64,000 bases of DNA. Source: an uncultured Fodinibius sp. Lineage in GTDB: Bacteria; Bacteroidota; Rhodothermia; Balneolales; Balneolaceae. The position numbers and the translations under genes are program-made. Below, piece by piece: positions 1 through 64,000 of this stretch (the stretch's first letter is position 1; every line of letters begins with the position of its first letter). The stretch spans positions 1,302,001-1,366,000 of the forward strand of contig CAJXMW010000001.1 of assembly GCA_913056235.1 (NCBI GenBank). Direction: 5' to 3'. The notes beneath the pieces were generated by a model that was not told the origin of the DNA, made no database searches, and saw only the letters and a list, made by a program, of their open reading frames with translations.

Positions 1-60
1 ATCGCTGTCAAGAAATGCAATGGTATCACCAAGGGTATATCGTGTACGTATAGTAGCCAT
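1..60 (-). CDS. Start of a small unknown protein (partial)
   Basis: An open reading frame starts at an ATG at position 60 on the minus strand and runs off the window. The visible peptide begins MATIRTRYTLGD. The start lies just after the stop of the next upstream minus-strand gene (70-369), which suggests a short operon within element A. Too little is visible to assign a family. This could be a chance reading frame. Confidence 0.35.
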   Translation of the reverse strand, partial: MATIRTRYTLGDTIAFLDSD

Positions 61-69
61 GGTAATGTG

Positions 70-369
70 TCAGGTGGATAGTTGAATGCCTTTGGTCTTC
101 CGAAGTGCTTCAATAGAAAGATCGAACTCATTGGTAAGCCGAGAGGTGAGCGTCTGCTCTGAAATCCCTAATGCTTGTTCCATGTTGCACAAGCGTTGGT
201 CGGAAATGTAGTATGGTTTTTTGAACCACTGCCGAAAAGTGTTAAGCTTTATCTGAGGGTAAAGCGCCCGGCGAAACTCATCAATGGTGTCGTATTGATT
301 GATTATCTGACCTTTGATGATGCCGAGCCGAAGCCGGTTTATATCATATTTGGTTATGGCTGGATACAC
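70..369 (-). CDS. Small putative HTH protein, divergent from the CI-like repressor
   Basis: A 99-residue protein of unknown function with a GTG start at 369. The middle (about residues 25-75) has the pattern of a small helix-turn-helix domain: IDEFRRALYPQIKLNTFRQW followed by a helical segment naming a second recognition unit. It is divergent from the CI-like repressor gene at 566, and a 15-bp inverted repeat lies between the two. This is the arrangement of a phage-type repressor/Cro switch, so a Cro-like or element-control role is inferred. No catalytic motif is seen. Confidence 0.5.
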   Translation of the reverse strand: MYPAITKYDINRLRLGIIKGQIINQYDTIDEFRRALYPQIKLNTFRQWFKKPYYISDQRLCNMEQALGISEQTLTSRLTNEFDLSIEALRKTKGIQLST

Positions 370-422
370 TGAAAAATTCTCTTTTTAATAATTGTCGGTT
401 AGCAGTATTATAAGCGCGTTAT

Positions 423-437
423 CGGTAAACATTACCG
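423..437. promoter_or_regulatory. Operator-like inverted repeat between divergent regulators
   Basis: CGGTAA-ACA-TTACCG is a perfect 6-bp inverted repeat with a 3-base spacer. It lies in the 196-bp space between the divergent genes at 70-369 and 566-976. The position and size fit an operator for the CI-like repressor encoded next to it. This is inferred from the sequence only. Confidence 0.45.
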
Positions 438-565
438 TTACCGCGGGGTCTAATTTAGTGACGTGATAACATCGAAACAACAAAATATTGTTACTATTGC
501 ATCACTATTCTATAAAGAGAGAGTGTAAGTGCGGCTAAAACAATTACTTAAGTAAGGACAAAAAA

Positions 566-976
566 GTGGAAGAAATTGAACAAGACATCCTACAGGAAAA
601 TATTCAGTATTTACTCGATGAATATTATGACGGGAACGTTTCAAAAATGCAGCGCCAAACAGGAGCGAATCGCTCTGTCATATCTGAGCTAAAGAATGGC
701 AGTAAAAATGAAGTCAACAGCTCGACGTTACGTCATTTTGCCCAGGCAGGGATCAACATCAATTGGCTATTGACCGGGGTAGGACCTCATTTTGTGATCG
801 GCAATGAAGAGGAGCTGAAAACCGAGCTGAAGCAAAAGCAGTTGCTTGAGAATAGGATGGCTGAGATCAAAGAATTGGTGTCAGAAATTGATCAGCAGCT
901 GGAGGAACATCCAGAGCTAAAGTTGGATCCGGATGTTATGTCAGCTTTGTTGGACTTGCTGAAAAGAGCAATATAG
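566..976 (+). CDS. CI-like phage-type repressor with HTH domain
   Basis: A 136-residue protein. Residues 10-75 form a CI-type helix-turn-helix: 'GNVSKMQRQTGANRSVISEL' covers the two helices, and 'GININWLLTGVGP' is the conserved end of the Phage_CI_repr domain. Residues 80-125 are charged and probably form a coiled coil for oligomerisation. There is no S24 peptidase domain, so RecA-induced self-cleavage is unlikely. The start is a GTG preceded by an AAGGA ribosome binding site about 8 bases upstream. It probably controls excision or transfer genes of element A and its own promoter through the inverted repeat at 423-437. Confidence 0.65.
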   Translation: MEEIEQDILQENIQYLLDEYYDGNVSKMQRQTGANRSVISELKNGSKNEVNSSTLRHFAQAGININWLLTGVGPHFVIGNEEELKTELKQKQLLENRMAEIKELVSEIDQQLEEHPELKLDPDVMSALLDLLKRAI

Positions 977-991
977 CATCTAATGGTGATG

Positions 992-1273
992 CTAGCCGTT
1001 CTGTTTGAACATTCGTTCTATTACACGCCGCTCAAAGTATTTTCGACGCGCCCCGGCCTGAAAGCTTGGAATATGCTTTTTATGACCCGGAAGGAAATTG
1101 CTCCGGTTTAAGATCGTGCGGTGCGAGATTCCAAACTCGGCCTGAATTTCTTGCGCCGTCATATATTTCGATTTATCAGGTTTGACCATGATGGAGTCTA
1201 AAACAAAATCCAGCTTGGCTTCTAGGGTAGCGATTGTCTGGAGAAGAGAATCCTTGGGGTCTTGTGCTGTCAT
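992..1273 (-). CDS. Excisionase-like winged-HTH DNA-binding protein
   Basis: A protein of about 93 residues. I chose the ATG at 1273 because AAAGGA lies 5 bases before it; an in-frame start at 1336 would add 21 residues. The N-terminal half is a helical, coiled-coil-like segment. The C-terminal half (from 'YMTAQEIQAEFGISHRTI') is a MerR/Xis-style helix-turn-helix, followed by a basic stretch ending in 'RRKYFERRVIERMF'. It lies 28 bp after the stop of integrase A on the same strand, the usual place for a recombination directionality factor. The Xis role is inferred from fold and position. Confidence 0.55.
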   Translation of the reverse strand: MTAQDPKDSLLQTIATLEAKLDFVLDSIMVKPDKSKYMTAQEIQAEFGISHRTILNRSNFLPGHKKHIPSFQAGARRKYFERRVIERMFKQNG

Positions 1274-1364
1274 GATATTCCTTTGCTGCGATATTTTTTG
1301 CCGCAAAAAGAAATGACTTTTCAGAATAAAATGCACTTTTTAAATCAACATTTTTTAAAAAATT

Positions 1365-2531
1365 TTAATCTTTCACTTCAGTGATAAGTCCATTGCGATT
1401 TGCCGTATTGAGCAAGTCATTAGCAACCAGGTGGACATATTTGTTGGTTACCTCTAAACTTTTGTGTCCTAGCATATTTTTTACCTCAATCACATTGAAT
1501 CCGTTGCGAAGCAGGAAGGTAGCACAGGAATGCCGGAGGCCGTGAAAGTGTATTGAATCTTTTAGTTTCGCCTCTTCGGTTGCATAATATTTGAACCGTT
1601 TTGATACATAACCCCCTCTGAGAGCTTTCTCACCACCGGGTACTGACATTGGACTTGTGAAAACGAGTCCCTTCTTAGGATTACCGTTGAACTCTTTCCA
1701 TCGTTTAAGCTCGGTATATAGTTTATCAAAAATGGGTACCGTGCGTTCGTATCCGTTTTTTGTGTCGGTAACTCTGAGAAATCGATCTTTGATATTTACA
1801 TGCTCCCACCGAAGCTGAATAATTTCCTTTCTACGTAGGCCGGTATAAAAAGCTAGCGTAATAAGTGGGATAAACCAGTGTTGTTTCTGCTGATCCGTTG
1901 AAATTGCTCCCGACTCTTGGTGCTTTTTCTGATACGCTTTAAACTTTTTAAAGATGTAGTTGAGTTGTTCCTCATCGATAATTTTATCAACAAGGTTATC
2001 TCGAGTTTTGGGTAGCTTAATATCATCACAGGGATTTGATTCCAGAATTTCTTTATCAACGACCCAATTAAAAAAAGCTTTGAGATGTATGAGGTAGTTC
2101 TTTTTCGAGGCGTTCGCTAGATGGGGTTTCAAGCAAAAAGATTTGATATCATCCGTGTTGATCATCGTCACAGGCATGCTGTATCCAACCTGTTCCATAA
2201 ACTGGCTAATAATTTGTCGGTAAGTAGTTTTCGTCTGTTCTGTTACGTTAGTTTTGTCCTTTAAGAATTGTTTCTGAAGGGTACTGATTATCGGACTGGT
2301 AAGAGAGGTTCCATCCAGCTCTTGCTCTTTCTCATAATCCTGCAGATTCCACTCATCATCGAATGGATTTATTTTGCCCGCATCATAAAGCTTTTGATAT
2401 TCCAGCTTTTTTTGTTCGGCAATCTTTTTGTATTTGGTGCCGAGCGCATACGTTTTTTTATATGACTTACCATTTAAGGTGGTTTTAAAGACTATTGAAT
2501 AGTTGCCACTTCTCTTGGTTAAACTTGCCAT
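1365..2531 (-). CDS. Tyrosine recombinase (integrase A)
   Basis: A 388-residue phage-type integrase. The N-terminus has an arm-binding-like segment (residues 1-60), then a SAM-like core-binding domain (about 85-180) and a C-terminal catalytic domain. Visible catalytic residues are the Arg in 'TGLRRKEI', the 'HGLRH' box and the final Tyr in 'TNKYVHL'. It is strongly similar to integrase B at 48083-49243 across the full length, and both sit next to the same tRNA-Arg sequence. It should catalyse integration and excision of element A at that tRNA gene. The gene is full length and looks intact. Confidence 0.9.
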   Translation of the reverse strand: MASLTKRSGNYSIVFKTTLNGKSYKKTYALGTKYKKIAEQKKLEYQKLYDAGKINPFDDEWNLQDYEKEQELDGTSLTSPIISTLQKQFLKDKTNVTEQTKTTYRQIISQFMEQVGYSMPVTMINTDDIKSFCLKPHLANASKKNYLIHLKAFFNWVVDKEILESNPCDDIKLPKTRDNLVDKIIDEEQLNYIFKKFKAYQKKHQESGAISTDQQKQHWFIPLITLAFYTGLRRKEIIQLRWEHVNIKDRFLRVTDTKNGYERTVPIFDKLYTELKRWKEFNGNPKKGLVFTSPMSVPGGEKALRGGYVSKRFKYYATEEAKLKDSIHFHGLRHSCATFLLRNGFNVIEVKNMLGHKSLEVTNKYVHLVANDLLNTANRNGLITEVKD

Positions 2532-2573
2532 AGCTATTTATACCATCGGTTTGGTTAAGAGTACACCAGAAAT

Positions 2574-2593
2574 GTAGTACCAAATGTAGTACC
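2574..2593. repeat. Direct repeats GTAGTACC, candidate integrase A arm sites
   Basis: Two copies of GTAGTACC start 12 bp apart (2574 and 2586) just upstream of integrase A. Element B has GTACCCAC twice, also 12 bp apart, at the matching place. The shared spacing suggests arm-type binding sites of the adjacent integrase, with different sequence specificity in the two elements. Confidence 0.45.
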
Positions 2594-2617
2594 GAACAAG
2601 GAAAATAGGGGCTATTT

Positions 2618-2632
2618 GGGAAAAGGTTTCCC
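2618..2632. repeat. Inverted repeat GGGAAA/TTTCCC between integrase A and att
   Basis: GGGAAA-AGG-TTTCCC lies between the integrase A start and the terminator. A very similar inverted repeat (GGGAAAA-C-TTTTCCC) occurs at 49322-49336 next to integrase B. Conservation between two otherwise diverged flanks suggests a functional site for recombination or int expression. Confidence 0.4.
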
Positions 2633-2667
2633 GAAAAGGAGGGATGGTAGCTAGTGTATATACCAAC

Positions 2668-2704
2668 AAAAAACCCCGTCTATAACTAAATAAACGGGGT
2701 TTTT
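2668..2704. terminator. Bidirectional intrinsic terminator
   Basis: The stem is formed by AAACCCCGT and ACGGGGTTT, with A- and T-runs on both sides, so it can work in either direction. It separates the tRNA-derived att site from the integrase A gene. An equivalent terminator lies at 49371-49408. Confidence 0.75.
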
Positions 2705-2720
2705 GAGCTAAAATAGAAGA

Positions 2721-2768
2721 GTACGCCTGAGAGGATTCGAACCCCTAACCTCCTGATCCGTAATCAGG
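2721..2768 (-). other. Attachment site: partial copy of tRNA-Arg(ACG), element A/B junction
   Basis: These 48 bases are identical to 49424-49471, the 3' part of the tRNA-Arg(ACG) gene from the anticodon stem to just beyond the discriminator base. After 2768 the sequence diverges, so no functional tRNA is encoded here. This is the typical product of integration at a tRNA 3' end. It marks the left end of element B and the right end of element A. Confidence 0.85.
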
Positions 2769-2816
2769 CGGTATGTTGGGATTAGAGCAAATGGGCCGCG
2801 ATTTTTTGCCGCTTAT

Positions 2817-2836
2817 GTACCCACCTATGTACCCAC
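2817..2836. repeat. GTACCCAC direct repeat pair, left arm of element B
   Basis: GTACCCAC occurs at 2817-2824 and 2829-2836, 12 bp apart. The same pair with the same spacing occurs at 49278-49297 beside integrase B. Matching repeats at both ends fit arm-type integrase sites in attL and attR. Confidence 0.55.
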
Positions 2837-3295
2837 TTCGGATCGGGATTCGAAAGGGTAAAAAATATGCGTTGGTTTACTTTAAATGCAGATAGTACAC
2901 CTGAGCTCATAAGTATGGAAAAACGGGCTCTATAGCTAATTGAAGGGGATTTAGGTTTGACGTTGAGATTGATCGGGTTCGGTATTTTGGTTGAATTACC
3001 TGTTTTGGGCTGTGCGAGAAAAAGGGCGGTTTAGGAGCCTACTTTTAAGTTTGGATTTAACACTCCTTCAGCTTATTTCGGGTCGAGCTCATAAGCTTAA
3101 TTTTAGTAATTAACTGCATAAGTGGACGGAATTCATCCAGTTATGCAGGTAGTAGCTAAAAAGAATTTTCGGGAACTATATTTGAGGCTGATGCGATTCG
3201 TAATTTAAGCTATTTGTTTTACCTTTTATCCAGCTTGCTCATTTTATTTAGTAAGTTTATATGTTGAATTATTTTTGATGACTAAGAGGTAATGA
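2837..3295. other. Intergenic region without a recognisable gene
   Basis: No convincing reading frame or RNA gene is seen in these 459 bases between the left end of element B and the first cargo gene. The segment probably holds the promoter of the gene at 3296, but no clear promoter motif stands out. Confidence 0.5.
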
Positions 3296-4822
3296 ATGGC
3301 ACTACCGGTTAACATAGAAAAAGTGATACAAGGTTCGGTTGTTGAAACGGAACGCATCGAGTTTAAGAGGGGATGGAATCCTGAAGATGTGATTCACACG
3401 ATGTGTGCTTTTGCCAATGACATCAATAATCTCGGTGGCGGTTATATTATCATTGGCATTGAGGAAGAAGGTGGGAGTCCTGTGCTTCCGCCTGCCGGAC
3501 TAAAGCAAAATCAGTTGGATGCCATGCAAAAGAAACTGGTGGAGCTCAGCAATAGAATTCAGCCGACCTATTTTGCCGTATCAGAACCCACGGAAATACA
3601 GGGAGAATATATATTTGTACTGTACTGCCCTGGCGGAGATAATCGTCCTTATAAAGCGCCTGTATCTCTATCGGATAAAACGCGAGGACAAGCCCACTGG
3701 ATTCGACGCTATAATTCTACCGTTCAGGCTAATGATCAGGAAGAGCAAAAGCTTCATGAGCTGGCGGCTAAGATTCCCTTTGATGATCGGATTAATCATC
3801 AGGCATCGGTCAATGATATTAAGCTTTCGCTGGTTAAAGAATTTCTACAAGAAATTGACAGTCCGTTATTCGAGCAGGCCGATGACATTCCCTTTGTCGA
3901 GCTATGCCGCCAGATGCAAATTGTTAAAGGACCTGTTGAGAATTTAAAGCCGATTAATGTTGGTCTGCTATTATTTAATGATGAGCCTCATCAGTTTTTC
4001 CCAGGTGCTAAGATTGAAGTAATTATTTATCAGGACGAGGTAGGAGATCGTTTTTCGGAAAAGATCTTTACCGGTCCTATTCACAAACAGTTGATCAGAG
4101 CACTGGAATACCTACAAACCAATGTGATTCGTGAAGAAGTTGCAAAAGTAGAAGGACAGGCGCAGGCCAATCGTTTTTACAATTATCCATATGCTGCTAT
4201 TGAAGAAGTACTAGCCAATGCCGTGTATCACCGAAGTTATGAGCTTCGCAATACAATTGAGGTAAATGTTCGACTTGATGAAATAGAAGTCCTTAGTTTT
4301 CCCGGACCATTGCCGCCCGTGGATAATGAAATGTTGCAAAAAGAGCGTATCATTGCCAGAGACTATCGCAATCGCCGTATTGGAGATTTTTTGAAAGAGT
4401 TACAGCTCACTGAGGGACGTTCGACTGGATTCCCTAAGATCTATAAGGCCATGGAGCAAAACGGATCGCCGGAACCTACTTTTGAGACTGATTCTAATCG
4501 CTCTTACTTTCTGGCTAAATTGCCTGTCCATGAACAAGTAACCTCCCCAAATGAAGACAGGGTACAAGCCAGGGTACAAGCTGGGGTACAAGCTTCTTTA
4601 AATAAAACTGAGCAACAAATTTTAAAAGCTTGTACCCAAGGCGAAAAATCAAGTGGAGAATTATTAGATATCCTTGGATACGAAACAAGGACCCGAAATT
4701 TTAGGGATGCATTGTCCCACTTACTCGAATTAGGATTGATTGCCTATACCATCCCAGATACGCCCCGTCATCCTGATCAAAAATATAAAATTACTGAGGC
4801 AGGAAAACGGCAAATAGAATAG
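3296..4822 (+). CDS. AlbA_2/Schlafen-like ATP-binding protein with HATPase_c_4 domain
   Basis: A 508-residue protein of the putative regulator family often called RNA- or DNA-binding domain-containing ATP-binding protein. Residues 15-130 form an AlbA_2 (Schlafen AAA_4) domain: 'ETERIEFKRGWNPEDVIHTM' and 'GGGYIIIGIEEEGG'. Residues about 290-400 form the HATPase_c_4 domain, with 'AAIEEVLANAVYHRSYE'. The C-terminus is a winged-helix segment. A linker at about 423-433 is built from repeats of VQA, coded by near-identical 12-base units. AGAGGT precedes the ATG. It is the first cargo gene and monocistronic. Its role is unknown; regulation or defence is likely. Confidence 0.75.
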   Translation: MALPVNIEKVIQGSVVETERIEFKRGWNPEDVIHTMCAFANDINNLGGGYIIIGIEEEGGSPVLPPAGLKQNQLDAMQKKLVELSNRIQPTYFAVSEPTEIQGEYIFVLYCPGGDNRPYKAPVSLSDKTRGQAHWIRRYNSTVQANDQEEQKLHELAAKIPFDDRINHQASVNDIKLSLVKEFLQEIDSPLFEQADDIPFVELCRQMQIVKGPVENLKPINVGLLLFNDEPHQFFPGAKIEVIIYQDEVGDRFSEKIFTGPIHKQLIRALEYLQTNVIREEVAKVEGQAQANRFYNYPYAAIEEVLANAVYHRSYELRNTIEVNVRLDEIEVLSFPGPLPPVDNEMLQKERIIARDYRNRRIGDFLKELQLTEGRSTGFPKIYKAMEQNGSPEPTFETDSNRSYFLAKLPVHEQVTSPNEDRVQARVQAGVQASLNKTEQQILKACTQGEKSSGELLDILGYETRTRNFRDALSHLLELGLIAYTIPDTPRHPDQKYKITEAGKRQIE

Positions 4823-5043
4823 GCTACGTTTTAATATTTCTATACTATCAGTGGATCGAATTGGTTTTTTAGTTCTGAACTGCAAAAGGGGTCGAAGTTC
4901 CTCCCGTTTTGCAGGTGAAAGCTAAATCTCTGGCTACAAATCCTACGAATACTCAGATTAATTTACAGCTAAGCAAAGAATTCCGGAATGTTATATCCCT
5001 TTTTCATTATTAGATCAGGGATCTACTAAAAACATGACATAGT

Positions 5044-5502
5044 TTAATCTATGTCATTTGTAGGTTTTTCCCCTTCTTCTAAAAGGTTATTGATGTCAAA
5101 TACATGATGACCAATGAACCACTTCGTTTTTCCGAATCGATCAGTTTCTTTAACGTCAAGTTGTTCGGCGGCCTTATCACGATTCATACCTTCCTCAAAG
5201 ATAACCACCTCTCCGGGCTTGCCCCGATCCGTGTATTCGGTAACGATAATGGTCTCGGCCTGACGAAGAAAAGCATTCTTTGGAGATCTTAGCCAAGTAC
5301 GAGCCACGATCTCGGCCTTGGATTGTTTAACAGGATTGGAGTACACCGCCTGCAAATGTATAACATTGTCCTCAACCTTGGTGACCTCGGAGGCCAAGCC
5401 CATAAACATGCGGAGCCATTTATCGACGCCGCCAATGTGCCGATCGTTTAATTGTTTGATTTCTGATTTGGAAAGGCTGAAAGCGTTTGATTGCGTACTC
5501 AT
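5044..5502 (-). CDS. Hypothetical protein
   Basis: A protein of about 152 residues with an ATG start at 5502; the frame stays open to 5598 but the extra 32 residues look non-coding in composition. I do not recognise the family. The sequence is a compact alpha/beta pattern without signal peptide or membrane segment, containing 'KAEIVARTWLRSPKNAF' and 'IIVTEYTDRGKPGEVVIFEEG'. It stands alone between the AlbA_2 gene and the CBS-domain gene, on the opposite strand to the BREX operon. No function is proposed. Confidence 0.55.
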   Translation of the reverse strand: MSTQSNAFSLSKSEIKQLNDRHIGGVDKWLRMFMGLASEVTKVEDNVIHLQAVYSNPVKQSKAEIVARTWLRSPKNAFLRQAETIIVTEYTDRGKPGEVVIFEEGMNRDKAAEQLDVKETDRFGKTKWFIGHHVFDINNLLEEGEKPTNDID

Positions 5503-5749
5503 ATCAGTGTAACAATTTAGATTAGGAGTTATGATTGTTACACCAAGACAAATGCTAAGCGATGGGACTCGATAGTTTTGGAAGTCATCCCACATCATTT
5601 GGCCACCGTGCCTCGAGTGGGTCGGTTGGCAAGCCCCTCGGCTTTCTTGATGCTACTTTAAAGGTAAAATTTTTAGCGGAAAAAATTAAAGAACCATTAC
5701 TCAAGCATTTTGTAAATTTCAGGTAGGTCATAGTGGGTTATTATACCCA

Positions 5750-6406
5750 TTAATTGCTCTTTTTTTTTCCGTGGTGAGTTATGAGAATTGCATTAATTTG
5801 AGATTCTTCCTGATTACTCCTGCTAAATATGTCAATGACATCAGCTAAATTATCATCTCTTTTGATAAACCGATAAGTCTCTAGTTCCTCTTTGTGTTCT
5901 AATACATCCGATATCTTATCATCTTCCATATCTACCATACCGATCTCGACATTTGCACCTAACCATCTTGAAATGGTATTTGCAGTCAATAAATCTTGAA
6001 ATGCTCCCTTTTTATCAATGATAGGTATTTGAGAGAATGAATTATTATACATTTTAGTGACTGCTTTTGAAATCGGATCATGTGCTGAAAGTGTCAATAC
6101 TTCGTTAGAGAACTTAGGATAAACTTTGGGTGGATCTTGAATCTTTTCTACAATCTTGCTAAATCGTTCAACAACTTTTGAATATGGTTCAGCAATAGGC
6201 TGTCCGTCAGGCCTGTTGTGAACAATGGTGTTCCTCAAGTTATGATACGTTTTTAATTCATTATAGTAGTTCTTGATAATGCCATTCTTCTGGGATGTTT
6301 CTCTTAGAACTTTACTAAAACTAATCTCATCTTTGTAGTTGTATTTGCTTCTCAGGTGTTGCTCAAGTTCTGAATAGATTTTTAAAAACTTATTAGCATT
6401 TTGCAT
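5750..6406 (-). CDS. CBS-domain protein with HEPN-like N-terminal helices
   Basis: A protein of about 218 residues, ATG at 6406; the frame extends to 6460. The N-terminal third is helical and contains 'LRNTIVHNRP', which matches the R-x4-H pattern of HEPN-type domains. The C-terminal part carries a CBS pair: 'LSAHDPISKAVTKMYNNSFS' with 'QIPIIDKKG', then 'FIKRDDNLADVIDIF'. CBS pairs usually bind adenine nucleotides. It is divergent from the BREX operon, which starts 231 bp away. Nucleotide-sensing regulation or an RNase effector are both possible; the HEPN reading is tentative. Confidence 0.6.
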   Translation of the reverse strand: MQNANKFLKIYSELEQHLRSKYNYKDEISFSKVLRETSQKNGIIKNYYNELKTYHNLRNTIVHNRPDGQPIAEPYSKVVERFSKIVEKIQDPPKVYPKFSNEVLTLSAHDPISKAVTKMYNNSFSQIPIIDKKGAFQDLLTANTISRWLGANVEIGMVDMEDDKISDVLEHKEELETYRFIKRDDNLADVIDIFSRSNQEESQINAILITHHGKKKSN

Positions 6407-6637
6407 AGCTGTTATTGGTTTAAGGTTGAGTAAGAGAGATTTATATGTTGGTTTATACAAATAAGTGTTTTGAAGTACTATTTTATGAGTGCATAATTAA
6501 GGTCTTATAAACGAGCTCGATCGTTTGATCCCAAGGAATATTAAGGTTTTAGATTGTTAATCTTTATACTTGAAACAAAAGTGTTATTTTCTGTGCCAAT
6601 CGGCTTTAAGTAAAACTTTTATTTATAGGAACGTCTA

Positions 6638-7132
6638 ATGAAATTTTCTGAAGAATTTATAAAACTAAGACTTTCTGTAGGCTTTCTTGGAGAGAAGTCG
6701 AATTTTAACTGGTGGAATAGTGATTTTTTATCAGAGTCTGGAGATAGTTTTTTATCACCTGTATTTGCTAGAACAATAGGATTGGCTAAATATCATGGTG
6801 TGAAGGAGGCTGCAGCACTTAAACATGATGAATTTATTGGTGTTGGGTTAGTTTATCATTTGTTTAGGTTACCTGAGATGTATGAACAACATCTTCATGA
6901 AGAAATTTCAAATGAGAAGGCAAAAAAATTACCCAAAAATAAGAATGAGGCGATTGAAACCTTAGAAGGGTTAAGTCGGGGTAAGGCTCTTGTTGATGAG
7001 GGCCCTGTTTATATGGGTACCTTAGATGAATTGAGTGAGAGTACAATTCAGGAATTGGCCTCACTTTATTTATCTGCATTTAAAAAAGACAAAAAAGTAT
7101 ACCCATATTTTAAAGAGTTAGATGAAGACTGA
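6638..7132 (+). CDS. brxE: BrxE-family BREX protein
   Basis: A 164-residue protein and the first gene of the BREX operon. The pattern 'LRLSVGFLGEKSNFNWW', 'FLSPVFARTIGLAKYHGV' and 'FIGVGLVYHLFRLPE' fits the BrxE family, a small protein of unknown biochemical role found at the start of some BREX loci, notably type 6. Its stop overlaps the brxA start by 11 bases, which indicates translational coupling and shows that it belongs to the operon. The other genes are those of type 1 BREX, which normally lacks brxE. Family assignment is from pattern memory, so it is less certain than for the rest of the operon. Confidence 0.7.
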   Translation: MKFSEEFIKLRLSVGFLGEKSNFNWWNSDFLSESGDSFLSPVFARTIGLAKYHGVKEAAALKHDEFIGVGLVYHLFRLPEMYEQHLHEEISNEKAKKLPKNKNEAIETLEGLSRGKALVDEGPVYMGTLDELSESTIQELASLYLSAFKKDKKVYPYFKELDED

Positions 7133-7916
7133 AGAAAAAGAAAAAAAATATACAACTCAGCTACAGGCTGGTCTTGGTATACTCAATGAAACAAAACTAT
7201 TGTTAGATATTTGGGAGCCTGGTATGGAGAGCAAACAGTTACGAGAGAAAGCTCTTTCTGAAGGGTTTTTCCCAAATGTGTCTGCAAGAAGATTAAAAAA
7301 TATTGTAGATGAAGCTTTTGCTACCCGTTATTTAGTTGAGGGGCAGAAGCCTGCTAAATATGTAAGCTATTTCAAGGAAAATTTATCTCGAGAAGCATTT
7401 AAACAGATTACCTTACTTTATACATGTAGAGCAAATCTTATACTTAAAGATTTTATTCGCTTCGTTTATTGGCCAAAGTATGGGGCTGGTGTTGATACGA
7501 TAACTCGGGATGATTCTCGTAGATTTGTAATGGATGCAGTTCGAGAGGGGTATACGCAAAATGTTTGGGCAGATAGTACGATTAAAAGAGTATCCTCATA
7601 TTTATTGGGAGCTTGTGGTGATTTTGGTCTACTTGAAAATTCTAAAGGATACCATCGAAAAATATTATCTTTTAGAATAGAATCTGAAATGGCTGCTTTT
7701 TTAGCTTATGAACTTCACTTTTCTGGGATAGGTGATAATTCAGTTATTTCAGACAGTGATTGGGAAATATATGGGCTAAAAGAAATGGACGTTAAAGAGC
7801 TTTTTAAGCAAATGGCTTTGCAAGGACACTTAATTTTTCAATCAACTGCAAAGGCAGTTAAGATATCATGGAAATACGAAGAAATGGATGAGTTATTGAA
7901 TGTCATCACTGAATGA
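7122..7916 (+). CDS. brxA: BREX protein BrxA (DUF1819)
   Basis: A 264-residue BrxA. The N-terminal segment 'YTTQLQAGLGILNETKLLLD' followed by 'WEPGM' and 'LREKALSEGFFPNVSARRLK' is characteristic of DUF1819. BrxA proteins are small DNA-binding proteins resembling NusB and are needed in several BREX systems for phage restriction. The length is normal (about 200-260). It overlaps brxE by 11 bases and brxB by 17 bases, so it sits in a tightly coupled operon. No membrane segments are evident, despite the old name 'inner membrane protein' used in databases. Confidence 0.85.
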   Translation: MKTEEKEKKYTTQLQAGLGILNETKLLLDIWEPGMESKQLREKALSEGFFPNVSARRLKNIVDEAFATRYLVEGQKPAKYVSYFKENLSREAFKQITLLYTCRANLILKDFIRFVYWPKYGAGVDTITRDDSRRFVMDAVREGYTQNVWADSTIKRVSSYLLGACGDFGLLENSKGYHRKILSFRIESEMAAFLAYELHFSGIGDNSVISDSDWEIYGLKEMDVKELFKQMALQGHLIFQSTAKAVKISWKYEEMDELLNVITE

Positions 7917-8475
7917 AAATTTTAAAAAATTACTAAAAAGAGTTGAGCGAGGTCGTGAGTTTCATCATCATACTGATGATCAAATGTATTATTTAGTTTT
8001 TGATCCTACAGAAATTTTAGAAGTTAAAAGAGTAACTCCTGCCTGGAAAGCTAAACTTCAAAATGAGGGATTTGATGTTACCACATTTTCTTTAATTGAT
8101 GAAATAATGGATATATGGAAGAGTGTTCCATTAAGAGAAGTTTGGCTTAAAGTAGATCGGAAAAAACCCCTCGACTGGCAGGCAACAAATCAATCTTTAA
8201 GTAATGCGTTAACAAATGAAAAAAAGTTACTTAAGAGATTTGAGGATAAAATTAAAGAACTAAAAGAAAACCCCAATGCTCTTTTATTAGTTACAGATCT
8301 CGAAGTTCTTCATCCATATGCACGTATAAGTGCAATTGAAGGGGGATTAACTGGTAAGGTAAGCATCCCGACTATAATACTGTACCCCGGAAAAAGGAAG
8401 GGGAAGACACAGTTAAGTTTTTTAGGTTTTTATCCGCCTGATGGGAATTATCGTTCATTACATGTTGGAGATTAA
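7900..8475 (+). CDS. brxB: BREX protein BrxB (DUF1788)
   Basis: A 191-residue BrxB. The start 'LNENFKKLLKRVERGREF' and the following 'YYLVFDPTEILEVKRV' match DUF1788, as does the 'KGKTQLSFLGFYPPDGNYR' ending. BrxB is an essential BREX component of unknown molecular function. It overlaps brxA by 17 bases and is followed by brxC after 12 bases. The length is typical for the family and the gene is intact. Confidence 0.87.
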   Translation: MSSLNENFKKLLKRVERGREFHHHTDDQMYYLVFDPTEILEVKRVTPAWKAKLQNEGFDVTTFSLIDEIMDIWKSVPLREVWLKVDRKKPLDWQATNQSLSNALTNEKKLLKRFEDKIKELKENPNALLLVTDLEVLHPYARISAIEGGLTGKVSIPTIILYPGKRKGKTQLSFLGFYPPDGNYRSLHVGD

Positions 8476-8487
8476 AAAATATACATT

Positions 8488-11400
8488 ATGAAGATTAGAG
8501 CTTTATTTGATAAAGATAAAGGTATTGACAGACCCATTGAGAAAGTCATTACCTATGCTGCAGACAGTGAAGAATATCTAAAAAGAGAAGTATCTGAGTA
8601 TATTGTAACTGATCATATTGAGGATCAGTTTAGAGAGCTTATGGACAAAATGCAGTATGCCATGGAGTCTGGAAACTCATTTGAAGTTGGAGTATGGGTA
8701 TCAGGTTTTTATGGATCTGGTAAGAGCTCTTTCACAAAGTATTTTGGAATGGCAATGGACGATAGTATTACCATTGACGGAATTCCCTTCAGGGAACATT
8801 TAAAAGATCGTTTTAGAGACAAGGAAGTGAAAGCTTTCTTAAATACGTTACCTCAGAAATTTCCGGCCACAGTTGTTATGCATGACTTGGCTAGTGAACA
8901 AATTTCTGATGACCCTACAGCTGATGTAACTACGATACTATTTCATAAAGTACTGCAACTGGCTGGTTATTCCAGAAATATGAAAGTTGCAGCTTTCGAG
9001 CGAAAATTAAAGAAAGACAATCGCTATCAAGAGTTTTTAAATCTGTTTAAGGATGAGGTAGATGAAGAATGGCATAATTATCAAAATGATCCACTGATTG
9101 TAGACGGAATATTGCCAGAGCTGGCTCATGAAATGTATCCAAAATTGTTTCCTGATAGCACCTCTTTCAAGTCCGACGACGAAGATATTATCGTTATGAC
9201 GGATGAGAGAGTTAAGGAAATGTTGGACATTATTTATGAATGGAAAGGAAATGAAAATGTAATTTTTGTAGTCGATGAGATTGGCCAATATGTAGGTTCA
9301 CAACAGGAATTGATAACGAACCTGGACGGATTAGCAAAAAATTTAAAGGATATTGGAAAGGGAAACGTTTGGATAATTGGTACAGCACAGCAAACACTGA
9401 CAGAGGACAACCCAAAGGCTGCGATTAACTCACCGGAGCTATATAAATTAAAAGATCGCTTTCCGATTCAAATTGATTTAGAATCTAGCGATATTCGGGA
9501 GATTAGTTATCGAAGACTTCTTGAGAAATCTCCTGAGGGAAAGGAAAAGTTGGAGGATTTATTTGAAAACTATGGTCAAAGCTTAAGAACAAAGACTAAA
9601 TTAGAGAATGCAAAGTATTACGACAGTCAGTTTGATAAAGAAACTTTTGTAAAGCTTTATCCTTTTCTACCAGCTCACTTTGACATACTGCTTCATTTAT
9701 TAGGCCAGTTAGCAAAGTCAACAGGCGGTATGGGTCTTCGTTCAGCAATCAAAGTGATACAAGAGATATTAAAAGGTGATGGTGAAAGAACTGAAGGCGT
9801 GGCAAATAAACAAGTGGGTTGGCTAGCAACTACTGAAACACTTTATGATGCGTTGGAAAAAGATATAAAACAAGCTTTTTCAACTGTATATAATTCAGTT
9901 TCTAATGTTGAGATTCAATTTCCTGACAGCCAAATACATATTGCCGTAGCCAAAACGGTAGCTATCTTACAAATACTTAAAAATATTCCAATTACTGAGC
10001 ATAACATTTCAGCTTTGTTGCAATCATCTATTGAGGGACCATCTTTTTCGGAAAAGGTTTCAAAAGCTGTCGATGACATGATTTCTAACCCTCGCTTACC
10101 GTTTGGTGAGCAAAATGGAAGTCTTCGATTCTTCAGTGAGAAATTGAATGAGATTGAGAAAGATCGAGCAGAAATAATCCCCAGAACAATAGAGCTAAAA
10201 CGAATTTTTAGCGAGGGATTAAAAAATGTATTTAATAGGCTTCCCTCTGTGAAGGTTCATGGTAGTTTGAATGTTCAAACAGGAATGAAACTTTATTCTC
10301 CACAAGGAAATCATCAACCCTTAGATGGGGATAGAAAAACCATACAGACTATTTTCGACTTTGTGGAAAGTAATCTCTATGAGGATGAATTAAATCAATT
10401 AATTGAGGAGTCAAGACAGGGAATCAATCAAAATAATATATTCGTCATTGCCCGGAAAAAAGAAAGGCTTTTAGAGCTACAAAGAGAGATATTTAAATCT
10501 CAGGAAATTATAAATAAACACAGAAATGATCCGGATAGTGAAGTCAAAGAATATATTGAGTCTCAAAAAGGCTTAGAAAGTAAATACAAAGTTGAGTTGC
10601 AAAGTAAGCTCAAGCAACAGATGGCTGCGGGATCAATAATATTTAGAGGGCAGCAAATTTCTGTTGATACACTTGGCAGTGATATTGTTGAAGCTTTAAA
10701 TAATTATTTATCTGAGGTGGCTGAAACGGTTTATGATAGATTTAAAGAAGCTCCTGTTCGTGCTTCTACAGAATTAGCTGAACTCTTTCTGAAAACAGAT
10801 AATATTGGAAGTATTACTGAAGAAAAAGACCCTTTAAATCTTGTTCAAATAAAGGGAGGAAATCCTCAGATTGATGTGGATCAAAAGGCTATTGTAAGTA
10901 TACGAGACTACCTTGAAAATAGTGGTATAGCTGAAGGAAAATATTTAATCAACAAGTTCTCTGATGCTCCATTCGGTTGGTCACAGGATACAATAAGATA
11001 TTTGATAGCTGCAATGTTAGTGGCTGGAGAAATAAAGCTTCGAACAGGTGGAAGGGAAGTTACTACTAAGGGACAATTAGCAATTGATGCTTTAAAAAAT
11101 AATAAGTCGTTTAAAAAAGTGGGCATCGGGTTAAGAGATGATCGCCCCTCGAATGAGGTCTTAGAGAAAGCATCTGAACGACTTACTAAGATTTTAGGGG
11201 ATAATGTGTTGCCTCTGGAGCAGGATATCGTCGAAAAGGTAAGGGAAGAATTTCATCAATTTAAAGATCTGAATGTAATTCAATACAGGCTTTCGGCCCT
11301 AGATCTTCCTGGTGAAGATCGTATTAGTGATTTAATGAAGCAGATTGATGATGTTTTATCTTCTGATGCGTCGGATGCTCCGCAACGTTTAGGAAAATCG

Positions 11401-12108
11401 GAATCACAGCTTTATGAACATCTAATTTGGGCTCGCAAAGTTAAAAGAGCATTGGATGATGGATTGGAAGATACCATTCAAGAGCTTCGACAAACGCTTC
11501 TAACACTTAGAAAATTTCCTGGGAAGATATATCAGCGAATAGAAAGAGAATTGGCGGAAGAGATAGAGGTCGCAGAGCAACGATTAAATTCTGATGATTT
11601 TTTCAAGTATAACGAAACATATCAGACGCTTTTAACAGATTTAACTGTGAAAGTGAGAGAAGTAATAAAAGATGAAAAAAGAAATCAGCAGGAGTTACTT
11701 GACCAGGCCAAGAAAGATTTTGCAAGACATGATGAGTGGGAAGAGCTAACCAAGCAAGAGCAGCAAGAGGTTATTTCTTCTGTATCTAACTTAGTTGAAG
11801 AAGTAAGTAATGACTTAAAAGGGTTAGAAAATGTATTAGATCAAACTTCTGCAATTCATCGAGAGGTATCAGAACAAAAGAAAAATATAAGAGATATTGG
11901 TACTGATCGACGTACAAAAAGACTTAAAGAAGAGCGTGAAAAAACTGGGGGTGAACCAGGTGAAAAAATTTCCAGAAAAGTTCAAGTTCCAGATAAGATC
12001 AATAATCGTCAGGAACTTGAAGAACTGATTAAAAAATTACAGCGACTGAAAAGTGAAATGGAGCTCAATCAAGAAATAGACGTAGAGTTTGAACTAAATA
12101 ATCGGTAG
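8488..12108 (+). CDS. brxC: BREX ATPase BrxC
   Basis: A 1206-residue protein. A Walker A motif 'GFYGSGKSS' lies at about residues 73-81 and a Walker B 'NVIFVVDEIGQ' near 250-260, followed by a large C-terminal region rich in coiled coil (about 900-1200). This is the BrxC/PglY type of ATPase (DUF499-like), thought to couple ATP use to recognition or methylation control in the BREX complex. Length and place between brxB and pglX are as expected for type 1 BREX. It is intact, with 3 bases separating it from pglX. Confidence 0.9.
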   Translation: MKIRALFDKDKGIDRPIEKVITYAADSEEYLKREVSEYIVTDHIEDQFRELMDKMQYAMESGNSFEVGVWVSGFYGSGKSSFTKYFGMAMDDSITIDGIPFREHLKDRFRDKEVKAFLNTLPQKFPATVVMHDLASEQISDDPTADVTTILFHKVLQLAGYSRNMKVAAFERKLKKDNRYQEFLNLFKDEVDEEWHNYQNDPLIVDGILPELAHEMYPKLFPDSTSFKSDDEDIIVMTDERVKEMLDIIYEWKGNENVIFVVDEIGQYVGSQQELITNLDGLAKNLKDIGKGNVWIIGTAQQTLTEDNPKAAINSPELYKLKDRFPIQIDLESSDIREISYRRLLEKSPEGKEKLEDLFENYGQSLRTKTKLENAKYYDSQFDKETFVKLYPFLPAHFDILLHLLGQLAKSTGGMGLRSAIKVIQEILKGDGERTEGVANKQVGWLATTETLYDALEKDIKQAFSTVYNSVSNVEIQFPDSQIHIAVAKTVAILQILKNIPITEHNISALLQSSIEGPSFSEKVSKAVDDMISNPRLPFGEQNGSLRFFSEKLNEIEKDRAEIIPRTIELKRIFSEGLKNVFNRLPSVKVHGSLNVQTGMKLYSPQGNHQPLDGDRKTIQTIFDFVESNLYEDELNQLIEESRQGINQNNIFVIARKKERLLELQREIFKSQEIINKHRNDPDSEVKEYIESQKGLESKYKVELQSKLKQQMAAGSIIFRGQQISVDTLGSDIVEALNNYLSEVAETVYDRFKEAPVRASTELAELFLKTDNIGSITEEKDPLNLVQIKGGNPQIDVDQKAIVSIRDYLENSGIAEGKYLINKFSDAPFGWSQDTIRYLIAAMLVAGEIKLRTGGREVTTKGQLAIDALKNNKSFKKVGIGLRDDRPSNEVLEKASERLTKILGDNVLPLEQDIVEKVREEFHQFKDLNVIQYRLSALDLPGEDRISDLMKQIDDVLSSDASDAPQRLGKSESQLYEHLIWARKVKRALDDGLEDTIQELRQTLLTLRKFPGKIYQRIERELAEEIEVAEQRLNSDDFFKYNETYQTLLTDLTVKVREVIKDEKRNQQELLDQAKKDFARHDEWEELTKQEQQEVISSVSNLVEEVSNDLKGLENVLDQTSAIHREVSEQKKNIRDIGTDRRTKRLKEEREKTGGEPGEKISRKVQVPDKINNRQELEELIKKLQRLKSEMELNQEIDVEFELNNR

Positions 12109-12111
12109 AGA

Positions 12112-15100
12112 ATGGCTTTTGACCAAGAAACAAGAAATCGACTGTCTAATTTTGTAGGTCGGACTCGTGATTTATTGACGAAAGAATTCACAAAACAATG
12201 TCAAAATCTGTATGGGTTGGACCCCGAAAAAGGCACAGTGGCGGATATATCAGCATTATCTCAACTGAATGATGTTCAGCTTGAAACAGCTAAGATTCTT
12301 CGGAGTACACTTGATCATTATCTTGAAGCAGCTCCATCAAGTGATCAAAAAACATTAAAAGAATCTCTTCAGAGAATTGTACGAGAGCAGGCTTTTACTG
12401 TGTTAAATCGACTCTCTGCCTTGAAAATGGCGGAAGCAAGAGGATTGTTAATTGAGGTTTTGGCAGATGGTTATCAGTCAAAAGCATTTCAACTTTACAA
12501 GCGATTAGCTGGACCGGCTTTAGGAGAAACCGGTGATACCTATCAACATTTTTTGTTTAGTGTTTTTGATGAGTTGGCAGTAGATCTGCCAATGTTTGAT
12601 CGCTTTAGTCCGAATGGGCGATTGTTTCCAAGGGAATCTGTTCTACTGAACGTACTTGAAGAAATTAATCATCAAGATTTAAAAGATCTCTGGTCTGAAG
12701 ATGAGACCATTGGTTGGATCTATCAATATTTCAATTCGCAAGAAGAGCGTAAGGCGATGAGAAAAGCTAGCAATGCCCCACGGAATAGTCGGGAGTTAGC
12801 TGTTCGCAATCAATTTTTTACTCCTCGATATGTGGTGGAATTTCTTGTAGATAATTCCCTGGGCAAGTTTTGGTTGAATCAAACTGGTGGCCAGACGATC
12901 CTACGTGAAAAATGCAATTATTTGCTGGTTAAGTCGGATAAAGAAAAGAATCAAACGAATAAAATACGTGATCCAAGATCAATAAAGCTTTTAGATCCTG
13001 CATGTGGGTCAATGCATTTTGGTTTATATGCTTTTGATTTATTTTTAAAAATTTATAAAGAAGCATGGGAATGGGAAGAGAGATTTGGAAAAGATTCCCT
13101 TATAGTTGATGAGGAAAAAGAAAAGCATCTTGAGCCTCTAAAAAAATGTTATGAAAATAAAGAGGAATACCTTTTTGATGTACCTCGATTAATAATAGAA
13201 CATAATATTTACGGAATAGAAATTGATGCAAGAGCTGCACAGATAGCAAGACTTGCACTATGGTTACGTGCCCAACGTGAATGGCATGAAATGGGGATTA
13301 AACCCATAGATCGTCCCAAAGTTGGGAAGGAACAGATAGTAGCTGCAGTAGCTCCACCTGCAAATGAAGAGTTAAGAAAGAAATTCTCAAATCATTTAGA
13401 TCCTAAAGATGCTGAGTTATTTGAGAAAACTTTAGACCTTCTTCAGGGTGCACCGGAGTTGGGTGGATTACTTCGAGTGGAAAAGGATATTCCGAGATTA
13501 GTTAAAGAAGTTTTTGGTGAGCAGGGGCCAATATTTGCTGATACTGATGATAAGCGTTGGCAAGAAGCAGAATATAGACTAAGAAGTGCGCTTAAGGAAT
13601 TTGTTAAATCATCAGATAGATACTCAAGCCAATTGTTTGCAAATGATGCAATTCAGGTATTAAGATTCATAGATTTACTTGAAAATAAATTTGATATAGT
13701 AGTTATGAATCCACCTTTTGGTAAATTTCCAAAAGGTTCAAAAAAATATCTCAAAGACCAATACCCAAACTCCTGTCGAAATATATTATGTGCGTTTATC
13801 AGTCGGATGCATGAACTTGCACCAGATGGCTTTGTTGGATCAATTTCTGACCGAACTTGGTTACAAAAAACTACCTATGAGTCATTTCGGGAAGAACTTT
13901 TAACTGGAACTAATGTTGTTAATATAATTGCAGATCTTGGTTGGGATGTGCTTGATGGGGCTCAGGTAGCTACATGTTTGACAATAACTGGGAACCCTAA
14001 TAGTTCATTTGTCTCATCAATTGATGCCCGAAATTTTACAACTAAAGAAAAAGCGTCTTTTTTAAAAGAATCTATAAATGTAAATCCACCTAAAATATCA
14101 AATACTAAAAGAAAGGCATTTTCAACCTTTCCTGATTGTGCCTTAGCACATTGGTGTCCTGATGGTTTAAAATCTCTTTTTGAAGACGGAGTTAAAATTG
14201 ATCCAGAAATTGGTGATTCAAAAAGAGGTATTTCTTCAGGTGATACGACTAGAGCATTTCGATTAATTTGGGAGGTACCTCTTGATGAAATTGGTTTAGA
14301 AAAGCGTTGGGCGCCATTACAAAATGGTGGTTCAGTTTCTCCATTTTATAGAGATACTCAACTAGTAAGCTGGTATGAAGGGAATTTTAAGGCACTTGAA
14401 CCATTAAAGGGCTCACGCTTGCAAAATTTGGAATATATAGGTAAGCCAGGTTTGAGTTGGTCGAAAAGGTGTGATTTTATCGCACCTTATCTAATGAGCC
14501 GTGGACACACATTTACAGATGAAGGTCAGGGTTTATTCTTGCATGGCGAAAAGCAGTCGTGGTATCTCTTAGCATTACTAAATTCAAAAGCCTTTCAATA
14601 TTCCCTTAATCTTTTTTGTGGGCAGCATAAAAGCAATGGTTATGTAGGAAAGCTTAAAATACCTCGGAATATAAATGGCCATTCCCAAAAAGAGTCTCTG
14701 ATCAAATTAGCTAAGGAGGCTTATCAAATTGCTAAATCTGTTGCAATTAAATCTGAGCCGCATTCAGAGTTTGATTTTTCGTTCCTATACAAAATGAGTG
14801 AAAATCACGAATCTATAATAAACATTGTAAAAAAATGGTTGGAAAAGGATATCGCTGCCTCTAAAAAGTTACAGCAGCTACAGAATGAAATTGATGAAAT
14901 AGTATTTGAAGTTCTTAATCTTGATGAAAATGACATTGCAATAATCAATAAATCTTTGTCAGAAAGACAAAATATTTCTTCATCCTTATATAATCAGTTA
15001 TCTGAAGATGATAAAGTAGGTATTGAGTCCAGATGTCTTCAAATCCTAATGTTTATGGTTGGAATTGCATTTGGCCATTGGACAAGTAATAATTTAAATA

Positions 15101-15978
15101 TTAATCATAGCGAACCTTTTGAAGAGCCTAAAATAGACAATTCAAATAATAGTGTAGAAAAAAAGAATACATTAGTATTTACAAACGATAAAGATTCTGA
15201 ATTTTCAATTCTAAAGGCTTTAGAACAAGCAGAAGAAGAGTTATGGACAAATACAAAAGCTAAATACCTTTGGGAAATATTTTCAACTCTTGAAGTTTCG
15301 AGTTGGGAAGTTCTTTTCTCATCTGATGGATTGTTTTTTGATTGGCACGTTGATAAGTACTCTTTTGGGAGAGGGTTACGCAGATCTGGACCTATATATT
15401 GGCCAATAGCTTCGAAAAACGGGTCTTTAACTATCTGGCTATATTATCATCAGTTGAGTAATCAGACTTTATACCACTGTATAAATGACATTATTGAGCC
15501 TAGATTAAAGAGTATATCTCAAGAAAAAGAGAATGTACGTGATTCTAATACTTCTAAATTAGAATCTTTAACTGAATTAGAAGTAGAGATTAAACATTTT
15601 AGGGATAAATTGGAAAAAATTGCGCAAAAATGGAGACCAAATTTAAATGATGGGGTGCAAGTTAATGCCGCTCCATTTTGGGATCTATTTCAACATAAAA
15701 AATGGCGCAAACAGTTAAAGAAAGTCTGGAATGGTTTAGAAAATGGAGAATATGAATGGTCACATTTGGCAATGACTTATTGGCCTGAGAGAGTAGTGAA
15801 ATCCTGTTTAGAAAATAAAAGCATTGCTATAGCACATGGTTTAGAACAGGAGCTTTGGGAAGAAGTGGAAGTGGAAAAAGAAGATCGATGGGGAAATGTA
15901 AAAAAGGAGAAGGAATGGAAGCCTAAAGAATTATCTAAGCAAGAATTGAGAAAAATTGCTGATCGATTTAAAAAATAA
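12112..15978 (+). CDS. pglX: BREX adenine-specific DNA methyltransferase PglX
   Basis: A 1288-residue N6-adenine methyltransferase. 'FFTPRYVVEFLVD' and the SAM-binding motif 'LLDPACGSMHFG' (about residues 293-304) are followed by the catalytic 'NPPFGKF' at about 533. The remaining 700 residues are the target recognition and PglX-specific region. It should methylate the host BREX motif and so mark self DNA. The motif itself cannot be predicted here. The length is within the normal 1150-1300 range. No homopolymer or inverted repeat suggesting phase variation was noticed. The start ATG is 3 bases after the brxC stop. Confidence 0.93.
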   Translation: MAFDQETRNRLSNFVGRTRDLLTKEFTKQCQNLYGLDPEKGTVADISALSQLNDVQLETAKILRSTLDHYLEAAPSSDQKTLKESLQRIVREQAFTVLNRLSALKMAEARGLLIEVLADGYQSKAFQLYKRLAGPALGETGDTYQHFLFSVFDELAVDLPMFDRFSPNGRLFPRESVLLNVLEEINHQDLKDLWSEDETIGWIYQYFNSQEERKAMRKASNAPRNSRELAVRNQFFTPRYVVEFLVDNSLGKFWLNQTGGQTILREKCNYLLVKSDKEKNQTNKIRDPRSIKLLDPACGSMHFGLYAFDLFLKIYKEAWEWEERFGKDSLIVDEEKEKHLEPLKKCYENKEEYLFDVPRLIIEHNIYGIEIDARAAQIARLALWLRAQREWHEMGIKPIDRPKVGKEQIVAAVAPPANEELRKKFSNHLDPKDAELFEKTLDLLQGAPELGGLLRVEKDIPRLVKEVFGEQGPIFADTDDKRWQEAEYRLRSALKEFVKSSDRYSSQLFANDAIQVLRFIDLLENKFDIVVMNPPFGKFPKGSKKYLKDQYPNSCRNILCAFISRMHELAPDGFVGSISDRTWLQKTTYESFREELLTGTNVVNIIADLGWDVLDGAQVATCLTITGNPNSSFVSSIDARNFTTKEKASFLKESINVNPPKISNTKRKAFSTFPDCALAHWCPDGLKSLFEDGVKIDPEIGDSKRGISSGDTTRAFRLIWEVPLDEIGLEKRWAPLQNGGSVSPFYRDTQLVSWYEGNFKALEPLKGSRLQNLEYIGKPGLSWSKRCDFIAPYLMSRGHTFTDEGQGLFLHGEKQSWYLLALLNSKAFQYSLNLFCGQHKSNGYVGKLKIPRNINGHSQKESLIKLAKEAYQIAKSVAIKSEPHSEFDFSFLYKMSENHESIINIVKKWLEKDIAASKKLQQLQNEIDEIVFEVLNLDENDIAIINKSLSERQNISSSLYNQLSEDDKVGIESRCLQILMFMVGIAFGHWTSNNLNINHSEPFEEPKIDNSNNSVEKKNTLVFTNDKDSEFSILKALEQAEEELWTNTKAKYLWEIFSTLEVSSWEVLFSSDGLFFDWHVDKYSFGRGLRRSGPIYWPIASKNGSLTIWLYYHQLSNQTLYHCINDIIEPRLKSISQEKENVRDSNTSKLESLTELEVEIKHFRDKLEKIAQKWRPNLNDGVQVNAAPFWDLFQHKKWRKQLKKVWNGLENGEYEWSHLAMTYWPERVVKSCLENKSIAIAHGLEQELWEEVEVEKEDRWGNVKKEKEWKPKELSKQELRKIADRFKK

Positions 15979-15983
15979 ATATC

Positions 15984-18506
15984 GTGCAAATAAAAGAATT
16001 CATTAAAAATAAAGTACTAAAGGCTCGTTTAGATGAAGCCAGTGTACTCGTGGTATATGACGAACAGAAACGTTATAAAGAATTATGCAAAGAGTTAAAG
16101 TATGATTTTCTTGAAATTATTGATTGTTCGGAAAGTAGTATCTTAAGTCGAGAAGAGGGATATCGCGCTCTTCAAAAGTTGGGAGATTCAAAATCCAACC
16201 TTAATCACCTGCTTATTTATGTACCTACAAATGTACCAACTTCACAAAAAGAGAAGTTGAATGACCCTTATTGGGTTTTTGCTGAGATGGGAGAGGTATT
16301 TCCTCATCCTCAACATGATGGTGATAGCTATCTGAGCTTATGCTTAAAAGCTAAACCTGAGTATGCTGCCGAAGTACAGCGTGTTTTTAGTGAAAATGAG
16401 TCACCTGCTTTTGAGGTTATCGATGCTATTGGTGGAGGAAAAGAATGGCCGACCCTTCGCTCTCTTTTAGACGAGGAATCTGTTACTGAAATTATTTTGG
16501 CAATTCTAAAGCCTTCAGAGGAACAAAAGGAAGCACTACAAGAAAGTAAGACATGGATAAATGAGCTTAACAAGCTTTTAAAAGATGCCTTTGATTACTC
16601 ACTAAAAACTGAGGTTCAACATTGGGAACATATTTCAGATGAGCTATGGCGGTTTATGCTTTATAGTGAGTTAGCTTTATCACTAACAGCTGAGGAGCCA
16701 GAAGCCTTAAAATCTATACCACGTGCTCCCAGAGAAGCAAAGCCTCTAATATCAAAGATTTGTGAAAATTTACGTCAGGATAAACGCAAAAGAGGATTGT
16801 ATATTAGGAAATCTGAAGATATTGAGGAGGATTATAATTTAGAATCAAACTTATCTGGAATTTCAGAAAGTGTAACTTCATATACCTTCCCTTTTGAAGA
16901 GAGAAAGAAACTAAAAAAAGCAATTCAAGCTTTATTAGATTCTGATTTAGATCAAGCTATTAGTATTCTTAATGATCAGAAGCAGTCCATTTGGAGTGAC
17001 TTGGGAGAAAATCAGATTGAATGGCAAATTGTACGTTCAGCATATTCAGTGCTTAGAGAATGTGGCGATCGTAAAAGAGATTATAAAGAACACTGCCATT
17101 CATTAAATGAATTATTCGATTACTATATTTATACATTTCGTGAGGCTGATAAGGTTCAGAGAGAATTTGAACAATCTTGGGCTGATTACAGGAATCGGGA
17201 TGAAGCTCTTTTATCCTTAGCAAAACATACAAGGGATGTATACCGATCACTTATTGAAGATGTGCAAGTTAAATTTATGAATCTCGTTCATAAAGAGGGA
17301 TGGCCTGTAGCTGATAAAAAATTTAATGCTGATGTATTTGATCAACAGGTTGCTCCAAAGGTAGAGAAGAGTGGATACCGCGTAGCATATATCATGGCAG
17401 ATGCGCTACGTTATGAATTAGCAGAAATACTTGAACAAAACTTAAAATCTTATGGCTCAGTTGAATTAGAGGCCTCATGTGCCCAATTACCTACAGTTAC
17501 GCCAGTAGGAATGGCAAGTCTATTACCAAAGGCGGGATCAAACTTAAATATAGATATTATTGATGGAGCGCTCTCCGTAAAAATTGAAGGAGAGAAAATT
17601 AACAGGGTGCCAAAAAGAATGGCTGCTTTCGAAAAGAGATTTGGAGCAAGGTTCTGTGAGATGCCTATTAATGATTTTATTAAAAAAAGGAAAAAGGTAC
17701 CCAAGGAGACTGAGCTGTTAGTTTTACGTAGTATGGAAATAGATAGCCATCTTGAAAGTAATCCGGAGACGACGTTAAAACTTATACCTGATTCTCTACT
17801 GAATATACAAAGTGCTGTCAACCTACTCAGAGATAAGGGATTTAAAGAGGTACATATAGTGAGCGACCATGGTTTCTTTTTGAATTATCATGCGGGACCT
17901 GGTGATGTCTGCAAGAAGCCAAATGGTAATTGGACGATGGTTCATGATCGGATGATGTTAGGGGATGGAGACGAAGATGAACAAAATATCGTGATGCCGT
18001 CAGAAAAAGCAGGAGTGAAAGGAAATTTTCCTAAGATTGCTGCTCCCAGAAGCATGGCTCCCTACAAAGCTGGTGAACTTTTCTTCCACGGAGGATTGTC
18101 TCTACAAGAGGCTATTGTACCTGTCTTATCAGTGATGCTTAAAGAAGAAGAAGCAACAGAACAGCAGTTTGATGTAAACCTAACGTATCGTGGAGGACTG
18201 GAAAAAATAAACTCCCGAATACCAGTTTTTAATTTAGAAGTAGGAAAGAGAGAGTTGTTTTTTGAGGAGGATCTTGAATTAAAAGTAATTGCAAAGGATA
18301 AGGAAGGAAACGTTGTTGGAGAACCTCAGCCGGGAGGTGCTGTTAATCCTGGATCAGGTTTGGTAACAATAAATCCTGGAGATAGTGAGAAAGTTGTTGT
18401 TCGTATGCAAGAAGATTTTGAGGGGGATTTTCAAGTAATTGTTATGGATCCCAATACAGATGTTACATACGCTACTCTTAGCCTTGAAACAGATTATATG
18501 GTGTAA
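15984..18506 (+). CDS. pglZ: BREX alkaline-phosphatase-superfamily protein PglZ
   Basis: An 840-residue PglZ of the BREX-1 type, with a GTG start 5 bases after the pglX stop. The alkaline phosphatase-like core is visible: 'YIMADALRYELAEI' near residue 470 supplies the first metal-binding Asp, and 'VHIVSDHGFFL' near 625 the Asp-His pair. In characterised homologues PglZ is a metal-dependent nuclease/phosphodiesterase that works with PglX. The C-terminus is a beta-rich domain. It is 3 bases from brxL. Intact. Confidence 0.9.
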   Translation: MQIKEFIKNKVLKARLDEASVLVVYDEQKRYKELCKELKYDFLEIIDCSESSILSREEGYRALQKLGDSKSNLNHLLIYVPTNVPTSQKEKLNDPYWVFAEMGEVFPHPQHDGDSYLSLCLKAKPEYAAEVQRVFSENESPAFEVIDAIGGGKEWPTLRSLLDEESVTEIILAILKPSEEQKEALQESKTWINELNKLLKDAFDYSLKTEVQHWEHISDELWRFMLYSELALSLTAEEPEALKSIPRAPREAKPLISKICENLRQDKRKRGLYIRKSEDIEEDYNLESNLSGISESVTSYTFPFEERKKLKKAIQALLDSDLDQAISILNDQKQSIWSDLGENQIEWQIVRSAYSVLRECGDRKRDYKEHCHSLNELFDYYIYTFREADKVQREFEQSWADYRNRDEALLSLAKHTRDVYRSLIEDVQVKFMNLVHKEGWPVADKKFNADVFDQQVAPKVEKSGYRVAYIMADALRYELAEILEQNLKSYGSVELEASCAQLPTVTPVGMASLLPKAGSNLNIDIIDGALSVKIEGEKINRVPKRMAAFEKRFGARFCEMPINDFIKKRKKVPKETELLVLRSMEIDSHLESNPETTLKLIPDSLLNIQSAVNLLRDKGFKEVHIVSDHGFFLNYHAGPGDVCKKPNGNWTMVHDRMMLGDGDEDEQNIVMPSEKAGVKGNFPKIAAPRSMAPYKAGELFFHGGLSLQEAIVPVLSVMLKEEEATEQQFDVNLTYRGGLEKINSRIPVFNLEVGKRELFFEEDLELKVIAKDKEGNVVGEPQPGGAVNPGSGLVTINPGDSEKVVVRMQEDFEGDFQVIVMDPNTDVTYATLSLETDYMV

Positions 18507-18509
18507 TAC

Positions 18510-20573
18510 ATGGATAAACTTGATCAAAAGTTAACAGACGTATATACAGGTAAAGTTGTTAGAAAAGACCTACTTCATCGCATAAAAAAAGGGACTAATG
18601 TTCCAACATTTGTGCTTGAATTCCTTTTAGCACGTTTTTGTGCCAGTGATGATCCAGATGAGATAGAGGCAGGCCTTCAGGCTGTTCTAAATACGTTACA
18701 AGAAAATTATGTTAGGCCTGATGAAGCGAATGCTGCACAATCACGGGTTGCAACTAAAGGGAAGCATCGGTTCATTGATAAAGTACATGTCCGGTATGTA
18801 GAGAAAGAAAAAAGACATTGGGCAGAGCTAGAGAACTTCAATTCAAGACGTATAGCAATAGGTGAGCGATTTTTCAAAGATAATCAACGTTTACTTGAGG
18901 GAGGTATCTGGGCAGAAGTTACGGTAGGCCATAATGATATCGAAGATGATAATTATGCATTTTATCTTGAGGATATCAGGCCTATTCAGCTAAGTAAATT
19001 TGACTATGACAAATATAAGGAGAATAGAGATAGGTTCAGTAGAGATGAATGGATAGATGTCGTTTTAAGATCCTTGGGGCTTGAACCAAGTAAACTTACA
19101 CAAAGGGTGAAGCTTCATTTTATTGCCCGTTTGATTCCACTTGTGGAATCAAATTATAATTTCATTGAGCTGGGGCCGAGGGGTACAGGTAAATCCTATT
19201 ACTATAGTGAGTTTTCACCATACTCTACTTTAATTAGTGGTGGTCAAACCTCTAAGGCAACATTATTCTACAACAATAATCGAAAAAAAGTTGGACTCGT
19301 TGGCTACTGGGATACTATTGCTTTTGATGAGGTTGGAGGGATTAAAGTAAGGGATCCAGATACAATCCAGATTATGAAAGATTTCATGGCCAATGGAAGA
19401 TTTTCTAGAGGTGTTGAGGTTATAGCAGATGCAAGTTTTGCCTTTGTAGGTAATTTTGATTTGTCTGTAAAGCAGGTGGTGAATTCTACCGAATATGATT
19501 TATTTCAACCATTGCCAGATGAGTTTGATTTAGCGGTAATGGATCGAATTAATTTCTATTTACCCGGATGGGAGATGCCCAAGAATAGTTCTGATTATTT
19601 AACAGAAAACTATGGATTTATAACTGATTATCTCGCTGAGGCTTTTCACTATCAGGCGAAACATATAAGTCGGTTCGATGATGTTAATAAACGTTTCCAA
19701 CCTGGTCCTTCAATAGAGGGCCGGGATGAGAAAAGTGTTAAAAAAACGCTTAGTGGTTTGTTTAAAATTCTACATCCTAATGGTAGCCCTACGGACAAAG
19801 AATTTGAAGAATATGTAGAATATGCCTTAGAGGCACGTCGTAGAGTTAAGGAGCAAATGAATAAAAGAAAGCCTGACGATGAGTTCGCTAAGATCAACCT
19901 TTCTTATTTTGATTCAACCGGTAATGAACAGATAGTTTACTGTCGAGAATCTCAAGATGCACATGCTACTCAAAACCCTGTTCGAAGTAAGATAGAAGAA
20001 TCAGGTTCAGCATCAACAGAGTCTCAAAAGAAAGATTTAGATACTACTACTGAAGAGGTAGATCCGGAAGAGGCAGATGAAATAGTAGAGTCAGAGATTG
20101 AAGAACTCAAAGAGAAACATTTTACAATTACTTATGGAGCTACAGGTTTTAGCTATGAATCAATTATGAAGAGCTACTTCCATAATGCTAAATCTGTTGT
20201 TGTAGAAGATCCCTACATCCGGGCACCTCATCAAATTCAAAACTTCATAAGGTTTTGTGAGATGGCTGTTAATATTGGAACAATTAAGAAAATTGAACTG
20301 ATTACTAGCTATGATAAGGAGACAGATATTGATGAGGTTGAGTCTAACCTTAAAGATCTCAAGCAAAGTCTTCTAGAGAGCGATATTGAACTCACATTTG
20401 AATTTGACCCAAATCTTCATGATCGAGAAATACGCTTAGATAATGGATGGATTATTAAAATTGGTAGGGGGCTAGATATTTATCAGAAACCCAATAATTG
20501 GTATGAAGTGGGGAATTATGATATGGACCTTCGTAAATGCCTTGAGACGAAAGTGGATATATACAAGACTTAG
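18510..20573 (+). CDS. brxL: BREX protein BrxL, AAA+ core with C-terminal MIT_C domain
   Basis: A 687-residue protein closing the BREX operon. The N-terminal BrxL domain is followed by an AAA+ core, with Walker A 'LGPRGTGKSYY' near residue 220, 'TLISGGQTSKATLFYNN', and Walker B 'TIAFDEVGG' near 270. BrxL forms hexameric rings on DNA in characterised systems. The usual C-terminal part is Lon-protease-like. Here, after an acidic linker (about 500-530), residues 538-687 instead match the MIT_C domain known from human MITD1: 'VVEDPYIRAPHQIQNFIRF', 'HDREIRLDNGWIIKIGRGLD' and 'DMDLRKCLETKVDI'. MIT_C has a phospholipase-D-like fold. The domain reading is from memory of MITD1. Confidence 0.88.
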   Translation: MDKLDQKLTDVYTGKVVRKDLLHRIKKGTNVPTFVLEFLLARFCASDDPDEIEAGLQAVLNTLQENYVRPDEANAAQSRVATKGKHRFIDKVHVRYVEKEKRHWAELENFNSRRIAIGERFFKDNQRLLEGGIWAEVTVGHNDIEDDNYAFYLEDIRPIQLSKFDYDKYKENRDRFSRDEWIDVVLRSLGLEPSKLTQRVKLHFIARLIPLVESNYNFIELGPRGTGKSYYYSEFSPYSTLISGGQTSKATLFYNNNRKKVGLVGYWDTIAFDEVGGIKVRDPDTIQIMKDFMANGRFSRGVEVIADASFAFVGNFDLSVKQVVNSTEYDLFQPLPDEFDLAVMDRINFYLPGWEMPKNSSDYLTENYGFITDYLAEAFHYQAKHISRFDDVNKRFQPGPSIEGRDEKSVKKTLSGLFKILHPNGSPTDKEFEEYVEYALEARRRVKEQMNKRKPDDEFAKINLSYFDSTGNEQIVYCRESQDAHATQNPVRSKIEESGSASTESQKKDLDTTTEEVDPEEADEIVESEIEELKEKHFTITYGATGFSYESIMKSYFHNAKSVVVEDPYIRAPHQIQNFIRFCEMAVNIGTIKKIELITSYDKETDIDEVESNLKDLKQSLLESDIELTFEFDPNLHDREIRLDNGWIIKIGRGLDIYQKPNNWYEVGNYDMDLRKCLETKVDIYKT

Positions 20574-20631
20574 TTATTAAGATGCATTAGATGGAAGTAT
20601 TTATCAGTTACTTAAATTATATCTTATTGCT

Positions 20632-20874
20632 ATGACTAAACACCAAGAGTTATTAGAGAATAAGTTTCCTCATGCTAAAGAGAATCTACTATTTAATAAA
20701 TCAGATGATGAGGCCTGGAGTTTATTTCGGACCCAAAGTGGAGGGGTAACCATATACTACCACGATTCGGATAACTTTTACATTGTGGATCCTCAAAAAG
20801 CAGAACATTATTTACTTAAGGAGATTGCCGAAAGTTGGGAGCGAGTGACAAATACAATTGTGGCTAGAAATTAA
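20632..20874 (+). CDS. Small hypothetical protein downstream of brxL
   Basis: An 80-residue soluble protein 58 bases after brxL on the same strand, so it may be the last gene of the BREX transcript. It contains aromatic and acidic stretches ('GGVTIYYHDSDNFYIVD') and no known motif. It could be a BREX accessory protein or unrelated cargo. I do not recognise the family. Confidence 0.5.
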   Translation: MTKHQELLENKFPHAKENLLFNKSDDEAWSLFRTQSGGVTIYYHDSDNFYIVDPQKAEHYLLKEIAESWERVTNTIVARN

Positions 20875-20999
20875 TTCTGTAGAGAGCAAATGAATTTCTT
20901 AATGCTATTAACCAAGGAAATTAGGGATTGAAATAAAAATTGATGGTTGATTGTACTATTAGTTTATTTCAATAAATTCTATGAAAAGTAGCTGAAATG

Positions 21000-21165
21000 T
21001 CGCGCCGGGGCTTGTTTACAAGTGACCCGAGTCAGAGGCTGGGTATTAATCTACGGCCTGCTCTTTTGAGTGGGAAAGGCCAGCTAAGATGTTATGATTT
21101 TCCATAAAGATACAACTTTGTGGAAATCGATTCGATTTCATCGGTTAGAAACCGACCCGCGGCGA
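21000..21165 (+). ncRNA. Candidate structured ncRNA upstream of the reverse transcriptase
   Basis: This stretch is sharply more GC-rich than its surroundings and folds on inspection into a closed multi-hairpin structure. The closing stem pairs CGCCG-GGG (21003-21010) with CCC-g-CGGCG (21156-21164). Inside are CTTG-TTTA-CAAG (21011-21022), GGCC/GGCC enclosing CTC-TTTT-GAG (21055-21081), an 11-bp hairpin with loop ATACAA (21099-21126) and TCGGTT-AGA-AACCGA (21141-21155). The RT gene starts 33 bases later. Several defence RTs and all retrons use an RNA encoded directly upstream as template or primer. The role here is inferred from structure and position; ends are approximate. Confidence 0.65.
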
Positions 21166-21197
21166 GTAGGCTACTTTTCTTCTTTTAATTTTCTACT

Positions 21198-22694
21198 ATG
21201 AGAGGGTACGAAAACTTTTTTGGAGAGAAGGAAATAATACGCTACTTGGCTAATAAAAGGGCGAAGGCAGCCAAAGATATTCATGACAATCAATTTCTGC
21301 GAAACATAAGTAGAAATGCTCAGAAGCCGTTTGATCCTGAGAAAAAGAAACGAATCTATAAATATTTCCCCCCGAGAAATAATTGGATTAGATTTCGCAA
21401 AAAAGAAAGAAAACAGTATTCAAATTCTAAATCACTTAATGCTGCCCAACTAGAAAGAACAGTTTGGAGAGAGCACAAAAGAATAAAAAGAGGCGATTCT
21501 GATGAGCGTGATTGGCACAAAAATTTATTTTCACTAATAGATGCAATAAGAGAAAGGGCTTTGTCTGATGTTCCAAAACAAATTAGTAGTCCAAAGCTTA
21601 TACCAGTAGTTAAGAGTAAGGAGGATAATACATATCGCTTAATTTCATCATTCGAGAAAATTGTTGACAAGGTATTAATTAGCCAAACTGCTAAATATTT
21701 AACAGAAATATTTGATCCACTATTTGAAGATTGCTCTTATGCATTTAGAGCAAAGAACAAGAAGAATTTTACCCACCATTTAGCAGTAAGGGAAATCATA
21801 GAATATAAATCAAACTACAATTCTCAGAGGCTATACGCAGCTGAGTCTGATATCCAAAAATTCTATGATTCAATAAATCATTCTACAATCAAAGATCGTT
21901 TTGATGTTTTAGTTCAAAAGCTAAAAGTTACTGGAATTGTCGTTGATGAAAGAGCAAAGAGTATCTTCTATGCATATTTGAATTGCTATGCTTTTAATAA
22001 AGATGTGTATCCCAAGGAAGAAGAAATATTAAATAAACATCAAATTAATGAGGGAAATATAGCTTGGGTTAAGCCTTCAGATTTGAAAGATGTTAACAGT
22101 AATATTGACAACGATCGAATAGGAATTCCTCAAGGAGGTGCATTATCTTGTCTCATTGCAAATATTGTGCTTGATTATGCTGATAAAGAAATGTTAAATC
22201 TAAATTTGCGATCGTTATTTTATGCACGTTTTTGTGATGATATTATCATAATTCATCCACAAAAAGGGTCTTGTAGAAGAGCCTACAATCAGTATTTGCA
22301 GTGTTTGGAAGATTTAAAGCTACTTGCTCATGATGCAGAAACTTTTGAGGAATACAATGCTGATTTTTGGGATATTAAAAGTAAAGAGCCATATGTCTGG
22401 AATCGTGTTAATAAGAGTCACAGACTAGCTAAGAAAAATGTGCCTTGGTTGGCTTTTGTTGGGTATCAATTACGTTACGATGGTTTGTTACGTGTTCGAC
22501 CTGACTCGATCCAAAAGGAGTTAGAAAAACAAGTTGAGGAAGCGAATAAGGTTATAAATAGTTTGCCAAATGAAGATTCAAAAAGATTAAAGAAAAGAAA
22601 TATTTTATTTCGATTTTCACAACGACTTATAGCTATGTCTGTGGGTAGAGTAAATAGCGAAGACCAAGCAATGTGTTGGGCATCTGGTTTTTAA
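21198..22694 (+). CDS. Reverse transcriptase (defence-type candidate), C-terminus frameshifted
   Basis: A 498-residue reading frame with reverse transcriptase motifs: catalytic Asp in 'ESDIQKFYDSI' (about 217), 'GIPQGGALSCLIANIVL' (about 309) and 'YARFCDDIIII' (about 341-349), so the active site is FCDD. Residues 1-140 are a basic N-terminal extension. There is no maturase or endonuclease domain, so this is not a typical group II intron protein, and it is much longer than retron RTs. It resembles the unknown-group/DRT class, but I cannot name a subtype. The frame stops at 22694 after an apparent extra G in GGG (22678-22680); the natural C-terminus probably continues to 22905. The structured RNA at 21000-21165 lies directly upstream. 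Confidence 0.85.
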   Translation: MRGYENFFGEKEIIRYLANKRAKAAKDIHDNQFLRNISRNAQKPFDPEKKKRIYKYFPPRNNWIRFRKKERKQYSNSKSLNAAQLERTVWREHKRIKRGDSDERDWHKNLFSLIDAIRERALSDVPKQISSPKLIPVVKSKEDNTYRLISSFEKIVDKVLISQTAKYLTEIFDPLFEDCSYAFRAKNKKNFTHHLAVREIIEYKSNYNSQRLYAAESDIQKFYDSINHSTIKDRFDVLVQKLKVTGIVVDERAKSIFYAYLNCYAFNKDVYPKEEEILNKHQINEGNIAWVKPSDLKDVNSNIDNDRIGIPQGGALSCLIANIVLDYADKEMLNLNLRSLFYARFCDDIIIIHPQKGSCRRAYNQYLQCLEDLKLLAHDAETFEEYNADFWDIKSKEPYVWNRVNKSHRLAKKNVPWLAFVGYQLRYDGLLRVRPDSIQKELEKQVEEANKVINSLPNEDSKRLKKRNILFRFSQRLIAMSVGRVNSEDQAMCWASGF

Positions 22695-22905
22695 TGTTTT
22701 AAAAGATAATCCAGTTAGAAAATGGCAATTGCGTAAGTTGGATAAAAACAGAAATCTTCAAATATCAAGAGTTAAAAAACATCTTGAAAAATTTGAAGAA
22801 AAATCTGCAAACTGGGATAAGAAGGATAAAAATCGGTATCGGGATTATTATGGGCCGCCTTATAGTTATTATTATCAATTCATAGATAAAGAAAATAATG
22901 ATTAA
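22681..22905 (+). pseudogene. Out-of-frame C-terminal remainder of the reverse transcriptase
   Basis: Reading from 22681 one base out of phase gives 74 further codons without a stop, rich in Lys and Tyr, ending '...YYYQFIDKENND' with TAA at 22903-22905. Skipping one G of the GGG at 22678-22680 joins it smoothly to the RT frame, giving about 568 residues in total. Its stop overlaps the start of the SbcD-like gene by 8 bases (ATGATTAA), as expected for the original operon. Either a sequencing indel, a recent inactivation or, less likely, programmed frameshifting explains this. Confidence 0.65.
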
Positions 22906-24004
22906 AATTTTCCATATAGCAGATCTTCATCTTGGCCGCACATTCCGCAACTTACCTGAGGCCCAAGACACGCTTTCCGAAACTCGGTATGAAACTCTCC
23001 AAAAGACGGTTGACAAAGCCAATGAATTAGAGGCCGACATTTTTGTCATTGCCGGTGACTTGTTTGATAAGACCTCGGTCAAGGTTGGAGATATTCAAAA
23101 AGCGGTAAAAGCTATTAATAGTTTTGCCGGAGAAATAGCATTTGTGCTGCCCGGCAATCATGACTATATCACTGCTGATAGTCAGCTCTGGGAGCGGTTC
23201 CAGAAAGAGGCCGAAGAGCATGTGATTGTGTTGGATAAAAAAGAACCATTGGAGCTGTCTGTTTTTGACAAAGAGATTTTCGTCTATCCGGCTCCCTGTC
23301 ATGCCAAGCACTCTTCTGAGCATGCCATCGGCTGGGTTCAAGAGATCGAAAAAGATGAGAATGCGGTGCATTTTGGCATTGCCCACGGAAGTATCGAGGG
23401 AGTGTCTCCCGATTTTGATCAGCGTTATTTCCCGATGTCCATTCACGAGCTCGAACGTTCAGGCGTTGACCTGTGGCTGATGGGACACACACATATAACT
23501 TGGCCGGAGCAGCCCGGCAAGCGGGACATGATTTTTAATCCCGGTACGCCTGAACCGGATGGATTTTCTTGCAATCACGAAGGGCGGGCTTTCTTGCATA
23601 CTATCAACGAAGAGAAACAGATTGATACGGAAATTATAATTACGGGTACGTATCGTTTTGTACAAGCTTCGGAGACGGTTTCCAACGAGGATGACGTATC
23701 CCAACTTATTGAAGATTACAGCGGTGATGGGTGGAATAACTGTGTGCTGCAACTTGAGGTAAGCGGTAAGTTGGAAGAAGAAGCCTTAAAAGCCTGGAAA
23801 GAAGAACGATCAGAGATAAGGGATGCAGTGTTGGAATTGCGCCTAGATGATTCGGGAGTCCGGCGGAAGGTAACCAGCGAGCAAATACAGAAAGAGTTTT
23901 CGGAAGGGTCGTTTCCCGAACAGTTGTTATCCTCTTTCTCTGAAGAAGATGAGGAAGAAGAGCTGCAGATGGCTTATGAACTGATTAAAGAGGTGCAACA
24001 ATGA
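22898..24004 (+). CDS. SbcD/YhaO-like metallophosphoesterase (nuclease)
   Basis: A 368-residue calcineurin-like phosphoesterase of the Mre11/SbcD type. The metal-binding motifs are in order: 'IADLHLG' (residues 7-13), 'GDLFD', 'GNHD' and 'MGHTHI'. DLHLG so close to the start fixes the ATG at 22898, inside the end of the out-of-frame RT tail. Its own stop overlaps the ATG of the SbcC-like gene (ATGA). Such proteins are Mn-dependent nucleases that work with an SMC-like ATPase to open or trim DNA ends and hairpins. It is more GC-rich than the RT gene before it, so the two may have different histories. Confidence 0.85.
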   Translation: MIKIFHIADLHLGRTFRNLPEAQDTLSETRYETLQKTVDKANELEADIFVIAGDLFDKTSVKVGDIQKAVKAINSFAGEIAFVLPGNHDYITADSQLWERFQKEAEEHVIVLDKKEPLELSVFDKEIFVYPAPCHAKHSSEHAIGWVQEIEKDENAVHFGIAHGSIEGVSPDFDQRYFPMSIHELERSGVDLWLMGHTHITWPEQPGKRDMIFNPGTPEPDGFSCNHEGRAFLHTINEEKQIDTEIIITGTYRFVQASETVSNEDDVSQLIEDYSGDGWNNCVLQLEVSGKLEEEALKAWKEERSEIRDAVLELRLDDSGVRRKVTSEQIQKEFSEGSFPEQLLSSFSEEDEEEELQMAYELIKEVQQ

Positions 24005-26442
24005 GAGTATCCAAAGTGTTTCTCCATCCCTTTGCTGGAATTGAAGAGAAAACATTTGAGTTTGAGGAAGGACTAAATGTACTGCTGGGTCCAAACGAAG
24101 CGGGCAAGTCTACGGTATTTCGTGCCGTTATGCATGGCCTGTTGACCACGACTTCACTGACTCGGACAAAAGTGGAAGACATTATGGGAAGCTACTTTCC
24201 TGCCGTTGGGGGCGATGTGATTCGTGTGAGTTTAGAGATGAAAAACTCTAAGGATGAAGTTGTTCAGATTGTTAAAACCTGGAAGAAAGGCAACCGAAAT
24301 GGCAGTGCTTCGCTGAAGTTGCCTGATGGGACTGAGCTCACCGACGAGGAAGCAGTGCAAGATCACATTGAAGAACTGCTTCCAGTTTCACCAGCCACGC
24401 TTCGAACCATTATGCTGGCCGATCAGTCAGGCTTACACCAGACTATGCGCAAGATGGAACAGGAAGGTAAGGTGAGAAAAGAGTTGGGGAATATACTTAG
24501 AAAAAACTTTATGGAAACCGGTGGAGTGTCGGTAGATCGATTTCGAGAGCTAATTGATCAGAAATATGAGGATTATTTTAAGCGCTGGAATCGTCAGCAG
24601 CAGTATCCCGAAAACAATCGCGGTATTAAAAATCCCTACAAGGTCGGAACCGGCAAAGTCGTTGAAGCTTATTATAAGAAAGAGCAACTCCGCCTTGACT
24701 TAGAAGAAGCCGAGCGTTTTGAAGATGATCTGGATTCACTGAATGAAACGCTAAATAAGCTAATTACCCAGCAGGAAAAAAAGAAGGAGAAGTTTGAACA
24801 GCTTAATCCCCTAAAAGAAGGCATTCAAGAGCGACAGCTTAAAGAGCAAAAGTTAGAGTCGGCCCAAGATAAAAAAGAGCGCTTGCTTCACGTAAGCAAT
24901 AAATGGCCTGTTTTTAACGATAGATTAGAAAACCTGGAGCCCAAGCTTGAGGCAAACCGGGAAAAATTAGAGGAGCTTCAGCAAGAGCAACAAAAGGCAC
25001 AAAACAAACAGAAGGGCGAACAGCTAAAACAACGAATTACTAAAATTGAAGAGCTTGCCTCACAGGTAGAAGAAGCGAAAAATGAACTTAAAGAGGCTCA
25101 AAAAGTAACGCAGGATGACCTTAAAAAGCTACGAGAACTTCAGTCGGATATACGTCAGCTACAAACGAAGATAGAAGCAGCCAAACTTACCGTTCGCATC
25201 GAAAGCGATTCTGATCAAGCCTTACGTTATACCGAAGCTGGTCAGGATGAGCAGAATATTGAGAGCAAGAAGGGGGAAACTCTTGAGAAAACGGCATCCG
25301 GTGGATTTACTCTGAAAACAGACGGGCTTATGGTAAAAGTGTTTTCAGGAGATGGAGATCTTGAAGATACGATCGAAACCCTTCAGACAGAGAAAGAAGA
25401 GCTTAACAGTTATTTAGATGATCTTGAGGTCGGGTCAGTACAAGATGCAGGGTCTTATGCCGAGCTCTACCAAAAGAAAGAGAATGATCTGGGACAGGCT
25501 AAAAAGGCCTATAAGAGTGAATTGGGTGACCAAAAGCTTGAAGACCTTAAAGAAAAGCTGAAAGACTATGGGAATTTATCTGAGGTAAGAGACTCTGAAG
25601 AGATAACAGAGGATCTCGTTGAAACAAAGACAGCGTTAAATCAGCTCAAAAAAGAAGCAGCAGATGCAGAGAGTAAGATTGAAGAATGGACGAAAAAATA
25701 CGGCTCCTCGGATGAAGTCATCCTTGAACTGGCCGAAACATCGAAATTAGTCAAGGATCTGGAAAGTGACCTCGATGATCTACCTTCTCTCCCTAAGGGA
25801 TACGAATCTTCCGGAGAATTTATAAAAGAGGTTGAGCAGTTAGATAAAGATATCCAGCAGTTAAAGGAGCATATTTTTGACAAGAAACAGGAACGTACGC
25901 AGTTAGAAGCAAAAGCTCCGGATACCTCATCGGAAGAGTTACAGAAACTAAGCGAAGAAGCTGAAGCTGAATTTGAACGTATTAACAGCCGAGCCGAAAC
26001 GTTGGCACAGGTACGCGAAAAGTCGTTGGAACTGATTGAATCGATGGACAGCGATACCTACAAAGGCCTTGAAACCAGCTTTGTAAAATGGTTGGATCTC
26101 ATGGTTGGCGATCGCTTTCCTAACGTAGATATGGACAGTGATATGCCGACTGCCTTCAAGACACAGGAAGCCACTTCTCTCACCTACAATCTTCTTTCCC
26201 ATGGGACCAAAGATACGGTAGCACTTGCTTGGCGATTTGCCCTATGCGAGAAATTCCTGGAAGAAGGTAATGGGTTTGTGATTCTTGATGATCCCATGGT
26301 GGATATCGATCCTGAGCGCAGAAAGAATGTAGTACAGGCTATCAATAAGTTTTCAGAACAATATCAAACAATTGTTATGACTTGCCATCCGGATCATGCG
26401 GATGAGCTAGGAGTTGAGTATCCATTATCACTAGAATCCTAA
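24001..26442 (+). CDS. SbcC/YhaN-like SMC-type ATPase
   Basis: An 813-residue ATPase and partner of the SbcD-like nuclease, with its ATG overlapping the preceding stop. Walker A 'LGPNEAGKST' lies at residues 30-39, long coiled coils at about 220-380 and 420-680, and the C-terminal Walker B 'FVILDDPMVDIDPERR' near 755-770. It is shorter than canonical SbcC (about 1050) and I see no CxxC zinc hook at the coiled-coil apex, so it is closer to YhaN-type proteins. It probably acts with the upstream nuclease on DNA ends. The coupling to the RT gene suggests joint expression. Confidence 0.82.
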   Translation: MRVSKVFLHPFAGIEEKTFEFEEGLNVLLGPNEAGKSTVFRAVMHGLLTTTSLTRTKVEDIMGSYFPAVGGDVIRVSLEMKNSKDEVVQIVKTWKKGNRNGSASLKLPDGTELTDEEAVQDHIEELLPVSPATLRTIMLADQSGLHQTMRKMEQEGKVRKELGNILRKNFMETGGVSVDRFRELIDQKYEDYFKRWNRQQQYPENNRGIKNPYKVGTGKVVEAYYKKEQLRLDLEEAERFEDDLDSLNETLNKLITQQEKKKEKFEQLNPLKEGIQERQLKEQKLESAQDKKERLLHVSNKWPVFNDRLENLEPKLEANREKLEELQQEQQKAQNKQKGEQLKQRITKIEELASQVEEAKNELKEAQKVTQDDLKKLRELQSDIRQLQTKIEAAKLTVRIESDSDQALRYTEAGQDEQNIESKKGETLEKTASGGFTLKTDGLMVKVFSGDGDLEDTIETLQTEKEELNSYLDDLEVGSVQDAGSYAELYQKKENDLGQAKKAYKSELGDQKLEDLKEKLKDYGNLSEVRDSEEITEDLVETKTALNQLKKEAADAESKIEEWTKKYGSSDEVILELAETSKLVKDLESDLDDLPSLPKGYESSGEFIKEVEQLDKDIQQLKEHIFDKKQERTQLEAKAPDTSSEELQKLSEEAEAEFERINSRAETLAQVREKSLELIESMDSDTYKGLETSFVKWLDLMVGDRFPNVDMDSDMPTAFKTQEATSLTYNLLSHGTKDTVALAWRFALCEKFLEEGNGFVILDDPMVDIDPERRKNVVQAINKFSEQYQTIVMTCHPDHADELGVEYPLSLES

Positions 26443-26481
26443 CTCTTCTTGTAAAACATCTTGTTCTGATCTCACATTCTA

Positions 26482-27705
26482 CTAATGATTTTTTTCTTGA
26501 TCTAACTTTTCAAAACTTTTTGCGAAATGCGGACCAATTTCATTAATAATACTTTCAAGTTTTCCTCCTACCTCAAAGAATTTATTAATCCTATTTCGAA
26601 TTTGTTCAAAATTTAAATCTGAAATTTCTTTTTCGGAGAGGATTTCGTGTGAAAAAATTTGGCTGTGATTTTCTGCTGTGCTATTGCCATCTACTACCGA
26701 AGAGCCTTTGTAATTATTGGCTGTTTTAAGCAGTTGATTCCTCATTGAATCAGGACCAGGTCCGATAACCAGACATAACCTGAGCGGCTTGGAAGCCCTA
26801 TTCTTGAATTCAAATAAGAGAATTTTTCCATACTCTCCCCAATCATTTTCAACAGATTGAGAATCATACTCATCCCAGCTTTCCAAGGAAAAGCGAATGA
26901 GGCTTTTTGTAAATTTATCAGGCACGATATTTTTTTGAGTATTCTTTATCTTTTCTTGAAGTAACTCAGATATTTCAGATCTCAGATCAGGTTTATTTTC
27001 ATAAATCAAATCGATTGCATCACCATGTTCACGATATATTTTTCGACAGAGTTCTTTTATGGTTGAGTCTTCCAAGATATGCCTCCGTAGTATTTCATTA
27101 TAATGTTTGAGTAAGTTTAAGACTTCATCTGAAACTATAGACTTTTTAAGATCAATAATTTTTTCAAATATACTTTGAATCTCTTTATATGAGTATGCTA
27201 TCCAATCACAATTAGATTCGCTGGGTTCTCGACCTTCTGGAGTTAGAAAGATTTTTAAGTGGGTATAATCTTTAAATGAGTCTTCTAACTCTTGGCTATA
27301 TGTTGCAAGTTGTCCATCACCTTCCGAAGCATCTATTTTATTCTCAAAAGCAATAACATTTTCTTGATCCCAGTCAATTATTAAAATGTCAATATTTCTC
27401 CACTCTCTCCTGACTTCTAATTTATCTGCATTAATGGTATCAATATCAATAGGACTAATGATCGTACTGTGATCAAGTTTATAAGTAATATCTTTCAGTA
27501 TTTTTTTACTTACGATATCATGTAATCCATGGTTATTTGAGGGATCCATAAGAAAAGCGAGAAAATCTGAATGACGTAATTCATATCGTACATTACCAAT
27601 AGCTTCAAAAATGTTAAAGTTGGAAATTTTGCTTTCCAGTATTTCCAAGTCCTCGTTATCTACAACAAACTCTTCTAATATTTTTTGTTGGTTCTCTTTG
27701 CCCAT
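26482..27705 (-). CDS. PD-(D/E)XK nuclease-family protein (PDDEXK_4 type)
   Basis: A 407-residue protein. The N-terminal third has the PDDEXK_4 pattern: 'YELRHSDFLAFLMDPSNNHG', then 'RNIDILIIDWDQENVIAFENKID', where the Asp and E-x-K form the nuclease core, and 'QLATYSQELE'. The C-terminal half resembles the conserved region of the same family. Likely a DNase in defence, but no partner is certain. It converges with the SbcC-like gene and lies upstream of nothing obvious on its strand. A second family member, only distantly similar, is at 33586. Confidence 0.75.
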   Translation of the reverse strand: MGKENQQKILEEFVVDNEDLEILESKISNFNIFEAIGNVRYELRHSDFLAFLMDPSNNHGLHDIVSKKILKDITYKLDHSTIISPIDIDTINADKLEVRREWRNIDILIIDWDQENVIAFENKIDASEGDGQLATYSQELEDSFKDYTHLKIFLTPEGREPSESNCDWIAYSYKEIQSIFEKIIDLKKSIVSDEVLNLLKHYNEILRRHILEDSTIKELCRKIYREHGDAIDLIYENKPDLRSEISELLQEKIKNTQKNIVPDKFTKSLIRFSLESWDEYDSQSVENDWGEYGKILLFEFKNRASKPLRLCLVIGPGPDSMRNQLLKTANNYKGSSVVDGNSTAENHSQIFSHEILSEKEISDLNFEQIRNRINKFFEVGGKLESIINEIGPHFAKSFEKLDQEKNH

Positions 27706-27749
27706 GCCAAGATTTTTTGAGAGTTAAATAGAAATTGATAATAGTCTTA

Positions 27750-28340
27750 TTAAATCCAATTATACCAAACTCGCTGATTAATAAAAGGCACATCATTCAT
27801 CTCGCAGACATCCATGGTATGTCCTGTACCACCCGACTGGGGATTGTTTAGATCATCATAAAAGATGCCAAAATCAATCGGTGCAATGCCAGAATTTGTG
27901 CCAATTACTTTAACCGTATCTCGAATGATATAGGCTGCTTTAATGGCATATCGGCTACGCATGCCATCCACATATTTTTCAACCAAGTTCTTCGTCTTTT
28001 TGCGAGATTTAGATTGGTACACGACTTTCGGCTCTTCAGTCAAGTCAATATCATCCAGGGAATTTGTCGTTCCGGCCTTATTTGTTGTTTTACGGTGACC
28101 GCTGTAGGGCGTGATGACTTCCAGCCGATCACTATTAATATTGGCAACTCCAGTGGAAAAATGAAGGTCCGACCCATCCGCATTACCACTGCGAAATGTA
28201 ATATACTTTGTTTCCCGGGCCAGCTTTTCCCCCAGTTGTACTAATTTATCTTGGTCCGCCTCTTTCACATCTCGCTTGCCTTCTAGTAAGACAATGTTAC
28301 CCGGCCTGTCATACTGATCTTTGAACTCCTCAAACGTCAT
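27750..28340 (-). CDS. SLOG/DprA-like Rossmannoid protein
   Basis: A protein of about 196 residues; the ATG at 28340 is preferred over a TTG two codons earlier. The pattern 'GNIVLLEGKR', 'FRSGNADGSDLHFSTGVA' and 'LEVITPYSGHR' resembles the nucleotide-binding SLOG superfamily (DprA/LOG/YspA). 'GIAPIDFGIFYDDLNN' and 'SGGTGHTMDVCE' complete the Rossmannoid core. SLOG proteins bind nucleotides or nucleic acids and are common as ligand sensors or effectors in conflict systems. The molecular function here is unknown. It lies 44 bases from the PD-(D/E)XK gene on the same strand, so the two may be cotranscribed. Confidence 0.6.
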   Translation of the reverse strand: MTFEEFKDQYDRPGNIVLLEGKRDVKEADQDKLVQLGEKLARETKYITFRSGNADGSDLHFSTGVANINSDRLEVITPYSGHRKTTNKAGTTNSLDDIDLTEEPKVVYQSKSRKKTKNLVEKYVDGMRSRYAIKAAYIIRDTVKVIGTNSGIAPIDFGIFYDDLNNPQSGGTGHTMDVCEMNDVPFINQRVWYNWI

Positions 28341-28433
28341 AAACAAATACTTTTAAACCGTGATAATTTTCACAACTTCAATAATATAACATCGAGTATG
28401 TCAACATAATGACATACTCAATTTTAATGAACA

Positions 28434-28586
28434 TCAGTTACCATAGTTATTTAACAGTTTTATCCATTTCGCCTTAGATAATTTGCGAGTCCCTTGCTTA
28501 TTTTTAACGCGTTCCTTTTCCTCATCAGAAATGGCAGTTTTCTTATTACCCTCTGGTATTCTTTCCTCGTCCTCTCTTTTCCTCAT
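28434..28586 (-). CDS. Small basic protein (50 residues)
   Basis: A 50-codon frame with ATG at 28586 and TGA at 28434, strongly charged, ending 'LSKAKWIKLLNNYGN'. It fits the 260-bp space between the SLOG-like gene and the gene at 28610 on the same strand. Amino-acid composition looks protein-like, but nothing else supports it. Confidence 0.4.
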   Translation of the reverse strand: MRKREDEERIPEGNKKTAISDEEKERVKNKQGTRKLSKAKWIKLLNNYGN

Positions 28587-28609
28587 AAATATCAACTACA
28601 TTAAATTAT

Positions 28610-29068
28610 TTAGTTACTTGGACGAACTAACCCCTCGGTATTTAGCAAATCGTCACTAATTTTATCACAAAGTCCAATCAACATACTTTCCTGCATGGGT
28701 AACGGCGTTTCTGCAAACTCCTCCCAAATTCCTTTTTGGCCGGATTCCCAGAGATCAACCCATAAATAAACCTTATCGTTAAGTTTAGGTTTATCAGTGG
28801 GGAAATCCGTAAATAGCTCTTTTGCCCAGTCTTTGTAAGACGTTCGCTTTTTATCCTTAGGGAAATTCTCAATCACAGCTGAACTCAGTCCACCAATGTG
28901 ATAATATTCGCCATCATCCCAGCGAGGAATATTGGATCCTGATGATCCGGCAATAACAGTTCGATACCTCTTAAAGCTGATTGAATTTCGGCTTTCAAAT
29001 GGCCCATAATTATGAAGTATTGCTTGTTTGAAATAAACGCTATCAGATTTATAGGTAGACATACTCAT
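28610..29068 (-). CDS. Hypothetical protein, AAA-ATPase-like N-terminus
   Basis: A 152-residue protein. The first 45 residues read like the start of a RecF/SMC-type ATPase ('FKQAILHNYGPFESRNSISF', 'RTVIAGSSGSN'), but the P-loop lysine (GKS/T) is missing, and the rest ('YHIGGLSSAVIENFPKDK', 'YLWVDLWESGQKG') is not ATPase-like. It may be a decayed or recombined gene or an unrelated family. It is 12 bases from the DUF2779 gene on the same strand. Confidence 0.5.
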   Translation of the reverse strand: MSMSTYKSDSVYFKQAILHNYGPFESRNSISFKRYRTVIAGSSGSNIPRWDDGEYYHIGGLSSAVIENFPKDKKRTSYKDWAKELFTDFPTDKPKLNDKVYLWVDLWESGQKGIWEEFAETPLPMQESMLIGLCDKISDDLLNTEGLVRPSN

Positions 29069-29080
29069 CTATGATAAAAT

Positions 29081-31009
29081 TTAATGGTCTTTCAAATACG
29101 CCCAATGCTGGTGAATCATCACCATCGCCAGGGTATCTAGCTCGCAGTATTTAAGCAGTGCCTGAGAGGTCGCTTCTCGTTCTTCTGGAGTTAAGTCGTC
29201 AAACTGCATGCGACTCCACGCCATCATGGCCGTACCGCCTTCAGCAATCGTTTCTTCAGCCGTTTCGTAATCGGGAATACCGTGCCCGATGGGATCTAAT
29301 AGCTTGTATGGGCTGAGGACTTGGCCTGTGTTCTCATCTTTTTGATAGAGCACTTTTTCTTTAATGCTGCGTCCGCTGTACGGTTGCGAATAGATTTCTT
29401 TTAACCTTGGACTCTCGTTCAGTACGGCCGGCAGCACGTCTTTAATGCTATTGGAGCCTTTCATATAGGGAGAGTAGTAATAGTTGACCACCATCCGCTG
29501 CTGGTCGACCATCTCACGTTCACCTCCCTTGGTGATGGTTTTAATCCACTCGATCAGCTCAGCCGCATCATTCGGCTGACGTTCTTCTAACAGGTCAATT
29601 ACATCGTTCAATACGGTGTTTTCAAAGTGGTGATACATGAATACGCTGCCATCGTCATTTTCCAGGCATTTTTTTAGCTGTCGTACAAAATCAAAGCAGG
29701 GGAACTTGCCCGGCTGATTTTCTATCCATTCCGCTGAGTGTTCAAGGGTCCCATCCTCATAAATAGTGTGGCAGGAGAACTGAAAAGGGGTTTTCTTGTA
29801 GGGCTTTTGTCCCTTGTGAAAGGGAATAGCCGGTGTTACGGCCTCAAAGTCAATAAAGTGCAGGGGATAGTTCCATGTGTCCATCTCCTGAAAGAGTCCA
29901 GCAAGAACGGCTTCGTCTTGGGAGTGGTTGCCGGTAGCTTTCATAATCTGTACGGTTTGACGCTGGGCGTAACTCCACTCGGTTTGCTCATAAAGGGTAT
30001 CAGGATTAGCACGCAGCATGCCTGGGATGAGTTCTTCCATGTGATAGACGCCCTGGTCGAGATACCTGCTGGTCCGTCGGTCGTTCCAGATGTCGAAGAC
30101 ATGTGGTTTGGCCAATTCTTTATCGGACCACTGTTGGGCCTGTTTCCAACATTCAGCAAACCCGCTTTTCTGCCCGTCAGATAGTTTGTCCAGTGAAATA
30201 CGATATTCACAATTTTTGCACTTGTTGCCGGTGGTTACCGGATATTTCTTATCGACTTGCAAGTACTCGCTGAGCGTTTGAATCCACTGCTCGAAACCGG
30301 CCGCTTCCAACTCGTGCTCCGGTTCACGTCCGTTGCCGTTTAGGATCTGCTCGACATATTCACCAACATGTACTTTTCTGAGGATCTGATTGCCAATATT
30401 TTCTTTGCTCACCCCTTCTTTTACCTGGACCTTACTACGCCCATTTTCCTCTGTGATCTTAAAGTATTGATGTAGCCCATCCACCGTCGCTTTCTGTGAT
30501 TTGTCAATGAGCATCAGATATGGTTCAATCTGATAGTCAGGATACGCTCGTCGCGCCACCCACATTTGGAAAGCAACATCAAAAAGATATTCTTGCCAGT
30601 CGCTGTAAATATCGTCTTTGTTTTTGTAGGTGAACGACTCGTCCGGTTCCCAGGACTTCGACTTCACTTCAATCAGATCAAGTCGGTTACCTTTCTTTCG
30701 AAGTACATCCACCAACACAAAACATTGCTCATGCTGGATGGCTGCTTCATAGATCGTAACATCATCTTGTTGGAGCAAGGCATTGGTTTCGCTCAGCGAT
30801 TTTGATTTCTCTTGGGTCATCGGGATATCATGTCCACCTGGAAAATAGAGCTTGGCCAGTTCGCCGACTTGTAGCCCGCCCTCGGCCAGCGCCTGCATAA
30901 AGTCGTTATCTTCTAAGGTGCTTTTGTACTCATCATGTTGCTTATAGTAGAGTTTGGTAGGGCAATCAAGCGCTCGGACGAATTTTGATTTCGTGAGGTA
31001 TTGGGACAT
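29081..31009 (-). CDS. DUF2779-domain protein, predicted nuclease
   Basis: A protein of about 642 residues, ATG at 31009; the frame extends to 31099. The N-terminus 'YLTKSKFVRALDCPTKLYY' is the Cas4/RecB-like start of DUF2779 proteins, and 'LDLIEVKSKSWEPDE' supplies a plausible E-x-K site. Cysteines in 'GNKCKNCEYR' and 'AECWKQ' could bind an iron-sulfur cluster. The C-terminal part has 'PLHFIDFEAVTPAIPF', an RNase H/DnaQ-like D-x-E. Such proteins are predicted DNA-processing nucleases of unknown role, frequent in mobile islands. G+C is higher than in the BREX genes, suggesting a separate origin. Confidence 0.75.
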   Translation of the reverse strand: MSQYLTKSKFVRALDCPTKLYYKQHDEYKSTLEDNDFMQALAEGGLQVGELAKLYFPGGHDIPMTQEKSKSLSETNALLQQDDVTIYEAAIQHEQCFVLVDVLRKKGNRLDLIEVKSKSWEPDESFTYKNKDDIYSDWQEYLFDVAFQMWVARRAYPDYQIEPYLMLIDKSQKATVDGLHQYFKITEENGRSKVQVKEGVSKENIGNQILRKVHVGEYVEQILNGNGREPEHELEAAGFEQWIQTLSEYLQVDKKYPVTTGNKCKNCEYRISLDKLSDGQKSGFAECWKQAQQWSDKELAKPHVFDIWNDRRTSRYLDQGVYHMEELIPGMLRANPDTLYEQTEWSYAQRQTVQIMKATGNHSQDEAVLAGLFQEMDTWNYPLHFIDFEAVTPAIPFHKGQKPYKKTPFQFSCHTIYEDGTLEHSAEWIENQPGKFPCFDFVRQLKKCLENDDGSVFMYHHFENTVLNDVIDLLEERQPNDAAELIEWIKTITKGGEREMVDQQRMVVNYYYSPYMKGSNSIKDVLPAVLNESPRLKEIYSQPYSGRSIKEKVLYQKDENTGQVLSPYKLLDPIGHGIPDYETAEETIAEGGTAMMAWSRMQFDDLTPEEREATSQALLKYCELDTLAMVMIHQHWAYLKDH

Positions 31010-31152
31010 AAAAAAGGATGTTGATGAATACTCTGTTTTGGACGCTCTCAAGTAATAAACGTATGCTATCCTATTTATACAAATGTGAGCTGACACCACG
31101 GTGTCAGGTATATTTTTATTTTGTTACTGAATAGCAATAAAAGACACAGATT

Positions 31153-31377
31153 ATGTCAAGCAGAACAAGGAGAGAACACACGAAGAAGCTGAAATCAAAG
31201 ATTCCTACCGCAACGTTGAAAGAGTTGATGGATCGTGGAATGCGGCCGGAGGGATTTTATCTGTTTTCCCGTAGGGAGATGAAAGAATACAACCGGAAGA
31301 AAAACAAAAAGCGGCGCGAAGCTTTTAAGAAGCGTTTAGCAAAGTATAGTTTTATTGATGAGGATAAGTGGTGGTAG
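31153..31377 (+). CDS. Small basic hypothetical protein
   Basis: A 74-residue, strongly basic protein, divergent from the DUF2779 gene. The C-terminal half is a continuous Lys/Arg-rich helix ('EYNRKKNKKRREAFKKRL') ending in 'FIDEDKWW'. This suggests nucleic-acid binding. No family is recognised. Confidence 0.5.
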   Translation: MSSRTRREHTKKLKSKIPTATLKELMDRGMRPEGFYLFSRREMKEYNRKKNKKRREAFKKRLAKYSFIDEDKWW

Positions 31378-31394
31378 GAATGCTTTCAATGAAT

Positions 31395-32366
31395 TTAGCT
31401 TTGACCATTATTTAGTTTTTGTGGTTTCAAAACCTCCACCTGATTACCATAACTCCTAATGAGCGCTCGGAGCTCGTAATTAATTCGCAGGTATAATTTC
31501 ACAGTAATAGATTCCTCATCCTCATCTATCACTTCCTGAGATTCATGTATTGGTTTGGATAAAATATATTCCGATTGCGGATAGTAGAACTTGAGTATGA
31601 TCTCCTGCGGTTCGCCCACCAATCGGCTTACTCCGATGGTATGTTTGAATATTTCTTCCCGATTTCCTTTAAAGTATTTATAGTCTGCTTTTTTAGCAGC
31701 TTCAAGTCCCTGAATGCGATCTAAGCTAAAAATACGTTCCTCTTCTGATCGTTCATCATAGCCGTAAACGTACCAGCGATCTTCATACTCTTTGAGTAAA
31801 TATGGATGCAGTTTCCTCTTGATTGCTTTATTCTTGCCAATTGTTCGATGGCTAATAACCACTACATTTCGCAGTTGAATCGCATCTACGAGGGGTTCAA
31901 TCCATTCTAGACCTTCTACCTCGACGGGCCGTTCAAACTGAATGTATTTGGACAAATCATTTTGGAGTTGGGTTTCTACCCTAGAAAACGTAAGTGCCCG
32001 TTCCACAAAGTTTTTAAACCGGTTAAGATACGGAAGCGCTCCACTTTGGTTTAGCAGGGTCAGGGCAAACTCCGCTGCCTCTTTTTCCTCATAGTCGACC
32101 GGAAATTTCTTAATGGTGTATTCGGGATCGCTATAATAGTACCCATTGTGCGATCGAGAATATTTAATCGGAGCATAAAATTCGAGTTTAGCTGACTTTT
32201 TCATATCCCTGATATCTTTTTGGAGTGTTTCTTTTGATATCCGTTGATCCAGAATTCGCTCGATTTCATCCATCAGCTTCTGGGAGGAAGGGTATTTCAT
32301 CGATCGCTTGGTTAGGCACTCATCGATGATCTGGTATCGTAGATATGCATTTTTGTTTATTGCCAT
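31395..32366 (-). CDS. WYL-domain transcriptional regulator
   Basis: A protein of about 323 residues; ATG at 32366. The N-terminus (about 5-75) is a winged HTH, with 'ISKETLQKDIRDMKKS'. Residues about 155-225 form a WYL domain with 'VISHRTIGKNKAIKRKLHPY' and 'LKEYEDRWYVYGYDERSE', followed by a WCX-type extension. WYL regulators sense nucleic-acid or nucleotide ligands and repress defence genes, including in BREX and CBASS loci. It is divergent from the AAA+/nuclease pair at 32452-34569, only 85 bases away, so it most likely controls that pair. Confidence 0.82.
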   Translation of the reverse strand: MAINKNAYLRYQIIDECLTKRSMKYPSSQKLMDEIERILDQRISKETLQKDIRDMKKSAKLEFYAPIKYSRSHNGYYYSDPEYTIKKFPVDYEEKEAAEFALTLLNQSGALPYLNRFKNFVERALTFSRVETQLQNDLSKYIQFERPVEVEGLEWIEPLVDAIQLRNVVVISHRTIGKNKAIKRKLHPYLLKEYEDRWYVYGYDERSEEERIFSLDRIQGLEAAKKADYKYFKGNREEIFKHTIGVSRLVGEPQEIILKFYYPQSEYILSKPIHESQEVIDEDEESITVKLYLRINYELRALIRSYGNQVEVLKPQKLNNGQS

Positions 32367-32451
32367 AAGAAAATTATTAAACCGTATATACAATACGGTT
32401 TACATATTTAGATTTCAAATCTGAACAAACATGAACGAAATAGTTTAGGCA

Positions 32452-33522
32452 ATGGATAAACAGTTTGCTTTTAAAGTTGTAGAACGACGCTATGGATTTC
32501 CTGGACAATATCACTTTCTAAACACAGGAAAGATTCCAGACAAAGTTGAGATTTCTGATATTGGAAGAGCTGAATGGGAAGAGTTTTTTTACTACCTGCA
32601 AAATAGTTTTAATTGGCAGCCGGATAATGAAATACGACTTGAAAATCACAAAGCGGATGGAGAGACTCATATTACAAGGTGCATACATCTTGATGATAGC
32701 ATTACGGTTAGTTATTTCAGAGGAAGGATTAGCTTGAGTTTTGACAGGAGTAGCCCCCAAGAGGCCGTAGACAAATTAAAGAGCCGGCTCAAGCAGATTA
32801 ATCCTGACATCAGTTCCCAAGGTATTGGGATTATTAGGGATGGAGGCGGATATCTTGAGGTTAAAAATTTCAAGTACTCTTTACCGGAACAGTCAGTGAT
32901 TGGTTATCTGAATGAAAATACCCAGGAGTTTCATCGATCTATGATAAAACAGTTAGATGCACAAGATGGCAGTGGCTTATATTTGCTGTTTGGAAAACCG
33001 GGAACAGGCAAAACCAGTTTTATTAAAGATGTGCTCAATAAAATTTCAAAGAAAGCCCTCTTTATTTCTCCTTGCTTTACCGAAGAGCTGACATCGCCAA
33101 GTCTCATATCTCTTCTTATGGATTACCCCGACTCGATTCTCGTCATCGAAGATGCCGAGACGGTACTTATGGAGCGAAAGGCCGATAATTCTAGTGCCGT
33201 ATCTAATCTACTTAATCTAACCGATGGATTCTTGGCTGACTTTCTGAATCTAAAAATTATCTGCACCTTCAATACCGAACTCAATTCTATTGACGATGCC
33301 TTATTGAGGGAAGGTAGATTGCAAGGCATGCATGAGTTTACCAAGTTTGATCCAGAAAGGGCGCAACAAATAGCAAATGTTTTAGATCGAGATATTCAAG
33401 CTGACCGTCCGATGACATTGGCTGAAATTTGTGGTTCGGAAATAGATTCAATGGAATATAAACCGAAAAATATTGGGTTTAGTAATGGCTTTGATGATAT
33501 AGAACCTCCATTTAGAAATTAA
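32452..33522 (+). CDS. AAA+ ATPase
   Basis: A 356-residue protein. The first 150 residues are an unrecognised domain. The AAA+ module has Walker A 'FGKPGTGKTSF' near 180-190, Walker B 'SILVIEDAETVL' near 228-238, a sensor-1-like 'KIICTFNTELN' and the arginine finger region 'DDALLREGRLQG'. This is close to the classical AAA group (Bcs1/FtsH/26S type). It starts 85 bases from the divergent WYL regulator and is followed 63 bases later by a PD-(D/E)XK nuclease, which suggests a regulated ATPase-nuclease defence pair. Confidence 0.8.
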   Translation: MDKQFAFKVVERRYGFPGQYHFLNTGKIPDKVEISDIGRAEWEEFFYYLQNSFNWQPDNEIRLENHKADGETHITRCIHLDDSITVSYFRGRISLSFDRSSPQEAVDKLKSRLKQINPDISSQGIGIIRDGGGYLEVKNFKYSLPEQSVIGYLNENTQEFHRSMIKQLDAQDGSGLYLLFGKPGTGKTSFIKDVLNKISKKALFISPCFTEELTSPSLISLLMDYPDSILVIEDAETVLMERKADNSSAVSNLLNLTDGFLADFLNLKIICTFNTELNSIDDALLREGRLQGMHEFTKFDPERAQQIANVLDRDIQADRPMTLAEICGSEIDSMEYKPKNIGFSNGFDDIEPPFRN

Positions 33523-33585
33523 TAAAAGCACAAAATTTTGTTTCAATTGAGCCCATAGACTAGTTAGTTTTAAAACTCATTCATT

Positions 33586-34569
33586 ATGAGTAATAAACAA
33601 ATGCAATCACCTAACATATTTAGTTATGCTCCCAGTGAATTAACCCAAGATGCTTTTATTTGTTGGCTTGCCAAATGGGCAGATCCAAAATATCAGAACT
33701 ATAATCCGAAACTTCATAATATCGGAGTACTCTTTTTAAAACGAATGCTTGCCAAGCATGATATAAGCCTGAATGGAGATGTTCCCAAGTCGGTAATTAA
33801 AAAGCAGCATCACAATATCGATGTTGTAATTGACTTAGAAGATCAAATTTTATTAATCGAGGATAAGGTTTTTAGTAAACAACATTCGGATCAACTACAG
33901 CGCTACAAGGAGAAGCTGGAAGAAGAATATAATGATAAGCAAGTTTTACCCATTTACTTCCAAACGGGTAGCCAGAGTAATTATGAGGCCGTTATAGAAA
34001 AAGGATACAAGCTATTTTTGAGAGAAGATTTTCTGAGTGTATTGGAGCAAGGAATTTCGAATAATATAGGCAATGAGGTCTTTAAAAGTTTCTACAAACA
34101 CCTAAAGAGAATTGATGAAAGATTTAAAAGTTTCCAAAACAAACCAGTTGGTAATTGGGATTGGGATGGGTGGAAAGGATTTTACGCCGTCTTAAAAGAC
34201 AATATAGAGGAAGGAGGATGGGGATATGTTGCTAATCCCTCCGGTGGCTTTATGGGTTACTGGTGGAATTTTAATGACCAGGATGAATGTACAGTGTATC
34301 TCCAGCTAGAAGATGACAAACTATGTTTTAAGGTATCGGTAGATAAAGAAAGTAACTACAGTGAGATTCGCAATAAATGGTATAGAAAGGTTATTGAGGC
34401 AAGTAAGTCAACAGACTTAAATATCAGAAAACCTGCAAGGTTCGGCCACGGGAAACAAATGACGGTGGCTGTCTTAGATAAGGACTATAGAAAAACGGAT
34501 TCAAATGGGATACTGGATCTCGAAGAAACTATTAATATCTTAAAAGAAGCAGGCAAAATTTTGCGATAG
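33586..34569 (+). CDS. PD-(D/E)XK nuclease-family protein (PDDEXK_4 type)
   Basis: A 327-residue protein. 'PSELTQDAFICWLAKWADP' is the N-terminal signature of PDDEXK_4 proteins. 'HHNIDVVIDLEDQILLIEDKV' gives the Asp and E-x-K of the nuclease core, and 'HSDQLQRYKEKLEEEY' the following helix. It follows the AAA+ gene on the same strand. It may cut invader DNA under control of that ATPase; this is inferred from gene order. Confidence 0.75.
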   Translation: MSNKQMQSPNIFSYAPSELTQDAFICWLAKWADPKYQNYNPKLHNIGVLFLKRMLAKHDISLNGDVPKSVIKKQHHNIDVVIDLEDQILLIEDKVFSKQHSDQLQRYKEKLEEEYNDKQVLPIYFQTGSQSNYEAVIEKGYKLFLREDFLSVLEQGISNNIGNEVFKSFYKHLKRIDERFKSFQNKPVGNWDWDGWKGFYAVLKDNIEEGGWGYVANPSGGFMGYWWNFNDQDECTVYLQLEDDKLCFKVSVDKESNYSEIRNKWYRKVIEASKSTDLNIRKPARFGHGKQMTVAVLDKDYRKTDSNGILDLEETINILKEAGKILR

Positions 34570-34855
34570 ATTAAAAAAGAAGGGAAAACAAACTTGATAG
34601 TCTAACTTTAATTTTTCCAGGTAGTGTCAACTAAACTCTGTCCGGGTTGTGTATTTTCGTGGATGTGGGGTGGGTTAAATCCAATGGTAATCGATCGCGA
34701 TATCGAGTGGCTAACTGCTGGACGGTTAATAATTATTTTTGTTACTGGGAAACCTTTTATTTCCTATTTTGTCCGATAAATGTCCGTTAAATCAAAAGCT
34801 TTTTTTAGAGTAAGTTCGCTTATTTTTTTAGCTTAAAATTATAAGCACTTCAGTT

Positions 34856-35953
34856 TCACGAGTTCTTTAAAATTTCATCGATAGTCCGGCTAATAGGATT
34901 TAGCCGTTTAGCATGATTTCGAGCCCATATAATCCAAGCTTTAAATTTGAGGTATTCTTCTTCCGTAAGCTCCAATTCGGATTTTTGCTTTTCGATTTCG
35001 GTGATAAAATCATAGATATATTGGGACTTAGTAAACGATTCGGCGCTATCCTCTAACGAATGTAGGCGATCCTGTTCTGCAGTTATTTGTTTATTCGCTT
35101 CTATATATAACTTGTGTCGACGCTCCCGCTCCTGGTGACGTGCTTCCATCTTATCAAGATGCTTTTTTCTTTCTTGGGCCACATGGAAAAACAAGGGAAA
35201 GAAATCATTGGTCTGATCTTCAAGCGTTTGTTTCTTGGTATCTTGAATGAGTTGGTGGGGTTCGCCCGAATGAAAAGTGGAAATCTCCAGCCGCAATTTC
35301 CCATCTGGGAAGTATTCATATTTGGGGTGTCTCCAGCTATACCCTCCGGACTCATCAGGAGGATTTGTTACTCGATAGCACTTTTCTCTAATTCGTAAAT
35401 ATAACTTCACCTTGTCTATAGAGACATATAGGTTTGAGCGTTTATAATTATATTCCGTTCCTATAATGAAATTTTGTCGTTCCAGTTCTCGAATAATAGC
35501 ATCCATTATTCGAAGAGCCCGTTTCAGATTATCTTGGGATACAGAAACATCCAAAAACCCTTCTCCTCTTGGTTCTAACCGTTTATATCGATCAACTTCC
35601 CGTTCTTTTAACTGATTATGCGTGGCTCTTACAATAGGATGTGGGTTTCTAAGATGTTTCTTCACAGTAATTTCTTTCACCTTTTTAGGTAGTAGTTCAT
35701 GTATATCACTGTTAATTAAATCCTTCTTTTTCAATGTATAGGATTCAGGTCCTTCTTTTGGTAGGGGTGGCTTTTTAACTTTTTTATTGTGCTTTAGTTT
35801 TTTCCAATAACCAAGGGGAGGAGTTGGAATATTCAGTTCATCACAAATTTTCGTTAAGTGGTAATATGTAATCCCAAGTTTTTTGGTGAGCTTTTTCTTG
35901 GGAACCGACCAGACTTCTTCGTAGAGGGATTTTCTTTGGAAGGTTATCTTCAT
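34856..35953 (-). CDS. Conserved hypothetical protein with HTH-like N-terminus
   Basis: A 365-residue protein. The N-terminal 60 residues ('RKSLYEEVWSVPKKKLTKKL', 'LTKICDELNIPTPPLGYW') form a helix-turn-helix-like module seen in many proteins of unknown function from mobile islands. The centre is beta-rich, and residues about 265-330 are a charged coiled coil ('HQERERRHKLYIEANKQ'). No catalytic motif is recognised. It stands alone on the minus strand. Confidence 0.6.
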   Translation of the reverse strand: MKITFQRKSLYEEVWSVPKKKLTKKLGITYYHLTKICDELNIPTPPLGYWKKLKHNKKVKKPPLPKEGPESYTLKKKDLINSDIHELLPKKVKEITVKKHLRNPHPIVRATHNQLKEREVDRYKRLEPRGEGFLDVSVSQDNLKRALRIMDAIIRELERQNFIIGTEYNYKRSNLYVSIDKVKLYLRIREKCYRVTNPPDESGGYSWRHPKYEYFPDGKLRLEISTFHSGEPHQLIQDTKKQTLEDQTNDFFPLFFHVAQERKKHLDKMEARHQERERRHKLYIEANKQITAEQDRLHSLEDSAESFTKSQYIYDFITEIEKQKSELELTEEEYLKFKAWIIWARNHAKRLNPISRTIDEILKNS

Positions 35954-36380
35954 TATGCTGAGGTAGGTTATGGGTACCTCAGCATATTAGCTGGCCACAT
36001 CTTAAAATCAAAAATATTATATGATATTATCTGACTTCAATTCTTCCGCCCGGGCCCACGCAAGGCTTGTAACTCCTTGATTTACAGGGCTTTAGTATTT
36101 TGTAAAAAAGAAATGCCAAAAAACTATGTAGGTAGTATTTTTCAGCTTTGTTTTAGGTCTCCATATATCGCACTTCTTTTATCCACATTCTGGAATTTTT
36201 AATTATTTACCTCCTAGTTTTGTGCGAAGCTTCCAGCATTAATTTTCTTAATCCTCCTTATTTTTTTATTTAATATTAAATTCTCAAATGCGTTTTGTCC
36301 TATTTATCCATTTCCGCTTATTAAAATTGGATGACAATATGTTGGCACTATTCATTGAAATATTTATTAAAGCATAAGAA
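35954..36380. other. Intergenic region without a recognisable gene
   Basis: This is 427 AT-rich bases between the divergent genes at 34856-35953 and 36381-37502. It should contain both promoters. No RNA gene, repeat or clear promoter consensus was found by eye. Confidence 0.45.
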
Positions 36381-37502
36381 ATGAAGCACTCGCAAATTAA
36401 TATGCTTGAGCATTCAAGGGCTAAAATTAAATTACTATCCCTTTATATGGATCGGTATTTAAATATCTTGAACCAATCGAGATATACTTCGGATATATTA
36501 CTTTACGATATGTTTTGTGGTAAAGGTGTTTATGAAAATGGTGGACAAGGAAGTCCGATTATTTTTCTTAAAAAGAGAAAAGAAATTTACTATCAGAATA
36601 AAGGTAGTAAGACATCTTCAGCCAAGTTTCACTGTCATTTTAATGATATAGATGAAACAAAGGTAGAAAAACTTAATTCCGTTATAGGAAACAAGAATCT
36701 CCATTATTCTGAGATTGGATCGTTAGAGATTACCTCTATGGATTATCGTCAGATGTTGGAAGAGATAATAAATGAATTAGAAGAATTAAATAGAGAAAAG
36801 GCATTTATATTCATAGATCCATATGGTTATAAGGATATAAGGGCTGAAGATATCAAGCGATTACTAATGTTTGAGAATGCTGAGGTACTTTTGTTTTTAC
36901 CTACTCAATTTATGTTCAGATTTGAAAAGAAAAGTACACCTGAGAGTTTGAAAGAATTTATTTCAGAGTTGGTACCTGAGCAAGAATGGCCAGAAAGTCT
37001 AACTGGTCTGGAATTTATTGAAAACTTGTTAGATAAGTTTAGAGAGTATTTAGGTGAGGATTACTTTGCTGATTCATTTATTATTGCCAGAGATGTTAAT
37101 CAATATTTCTGTCTATTGTTTTTTACAAGTCATATACGAGGATTCGAAAAAATGCTTGAGGCGAAATGGAAAATTGATGAGGAAGAAGGTAGAGGATGGA
37201 AGTACAGGATGGAGAATGATCTATTTTCTAAGCAAGATAAAACCCCCAAGACCGACAAGCTAAAGGCTAAATTAGCTTATTTTATACAAAATGAACGTAC
37301 AAACTCTGAGTTATACCAATTTGGATTACACCAAGGTTATAGGCCTACACATGTAACAAGTATATTGCGTGATTTTGAATCCCAAGGAAAGTTGGAGAAA
37401 AAATTCAAAGATGGTACAACTGCAAGAAAAAATGCGTTTTATATCAATTACAGAAATCACAAGAATGATCCATCCAAAATTAGAATTAAATTGAAGGAAT
37501 AA
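36381..37502 (+). CDS. tcmP: Three-Cys-motif partner protein TcmP
   Basis: A 373-residue protein of the TcmP family. 'EHSRAKIKLLSLYMDRYLNI' and 'ILLYDMFCGKGVYENGGQGS' match the family start, which resembles a SAM-methyltransferase-like Rossmann fold, and 'KAFIFIDPYGYKDI' follows. The C-terminal 80 residues form a winged-helix-like tail. TcmP genes are typically paired with a Gp37/Gp68 three-Cys-motif gene, and that partner starts 2 bases after this stop. The reaction is not established; a role in nucleic-acid modification or defence is inferred. Confidence 0.8.
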   Translation: MKHSQINMLEHSRAKIKLLSLYMDRYLNILNQSRYTSDILLYDMFCGKGVYENGGQGSPIIFLKKRKEIYYQNKGSKTSSAKFHCHFNDIDETKVEKLNSVIGNKNLHYSEIGSLEITSMDYRQMLEEIINELEELNREKAFIFIDPYGYKDIRAEDIKRLLMFENAEVLLFLPTQFMFRFEKKSTPESLKEFISELVPEQEWPESLTGLEFIENLLDKFREYLGEDYFADSFIIARDVNQYFCLLFFTSHIRGFEKMLEAKWKIDEEEGRGWKYRMENDLFSKQDKTPKTDKLKAKLAYFIQNERTNSELYQFGLHQGYRPTHVTSILRDFESQGKLEKKFKDGTTARKNAFYINYRNHKNDPSKIRIKLKE

Positions 37503-37504
37503 TT

Positions 37505-38257
37505 ATGGCACGATCATCAATCGAATGGACGGAAGAAACATGGAATCCAACCACAGGTTGTGATAAAGTTTCCCAAGGTTGTAAAAATTGCTATGCAGAA
37601 AGAATGTCTTCTCGGCTAAAGGCAATGGGCGTGGAAAAGTACAAAGATGAATTTGAGTTTAGGATGCATGAAAAAACTTTGTATGAGCCATTTAAATGGT
37701 CAGGATCCCGGCTTGTTTTTGTGAATTCTATGTCAGATTTATTTCATGAAAAAGCTACACTGGAATTTATCCAGAAAGTATTCAAGGTTATGGAAGATAC
37801 ACCTCAGCATACGTATCAATTGTTAACAAAACGACCAGAAAGAGTACTAGAGTTAAATGATGGATTAAACTGGAAAAAAAATATTTGGATGGGGACTTCA
37901 GTAGAAAGAGATGACGTAAAACATCGAATTAATTTACTTCGAAAATGTGATGCGAAGATTAAATTCTTATCAATAGAGCCACTTATAGGAAGAATAAAAA
38001 ATATAGATCTAACTGGTATTGATTGGGTAATTGTTGGAGGTGAATCCGGCCCAGGTGCAAGGCCTCTTAAAAAAGAATGGGTTACGGAAATCAAGAATGC
38101 GTGTAAGGAAGAAAATGTGCCATTCTTTTTTAAACAGTGGGGCAAGCCTGCATTCAACGTTGACGAATCTGATCCAACTAAGTCTAAAGATCATCCACAG
38201 TATGCTAAAGGGGGCTGTATGTTAGATGGAAAAGTATATCATGAAATGCCTGTTTAA
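37505..38257 (+). CDS. Phage Gp37/Gp68-family (DUF5131) three-Cys-motif protein
   Basis: A 250-residue protein. Cys19, Cys26 and Cys29 form a C-x6-C-x2-C motif in 'NPTTGCDKVSQGCKNCYAE', the family's three-Cys motif, probably holding an iron-sulfur cluster as in radical-SAM-like proteins. 'VFVNSMSDLFHE', 'YQLLTKRPERV' and 'VIVGGESGPGARPL' complete the family pattern. It is paired with tcmP (2-base spacing), as expected. Its biochemical role is unknown. Confidence 0.85.
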   Translation: MARSSIEWTEETWNPTTGCDKVSQGCKNCYAERMSSRLKAMGVEKYKDEFEFRMHEKTLYEPFKWSGSRLVFVNSMSDLFHEKATLEFIQKVFKVMEDTPQHTYQLLTKRPERVLELNDGLNWKKNIWMGTSVERDDVKHRINLLRKCDAKIKFLSIEPLIGRIKNIDLTGIDWVIVGGESGPGARPLKKEWVTEIKNACKEENVPFFFKQWGKPAFNVDESDPTKSKDHPQYAKGGCMLDGKVYHEMPV

Positions 38258-38351
38258 TTCTTTTAATAATTATTAAAAGACGAATATTCCAATTAATGTA
38301 TCATGCATAGACTATTTTTAAGTTAGCAAATACTAATCAACATTTAATCCA

Positions 38352-40037
38352 ATGGATTCACGGAAGAGAATAGGAAAATTAGAGGATGAATTTACAATAG
38401 ATGATGTTGGATCAACATTATTAGATGATCTAGCTAAAGGATTATATCAACCTGACGAAATTATTAGAGAGTATATTCAAAATGCTGTTGATGCTCATCG
38501 CTTGTGGAAAGAAAGAACAGGTTTTGAAACTGAGGGACCAATTCAGGTTGAGTTCAGAGATAACAATAATTCCATATCAATTTTTGATTATGGTATTGGT
38601 ATGGATGAAAGTGATATTAGAAAGGTTAAATCTATCGCAGTTTCAAAAAAGCATGGAGAAGAAGTAAAGCTTACAGGTTACAAAGGAGTCGGTATTTGGG
38701 CAGGATTTTCATATTTCAAAACATTACGACTCTACAGTACTAAGAATGGGAATGATCGAGGCTATTTATTGCAAATTAATTTTGCAGATATAATTGATGC
38801 TATTAACCAAGAGGCAAGTATTGGAGAGGCTTTAAATCCTAATTATAGTATTGATGAGTTTGAAGAAAAGACTGATGAGCATTTTACTGAGGTTTCTCTT
38901 ATTAATCCAGTAAGATCAAAAGGATTTTTCACAGACCCTGAAGAAGTTAAAAATGCGATAAGAAAAATTTGTCCTTGTGAACTTGATGAAACATTCCATT
39001 TGCATGATGAGGTAGTTCAATGGTATGAAGAAAATGATATAGACACTTACCAAATACAAGTAGATGGTGAATTTGTTTATAAATCATATCCAAGTAATGT
39101 GAAAAAATTTGAGGAAGGTGTAATAACGTTAAACGACTCGCCTTTGGCTAAGTACTGGAGGGCAGTAACTCAAGGAAATGGAATATTAAAACCTAAGGAT
39201 GATCAATTAGTCGGTTTTCGGGTTATCCAAAATGGATTTGTTATAGGGAGAACCAACTTATACGATGAAAAAGTACGTTCGGGATTTGATAATATTTCTC
39301 TAGCGAGTTACTTGGACTGGTGGATAGGTGAAATCTATATTGAATTAGATGATTTACGTCCAAATTTAAGACGAGATGAGCTCGAAGAATCTGAAATCAC
39401 TCGCCAATTTATTAAAAATCTAAGAAGTTGGTATAAAGAGTTAGCTGATGAAACAAGGATAATTTCATACAAAACTCGGTATGAAAATAAATATAGTGAC
39501 TTTGAAAAAATTATTAAGGAATTAAGTGAAAAGGACAATCTGGACGCAGATGACAAAGAAAATCTTAGACAGGTTTTAGATCAATTAAAAGAGCACAAGA
39601 ATAAATTCGAAAAAAATAGAGGCAAAAAAAATGTCAAAAATAAAATCTTAGCATTAAGAGATAGAGATATTAAACTGCAGCGGAGAAGACTGGTCAATTC
39701 AATTGAGAAATTGTTAGGCAATGGAATTGAGGAGGATATAACTGGAAGTGAGGATGAAGAAAAAAAACCTTCAAGTACCCAAGAAACTGCCACAGACTCT
39801 AAAGATGGAAAAACAGAAAAGAAAGAAAAAACCTCTGAAGATGATGGGGAAAAGAAAAGCGGAATTGATATAGAACTAACCGAATTAGATGATGAAAGAA
39901 CCGTTGTTTCTTTAGAGGCTTTGTTGGGGATCATTGAAGAGGTCGTAGATGAATTAAATCATGATAAAGAATTTAAAGAAAAATTAATCAAAAGTATTAA
40001 GAGACGGATAAATCAAATTATTTATGACTTTGAATAG
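38352..40037 (+). CDS. GHKL (Hsp90-like) ATPase-domain protein
   Basis: A 561-residue protein. The ATP-binding fold is visible at residues 25-200: 'EYIQNAVDAH' (N box), 'IFDYGIGMDESD' (G1 box) and 'GYKGVGIWAGFSYFKTL' (G2 box). The C-terminal part is highly charged, with a coiled coil and an acidic, low-complexity linker (about 460-500). This layout recalls MORC/Hsp90-like ATPases found in bacterial conflict islands. Its stop is overlapped by the next gene by 14 bases, so the two proteins are probably made together. It follows the TcmP/Gp37 pair after 94 bases. Confidence 0.75.
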   Translation: MDSRKRIGKLEDEFTIDDVGSTLLDDLAKGLYQPDEIIREYIQNAVDAHRLWKERTGFETEGPIQVEFRDNNNSISIFDYGIGMDESDIRKVKSIAVSKKHGEEVKLTGYKGVGIWAGFSYFKTLRLYSTKNGNDRGYLLQINFADIIDAINQEASIGEALNPNYSIDEFEEKTDEHFTEVSLINPVRSKGFFTDPEEVKNAIRKICPCELDETFHLHDEVVQWYEENDIDTYQIQVDGEFVYKSYPSNVKKFEEGVITLNDSPLAKYWRAVTQGNGILKPKDDQLVGFRVIQNGFVIGRTNLYDEKVRSGFDNISLASYLDWWIGEIYIELDDLRPNLRRDELEESEITRQFIKNLRSWYKELADETRIISYKTRYENKYSDFEKIIKELSEKDNLDADDKENLRQVLDQLKEHKNKFEKNRGKKNVKNKILALRDRDIKLQRRRLVNSIEKLLGNGIEEDITGSEDEEKKPSSTQETATDSKDGKTEKKEKTSEDDGEKKSGIDIELTELDDERTVVSLEALLGIIEEVVDELNHDKEFKEKLIKSIKRRINQIIYDFE

Positions 40038-40950
40038 TAATCCTTTTCCTGAGAGTGATGAGAAGGCATATTTAAGAAGGTATCACTTACTTAAAAGTTT
40101 AGATCCGCTTAGGCAACAAAAAGGACGAGATTTAGCTTATTTTGGATTGCCCTCTGCAGAAATGTTAGATGTTAAACTTTGGCAGAAAGTTTTAGGGCAT
40201 ATTACGGCCGTAGAAGCTGATAAAACTATAGCTTCACGTATTTTTCGGACAGCTACCAAGTTAGGTATTAGAGAGAAATTATGTCTGCTAGAAACTGATT
40301 TGTTATCTGCTTCAAAAATTTTAGCAGAGGATGAAAACAAGTTAGAGATTATTTTTTCAGAGTTCTCTAAAGCGTCACAAGAAAAATTTAGGAAAATAAG
40401 AGGCCGCTTTTATGATGTGTTTAATTTAGATTTGTGTGGAGGTTTCTTATATCCTAAAGATAATGACAGAAATGATCATTCTGAGGTATTGAAAAACTTA
40501 CTGAAGCATCAGAGAAAACAGAAAGAAGATTTTTTAATAGTAATTACATTTAATTTGAGGGATACTGGTGCTGATGAATACGACAAATTTATCGATCATT
40601 GTCTTTCTTCTTTAGAACAAATAGGTGAAGATATATCTAGCTTAAAAAGCTATTATTTATCAAAGAATACTAAAAATCATCCAAAACAATTAAGAAGAAT
40701 CAGATTTGCACTTCCAGCTTATATCCAAAAAATAGCTTTTGATGACTTTCAGGTTAGTCAAAAAGGTAGTTGGTACTACAAAACTTTTTATAATACAGTG
40801 CTCCATTTTTCGCCTAGATTAGGAGGGACTTTAGGAATGAATTGGCCTCCCTTAGATGAATTTAAATCTATACTAAATAGCCCGATATTTAAGGTTGCTA
40901 CTGAGTCAAATGATATAAAAGTACAAAGGCTAGAGACTCCAACTCTATAA
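40024..40950 (+). CDS. Methyltransferase-like protein coupled to the GHKL ATPase
   Basis: A 308-residue protein with a Rossmann-like N-terminal half: 'DLAYFGLPSAEMLDVKLWQK', 'ITAVEADKTIASRIF', 'LLETDLL' and 'FYDVFNLDLCGGFLYP' resemble the SAM-binding elements of class I methyltransferases, but the usual GxGxG is absent, so activity is uncertain. The C-terminal half is unrecognised. It overlaps the GHKL ATPase gene by 14 bases. The pair may act as one system. Confidence 0.55.
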   Translation: MTLNSNPFPESDEKAYLRRYHLLKSLDPLRQQKGRDLAYFGLPSAEMLDVKLWQKVLGHITAVEADKTIASRIFRTATKLGIREKLCLLETDLLSASKILAEDENKLEIIFSEFSKASQEKFRKIRGRFYDVFNLDLCGGFLYPKDNDRNDHSEVLKNLLKHQRKQKEDFLIVITFNLRDTGADEYDKFIDHCLSSLEQIGEDISSLKSYYLSKNTKNHPKQLRRIRFALPAYIQKIAFDDFQVSQKGSWYYKTFYNTVLHFSPRLGGTLGMNWPPLDEFKSILNSPIFKVATESNDIKVQRLETPTL

Positions 40951-40982
40951 TATTACTTTGTTCATTAGAAGGGAGGATAAAT

Positions 40983-41870
40983 TTAAGCGAAAGTTAGATT
41001 ATTCTGATTTTTAAATTTCACTTTAGCTGGATTAGTAACATCAGGATAGGTAAGAGTATCAGAAAAGAAAATTATTTCTTTACCCTCATATTTCTCTTGA
41101 GCACTATAACTTAGACCATAATGAATGGATCTATAATTAGAATATATTTGACGTATTTTAGAAACATTATCATAAGATAGGAACCAATTCTGATCTAACT
41201 GTGCGATTTTATCTTTTAGCTCTATATGGTCTTCTTCTTCAAAGTAGTTGCTATACAGATTGGAGCTTCCTTTTACATAATAAGGAGGGTCAAAATATGT
41301 AAGAGAATTATTAGGAAAGTCATTTACGTATTCATCAATAAATTCTAGAGCATTATATCTTGTAACTTCTATCTTTTCAGAGAACTCACCTATTTTTTTA
41401 ATTCGTTTCAGAAGAGTTGGCTTAGTATATCTGGCTTTAATACCATAATTTCCATCTTGCTCGAGTCCTCCTATTACTCCCCCTGTTATAATACCTGATC
41501 TATTTGTTCTATTCAGAAAGAATGTAGCAAACGCTCTTTCCATCAGGTTTGAGTTTGCATCATTTAGAATATCACGTTGTTTATGCCACTCATCTATAGT
41601 GACCTCTGTAGAAGTAATTAAATTACGTAACTCTGAATTGTGGTTAACACAAGCCCTCCAAAAACTATAAATATTCTTATCAAGGTCATTTATAATAATT
41701 CTGGATACAAAACCTTCTATAAGTAGGGAAAGTGCTACTCCAGATCCTCCTGCAAAAACTTCAGCGTACAAACCATCATCGATATCATTTTTAGAAATGA
41801 GTATTTTAACAAAGTCCGCTAACTTTGTTTTTCCACCAGGATATCTTAGTGGCGAATAAAACCTACCCAT
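40983..41870 (-). CDS. D12-class DNA adenine methylase (Dam family)
   Basis: A 295-residue N6-adenine methyltransferase of the Dam/DpnM group. 'FYSPLRYPGGKTKLADFV' is the typical N-terminus, 'AEVFAGGSGVALSLL' the SAM-binding motif and 'LTYFDPPYYVKGSSN' the catalytic DPPY. No matching restriction endonuclease is adjacent, so it appears to be an orphan. It converges with the methyltransferase-like gene. Possible roles are protection from a host restriction enzyme or epigenetic control. Confidence 0.88.
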   Translation of the reverse strand: MGRFYSPLRYPGGKTKLADFVKILISKNDIDDGLYAEVFAGGSGVALSLLIEGFVSRIIINDLDKNIYSFWRACVNHNSELRNLITSTEVTIDEWHKQRDILNDANSNLMERAFATFFLNRTNRSGIITGGVIGGLEQDGNYGIKARYTKPTLLKRIKKIGEFSEKIEVTRYNALEFIDEYVNDFPNNSLTYFDPPYYVKGSSNLYSNYFEEEDHIELKDKIAQLDQNWFLSYDNVSKIRQIYSNYRSIHYGLSYSAQEKYEGKEIIFFSDTLTYPDVTNPAKVKFKNQNNLTFA

Positions 41871-42192
41871 TTTTTTAGATTGCTTTGAAGCCTAACATTC
41901 TAGTGTTTGAAGCAGTTACTAAACTACATCTGAAATTATTGGTTTAAATGTAAAAAATATAATCATATTTAAATAAATTGATTATTTATTTAAACGATGT
42001 CAATTGTCATAAATGCAATCTCATAGAGCTAAAATCTAATCAGTGGGTGACAGCATACTGGCAGGTCTATTTGTAAATTAAAGTACGGAGTAAGGAAGGT
42101 TAATTAAGAGACAAAGAAGTTGAGGCCGGAAAGGCTGGATCGAGGAATGGGAAGATGTTCTTCGTATATCTATTTTTGCTATATTGAGCTAT
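41871..42192. other. Intergenic region between divergent Dam and Fic genes
   Basis: These roughly 320 bases hold no recognisable gene. The only structure seen is the AT-rich inverted repeat at 41968-41994. The segment 42100-42150 is less AT-rich than its surroundings but has no clear RNA fold. Confidence 0.45.
41968..41994. repeat. Inverted repeat TTTAAATAAA/TTTATTTAAA
   Basis: Perfect 10-bp arms with a 7-base spacer lie in the space between the divergent Dam-type methylase and the Fic gene. It may be an operator for either gene. It has no T-run, so a terminator is less likely. Confidence 0.4.
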
Positions 42193-42810
42193 ATGAGTTC
42201 TGATTCCGGAAAATATCAAATACCTGATGGTGAAGAGGAAGGTAAAATACTCCCGAATAAACTTGGTATTACTAATAAAGAAGAATTAGGAGAGGCAGAA
42301 GCGGAAGGATTTGCCAATGCCGAATTGGAACTCATTGAAGAATTAACAGATGAGACGGTATTTGATGTTGCCTATATCCGTGATATTCATCAACGAGCTT
42401 TATCACATCTTTATGAATTTGCTGGGGAATATCGAAGTGTAAATATATCCAAGGGAGGGTTCCACTTTGCTGCAGCTCATGTGATTCCCAGAGCTATGCA
42501 AAACTTTGAGCAGGAGGTATTGCTTGATTTACCTCATCAATATGATGGTAGAGAGCAATTAATCCACGATATAGGATTAGTTCATGCTGAATTATTATTT
42601 ATTCATCCATTTAGGGATGGCAATGGTCGTACCATGCGAATTTTGGCAAACCTGATGTCCTATAAGCAGGGTTATGACGAAATTGATGTGGAGCCTATAA
42701 GTAAAGGTGGGGAAATGAGGAAAAGATATATAAAAGGGGTACAAGCAGCGGGGGAAGAGAATTACGAGCCGATGATTCAATTGATAGGAGAGTTATTTCC
42801 TTCTAACTGA
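42193..42810 (+). CDS. fic: Fic-family toxin (predicted AMP-transferase)
   Basis: A 205-residue Fic protein; ATG at 42193, with a TTG three codons upstream. The core has 'ALSHLYEFAGEYRSVNISKG' and the full catalytic motif 'HPFRDGNGR' near residue 138. Fic enzymes transfer AMP or another nucleotide group onto target proteins. The toxin itself shows no (S/T)xxxE(G/N) inhibitory helix, so it should need a separate antitoxin. A strong candidate lies on the opposite strand, overlapping the 3' end by 18 bases (42793-42963). Confidence 0.85.
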   Translation: MSSDSGKYQIPDGEEEGKILPNKLGITNKEELGEAEAEGFANAELELIEELTDETVFDVAYIRDIHQRALSHLYEFAGEYRSVNISKGGFHFAAAHVIPRAMQNFEQEVLLDLPHQYDGREQLIHDIGLVHAELLFIHPFRDGNGRTMRILANLMSYKQGYDEIDVEPISKGGEMRKRYIKGVQAAGEENYEPMIQLIGELFPSN

Positions 42811-42963
42811 ACCATTTTTATCTCTCAGCATGCGCTTAATTTTGGAACGAGAGACGTTAATGCCCTCAATTTTGTGAGATGCGGACTGAGATTTAGCAAC
42901 CTTATCTCTTCGTTTTTTCTTAGTTCGAAGATGAGGATTGGTATCTATTATTTTCTTAGCCAT
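42793..42963 (-). CDS. Candidate Fic antitoxin with (S/T)xxxE(G/N) motif
   Basis: A 56-residue basic protein (ATG 42963, TAA 42793). Its middle reads 'QSASHKIEGINVS', where S-H-K-I-E-G matches the (S/T)xxxE(G/N) inhibitory motif of class I Fic antitoxins such as VbhA. It overlaps the fic 3' end tail-to-tail by 18 bases. In known class I systems the antitoxin gene lies upstream on the same strand, so this order is unusual. Function is inferred from the motif and position. Confidence 0.6.
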   Translation of the reverse strand: MAKKIIDTNPHLRTKKKRRDKVAKSQSASHKIEGINVSRSKIKRMLRDKNGSVRRK

Positions 42964-43076
42964 TTGCTCTATATGTGATTTGTTGGCTCCTTTTGGCTAC
43001 AGTTAACGATACAAAATGGATTACATTATGTCTAATCCTAACAGTGCTTTTTACATTTAAATTCATTTCAGTTGTT

Positions 43077-43463
43077 ATGCAATCCCATAGGTTATGGTTA
43101 TCTCAGGATATTAGTTGGTCATATCTTAAAATCAAAGATGGAGGGGATCAGCGCATCGATCTGCGGGATCTCATCTTTCTTGAAGTGATTGGCAGTGCTG
43201 TTGTACACCGGGAATATACCAGTGCTCTTTCTACAAATCTGATTACAGGTAAAAATAAAGTAACGACTATTAATCCCAACAAAGCACTGTTCCATGGGCC
43301 TATCGATCCATCAAGCTTTAATTCTCAACCCAAGAATCTTAATATTCGCAAGTTTTTTACTTCTTTTGGGGTGGACCGACGAGATAGGATCCGGTATTCG
43401 TCACACTACGAAGTGGCTACCCCGGTATGTCCCGAATGCCAAGCCACTGTTTATTTAGGATGA
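43077..43463 (+). CDS. Hypothetical protein
   Basis: A protein of about 128 residues with an ATG at 43077; a GTG at 42975 would add a hydrophobic segment of about 20 residues, which could be a membrane anchor. The sequence contains 'ISWSYLKIKDGGDQRIDLRD' and ends in a CPEC motif near the C-terminus. No family is recognised. Coding is plausible but not certain. Confidence 0.4.
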   Translation: MQSHRLWLSQDISWSYLKIKDGGDQRIDLRDLIFLEVIGSAVVHREYTSALSTNLITGKNKVTTINPNKALFHGPIDPSSFNSQPKNLNIRKFFTSFGVDRRDRIRYSSHYEVATPVCPECQATVYLG

Positions 43464-43503
43464 CGTTTTTAAAACTATTATTCCGTTGGAAGTGGCTCAC
43501 CTT

Positions 43504-43601
43504 GGTACCAAGCTGGCATAAAAAAGGTACCAAGCTAGAATGCCTTGATTGGCCTGATAAGCAGGTTTATAAAGAGGAAGATATTAAAGAGGTACCAAGC
43601 T
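43504..43601. repeat. Three GGTACCAAGCT repeats
   Basis: The 11-base word GGTACCAAGCT occurs at 43504-43514, 43526-43536 and 43591-43601 in a region without a good gene. The spacing is irregular (22 and 65 bp). It may be a remnant of a repeat-containing gene end or a binding site cluster. Confidence 0.35.
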
Positions 43602-43807
43602 ACTGCATAAGAAAGTTATGTATCTCATTCAGTTACTAACTCTAACTTCTAGCTTTGCTAACAAGTTTCGATTTATAATAAGAGGTTAACTTTGCCTGAC
43701 AAATTGCTTGTTGATTTCAGTCAACAATTTTTCTGATGTGATTTTCAGTTTCTCCGCTAATGGATGGTAGTTAGGAGTTGATTTTACTCCAACTTTTGGA
43801 CTAAAAT

Positions 43808-44161
43808 TTATCCCCAAAAACAGGCTTTGGGATCTTCTTTTACTTCTGCGATAAACTGCTCCAGCGTTTTTACTTTGGGTAGCGGATCGTATTTGTGCCA
43901 TTTCATATCGGACTGCTGCCAATAGATCTTCCAAGCTTTTTGCCTTCGCACATAGGTCGTTTTGGCAATAGGGATCTTGATTTTTTTATCCTTTTTATTA
44001 AAATGCGAACGAATTTCAAAGATTTCTATACTTTGATTTTCGATATCGATCGAATAATCTAGATCTACTTGGGACCGAATTTCTTTACGGGGTCTTTGTT
44101 CCTCGATAAATGAGGCTATTATTGGTTCCCATTTTTTTAGTCCTTCTTCACTAAATGCCAT
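43808..44161 (-). CDS. DUF3024-domain protein
   Basis: A 117-residue protein. 'SIEIFEIRSHFNKKDKKIKI', 'IAKTTYVRRQKAWKIYWQQS' and 'KWHKYDPLPKVKTLEQFI' match DUF3024, a small family of unknown function with a conserved W-K-x-Y-W / KWH-Y core. It is monocistronic. The downstream region contains a further open frame (43686-43934) that overlaps it and is not considered real. Confidence 0.75.
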   Translation of the reverse strand: MAFSEEGLKKWEPIIASFIEEQRPRKEIRSQVDLDYSIDIENQSIEIFEIRSHFNKKDKKIKIPIAKTTYVRRQKAWKIYWQQSDMKWHKYDPLPKVKTLEQFIAEVKEDPKACFWG

Positions 44162-44554
44162 GATGGTAGAATTATTATAGCCATATTAATATTTAAGTAT
44201 TCCCACAGTATTGTCAATAAAAGCAATTTTTTATGATGATAATTTCGTTTAGATCAACCATTGTGCACATTTTGTTTTGTTCATTTTTCCCATCTATTCA
44301 CCGTTTTATTAATGAATAACAGCTAATCCAGTTTAAAAAACCTGAAATATGTCAATGTTTTATTGACTTATTTGTAAAAATTTAAACTAGATGTTCTATG
44401 AACTACCTCGGGTGTGAATAGTATTTGGCTATTTTCAATTTACTTTGACGTTTAAGAAACCATTTTCTTCATAAAAGTAATCGATTAGTATATAATTTCC
44501 GATATCTAATCATTTTCATCCCTCTAAATATAAATGAATTAGATAGGTAACTAT

Positions 44555-44572
44555 TTACTGTCTTGGCAGTAA
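44555..44572. promoter_or_regulatory. Candidate HipB operator 1
   Basis: TTACTG-TCTTGG-CAGTAA is a perfect inverted repeat with a 6-base spacer, about 150 bases upstream of hipB. A near-identical site follows 70 bases later. HipB-type antitoxins bind paired palindromes in their own promoter. Confidence 0.55.
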
Positions 44573-44624
44573 TAATAGATATTATGAGACAGTTATCTCT
44601 TATTTATAAATAAATATACACATA

Positions 44625-44644
44625 TTTACTGTCAGGGCGGTAAA
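44625..44644. promoter_or_regulatory. Candidate HipB operator 2
   Basis: TTTACTG-TCAGGG-CGGTAAA repeats the pattern of the site at 44555 with the same 6-base spacer; the arms differ at one pairing position. It lies about 80 bases before the hipB start, where binding would block the promoter. Confidence 0.55.
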
Positions 44645-44725
44645 TAGTGGTATTATCGTATTGTTATTCCATTAAATTTTGCTATTATACTATAAAATAT
44701 TGTTATAGCAGTAAATTAGTCTATT

Positions 44726-44953
44726 ATGGAGAAAATAGGGGCACTGATTCGATGCCATCGAAAGAAAAGCGGTTTAACCCAAAGGCAACTAGCTGATTTA
44801 GCCGGAGTAGGGAAGACGGTTGTCTTTGATATTGAACACGGTAAAGAGACTGTGCAGTTTAATTCGCTGCAAAACGTCTGTCAAGTTTTAAATATTTCGA
44901 TCACATTAGATAGTCCAATTATGAACCAATGCATGGAGGAAATCAATGCGTAA
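44726..44953 (+). CDS. hipB: HipB-like antitoxin, XRE-type HTH
   Basis: A 75-residue XRE-family DNA-binding protein: 'IGALIRCHRKKSGLTQRQLA' followed by 'DLAGVGKTVVFDIEHGKETV' is the classical HTH. It overlaps the next gene (HipS) by 8 bases. In tripartite HipBST systems HipB represses the operon and helps neutralise HipT, so it should bind the two inverted repeats upstream. Confidence 0.85.
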   Translation: MEKIGALIRCHRKKSGLTQRQLADLAGVGKTVVFDIEHGKETVQFNSLQNVCQVLNISITLDSPIMNQCMEEINA

Positions 44954-45260
44954 GGCTAATGTTTATATGCATGGAGAAAGGGCTGGCATGCTCATCGAGG
45001 ATAAAAAGAATGAAAAGTATCGTTTTATCTATGATGAGAAATATGATGGTCAACCTATCTCGGTAGCCATGCCGGTAGAAAAAAAAGAATTCCAGTATGA
45101 ACAGTTTCCTCCATTTTTTGAGGGATTACTTCCAGAGGGGGTAAACTTGGAGATGCTTCTCAGGACAAAAAAAATTGATCGAGATGACGCCTTTTCACAA
45201 TTGATGGCTGTAGGGGAAGATACTGTTGGCGCGGTTACCGTTCGGGAGGTAGAAGAATGA
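44946..45260 (+). CDS. hipS: HipS, HipA N-terminal subdomain protein
   Basis: A 104-residue protein corresponding to the N-terminal subdomain of HipA ('ANVYMHGERAGML', 'FPPFFEGLLPEGVNLEMLLR'). It is encoded separately from the kinase, as in HipBST systems where HipS is the antitoxin. Its stop overlaps the hipT start (ATGA). Intact. Confidence 0.82.
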   Translation: MRKANVYMHGERAGMLIEDKKNEKYRFIYDEKYDGQPISVAMPVEKKEFQYEQFPPFFEGLLPEGVNLEMLLRTKKIDRDDAFSQLMAVGEDTVGAVTVREVEE

Positions 45261-46189
45261 ATCGATGTCCCATTTCGTACCAAGAGATATCAGAGGGTTC
45301 TTATAGTAAAACAGGATTGAACAGATTAAATCCGTCTTTGACGAATCTTAGGCCTTTTCCATTCTCTCGAAAAGAGCAGGTTCGAGAAGCCCAAAGGCGG
45401 ATGACGAAAATGTCCATTGCTGGTGTGCAGCCAAAGCTCAGTGCCCAGCTTAGTATAAAAGAGGAGGTTTTTAAGGTCGTTGATAAACATGGCAGCTATA
45501 TTTTAAAGCCTCCATTGAACGATTATGAGAATGTTCCTGAAAATGAGGATGTAACGATGCGAATGGCAGCAGCCTGTGGAATTGAAACTCCTTTACACGG
45601 TCTGATTTATGCCAAAGACCATTCGATGCTTTATTTTATTCGGCGTTTTGATCGTATAGGTAGAACGGGAAAAAAACATGTAGAGGATTTTGCCCAGGTA
45701 GCTGGGATGAGTCGAGATACGAAATATGATTATTCCATTGAAAAGGTTGTTTCGCTTATTGATGATTATTGCACTTTTCCCATGATTGAGAAGATGAAGT
45801 TATTTCGAAGGGTATTGTTTTGTTGGCTTTGTGGCAATGAGGATATGCACCTCAAAAACTTTTCGCTTATTTATCAAGATGATAAAATAGCGCTTTCCCC
45901 GGCCTACGATCTTTTGAATAGTTCTATAGTTTTAGCAAATCCAACTGAGGAAATGGCACTTCCACTCCGGGGGAAAAAGTCCAATTTTAATGAAGATATC
46001 TTTTTTAAGTACTTTGGTGTAGATCGATTGGGTCTTAATGAGAAGGTGTTGGCTAATATTAGAGAAGAAATTCAATCTTCTTTTCCTGAATGGACTCGTC
46101 TTATTGAGATCAGTTTTCTAACTGATGAGAAAAAAGAGGCCTATTTTGATGTTTTGGAGCAACGAAAAAGAGATATTGGCTGGATTTGA
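45257..46189 (+). CDS. hipT: HipT, HipA-like Ser/Thr kinase toxin
   Basis: A 310-residue kinase lacking the N-terminal subdomain, which is supplied by HipS. Residues 52-62 'MSIAGVQPKLS' are the Gly-rich loop that is autophosphorylated in HipT/HipA. 'GNEDMHLKNFSL' contains the catalytic Asp and 'LSPAYDLLNS' the metal-binding Asp. In the E. coli system HipT phosphorylates tryptophanyl-tRNA synthetase. It is translationally coupled to hipS. Confidence 0.87.
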   Translation: MNRCPISYQEISEGSYSKTGLNRLNPSLTNLRPFPFSRKEQVREAQRRMTKMSIAGVQPKLSAQLSIKEEVFKVVDKHGSYILKPPLNDYENVPENEDVTMRMAAACGIETPLHGLIYAKDHSMLYFIRRFDRIGRTGKKHVEDFAQVAGMSRDTKYDYSIEKVVSLIDDYCTFPMIEKMKLFRRVLFCWLCGNEDMHLKNFSLIYQDDKIALSPAYDLLNSSIVLANPTEEMALPLRGKKSNFNEDIFFKYFGVDRLGLNEKVLANIREEIQSSFPEWTRLIEISFLTDEKKEAYFDVLEQRKRDIGWI

Positions 46190-46228
46190 CCTATTTCATC
46201 TAGACGAAATAGGAATTCTACATGTTTT

Positions 46229-46765
46229 CTATAGAAAGTTACTTTCCAGCATGATATTTATGGTGTGTTTGCCAGTATAGATTTCGTGTTCTACCTCTTT
46301 TACTGTTGCCATGACGCTTCCGTATCTTTCTTTTATGAATGGAATAAGAAAATCTTCACCAACTCGGGGAATAGTTGTTAGTCCGTCTATGCCAACGACC
46401 CAAAGATCATCTCGAATTTTAACAATCAGATAGATTTCTGTATCCGAAATGGTATAGGCTTTTTGATCAGAGAGTTTGATACTGAAATCCTCATATAGAT
46501 CATTCATTAATTCCATCAATGCAGTTCTAGATAAAGCCAGTTTTTCTAATAGGTCTTTTTGATAAGGGAGGTGATTATCATCATTGTATTCGTATTCAAT
46601 TAATTCGCGAATTAATGAATCATATTTTGAGTCCTTTTCAAATAGACGAGTTATCAGAGGTAATTCTGAAACTATAGCAAATATAAGCTCTCGATATCCT
46701 AGTTTTTGACGTGACATATAGATTAAGGCTACGTTTATATTGGTATAATCCCGATCTTTGTTCAT
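46229..46765 (-). CDS. Hypothetical protein, winged-HTH-like middle segment
   Basis: A 178-residue protein, ATG at 46765. The first 60 residues are helical; 'KDLLEKLALSRTALMELMND' may be a helix-turn-helix; the C-terminal half is beta-rich with 'RVGEDFLIPFIKERYGSVMA'. No family is recognised. It is convergent with hipT (40-base gap), with no partner nearby. Confidence 0.5.
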   Translation of the reverse strand: MNKDRDYTNINVALIYMSRQKLGYRELIFAIVSELPLITRLFEKDSKYDSLIRELIEYEYNDDNHLPYQKDLLEKLALSRTALMELMNDLYEDFSIKLSDQKAYTISDTEIYLIVKIRDDLWVVGIDGLTTIPRVGEDFLIPFIKERYGSVMATVKEVEHEIYTGKHTINIMLESNFL

Positions 46766-46940
46766 TTTTTATGAATGTTCACGGTGCGTGAACAACGATT
46801 TTTAATGAACAAGAGCTTAATTGGATTGTTTAATCTAATGTACGCAGGAAAGAGATAGGCTGCTTGTCCCATCTTGTCCCAAACCATCTCAAATTGATGA
46901 TATCAGAATCTTTATATCCATTTAATCCCAGGAGATTCCA

Positions 46941-47540
46941 TTATATCCCTTGATTCTTCATTTCTTTAAACCACCAGTCAAATTCTTCAGGATAACGTGG
47001 AGCGTGTTCATCGAACCAATTGTTGAGGTCGTTATTATAATAGCCTCCTTTGTTAAATCGATCTTCAAATCCGGCCAGCGTAAATCCTAACCGTATTGCT
47101 AAAATGTAATGGCGGGCTCCGACATTGTCATGAGGATTCGTTTTGAGGAGCTTTCTGAGTAGCTCAGCAGCCTCTTCGTTATTTCCCTGGTCCCATTCGG
47201 ATAATGCCTTATTCAAGATCGTCCGAATGATATGGCGATTTTCAGTCCAGCCCCAGTACAAGGCATCCGGCCATTCTCCCTTTTTATTGGTGATCAACTC
47301 AATAGCCTGATCAAAAGCTGCATCCAGAATTTGGTTCGCTTTATTTAGTTTGTTTTCGTGCTGGTATATCTCATGAAGATACAGGTAGGGATCTAAAAAA
47401 TGGGGATCTTGATCAATAAGTCGATTCATCAACTTGATTACTTTCTGCTGGCTCATGGACTCTTGATCCATTCGATCCAACAGTTCATGGTATTTTTGCT
47501 GGATGGGTCTATTTTTATCTATAAAACCGGGATTATTCAT
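46941..47540 (-). CDS. TPR-like protein
   Basis: A protein of about 199 residues (ATG 47540; the frame opens with a TTG at 47573). Repeated amphipathic helix pairs, such as 'LDPYLYLHEIYQHENKLNKA', 'EEAAELLRKLLKTNPHDN' and 'GARHYILAIRLGFTLAGF', give a tetratricopeptide-like scaffold. The last 40 residues are aromatic and acidic ('YPEEFDWWFKEM'). It probably mediates protein contacts. The specific role is unknown. It is the last recognised gene before integrase B. Confidence 0.6.
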   Translation of the reverse strand: MNNPGFIDKNRPIQQKYHELLDRMDQESMSQQKVIKLMNRLIDQDPHFLDPYLYLHEIYQHENKLNKANQILDAAFDQAIELITNKKGEWPDALYWGWTENRHIIRTILNKALSEWDQGNNEEAAELLRKLLKTNPHDNVGARHYILAIRLGFTLAGFEDRFNKGGYYNNDLNNWFDEHAPRYPEEFDWWFKEMKNQGI

Positions 47541-47573
47541 AGCATCAATATTGGCTGTCTGAAAAGCGTACAA

Positions 47574-48082
47574 GATACGCTATTTGGTGGTCGCATCCGA
47601 TACTGTAGTAAAAAGTCATGGATTTAATTGCTGGGATTTCAGATGCTGGGTTGTTACATAAGGTAGGTTTTCTCAAGATTCCGAAATAATAACATTTCTT
47701 TCTTATTTTCTTAGATATCCCGATAAAACATTGGGACACAATGAAATACTATCTAAGAAATCCTCTAAGATTGATCTTAGTTTTCTAAGACCGATCTTAG
47801 ACTTCTTAGGCGTTTCTTAGTCGATTTCTTATATATATTATTATTTTATAACTAACTAATATTATTATACTTACAGGGAGAGGAATGGAATGCTTTTCAG
47901 GTGTCTAAGAAAATAAGACGGTTTTTTGAGATTTAGATAAAAAGCTCCAAAAAGGAATATTTAGATCAAGTCTACTCTCAGATTGTCCAATCCGTTTAGA
48001 TTATATGCAATGGCTAAAGAAGGACGAAATAGCCTTCTAAAGCCAAAATCTGCATATAGGTGGTAATGTCGGTAGCTGCCAT
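47574..48082. other. Intergenic region beside integrase B
   Basis: This 509-base region after the integrase B stop has no convincing gene. It contains the phased CTAAGA/TCTTAG array at 47753-47820 and single copies at 47709-47714 and 47905-47910. Confidence 0.5.
47753..47820. repeat. Helically phased CTAAGA/TCTTAG motif array
   Basis: The 6-base word CTAAGA or its reverse complement occurs at 47753, 47765, 47775, 47785, 47795, 47804 and 47815, mostly 9-12 bp apart, close to one DNA turn. Two 16-bp inverted repeats (CTAAGA-N4-TCTTAG) are contained in it. Related copies lie at 47709 and 47905, and a variant at 47827. The spacing suggests cooperative binding of a regulator or an accessory recombination or partition protein. 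Confidence 0.6.
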
Positions 48083-49243
48083 CTAGCTCTTTGTTATCAT
48101 TCCCGTGCGACCGGCTGTTCTGAGCAGGTCTTCAGGTACCAGATGAACATATTTGTTGGTTACTTCCAGGCTTTTGTGACCCAACATGTTCTTTGCTTCA
48201 ATAACATTGAATCCTATGCGAAGTAAGAAGGTAGCACACGAATGGCGTAGTCCGTGGAAATTAATCGATTTTTTTAACCCCGCTTCTTCTGTGGCATAAA
48301 ATTTAAATCGGTTGGTAATAGTACCACCGGTTAGGGCTATTTCACTTTCGGTAGTTGATTTAGGACTTGGGAACACAAGTCCTTTGTCTGGAAGCCCGAG
48401 AAAGTCTCTCCATCTGGTTAACTCTTCATATAATGGATCGAAAATGGGAACCACTCGCTCAGAACCATTTTTGGTGTCAGTGACTCGAACAAAACGTTCC
48501 TCTAAGAAGACATGCTGCCATCGAAGTTGGATAATTTCCTTCCTTCTCAGGCCGGTGTAGAAAGCCAGAGTAATTAAAGGGACAAACCAGAACTGCATCT
48601 GCTCGTATCCCTGAATCGCTCCAGACTCTCGATGTTTTTTCTGGTAAGCATGAAACTTCTGGATGATTAGTTTTAGATCTTTTTCATCAATAATTTTATC
48701 TACGAAGTTATCCCGGGTTTTGGGGACCGCTACTTTATCACATGGATTTTCATCCAAAAACTCCTCTTCAATCATCCAGTTGAAAAAGGATTTCAAGTGG
48801 ATATAGTAGTTGTTCTTGGAGGCATTTGCCAGATCCGGTCGCAAGCAAAACTTCCTGATATCACCGGCATCAATTTTTCGAACGGGCATGCTGTATCCAA
48901 CCTGTTCCATAAACTGAGTAATCACCTGCCGGTAAGCAGTTTTTGTTTTCTCTGTCACGTTGGTCTTTTCGTTGAGGAACTTCTTCAGCAGGGAGTTTAG
49001 CACGGGGCTTGTAAAAGAAGTCCCTTCCAACTGCTCATGTTTTTCGTAATCCTGCAGGTTCCAGTCGTCATCGAAGGGGTTTATCTCCCCTTTTTGATAC
49101 AGCTTTTCATACTTTAGCTTTTTTTGTTCTGCTATCTTTTTGTACTTGGTACCTAGGGCATATGTTTTTTTAATCTGTTTCCCATCTATACGCGTGGCAA
49201 ATACAATAGAGTAGTACTTATTTCGCTTTTTTAGGCTGGCCAT
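48083..49243 (-). CDS. Tyrosine recombinase (integrase B)
   Basis: A 386-residue integrase highly similar to integrase A at 1365-2531 along its full length. The catalytic residues are visible: Arg in 'TGLRRKEI', 'NFHGLRHSCATFL' and Tyr in 'TNKYVHL'. It lies next to the intact tRNA-Arg(ACG), with arm-like GTACCCAC repeats, an inverted repeat and a terminator between. It should integrate and excise element B between the 48-bp direct repeats. Unlike integrase A it has no adjacent excisionase-like gene. Confidence 0.92.
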   Translation of the reverse strand: MASLKKRNKYYSIVFATRIDGKQIKKTYALGTKYKKIAEQKKLKYEKLYQKGEINPFDDDWNLQDYEKHEQLEGTSFTSPVLNSLLKKFLNEKTNVTEKTKTAYRQVITQFMEQVGYSMPVRKIDAGDIRKFCLRPDLANASKNNYYIHLKSFFNWMIEEEFLDENPCDKVAVPKTRDNFVDKIIDEKDLKLIIQKFHAYQKKHRESGAIQGYEQMQFWFVPLITLAFYTGLRRKEIIQLRWQHVFLEERFVRVTDTKNGSERVVPIFDPLYEELTRWRDFLGLPDKGLVFPSPKSTTESEIALTGGTITNRFKFYATEEAGLKKSINFHGLRHSCATFLLRIGFNVIEAKNMLGHKSLEVTNKYVHLVPEDLLRTAGRTGMITKS

Positions 49244-49277
49244 TTTTTAACATATAGGTTAATAGTGGTGGGTTTTT

Positions 49278-49297
49278 GTACCCACATATGTACCCAC
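49278..49297. repeat. GTACCCAC direct repeat pair, right arm of element B
   Basis: GTACCCAC occurs at 49278-49285 and 49290-49297, 12 bp apart, immediately upstream of integrase B. The same pair occurs at the far left end of element B (2817-2836). Confidence 0.55.
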
Positions 49298-49321
49298 AAA
49301 ATATGAAAACTGGGTGATTTT

Positions 49322-49336
49322 GGGAAAACTTTTCCC
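49322..49336. repeat. Inverted repeat GGGAAAA/TTTTCCC
   Basis: A 7-bp perfect inverted repeat with a one-base centre, between integrase B and its terminator. The related repeat at 2618-2632 beside integrase A indicates a conserved site in both elements. Confidence 0.4.
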
Positions 49337-49370
49337 GAAGCCGAAATTGGTAACGGGTGTATATACCAAC

Positions 49371-49408
49371 AAAAAACCCCGCTCATCGTGAAATAAGCGG
49401 GGTTTTTT
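49371..49408. terminator. Bidirectional intrinsic terminator
   Basis: AAAAAACCCCGC pairs with GCGGGGTTTTTT across a 14-base loop. It separates the tRNA-Arg gene from integrase B and could stop the tRNA transcript. Confidence 0.8.
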
Positions 49409-49424
49409 GGGGTAAAAAAAGATG

Positions 49425-49498
49425 TACGCCTGAGAGGATTCGAACCCCTAACCTCCTGATCCGTAATCAGGTGCTCTATCCAGTTGAGCTACAGGCGC
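49425..49498 (-). tRNA. tRNA-Arg(ACG)
   Basis: The minus strand folds into a full cloverleaf. The acceptor stem GCGCCTG pairs with CAGGCGT (one G-U), discriminator A. The anticodon stem CCTGA/TCAGG carries the loop TTACGGA, so the anticodon is ACG. The T arm contains GGTTCGAATCC. CCA is not encoded. The 3' 47 bases belong to the 48-bp repeat also found at 2721-2768, which makes this gene the integration target of elements A and B. Confidence 0.95.
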
Positions 49499-49593
49499 AT
49501 TTCAATAAGAGGCCAAAGATACGGTACTTTCGGAAATGAGGCAAATCAAGTTCTTGAAAACTTTATAGCTTGCTACCTCCTCCGTAGATCAAG

Positions 49594-50610
49594 TCAGTAA
49601 ATGTGTTTCGGTTGGCAGTTTTGCCGAAGCATGCCTAGGACCTGCACAAAATCGCCGGGCAGCTCCGAATTAAATTGCATATGATCTCCTGTGGTGGGAT
49701 GTTCAAAGCCCAGCGTCTTGGCGTGCAGGCATTGGCGGCTCAGGCCAGCAAACAGGTTTTTGAACATCTGCTTTCGACTTCCAGTGTTGGGGCCATACCG
49801 TACAGAATCACCCCCATATTGGGGATCCCCAAAGACCCACAAGTTGTTATCTGCTAGGTGTACGCGAATTTGGTGGGTCCGACCGGTCTCAAGCTTCAGT
49901 TCCAACAGCGAAAGATGATCAAAATATTCGAGTACTTTATAATGGGTAATGGCGTGTTTCCCTTCGTCATCGTCTAATACAGCCATCTTCTTGCGGTCGT
50001 GCGGGTTGCGGCCGATGTTGCCGGTAATCGTTCCCTCTTTCTCATCCGGTGTTCCCCATACAATAGCCCAGTATTTGCGTTCAATTTCTTTGGTGCGAAA
50101 ATATTTGCTAAGGATACGATGCGCCGTGTCGGTCTTGGCTACGACCAGGATGCCGCTGGTATCTTTGTCCAGACGGTGCACGATGCCGGGACGAATAGTA
50201 TCTTTTTCAGGCTCGGAAAGTTCATCCGCATACCAAACAAGTCCGTTCACCAGCGTGCCCGACCAGTTACCCTTTGCGGGATGCACAACCATGCCGGCCT
50301 CTTTGTTGACGATGATCAAATTATCATCTTCATATACAATATCCAGCTCCATCTCTTCCGGGGTAGCCTCAGGGGGTTTAGGGATGGGCAGCTTCACTTC
50401 GATATCATCACCGCCGGTAATGGTATAGGATGATTTCTCATTGCAACCATTTACTGTGACGTATCCCTCGTTTATGGCTTCCTGGATTTTGGTACGCGAG
50501 GTGTCCTCGATCTCAGAAGCCAGGTATTTGTCTAGCCGAAGGCCGGAGTTATAATCTTCGGGTACTTCCAGATGAAATTCTTTAAACTTTTTGATCTCTT
50601 TTTGAGTCAT
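49594..50610 (-). CDS. rluD: Ribosomal large subunit pseudouridine synthase, RluD type
   Basis: A 338-residue RluA/RluD-family pseudouridine synthase. An N-terminal S4 domain ('GLRLDKYLASEIEDTSRTKI', about 23-85) precedes the catalytic domain with 'GIVHRLDKDTSGILVV', whose Asp is the nucleophile, and 'ETGRTHQIRVHLA'. By family it isomerises uridines in helix 69 of 23S rRNA. It is the first chromosomal protein gene after the island and is divergent from recN. Confidence 0.88.
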   Translation of the reverse strand: MTQKEIKKFKEFHLEVPEDYNSGLRLDKYLASEIEDTSRTKIQEAINEGYVTVNGCNEKSSYTITGGDDIEVKLPIPKPPEATPEEMELDIVYEDDNLIIVNKEAGMVVHPAKGNWSGTLVNGLVWYADELSEPEKDTIRPGIVHRLDKDTSGILVVAKTDTAHRILSKYFRTKEIERKYWAIVWGTPDEKEGTITGNIGRNPHDRKKMAVLDDDEGKHAITHYKVLEYFDHLSLLELKLETGRTHQIRVHLADNNLWVFGDPQYGGDSVRYGPNTGSRKQMFKNLFAGLSRQCLHAKTLGFEHPTTGDHMQFNSELPGDFVQVLGMLRQNCQPKHIY

Positions 50611-50962
50611 TAATGTACAGAAATGAGTGTTTTATATTATTCTAATGTAAGGTACAAAATTTCTGAAATTTTTTTGTAAGGATTGCCCATCGCAGGGGTC
50701 TTACTATTGACTGTTCATTAAGGAAGACACCCAGAGGGCAACACGAAATTAGGCTCCCGCAAAAAAACGGGGGCCTTTTTTTATTTCATGGTATGGAATA
50801 CATACGAATGTAGATGGATGGATAAACGCAGTTCGTTGGATATCTTATTGTCGGTCTAGTTTTAGCTAAGTGTGTATAAGGAATCAGATTAGATTCAGTT
50901 GATTTGGATTAATCCGTGTTCAAATTTTTGTACATTAAGTCGTTGATAAAAATCAGCCGACC
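50611..50962. other. rluD-recN intergenic region, possible small RNA
   Basis: Between the divergent genes lies a 350-base region. A strong plus-strand terminator ends at about 50782, although no plus-strand gene precedes it. The most economical reading is a short untranslated transcript from about 50650 to 50782, but no known RNA family was recognised. Confidence 0.35.
50752..50782 (+). terminator. Intrinsic terminator upstream of recN
   Basis: GGCTCCCG pairs with CGGGGGCC (one G-U) across an A-rich loop, followed by seven T. It has no upstream gene on this strand. Confidence 0.75.
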
Positions 50963-52675
50963 ATGATAAAATCACTCTATATTAAAGACTTTGCACTGAT
51001 CGACGAGTTGGATGTCTCTTTTGAAGAGGGACTGAATATCTTGACTGGTCAGACAGGAGCGGGTAAATCGATTATCCTTGGTGCGTTGAATATGATTTTG
51101 GGCGAACGGGCCGATACTGATGTTATTCGCCAGGGGGCTGATAAGGCTATTGCTGAGGCCATTATCCAGACTGGTGAAAATAAAGCGATCAACAAACTGC
51201 TGGAAGAAAATGCGGTAGAGATCCGTTCCGAACTCATTTTGCGCCGTGAAATTCGTTCATCCGGCAGTCGGGGATTTATCAACGATACGCCTGTGACGAT
51301 TACCGTGTTGCGACAGGTGGGTAATTATTTGGTAGATTTGCACGGGCAGCATGATCACCAGATGTTGCTGAAAGAGGAAAATCACCGCGGCGTTATCGAC
51401 GGATTTGACAAGGTGGCGCCCAAGCTTCAGGCCTATCAAGAGAGTTATCAAAAAATGTTGGAGTTGCGCAAAGAGTTGCGCAAGCTGAAGAAGCGTGAGC
51501 AGGAATTACAGGAGAAAGTAGAGCTGTATCGTTTTCAGGTGCAGGAGCTCGAAGATGCTAATCTGGATCCTGATGAAGAAGAGGAGCTGGAAGAAGAAAT
51601 GAACTTGCTGGACAATGCCGAAGAGCTGGATCAAAAGGCGGCGGCTATTACGGAAATTGGTCAGAGCAATGAAATCAACGTTATTGATCTTCTCAATCAA
51701 ATGAAATTGCATCTCGAGGACATCGCGCGCATCGAGCCGGAGTTCAAGGGATATCTCGAAGAGATTTCATCGGCGCGTATCAGTATTCAGGAAGCAGTAC
51801 AGTTTGCCGAGCGCTATCGCAGCAAAATTGAGTTTAACCCGAACCGGCTGGAAGAGCTTCGTAAGCGTCAAAATGAACTCAACAGCCTGCGAAAAAAATA
51901 TCAGCGTGATATTCCCGGCTTGATTGAGTACCTGCATGAGATTAAGCAGGAGCTGAGTCTGGCCGAGAACTTTGACCTGGAGATTGAAAAGTTGGAACAC
52001 AAGATCGACGACCAAGCTGATGAGTTGTCGAAGAAGGCCAAAGATCTCCATGCCGTTCGAGAAGAAGTTGGAAAGAAATTAAGCAGTAAGATCGAGGATG
52101 AGCTTAATAAACTAGGTATTCCGAATGCCGATTTTGAGGTGCGTGTGGACTGGATGATAACGTCGGAGGAGCAGGGCTGGATTACTGTTGACGGCCAGCC
52201 GGTAGATTGCACGCAGCAGGGTAGCGATGAGGTGCGTCTATACATTTCAACCAACAAGGGCGAAGAGCCTAAACCACTGGCTAAGATTGCTTCTGGCGGA
52301 GAGATCAGTCGCGTGATGCTGGCGCTCAAATCTATTATTGCACGTGAACAGAGTCTGCCGGTGATGATCTTTGATGAAATTGATACTGGTATTAGTGGGG
52401 AAATATCTGAGAAAGTGGGACGTACCATGCGACGCCTTTCGGAACGCTGCCAGATCATTGCCATCACCCACCAGCCACAGATTGCCAGCCAGGCCCACAA
52501 GCATTATAAGGTAGAGAAAGTGGAAAAAGACGGTCGTACGGTTTCTCATATTCAACCGCTCAACAGCGAGCAGCATATCCGCGAAGTGGCTACGCTGATG
52601 AGTGGCGAAACGGTGACCGACTCGGCACTGACCAGTGCACGCGAGCTAATTGAGAAAAGCACCTTCAAGAATTAG
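50963..52675 (+). CDS. recN: DNA repair protein RecN
   Basis: A 570-residue SMC-like ATPase. Walker A 'LTGQTGAGKSIILGAL' lies at about residues 28-43, a coiled coil at about 160-375 that is interrupted by a helical apex, the signature 'IASGGEISRVMLALKS' and Walker B 'PVMIFDEIDTGISGE' follow. RecN acts in recombinational repair of double-strand breaks. Length and motifs are standard. It starts a short plus-strand stretch with the rhodanese gene. Confidence 0.93.
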   Translation: MIKSLYIKDFALIDELDVSFEEGLNILTGQTGAGKSIILGALNMILGERADTDVIRQGADKAIAEAIIQTGENKAINKLLEENAVEIRSELILRREIRSSGSRGFINDTPVTITVLRQVGNYLVDLHGQHDHQMLLKEENHRGVIDGFDKVAPKLQAYQESYQKMLELRKELRKLKKREQELQEKVELYRFQVQELEDANLDPDEEEELEEEMNLLDNAEELDQKAAAITEIGQSNEINVIDLLNQMKLHLEDIARIEPEFKGYLEEISSARISIQEAVQFAERYRSKIEFNPNRLEELRKRQNELNSLRKKYQRDIPGLIEYLHEIKQELSLAENFDLEIEKLEHKIDDQADELSKKAKDLHAVREEVGKKLSSKIEDELNKLGIPNADFEVRVDWMITSEEQGWITVDGQPVDCTQQGSDEVRLYISTNKGEEPKPLAKIASGGEISRVMLALKSIIAREQSLPVMIFDEIDTGISGEISEKVGRTMRRLSERCQIIAITHQPQIASQAHKHYKVEKVEKDGRTVSHIQPLNSEQHIREVATLMSGETVTDSALTSARELIEKSTFKN

Positions 52676-52799
52676 TTCGATCTGATAATCCAGTTTTTAG
52701 ATTTTTCTTTTTATTGTTCTCTCGGTTGACAGTTTTACGATGTTTTGAAATTTCTTAGCTTGAAATCAGAAAATAAGTTGAAATAGATTCCCGAAAATT

Positions 52800-53183
52800 A
52801 TGGCTAAACATCATTCGGATCGTTTTGTGACGCTCGTTGACGATGCCAAGACACGAATTGAGGAAATTAAACCTGCAGAAGTACAGCAGAAATTGGACGA
52901 TGATGAATATGTAGTGGTTCTGGATGTCCGTGAGCAGGATGAATGGGCAAAGTCTCGCATTGCCGGTGCGGAGTATTTGGGCAGAGGCGTGATCGAGCGC
53001 GACATCGAGGAGAGGTATGATCCTGATCAAGAGCTTGTGTTGTACTGTGGTGGAGGTTACCGTTCAGCGCTGGCAGCAGACAACCTGCAAAAAATGGGTT
53101 ATCATAACGTAAAATCGCTGGCTGGTGGAATTCGATCCTGGATCGAAGCCGGCTTGCCAATCATCAAGGAGGAAGGAAACTGA
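52800..53183 (+). CDS. Rhodanese-like sulfurtransferase
   Basis: A 127-residue single rhodanese domain. 'VVVLDVREQDEWAKSRIAGA' is the conserved DVR-E segment, and 'LVLYCGGGYRSALAADNL' contains the active-site Cys in a loop of six residues, typical of sulfur transfer. No signal peptide is seen, so it is cytoplasmic. Substrate unknown. It follows recN by 124 bases. Confidence 0.85.
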   Translation: MAKHHSDRFVTLVDDAKTRIEEIKPAEVQQKLDDDEYVVVLDVREQDEWAKSRIAGAEYLGRGVIERDIEERYDPDQELVLYCGGGYRSALAADNLQKMGYHNVKSLAGGIRSWIEAGLPIIKEEGN

Positions 53184-53294
53184 ATATATTTTCGGAGATA
53201 GGGAAGCAGCTTATTTTCATGGTACGATCCTTTTCTGTTAAACTCTATAATTGACTCAACGCTGTCTGGTTTCCTATGCGGACGAGTTGGCGAA

Positions 53295-53711
53295 TTAGTA
53301 TGGATCATCGTCTCCACCACCCCCACCGGATGAAGGATTACCGCTTACGACGGTGTGAGCGTGATCAGCATTATTGATCCATACCACTTCGGTGTTGGGA
53401 GCCACGGTGAGATTACTGGGCTGGAAAGAATTGCCTTCCATATTGACGGTGTCTCGTTCGGCAGATGAAGTTGCCGAAGATACCGTAATTTGTCCCTGCA
53501 TGTCGGCCGAATGTATTTCACAGTAGTAATCAAAAGTGCCCTCGCTTTCGAAAGTATAGCTATAGGTGCCGCCCGGGGAAATGTTACCACTGTTAAAGTT
53601 AACAGATGGTTTATTGTTATCGGAGCTTGTGGATTGGCAGCCATTCAAAATGAGTGCAAATAATACCAGTACAGTTATAGCTAATCGCCGGATGGTTGTT
53701 AAGGCAGACAT
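53295..53711 (-). CDS. Lipoprotein with a circularly permuted cupredoxin-like domain
   Basis: A 138-residue lipoprotein; lipobox 'LILNGC' puts the lipidated Cys at 25. Residues 36-77 ('NISPGGTYSYTFESEGTFD', 'YYCEIHSADMQGQITV') look like the C-terminal half of a plastocyanin domain. Residues 89-123 ('VNMEGNSFQPSNLTVAPNTE', 'WINNADHAHTVVSG') look like its N-terminal half. All four type 1 copper ligands are therefore present, but in permuted order: Cys64, His67, Met71 and His119. The tail is Gly/Asp-rich. It is probably an electron carrier anchored to a membrane. The normal family has the HTV half first. Confidence 0.7.
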   Translation of the reverse strand: MSALTTIRRLAITVLVLFALILNGCQSTSSDNNKPSVNFNSGNISPGGTYSYTFESEGTFDYYCEIHSADMQGQITVSSATSSAERDTVNMEGNSFQPSNLTVAPNTEVVWINNADHAHTVVSGNPSSGGGGGDDDPY

Positions 53712-53791
53712 ATCAGATTGATCTTGTTAGAGTTATTGAGATCGTTCTGTATGTCTATACAGTGAAGTGAAAGAAAGGGTTGCCTTTTAAT

Positions 53792-56680
53792 TTAGGCCAA
53801 TGTCTTTGCCAATAGCTGAGCTGGATGGAGAGCGTGCCGGTGGGTTCCGTGTTGAATTTGATGGCGGCACGAAAATCCGGGGGCACAGACGAGAGCATCA
53901 TCCGGCAGGGAACGTACCGCAGGGAACAGGCGCTGTTCGCCGATATCCATTGACACCTTATAGTGGTCCGCTTCGTAGCCGAAGCTCCCGGCCATTCCAC
54001 AGCAGCCCGTGTCCATGATGGTGGGTTTAAAGCCGGTTATCTCCAGAGCATTGCGTAGTGACGAATTGCCAATTAAGGACTTGGCGTGGCAATGTCCGTG
54101 AACATATACTTTTTTCTTTTTGGGGGATTGGGGACGGGCCTGTTCATCCGAAAGGGCTTTTGCAATAAACTCCTCAAAGGTGTAACTCCGATCTGAAACC
54201 TGTTGGGCAGCTTTCAACTGATCATCATCACACAAGTCCAAATATTCGTCGCGGAGAGTCAGAATTTCGGAAGGTTCCAATCCTATAATTGGGATTTCAT
54301 TTTCTGCAAAATTGGCAAGCCGAGGCAGGTTTTCGTCCAGCACTTGCTTGGCGTGGGTCAGCATGCCTTTGGAAATTTGCGGACGTCCCACTTCGTGAAA
54401 GTCCGGTACATGCACGTTGTATCCCAGCGATTCAAGTACCTGCACCGCAGACTTGCCGATCTCTGGATCGTGATAATTGGTAAAAATATCAACCAATAAA
54501 ACGACTTTTCCCTTCCTCTTATCACCGAGCTTGTGATCAGATGAATTTTGATGTTCTTTAAACCAGTCCATAAACGTTTGTTCAGCAAAGGTGGGCAACG
54601 CCCGGCGCTTGTCGATGCCCGCAAATTGTTGCAGTAGCTCTTTAATGGCAGGTTGCTCCATCATCCAGTTGGAGAGACGTGGAAACATGCTGGCCAGCGG
54701 GTAGAGTTTGCCGGCCTGGCCAAAGAACCGTTCTCCCAGCGAAAGCCCGTTTTCTTCGTGCCAGCCCTGCATGAATTCAGCCTTCATACGCGCCATATCC
54801 ACATTTGCGGGACATTCGCTTTTGCAGGCTTTACAGCTAAGGCAAAGATCAAGGGCATCACGCAACTCTTCTGATTGAAAGGCCTCTTTTTGCTTGCCCG
54901 AAAATAGCTGCCGAAACAGGTTAGCGCGTCCTCGGGTAGTATCCTTTTCATTTTTTGTAGCCATATATGAGGGGCACATAGTGCCGCCACTATCAGCGAG
55001 TTTGCGACAGACACCTGCGCCATTGCAGAGCTCAACAGCATCAGCGAAACTTTCTTCCTTGCGCCAGTTGAAATGCGTATCAACCTGGGGACGTTGGTAA
55101 TCGGGTGAATAGCGCAGATCCTGTTCCATCGGCTCGGGATCAGTAATCTTGCCGGGGTTAAAGATGTGTGCGGGATCCCAGATCTGTTTTACCCGTTTTA
55201 GCAGCGGCATCATTTGGGGCCCCAATACCTTTTCGATGTAGGGAGCACGGGTGCGGCCATCGCCGTGTTCCCCCGACAGTGAACCGCGGTAACTACGTAC
55301 GAGGTCAGCTATTTCGCCCGCCATCGCTTTCATTTTTTGGATGCCTTCCTTTTTCTGCAGGTTGATGACAGGACGCAGGTGCAGTTCGCCTACTGACGCG
55401 TGAGCATAAAACACACAGTTAGTATCGTGTTTATCTAAAATTTTCTGAAAATCGTCGATATAGTCCGGCAGGTCGGGTACGCGCACAGCGGTATCCTCAC
55501 AGAAGGTAGGCGTTCGTCCCTCGGAGCCAAGCCCCATGAGCAGTCCCAGCCCTGCTTTGCGAAGATTCCAGACGCGATCGATTTTTTCGTCTTTAGTAAT
55601 AATTGGCGTGGATTGGCTGAGTCCCAACTGTTGAAGTCGCTCTGCCAGGTTTTGGGCTTTTTCTGTTAGATCTTGCAGGTCATCCCCATCAAACTGTATA
55701 ATCAGTATACACTTGGGGTCGCCATCGAGGAAAAAGCGGTTTTCGCGCTGTTCAATATTGCCTTTGGTCGCATCCAGGATGATGTCATCAACAAGCTCAG
55801 CTGCTGCAGGATCTTCTTTGACCACTTCAACGGTGGCTTCCAGGGCTTTACGGATGCTGGGAAAATGTGGCGCCAGCACGACCGATTCGGAATCTCTCTG
55901 GACTAGTCTAACTTTGGCGGCGGATGTCATCGCCAGCGTGCCTTCGCTGCCACAAAGTAGTTCGGCCATATTGAAGGGACGTCCGTCGGGATTAAAGGGT
56001 TGCATTTCACAAAGCCGATCCAGGGCATAGCCGGTGTTTCGCCGGATGATATCGGGATGAGGATAGTTTTCCAGAATCTTTTCTTGATGTTTGCGGACAA
56101 GGGAAATCATTTCGCGGTAAATATGTCCCTCGAGCGTGTCAAGTTGTAGCTTAGCTTCTAGCTCATTTTCACTGAGCGGCTTGAAAGTAACTCGGGAGCC
56201 GTCGCTCAGTACGGCGTCAATTTCCAGAATATGTTCGCGGGTGGTCTTGTGTTTGATGGAAAAAATTCCGCACGAGTTGTTGCCGATCATACCGCCCAGC
56301 ATGCAGCGGTTGGTGGTGGCGGTGTCAGGTCCAAAAAGGAGGCCATGCTTCCCGGCTTCCCGGTTCAGACTGTCGCGGATGACGCCCGGCTGCACGTGTG
56401 CATGCCGGTTTTGGGAATCAATTTCCACAATTTTGTTCATCTTACGACCCACATCCATTACAATACCATTGCCGGTGGTTTGACCAGCCAGACTGGTGCC
56501 GGCGCCGCGGGCGGTGATAGTGTGTCCCTCTTGCTGGGCCCACTTTACAATAGAGACGATCTCTTGTGCTGTACCGGGAAAGGCAACGCCTTCAGGCAGC
56601 TCTTCGTAGCTGGAGGCATCGTTGGCATAGAGTCGGCGTGTTTGCTCATCAAAATAAATCGCAGAAGTGGGTTGATCCAT
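53792..56680 (-). CDS. FAD- and Fe-S-binding oxidoreductase, YdiJ / D-2-hydroxyglutarate dehydrogenase-like
   Basis: A 962-residue fusion. Residues 30-270 form a PCMH-type FAD domain ('ITARGAGTSLAGQTTGNG'), 270-520 the FAD-oxidase C domain ('GEHGDGRTRAPYIE'), and about 575-650 two ferredoxin-like clusters ('CNGAGVCRK...' and 'CLSCKACKSECP'). The C-terminal part has a CCG-type motif, 'DTGCCGMAGSFGYE'. E. coli YdiJ, with this layout, oxidises D-2-hydroxyglutarate; D-lactate is an alternative substrate in relatives. The next gene on the strand side is an L-2-hydroxyglutarate oxidase homologue, which supports a 2-hydroxyglutarate role. Confidence 0.82.
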   Translation of the reverse strand: MDQPTSAIYFDEQTRRLYANDASSYEELPEGVAFPGTAQEIVSIVKWAQQEGHTITARGAGTSLAGQTTGNGIVMDVGRKMNKIVEIDSQNRHAHVQPGVIRDSLNREAGKHGLLFGPDTATTNRCMLGGMIGNNSCGIFSIKHKTTREHILEIDAVLSDGSRVTFKPLSENELEAKLQLDTLEGHIYREMISLVRKHQEKILENYPHPDIIRRNTGYALDRLCEMQPFNPDGRPFNMAELLCGSEGTLAMTSAAKVRLVQRDSESVVLAPHFPSIRKALEATVEVVKEDPAAAELVDDIILDATKGNIEQRENRFFLDGDPKCILIIQFDGDDLQDLTEKAQNLAERLQQLGLSQSTPIITKDEKIDRVWNLRKAGLGLLMGLGSEGRTPTFCEDTAVRVPDLPDYIDDFQKILDKHDTNCVFYAHASVGELHLRPVINLQKKEGIQKMKAMAGEIADLVRSYRGSLSGEHGDGRTRAPYIEKVLGPQMMPLLKRVKQIWDPAHIFNPGKITDPEPMEQDLRYSPDYQRPQVDTHFNWRKEESFADAVELCNGAGVCRKLADSGGTMCPSYMATKNEKDTTRGRANLFRQLFSGKQKEAFQSEELRDALDLCLSCKACKSECPANVDMARMKAEFMQGWHEENGLSLGERFFGQAGKLYPLASMFPRLSNWMMEQPAIKELLQQFAGIDKRRALPTFAEQTFMDWFKEHQNSSDHKLGDKRKGKVVLLVDIFTNYHDPEIGKSAVQVLESLGYNVHVPDFHEVGRPQISKGMLTHAKQVLDENLPRLANFAENEIPIIGLEPSEILTLRDEYLDLCDDDQLKAAQQVSDRSYTFEEFIAKALSDEQARPQSPKKKKVYVHGHCHAKSLIGNSSLRNALEITGFKPTIMDTGCCGMAGSFGYEADHYKVSMDIGEQRLFPAVRSLPDDALVCAPGFSCRHQIQHGTHRHALHPAQLLAKTLA

Positions 56681-56784
56681 CAGTACCTATCTTGAACTAG
56701 TGGTAGAGCTTATAAGCTAACAATTTGTGCAGATGTTCAAAATATTTATGTGTTACAACTCTGCAGGGATTATGGCAGTATGAA

Positions 56785-57987
56785 CTACAGCGCGAAGGTA
56801 TCTTGGGCTCGTTTTACAATCTCATCACCAATGGCTAATCCTGCCGTTGCTGCAGGACTCGGGGCGTTGAGTACATGAATTTCACTGCTGGTGGCTTTGA
56901 ATTGAAAATCGTCAATGATTTCTCCCTGTGGACTCAAAGCCATAGCCCGAACGCCGGAGGGAGAGGGCTTGAGGTGATGAGGCTGAATAGCTGGAATCAG
57001 GTCTTGCAAGCCTTCTACAAAAGCCTTCTTGGAAAAAGATCGGTACCACTCGTCAAGACCCATTTGCCAGTGCTGTTTGGCTAGCTTCCAGAAGCCGGGA
57101 AAGTTGAGGGTCTCAATGGTTTCATTCAGATCAAATGAAAGTTTGTCGTATCCTTCGCGTTTGAAGGCAAATACCGCGTTGGGTCCGCATTCGACTGCTC
57201 CGCGTACCATCTTGGTGAAGTGAACGCCCAGGAAGGGGAAAGCGGGATTTGGCATAGGATAGATGAGTCCGTTCACAAAGTGCTCCGCTTCGGGTTTGAG
57301 CTCGTAATACTCGCCCCGGAATGGCACAATTTGAAGATCCGGTTGAATGCCGGCAGATTCGGCCACGTGGTCGCTGTACAGTCCTGCACAGTTAATCAGG
57401 TAGCGACCGCCAAACGTATCTGATTGGGTGACGACTGATAGGTCAGTGCCATTGTTTTGGATGTTGGTTACTTCTTGTCCACAGGCCACGGTGTTGCCTT
57501 TCTGCTCGATAAGGGTACGCAGTTGCTTGCAAACTCCTACATAATCAACAATGCCAGAGCACGGCACATGAATGGCTTTAATCCCATTGGCATAAGGTTC
57601 AATTTCGGCCAGTTCTTCGGGACCAATTTTTTTGATACCCTCAATGCCGTTAATCTGACCCGTCTCAAAAATGCGATCCAACCGGGACAGGTCTTCTTCT
57701 TTGGTGGCAACGATTACTTTACCGCATATTTCATAATCGACGCCGTGCTTTTCACAAAAGTCAACAAGCTGGTGACGTCCTTCCACACAGTTTTTGGCGC
57801 GATAGCTGTTAGGATCGTAGTAAATACCAGAATGGATAACGCCGCTGTTATTGCCGGTTTGGTGCGCGGCTACCCGATCTTCTTTTTCAAGCACTAGAAT
57901 ATCAATATCCGGATAGGCAAGCGAAAGTTTGTGAGCTGTTGACAGGCCCACGATGCCTGCCCCAACTATGATAAAATCATAAGTCAT
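56785..57987 (-). CDS. lhgO: L-2-hydroxyglutarate oxidase
   Basis: A 400-residue FAD-dependent oxidoreductase of the DAO family; the ATG at 57987 puts 'YDFIIVGAGIVGLSTAH' at the N-terminus, where an in-frame start at 58038 would add 17 residues. Family features: 'HQTGNNSGVIHSGIYYDPNS' and 'FPFLGVHFTKMVRGAVECGP'. The enzyme oxidises L-2-hydroxyglutarate to 2-oxoglutarate and passes electrons to the quinone pool. It is upstream of the YdiJ-like gene on the same strand (104-base gap), so both enantiomers could be handled together. Confidence 0.88.
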   Translation of the reverse strand: MTYDFIIVGAGIVGLSTAHKLSLAYPDIDILVLEKEDRVAAHQTGNNSGVIHSGIYYDPNSYRAKNCVEGRHQLVDFCEKHGVDYEICGKVIVATKEEDLSRLDRIFETGQINGIEGIKKIGPEELAEIEPYANGIKAIHVPCSGIVDYVGVCKQLRTLIEQKGNTVACGQEVTNIQNNGTDLSVVTQSDTFGGRYLINCAGLYSDHVAESAGIQPDLQIVPFRGEYYELKPEAEHFVNGLIYPMPNPAFPFLGVHFTKMVRGAVECGPNAVFAFKREGYDKLSFDLNETIETLNFPGFWKLAKQHWQMGLDEWYRSFSKKAFVEGLQDLIPAIQPHHLKPSPSGVRAMALSPQGEIIDDFQFKATSSEIHVLNAPSPAATAGLAIGDEIVKRAQDTFAL

Positions 57988-58053
57988 GCGATAGAAATCT
58001 GTTTGACGAAAAATTAGTCGCCTAAAATACAAAATCAATGGGTGGGGATAAAT

Positions 58054-58093
58054 AAAAGAGGCCGACCCGAACCAAATTGGGACGGCCTCTTTT
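58054..58093. terminator. Bidirectional intrinsic terminator
   Basis: AAAAGAGGCCG pairs with CGGCCTCTTTT across an 18-base loop. It can stop the residual susCD transcript (minus strand) before lhgO. Confidence 0.75.
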
Positions 58094-58108
58094 GTATGAG
58101 GTGCCTTA

Positions 58109-58425
58109 TCACAAGTTTTCAGCTTCAGGTATGGGAAAACTCACCCAAACATTATCACCGCTGCTGTTAAAGTCGCCAAGTCCGGCGGCACTGCGGATAA
58201 CATTGATGTCACCTTCGGCGTCATCGAGATCACCCGTATTATTGCGTCGTGCCAGGGCCTCTGCCCGAAGTAGAAGCAGTTCGGCATTGCGAATAATTGG
58301 GATAGTTCCCACTGGTATCAAAACATAGGTCAATAAAATTTGGAGTAGTAGTTATCGGTACGCTATAGGTGTTACCGGTGTTCTCGTTATGAAATAATCC
58401 CTGGTTGATGTCCGAGTGTATTTAG
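58109..58425 (-). pseudogene. susD/ragB remnant (C-terminal region)
   Basis: Two minus-strand frames together resemble a SusD/RagB outer-membrane lipoprotein end. 'INQGLFHNENTGNTYSVPIT' leads into 'FDTSGNYP' (about 58425-58290), then in another frame comes 'IPIIRNAELLLLRAEALARR' with 'INVIRSAAGL' and 'FPIPEAENL' at the stop. SusD proteins normally continue for hundreds of residues before this. The frameshift, short length and internal deletion show decay. Confidence 0.6.
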
Positions 58426-58429
58426 TTAT

Positions 58430-58912
58430 TCGTTAGTGCAACATTTAGCTTTGCACTGAACTGGTGAGCCAGGTTGGCCCGCATGGAAAATGTTGGCACC
58501 TACCAGCAAATCACCGGAATTGGCATCGAAGACCGTACTGGTTGCGGTAAACTGGGCAAAGCTGGTTTGATAAATAAAACAGTAGTATCCCCAGTACCAA
58601 TATAGGTTTGTAGCTTGATTTTATAGCAATAAGGATTTGGGATTGATGGATTTAACCTAAATTAAATTATTCCAATTGGCGGCAAGGAGATATGTTTTTG
58701 TGATGAGCATCAGATATTAGTATGTGAATAGTGGATGGGGTGGGAGGAAGATTTAATCGGCCGATATACGCTGACCTTCTGATTTGAACCATTTTCGATG
58801 CGGCGGGAATTAAATAGCTCTCAAATAAATTTTAAATCAACAAACAATAAGGTACTTTGTAAAGTTGTTTAACAATACGAAATTATTAACCTGACAGTCA
58901 GACGCTTGATTT
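58430..58912. other. Degenerate region with a possible susC remnant
   Basis: On the minus strand at about 58450-58590 a short frame reads 'STVFDANSGDLLVGANIF', which resembles the carboxypeptidase-regulatory-like domain at the start of SusC/TonB-dependent transporters. Its position upstream of the susD remnant fits the usual susC-susD order. The remaining 300 bases before the thioredoxin-like gene hold nothing recognisable. Confidence 0.4.
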
Positions 58913-59470
58913 ATGATCACCAACAGTATGTACAAATTTGTGCTCCTCATAGTATTGGCAGCATTTATCGGTTGCAGCTCATCTGATGAGCCAAACAAGC
59001 AAAAAGAGACAGCTGGCCAAAACAAGTCCGAGCCGTCCACACCAGCTGGCTATGTTAAACAGGCATCTTTTACCGATTTTGATGGGAGTAGTGTTCCTAT
59101 TTCAAAATTTCAGGGTAAAGTGGTAATGATTGATTTCTGGGAGACGTGGTGCAAGCCCTGTATTGCTAGTTTTCCTACCTTGGAAAAGCTTCAGAAAGAG
59201 TACAGCGAAAATTTTGTAGTGCTGGCTGTAACTCCGGGTTTTACAGATACCCAGCAAGATGCGCAGACTTTTGCCAGTAATCACGACTACTCTTTTACCT
59301 ACCTGATGGATGCCAATAATCTTCATCAAAAGTTGGGAGTGCGGAGCATCCCGTATAAGGTGTTTGTGGATCCTGAAGGGAATCTCATCAAAGAGTCAAG
59401 GGGTAGTTACGGACCGGAAGAAGACTATAAGCAGATCAAAAAAATTATTGAAAAGCATAAGAAATCGTAA
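58913..59470 (+). CDS. TlpA/ResA-like thioredoxin lipoprotein
   Basis: A 185-residue protein. A signal peptide with lipobox 'LAAFIGC' (Cys21) anchors it to a membrane. The thioredoxin fold is redoxin-type: 'VVMIDFWETWCKPCIASFPT' contains the redox-active WCKPC pair, and 'GVRSIPYKVFVDPEG' the cis-Pro. It probably reduces or matures extracytoplasmic proteins such as cytochromes c. It starts 440 bases from the decayed susCD remnant, and ahcY follows. Confidence 0.87.
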   Translation: MITNSMYKFVLLIVLAAFIGCSSSDEPNKQKETAGQNKSEPSTPAGYVKQASFTDFDGSSVPISKFQGKVVMIDFWETWCKPCIASFPTLEKLQKEYSENFVVLAVTPGFTDTQQDAQTFASNHDYSFTYLMDANNLHQKLGVRSIPYKVFVDPEGNLIKESRGSYGPEEDYKQIKKIIEKHKKS

Positions 59471-59502
59471 TCTGCCGCATGTGTTATTTCTATGGCAGAA
59501 TG

Positions 59503-59533
59503 TTGAGTTAAGCAGGTAAATCTTGTATTTTTA
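59503..59533 (+). promoter_or_regulatory. Possible promoter of ahcY
   Basis: TTG at 59503-59505 and TATTTTTA at 59526-59533, 20 bases apart, resemble the Bacteroidota-type -33/-7 elements (TTG and TAnnTTTG). The last position does not match. The ahcY start is 36 bases downstream. Confidence 0.3.
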
Positions 59534-59569
59534 GAAACTTTCACAAAACGAAAAAAACAGAACACATCC

Positions 59570-60880
59570 ATGGCACAGAAGGTAAAAGAGAAACTTCCAT
59601 ATAAAGTTAAGGATATTGGACTGGCCGAGTTTGGCCGCAAAGAAATTCGATTGGCCGAGGCAGAAATGCCCGGACTGATGGCCCTCCGCGAAGAGTATGC
59701 GGATGAACAACCGTTGGAAGGGGCGCGCATTGCGGGCTGCCTGCATATGACGGTTCAGACGGCCGTGCTCATTGAAACCCTGCTCGAACTTGGAGCTGAC
59801 GTTCAATGGTCATCGTGCAATATCTTTTCTACCCAGGATCACGCTGCCGCAGCAATGGCTGATCGGGGCGTTCCGGTGTATGCCTGGAAGGGAATGAATG
59901 AAGAAGAATTCTGGTGGGCCATTGAGCAGACGCTCTTTTTTGAGGATGGCGAACCGCTGAATATGATTCTGGACGACGGCGGTGATCTCACCAAGCTGGT
60001 TCACGAGGAATATCCTGAATTGCTTGACGGTATCAACGGTATTTCTGAAGAAACGACGACCGGCGTAAATCGCCTATACAAGATGGCGAAAAACGGTACG
60101 CTCGGTGCACCGGCCATCAACGTGAATGACTCGGTAACCAAGTCGAAATTTGATAATAAGTACGGCTGTCGCGAGTCTTGTGTAGATGCGGTAAAACGTG
60201 CTACCGATGTAATGTTGGCTGGTAAAGTAGCGGTGGTTGCCGGTTTCGGCGATGTTGGAAAAGGCTCTGCTGCTTCACTTCGTGGCGGTGGTGCTCGTGT
60301 AATAGTTACCGAGATTGATCCTATTTGCGCACTGCAGGCCGCAATGGAAGGTTACGAAGTAATGAAGATGGACGATGCGGTTGAAGAGGCCGACATTGTT
60401 GTTACTGCTACGGGCAATAAAGACATTATTACTGAGCGTCACTTCAAGAAGATGAAGGACAAGACGATCGTCGGTAATATTGGTCACTTCGACAATGAGA
60501 TTGATGTGTCGTGGCTCAAGAATAATTCCGAGAAAGAAAATATAAAGCCGCAGGTTGATCTCTTCGAGCTGGATAACGGCAACGAAATTATCCTGCTGTC
60601 TGAAGGTCGTCTTATGAACCTTGGCAATGCTACTGGCCATCCTTCTTTTGTGATGTCCAACAGTTTTACCAACCAGACCTTGGCGCAGATTGCGCTCTGG
60701 AATCGTCCGGAAGATTTTGATCTGGAGGTGAGTGTTCTCCCCAAAGATCTGGACGAAAAAGTAGCGCGTCTGCACCTTCAGAAAATTGGTGTAGAGCTCG
60801 AAGAGCTTACCGATGAGCAGGCTGAATATATTGATGTTCCCAAGGAGGGACCATACAAGCCTGAGCATTATCGTTATTAA
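59570..60880 (+). CDS. ahcY: Adenosylhomocysteinase
   Basis: A 436-residue S-adenosylhomocysteine hydrolase. '[17 protein letters not shown]' is the substrate-binding region, '[20 protein letters not shown]' the NAD-binding Rossmann motif, and the end '[10 protein letters not shown]' is the conserved C-terminal tail with its NAD-contacting Lys and Tyr. It splits S-adenosylhomocysteine into adenosine and homocysteine and so relieves inhibition of methyltransferases. It is the high-G+C type of gene expected in this chromosome. A terminator follows. Confidence 0.95.
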
Positions 60881-60903
60881 TTGTTAGCAGCGATTTACAT
60901 TTT

Positions 60904-60938
60904 GGCCTCATTCATCTAGCGATGGGTGAGGCCTTTTT
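60904..60938 (+). terminator. Intrinsic terminator after ahcY
   Basis: GGCCTCA pairs with TGAGGCC, with an inner CATC/GATG pairing, followed by TTTTT. It lies 24 bases after the ahcY stop. Confidence 0.85.
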
Positions 60939-60975
60939 AATGAAATTTGCTCGATGTTACCCCACCCTTGGTTCT

Positions 60976-60993
60976 CTCCCTAAAATTAGGGAG
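60976..60993. repeat. Hairpin CTCCCTAA/TTAGGGAG before gldC
   Basis: A perfect 8-bp inverted repeat with a two-base centre. Similar short hairpins are scattered in related genomes as dispersed repeats. It has no T-run. Function unknown. Confidence 0.35.
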
Positions 60994-61054
60994 GGAAACT
61001 CACAACAAGATGGGCTCATAAATTGAATATTTTAGATAACTAAGAGATAATTTT

Positions 61055-61390
61055 ATGTCCGACAACAAGAAAGAAATTAGCATCACCGTAGAATTGGACG
61101 ACAACAACGTGCCTGAAAAGATTGACTGGAATGCCACTGACAAAGAGGGCGAAGGCATCGAAAACTGCAAGGCAATGTTATTGTCGATGTGGGATCCTGA
61201 TAAGAAAGATACCCTTCGTCTTGACCTTTGGACTAAAGAGATGACCAAGGAAGAGATGAAGATCTTTTTTCATCAGACACTAGTAACCATGGCCGATACG
61301 TTGGAGAATGCTACTGAAGAAGAGTCCATGGCCGAAGATATGCGCGACTTTACTTCCTATTTCGCCGAAAAGATGGAAATCGTTGAGTAA
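61055..61390 (+). CDS. gldC: Gliding motility protein GldC
   Basis: A 111-residue protein matching GldC: 'KKEISITVELDDNNVPEKID', 'CKAMLLSMWDPDKKDTLRLD' and 'FFHQTLVTMADTLENAT'. GldC is a cytoplasmic protein found widely in Bacteroidota-like lineages; its loss weakens gliding in Flavobacterium, but many non-gliding relatives carry it. It stands alone, followed by 170 bases without a gene. Confidence 0.85.
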   Translation: MSDNKKEISITVELDDNNVPEKIDWNATDKEGEGIENCKAMLLSMWDPDKKDTLRLDLWTKEMTKEEMKIFFHQTLVTMADTLENATEEESMAEDMRDFTSYFAEKMEIVE

Positions 61391-61565
61391 AGGCAGTTAT
61401 CAGCAAGCAGTTGGCAGTATCCAGTGGGACCAATCTACTTTTAATATCATTTCGAACGAAGTGAGAAATATTTGTTTATGTAAATCATTTGGGATAAAGA
61501 TCATCTCAATGGTAAAGATGACAGTTATTCTTGCTGGTAAATGTTAAGCTGGTCACTGCTCACTG

Positions 61566-62807
61566 TTAACTATACAAAATCGAACCAAAAGAAACAGCGC
61601 TGTCTCGTTCGCGCTCATCCCATAGGTCGTAGCTGAGCACTTCGCCTTTAATGTCTGGCATGCTATTTAGAAAAGTATAAAGCGGTGGAAATCCACAGAT
61701 GCGATACGGATCCATGTCTTCCTTCATGAGTGCCAGCATTTCGTCACGCTGATTCCCCGAGGCCCGTTCAAGGAATTGTTGGTCAAAGTGTTTTACCTCA
61801 TTAAACATGGTGGAAGCGGCAGTCTCATCCCCGAACTTGTGGCCAAAATGTGCTAGGTCGCCACTAATCAGGAAAAAGGTCTCATCATCATCCCCAAAAC
61901 GACTGCGCAGAAGACTGGAAAAATTGTTGAGTTGCTGGCCAAGGTGACCATCTTCCATGTAATACAGATCATCCAGCCCGCGCGTGAGAAAGGGCACAAT
62001 CTTGAAGTCGTGGTCCCACAGGTAGCTGAGAAAAAGCAGGTGCAGCTCAATGCTGTGTTCCATACGGTGGGCGCGATCTTGCAGGGTGATGCCTGTTTCC
62101 TCTTCTGACTCCAAGAGCTGGTTGATTGCTTGTTGATCCCGTCTAATAGTGTCCAGAGGTAGTTCAAAGTCTTTGTTAACCAATACAAAAGGAGAGTTCT
62201 TGTATATCTCCGGATACAACCCGGCGTAGTGAGAGGTTGCTATGAGCACTACGCGTTTGGGTTGCAAATTTTTGATAGGAGCAAAAGCCTGCACATAACT
62301 TTCGAGAGCCACCCGCGGATCGATATGTGGGGCATACAGGGCTTTGGCAGATTCGGCAGTGGTTCTGTTTTCGGTATGCTTGGTAAAGGCCTCATCGAGA
62401 TAGTTTCGAAGTTCGCTGGGTTCTGCCGGATAGGATTTTCCGGCTGTTACCGACGAATGTAGTTTAGATTCTTCGTAGGAGGCTTCCTGTTCTTCAGCAT
62501 GAGCTTGAAAGTGATCCGATGAGAGTAGTCGGTGTTTGTCAAGAAACTGGATGAATTCAAGTAGCTGATCCGGGTTGACCTCTTCGCTCATTTGTGGCTT
62601 CAGGTCTTCGATGCTTTTTTGTCCATCAAGCAGCGAGAGCAGCGAATGTACTTCGCGGTGCAGGGCCAGGTCGTCAGTGGCATAACCGCGCTCGTCGTGA
62701 AAGTAAAGGTAGGAGTTACCGTTTTCTTCAATGGGAATAATTTGCAGGTCGCGGCGGACGCGGGGAATGGGATCCGTCTTGGAGTTGAACAATTGGTTAG
62801 TACTCAT
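61566..62807 (-). CDS. AmmeMemoRadiSam system protein B (MEMO1 family)
   Basis: A 413-residue MEMO1-like protein with an extra N-terminal domain (about 1-110), which looks like a PqqD-like winged segment ('FHDERGYATDDLALHREVHS'). The MEMO core begins at 'SSVTAGKSYPAEPSELR' and includes 'LIATSHYAGLYPEI' and 'FLISGDLAHFGHKFGDE', holding putative metal-binding His residues. The family is widespread and its enzymatic role uncertain. It starts 1 base after the nth stop, so the two are cotranscribed. Confidence 0.82.
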   Translation of the reverse strand: MSTNQLFNSKTDPIPRVRRDLQIIPIEENGNSYLYFHDERGYATDDLALHREVHSLLSLLDGQKSIEDLKPQMSEEVNPDQLLEFIQFLDKHRLLSSDHFQAHAEEQEASYEESKLHSSVTAGKSYPAEPSELRNYLDEAFTKHTENRTTAESAKALYAPHIDPRVALESYVQAFAPIKNLQPKRVVLIATSHYAGLYPEIYKNSPFVLVNKDFELPLDTIRRDQQAINQLLESEEETGITLQDRAHRMEHSIELHLLFLSYLWDHDFKIVPFLTRGLDDLYYMEDGHLGQQLNNFSSLLRSRFGDDDETFFLISGDLAHFGHKFGDETAASTMFNEVKHFDQQFLERASGNQRDEMLALMKEDMDPYRICGFPPLYTFLNSMPDIKGEVLSYDLWDERERDSAVSFGSILYS

Positions 62808-62808
62808 A

Positions 62809-63522
62809 TTATTCAGCGGCTTCTCTCATTTCTTGGCATTCGCAGTAGATTCCGTAATTCTTGCAGAGGGGATGATCGGGCGGTTCAGAAATGCGGGCCT
62901 TGCAGGCGTTGCGGCCGTGATGAATCATCAGGTGCGATAGGTTGGTCCAGTGCTCACGGGGAAAAAGTGCCATCAGATCCCGCTCAATTTTGTCAGTATT
63001 CTTTTCATGTTCGGTCAGTCCATATCGGTTGGCAAACCGGCGGACGTGGGTATCTACCACAACACCCACATTGATGTTAAATGCATTGCCCAGCACTACA
63101 TTGGCTGTTTTGCGCGCCACCCCGTAGAGCTCCAACAGGTCGTCCATATTCTGCGGGACTTCGCCATCGTGTTTTTCTGTAATAATTTGTGAAGAGCGCT
63201 TCAGTGCCTTGGCCTTGTTGCGGTAGAATCCTGTGGACCGGACGAGCTCCTGGAGTTCTTTGTCAGGCGCTTCAGCCATCAGTTCGGGCGTAGGATAAGC
63301 CTCAAACAAATCGGGCGTTGTTTTGTTGACGCGTACATCGGTACATTGCGCACTCAAGATGGTGGCACAGAGTAACTCAAAGGGATTTCGGTGATCCAGC
63401 GCACAGTGCGGATTCGGGTAGTGTTCGTAAAGTGTATCCAGTATTTCCCGGGCTCGCTGTTTTTCAGCGTCTGTTTTCTCGGGAAGTTTGGGCAGATCTT
63501 CGTACTGTTTTGTTTTAGCCAT
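62809..63522 (-). CDS. nth: Endonuclease III
   Basis: A 237-residue HhH-GPD DNA glycosylase/AP lyase. 'LLELYGVARKTANVVLGNAF' is the helix-hairpin-helix with the catalytic Lys, and 'VVVDTHVRRFANRYGL' carries the catalytic Asp. It removes oxidised pyrimidines in base excision repair. The C-terminal cysteines are spaced C-x12-C-x6-C-x-C ('CKARISEPPDHPLC', 'YCEC') and not C-x6-C-x2-C-x5-C, so the Fe-S cluster may be absent or altered. The N-terminus is slightly longer than in E. coli Nth. Confidence 0.9.
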   Translation of the reverse strand: MAKTKQYEDLPKLPEKTDAEKQRAREILDTLYEHYPNPHCALDHRNPFELLCATILSAQCTDVRVNKTTPDLFEAYPTPELMAEAPDKELQELVRSTGFYRNKAKALKRSSQIITEKHDGEVPQNMDDLLELYGVARKTANVVLGNAFNINVGVVVDTHVRRFANRYGLTEHEKNTDKIERDLMALFPREHWTNLSHLMIHHGRNACKARISEPPDHPLCKNYGIYCECQEMREAAE

Positions 63523-63692
63523 GTATCAAAGGAATTTCTTTTTGATCTGAAAATTTAAAACAGCAGGGAGTAATACAATAATTTTATTTTTTAGACTAAG
63601 AAAATGTAAATGATCAGAAGGTAGTTGGGTGGACACATCCGGTAAAATTGCCTTACCTTTCGTGTCATTTTAACAACGGAACGATCTGATTC

Positions 63693-64000
63693 ATGTCTGT
63701 AAACAAACAAAAGGCGAAGAAGCTCATTTCCAGTACCTATGCCTGGCTGGTCCTGGCTTTGTTAACCCTGATTTATATTTCCAGCTTTGTTGACCGGCAA
63801 ATTATTGCCGTGCTGGCCCCTCAGATTCAGCAGGATTTGTCGCTCAGTAATTTCCAGGTGGGCATTTTGTACGGAACCGCCTTTTCGTTTGTCTATGCTG
63901 TGTGCGGCATCCCGATGGGAAGGCTGGCTGATCTTTATTCTCGAAAGCTGATGATCGTGGTTGGGTTGGTGGTCTGGAGTCTGATGACCTTCATAAGCGG
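63693..64000 (+). CDS. MFS transporter (partial)
   Basis: The first 102 residues are visible; the gene runs off the window. After a short basic start come two to three membrane segments ('WLVLALLTLIYISSFVDRQI', 'GTAFSFVYAVCGIPMGRLAD'). 'GRLADLYSRKLMI' is the conserved loop 2-3 motif of the major facilitator superfamily. 'SFVDRQIIAVLAP' resembles spinster/anion-cation symporter-like members. Substrate unknown. Confidence 0.82.
   Translation, partial: MSVNKQKAKKLISSTYAWLVLALLTLIYISSFVDRQIIAVLAPQIQQDLSLSNFQVGILYGTAFSFVYAVCGIPMGRLADLYSRKLMIVVGLVVWSLMTFIS

Follow-up and report, generated by a model that had tools for sequence, protein, structure and literature searches.

The question raised by this locus is what the GC-rich piece is that lies directly in front of a reverse transcriptase (RT) gene, and what the RT might do with it. 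The piece is part of a stretch of 64,000 nucleotides, the whole of which was analysed and is called the window. At 21000-21199 the GC content reaches 0.445, whereas all other 200-base intervals from 19000 to 22900 have 0.28-0.40, so that the GC-rich island noticed in a preliminary description made from the letters alone is confirmed. The gene order is a BREX operon, an 80-residue open frame, the RNA element, the RT, and then Mre11/SbcD-like and Rad50/SbcC-like genes. The 80-residue frame (20632-20874), between the BREX operon and the RNA, had no match in three libraries. The features are collected in Table 1.

Table 1 Positions in the window of the RNA element, its helices and repeat, the RT and the neighbouring operon
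Feature	Position	Strand	Observations
BREX operon (BrxA, BrxB, BrxC, PglX, PglZ, BrxL)	7122-20573	+	Found with PADLOC; context, outside the RNA-RT unit
UG39-associated ncRNA, whole element	20983-21179	+	Fold z −5.40; covariance model R2 matches 20985-21177
P1, outer closing stem	20983-20992 with 21170-21179	+	10 bp; against L036, four two-sided and two one-sided changes, none broken
P2, inner closing stem	21000-21003 with 21162-21165	+	Retained in L036, one G-C pair having become G-U
P3, hairpin	21011-21015 with 21018-21022	+	One two-sided change against L036
P4b, hairpin	21057-21063 with 21068-21074	+	Against L036, one two-sided and two one-sided changes, none broken
P6, hairpin with loop core AUAAAGAUACAA, candidate template boundary element	21099-21104 with 21121-21126	+	Five of six pairs kept in L036
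Period-5 direct repeat TCGATTCGATT, candidate A-B-A' template	21127-21137	+	In all 8 clade A RNAs, the longest direct repeat within the final 110 bases
P7, hairpin	21141-21146 with 21150-21155	+	Kept unchanged in L036
UG39 RT, 498-residue open frame, FCDD active site	21198-22694	+	PADLOC RT_UG39, E 1.1e-156; Pfam RVT_1
C-terminal tail of the RT in another frame, 70 residues, aromatic SYYYQ motif	22693-22905	+	Matches positions 475-540 of the UG39 profile

With borders taken from its relatives, the 197-nt element folds with −73.6 kcal/mol, a value that none of 200 shuffled sequences reached. The somewhat shorter piece 20990-21175 gave −63.1 kcal/mol (z −2.84), with one of 200 shuffles as good. 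As the reverse strand of the element also folds (z −4.28), folding energy alone does not fix the strand; the strand of the RNA is fixed by the position before the RT and by covariation. The 3' end lies 18 bases before the ATG of the RT at 21198, with P1 closing at 21179, which corrects the 33 bases initially given. The stem first drawn by eye as the closing one (21003-21010 with 21156-21164) takes in P2, the inner stem, together with the base of P3; on the outside, the element is closed by P1. The perfect hairpin of 6 bp described at the same time is P7. The mismatch-free hairpin of 11 bp is present in a constrained fold (21099-21109 with 21116-21126), but no more than its 6-7 outer pairs survive in the folds of the relatives L037, L038, L039 and L043.

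Homologues of the RT were sought in 84,980 genomes, which yielded 132 relatives, 80 of them listed. The RT tree contains 78 of the 80 listed relatives and the window; L105 and L110, whose matches start inside the RT, were excluded from the tree and from the upstream analyses. The position of the match served to extrapolate each RT start, which yielded no open frame for L066 and L072. Row L035, with its split RT, was not included in A2. In this tree of 79, clade A (support 98) comprises the window and L036, L037, L038, L039, L043, L040 and L041. The records of its members belong to Bacteroidota and Pseudomonadota and are in part MAGs; a spread between phyla is likely, resting partly on binning.

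Covariation was examined with L036, the RT of which is 67% identical to that of the window. The whole element is common to both (75.7% identity over 218 bases). The minimum-energy structure of the window (65 pairs) was laid on a structure-blind MAFFT alignment of the two sequences: 93.8% of 129 cells were paired, and six pairs were changed on both sides. Sliding one strand by one to three columns lowered the pairing to 31.0-46.1%, with at most two two-sided changes, and 6 of 500 shuffles reached the observed pairing; in such a two-sequence comparison the shuffles are a weak control and the strand slides the better one. The eight broken cells fall in helix 4 (four), helix 8 (two), and helices 2 and 9 (one each), and helix 4 of the minimum-energy fold was not kept. 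The retained helices (38 pairs) have 98.7% of their cells paired and six two-sided changes, with 10 of 500 shuffles as good. Four of the six two-sided changes are in P1, outside the borders of the first reading.

The six other clade A RNAs have different but complementary strands at the place of P2, and different complementary strands were also found for P7 in the other clade A RNAs. These strands were picked by hand and pair within each RNA by construction; only strand-swapped values are informative. Upon swapping, the pairing of the hand-picked helices was 0.44-0.70, and 1.00 for P6, which hardly varies. The P6 loop core recurs in L036, L037, L038, L039 and L043, and with changes in L040 and L041. 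RNAalifold gave a poor consensus with the raw MAFFT alignment of clade A (−24.8 kcal/mol), because L040, L041 and the P3-P4 region align badly.

A covariance model, R2, was built from L037, L038, L039 and L043, the RTs of which are 42-46% identical, without the window and L036. Taken alone, the four sequences show slight covariation (two pairs, 62 of 500 shuffles as good). R2 recovers the element of the window end to end with 53.1 bits and finds those of L040 (52.5 bits), L041 (39.8 bits) and L036 (36.4 bits), each in the expected place. In the host genome, the element of the window is the only match at E ≤ 1, with 150 of 1071 candidates scored. A second match in the window, at 63506-63709 (25.7 bits, E 4.3e-05), is without the P6 core, AT-rich and overlaps gene starts, and was rejected as false. 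Because of this match, the E-values of R2 are held to be too good and scores near 25.7 bits to be meaningless. R2 also matches the minus strand of L038, over its near-palindromic closing stem.

A lack of covariation among homologues had been set beforehand as a finding that would refute the preliminary description; the test was run, and covariation is present, against L036 and through the recovery by R2. Together with the fold energy it bears out the structured RNA directly upstream of the UG39 RT; as judged by sequence comparison, this RNA is real and conserved. No Rfam family matches the element. No paper on UG39 RTs was found in the literature searched, the study that defined the UG groups being outside its scope; the naming of these groups reportedly comes from that one earlier study. 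The element is apparently an undescribed ncRNA family, as had been thought possible, and is tied to UG39 RTs; it counts as undescribed against Rfam and the literature searched only.

Beyond clade A, the best closing helix upstream of the RT beats all 20 shuffles in 46 of the 79 UG39 loci (the listed relatives and the window). The window itself, with 3 of 20 shuffles as good, is outside the 46, and in some loci the helix that comes out best clearly differs from the one that closes the RNA. Subgroup alignments gave closing stems with a consensus structure in several branches. R2 found no RNA upstream of the RT in the 27 other family loci searched, and because R2 misses them, these are linked to the RNA family by place and closing stem only. 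That the ncRNA is a feature of the UG39 family thus appears to have good but not complete support.

The assignment of the RT is clear-cut in PADLOC, with 521.1 bits for RT_UG39 against 84.8 bits for the next family, Drt2. Lower matches are Drt9 (74.8 bits) and UG17 (59.5 bits), with Drt3a also among the runners-up. Published accounts place Drt2, Drt9, UG17 and Drt3a in the ncRNA-using Class 2 DRTs. A conserved ncRNA encoded in cis, as expected of these RNA-templated systems, is present here as well. Against NCBIfam, the top match is group_II_RT_mat (TIGR04416) with 87.8 bits for a cut-off of 300; Drt2 scores 68.2 bits (cut-off 390) and retron_St85_RT 32.8 bits (cut-off 235). The UG39 match and the low retron score agree with the initial impression that the RT is not retron-like. 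The intact RT of L036 was modelled with a mean pLDDT of 85.5 and a poorly modelled C-terminal tail. With this model, Foldseek found substrate-bound DRT9 first in the PDB (9vma, E 2.2e-14, TM 0.44/0.50), then group II RTs. In VIA-align the top rank went to a DGR RT (Z 22.4, 317 aligned); the group II RT 6ar1 and DRT9 followed, both at Z 21.3 (362 and 426 aligned). In a sequence search against solved structures, group II RTs score first.

In the window, at 22688-22905, the frame of the RT shifts at a run of T and the conserved C-terminal tail lies in another frame; relatives have intact copies. The cause may be an error in sequencing, a genuine lesion or programmed frameshifting. Because the tail is out of frame in the assembly, this copy may be inactive or mis-assembled. 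A C-terminal SY is present in 63 of 70 intact homologues (59 by pattern, and L036, L065, L111 and L112 by reading); the other seven have SF (four), AY (one) or neither (two). DRT9 and DRT10 are described as priming from a C-terminal Tyr or Ser.

A candidate for what the RT copies lies between P6 and P7, where all eight clade A RNAs have CGATTCGATT. The period-5 repeat there is 11 to 14 bases long, with at least two units and matched runs of 6 to 9 bases, and L038 differs from L040/L041 in the end at which it is extended. P6 followed by this repeat makes an A-B-A' arrangement behind a stable stem-loop in 8 of 8 clade A RNAs, which is not general across the family. The template of DRT10 is likewise an A-B-A' direct repeat behind a stable stem-loop, of which B is removable (PMC12632851). 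As its members form a single lineage, clade A may owe its repeat to a single inherited event.

Repeats were counted across the family, with 61 hand-picked representatives of the 79 rows and 60 shuffle rounds. Direct repeats with a run of at least 8 at −85 to −35 from the RT start were seen five times against 0.30 expected (shuffle maximum 2), or four times with clade A counted as one. None was found in the next region upstream, and one at −185 to −135 against 0.47 expected. Runs of at least 6 at −85 to −35 occur in 14 of the 61 representatives against 5.7 expected, most representatives showing no long repeat and most subgroups no clear one; runs of 6 are also in excess at −185 to −135 (11 against 6.27 expected, shuffle maximum 10). 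In the latter region, L045 has a long direct duplication (run of 12), close to where its RNA begins on the 5' side. The run-of-8 set has other sequences in the same place, with period 5 in L042 and period 6 in L102 and L058. L042, from Dolichospermum, has TACCCTACCCTACC 60 bases before the RT, a 14-base period-5 repeat with a sequence unlike that of clade A; its last units overlap the predicted closing stem. GTATCA units are found about 35-70 bases before the RT in L075 (about 1.7 copies), L091 (2) and L102 (3), and 10 of 17 B1 relatives of L102/L091 have TGTCA repeated at a distance of 12. The best reading of the repeat is that of a template, a role that we infer.

It is considered fairly likely that the element is the ncRNA partner of the UG39 RT, acting as scaffold and as template of short repeat DNA. 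The RT would bind the folded RNA, with P1-P4, P6 and P7 as the scaffold, and use the short unpaired stretch from P6 to P7 as its template. By slipping back, the growing DNA would realign on the repeat for renewed extension, like in DRT10 and telomerase, with P6 as the 5' boundary. The predicted product is (GAATC)n DNA. A hydroxyl group in the SY tail at the C-terminus might serve as the primer, in the manner of DRT9 and DRT10, and the likely role would be anti-phage defence.

Several known systems resemble such a unit. DRT10, which consists of a UG17 RT, a SLATT protein and an ncRNA, also has a structured ncRNA upstream of its RT (PMC12632851). Common to both are a candidate A-B-A' repeat behind a stable stem-loop near the 3' part of the RNA and candidate C-terminal Ser/Tyr priming. 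The differences are the RT group (521 bits for UG39 against 59.5 bits for UG17), the lack of a SLATT gene among the neighbours examined, the length of the RNA (about 197 nt, against 137 nt for DRT10), and the different sequence of the period-5 repeat. DRT9, an RT with an ncRNA that makes poly-dA, is likewise described (PMC12483538) as having two components, the ncRNA immediately upstream of the RT, and C-terminal tyrosines. The segment before P7 is here a mixed period-5 repeat, whereas that of DRT9 is a conserved poly-U template, and the Drt9 profile of PADLOC scores only 74.8 bits. DRT2 also has an ncRNA beside its RT and is the second-best PADLOC family, but the NCBIfam cut-off for Drt2 is missed by far. 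DRT2 is described as priming from the 3' end of the ncRNA and making a concatemeric gene.

A likeness to telomerase RNA, drawn for DRT10 in PMC12632851, consists of a short template that includes an alignment part, and of a boundary element on the 5' side, all of them candidates here. The Candida telomerase chains align with the L036 model at Z values of at most 16.8 (VIA-align), below the DGR, group II and DRT9 RTs. We take the UG39 RT to be a small bacterial enzyme without telomerase RNA-binding or TEN domains. The UG39 unit is probably a new variant of the ncRNA-templated defence RTs. An unstudied group of defence RTs thereby gains an RNA partner with defined borders, a covariation-supported structure and a concrete predicted product.

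Other explanations of the element have to be weighed against that of a repeat template. The RNA could be the partner of the RT with the template elsewhere, for example in the P6 loop AUAAAGAUACAACAAU, or it could be a scaffold for untemplated or differently templated synthesis, the period-5 segment serving as a protein or RNA contact. The P6 loop is conserved at least as well as the repeat. In single-RNA folds the repeat is partly paired, and in the window and L036 it can form a hairpin of its own with complementary flanks; moreover, several UG39 subgroups are without a clear long repeat. However, the window and L036 have a different P6 loop, without ACAACAA, whereas none of the eight clade A RNAs lacks CGATTCGATT, and the repeats of other sequence in L042, L102 and L058 stand at the same distance. 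A template other than the repeat is therefore regarded as doubtful.

That the element is a cis-acting leader controlling the expression of the RT, riboswitch-like or autoregulated, rather than a trans-acting RNA, is quite improbable. Its end close to the RT start codon would suit a leader, as would the finding that a sigma-70 consensus scan, outside which other promoter types fall, found no promoter or terminator of its own. Yet the templating RNA bound by the DRT9 RT sits in this very place (PMC12483538), a closed multi-hairpin build of 197 nt with an internal repeat is unnecessary for a leader, and no Rfam riboswitch matches the element. Hardly any credence can be given to a retron (msr-msd) or to the remnant of a group II intron. 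Retrons have a closing stem, formed by the a1/a2 repeats, around a structured RNA before the RT, which the closing stem of the element resembles, and a group II model tops the NCBIfam list; but the retron and group II models both score far below their cut-offs, at 32.8 of 235 and 87.8 of 300, against 521 bits for UG39, and Rfam has no group II intron or retron msr within the whole window.

The proposed repeat-templating unit may have a further component in part of the family. A BT4734-like_N gene adjoins the ncRNA, upstream of it, in 61 of the 79 loci (L045-L115), on the same strand in 42 and on the opposite strand in 19. In the RT tree, these 61 loci coincide exactly with the sister group of the clade that holds the window, and the gene was found in none of the 18 other loci within the stretch searched. 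PriCT_2 is also above its cut-off in two of the four BT4734-like_N copies scanned. From this distribution, the clade of the window looks two-part, and the sister clade three-part with a primase-like protein. The branch with the primase-like gene would be a new architecture. On the Thiospirochaeta plasmid of L035 (4001-5760), a BT4734 family gene stands in front of a UG39-like RT that is split over two annotated genes.

More tentatively, UG39 could be a further bacterial telomerase-like two-part ncRNA-RT unit, making protein-linked pentanucleotide repeat DNA, (GAATC)n here, the repeat being replaced wholesale elsewhere and one large branch having acquired a primase-like protein as a partner, by which the second strand could be made. 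The repeat units in other lineages are TACCC in a cyanobacterium and GTATCA or TGTCAGTATCTT in Bacteroidota. If true, repeat synthesis by template slipping would extend beyond DRT10 to further bacterial RTs, a point of relevance to the bacterial origin proposed for telomerase, and the repeat, varying from lineage to lineage, would offer a natural set of template variants.

The occurrence of UG39 RTs was followed in several sets. In the host's own order/family (97 genomes), no further UG39 RT was found by profile. The profile matched at E ≤ 0.001 in 23 of these genomes, the best E-value outside the host being 7.7e-17, and also in 3 of 14 control genomes; because of this weak best value and the control matches, the non-host matches are read as other RTs. 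Seven UG39 RTs at E ≤ 1e-40 were found in 395 genomes around G215. Viral contigs queried with the RT and with the clade A alignment contained no relative, and phages had no RT match at 1e-10. Two DNA patterns in viral contigs (7 and 8 stretches) were unrelated by eye, and no match was obtained when the RT set was compared with these 15 loci by tblastn. Four plasmid records matched, one with a UG39-like RT (Thiospirochaeta, 32.2%) and three with group II RTs.

As to the neighbourhood, the clade A loci examined for it include OLD-like genes beside L036 and L040, an HmaC-like gene beside L037 and an SMC-like gene beside L038. Because other genes stand beside the loci examined, BREX looks incidental as a partner; the scan for this comparison covered part of the neighbours of the eight clade A loci. 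Directly 3' of the RT in the window, the Mre11/SbcD-like and Rad50/SbcC-like pair (22898-26442) has weak LmuB matches. It is followed on the minus strand by a PD-(D/E)XK protein (26482-27705) of the PADLOC candidate family PDC-S26 (E 5.6e-121; Pfam PDDEXK_4). Upstream of the BREX operon, a SAM-I-IV riboswitch was found with Rfam on the minus strand at 5563-5658 (57.4 bits).
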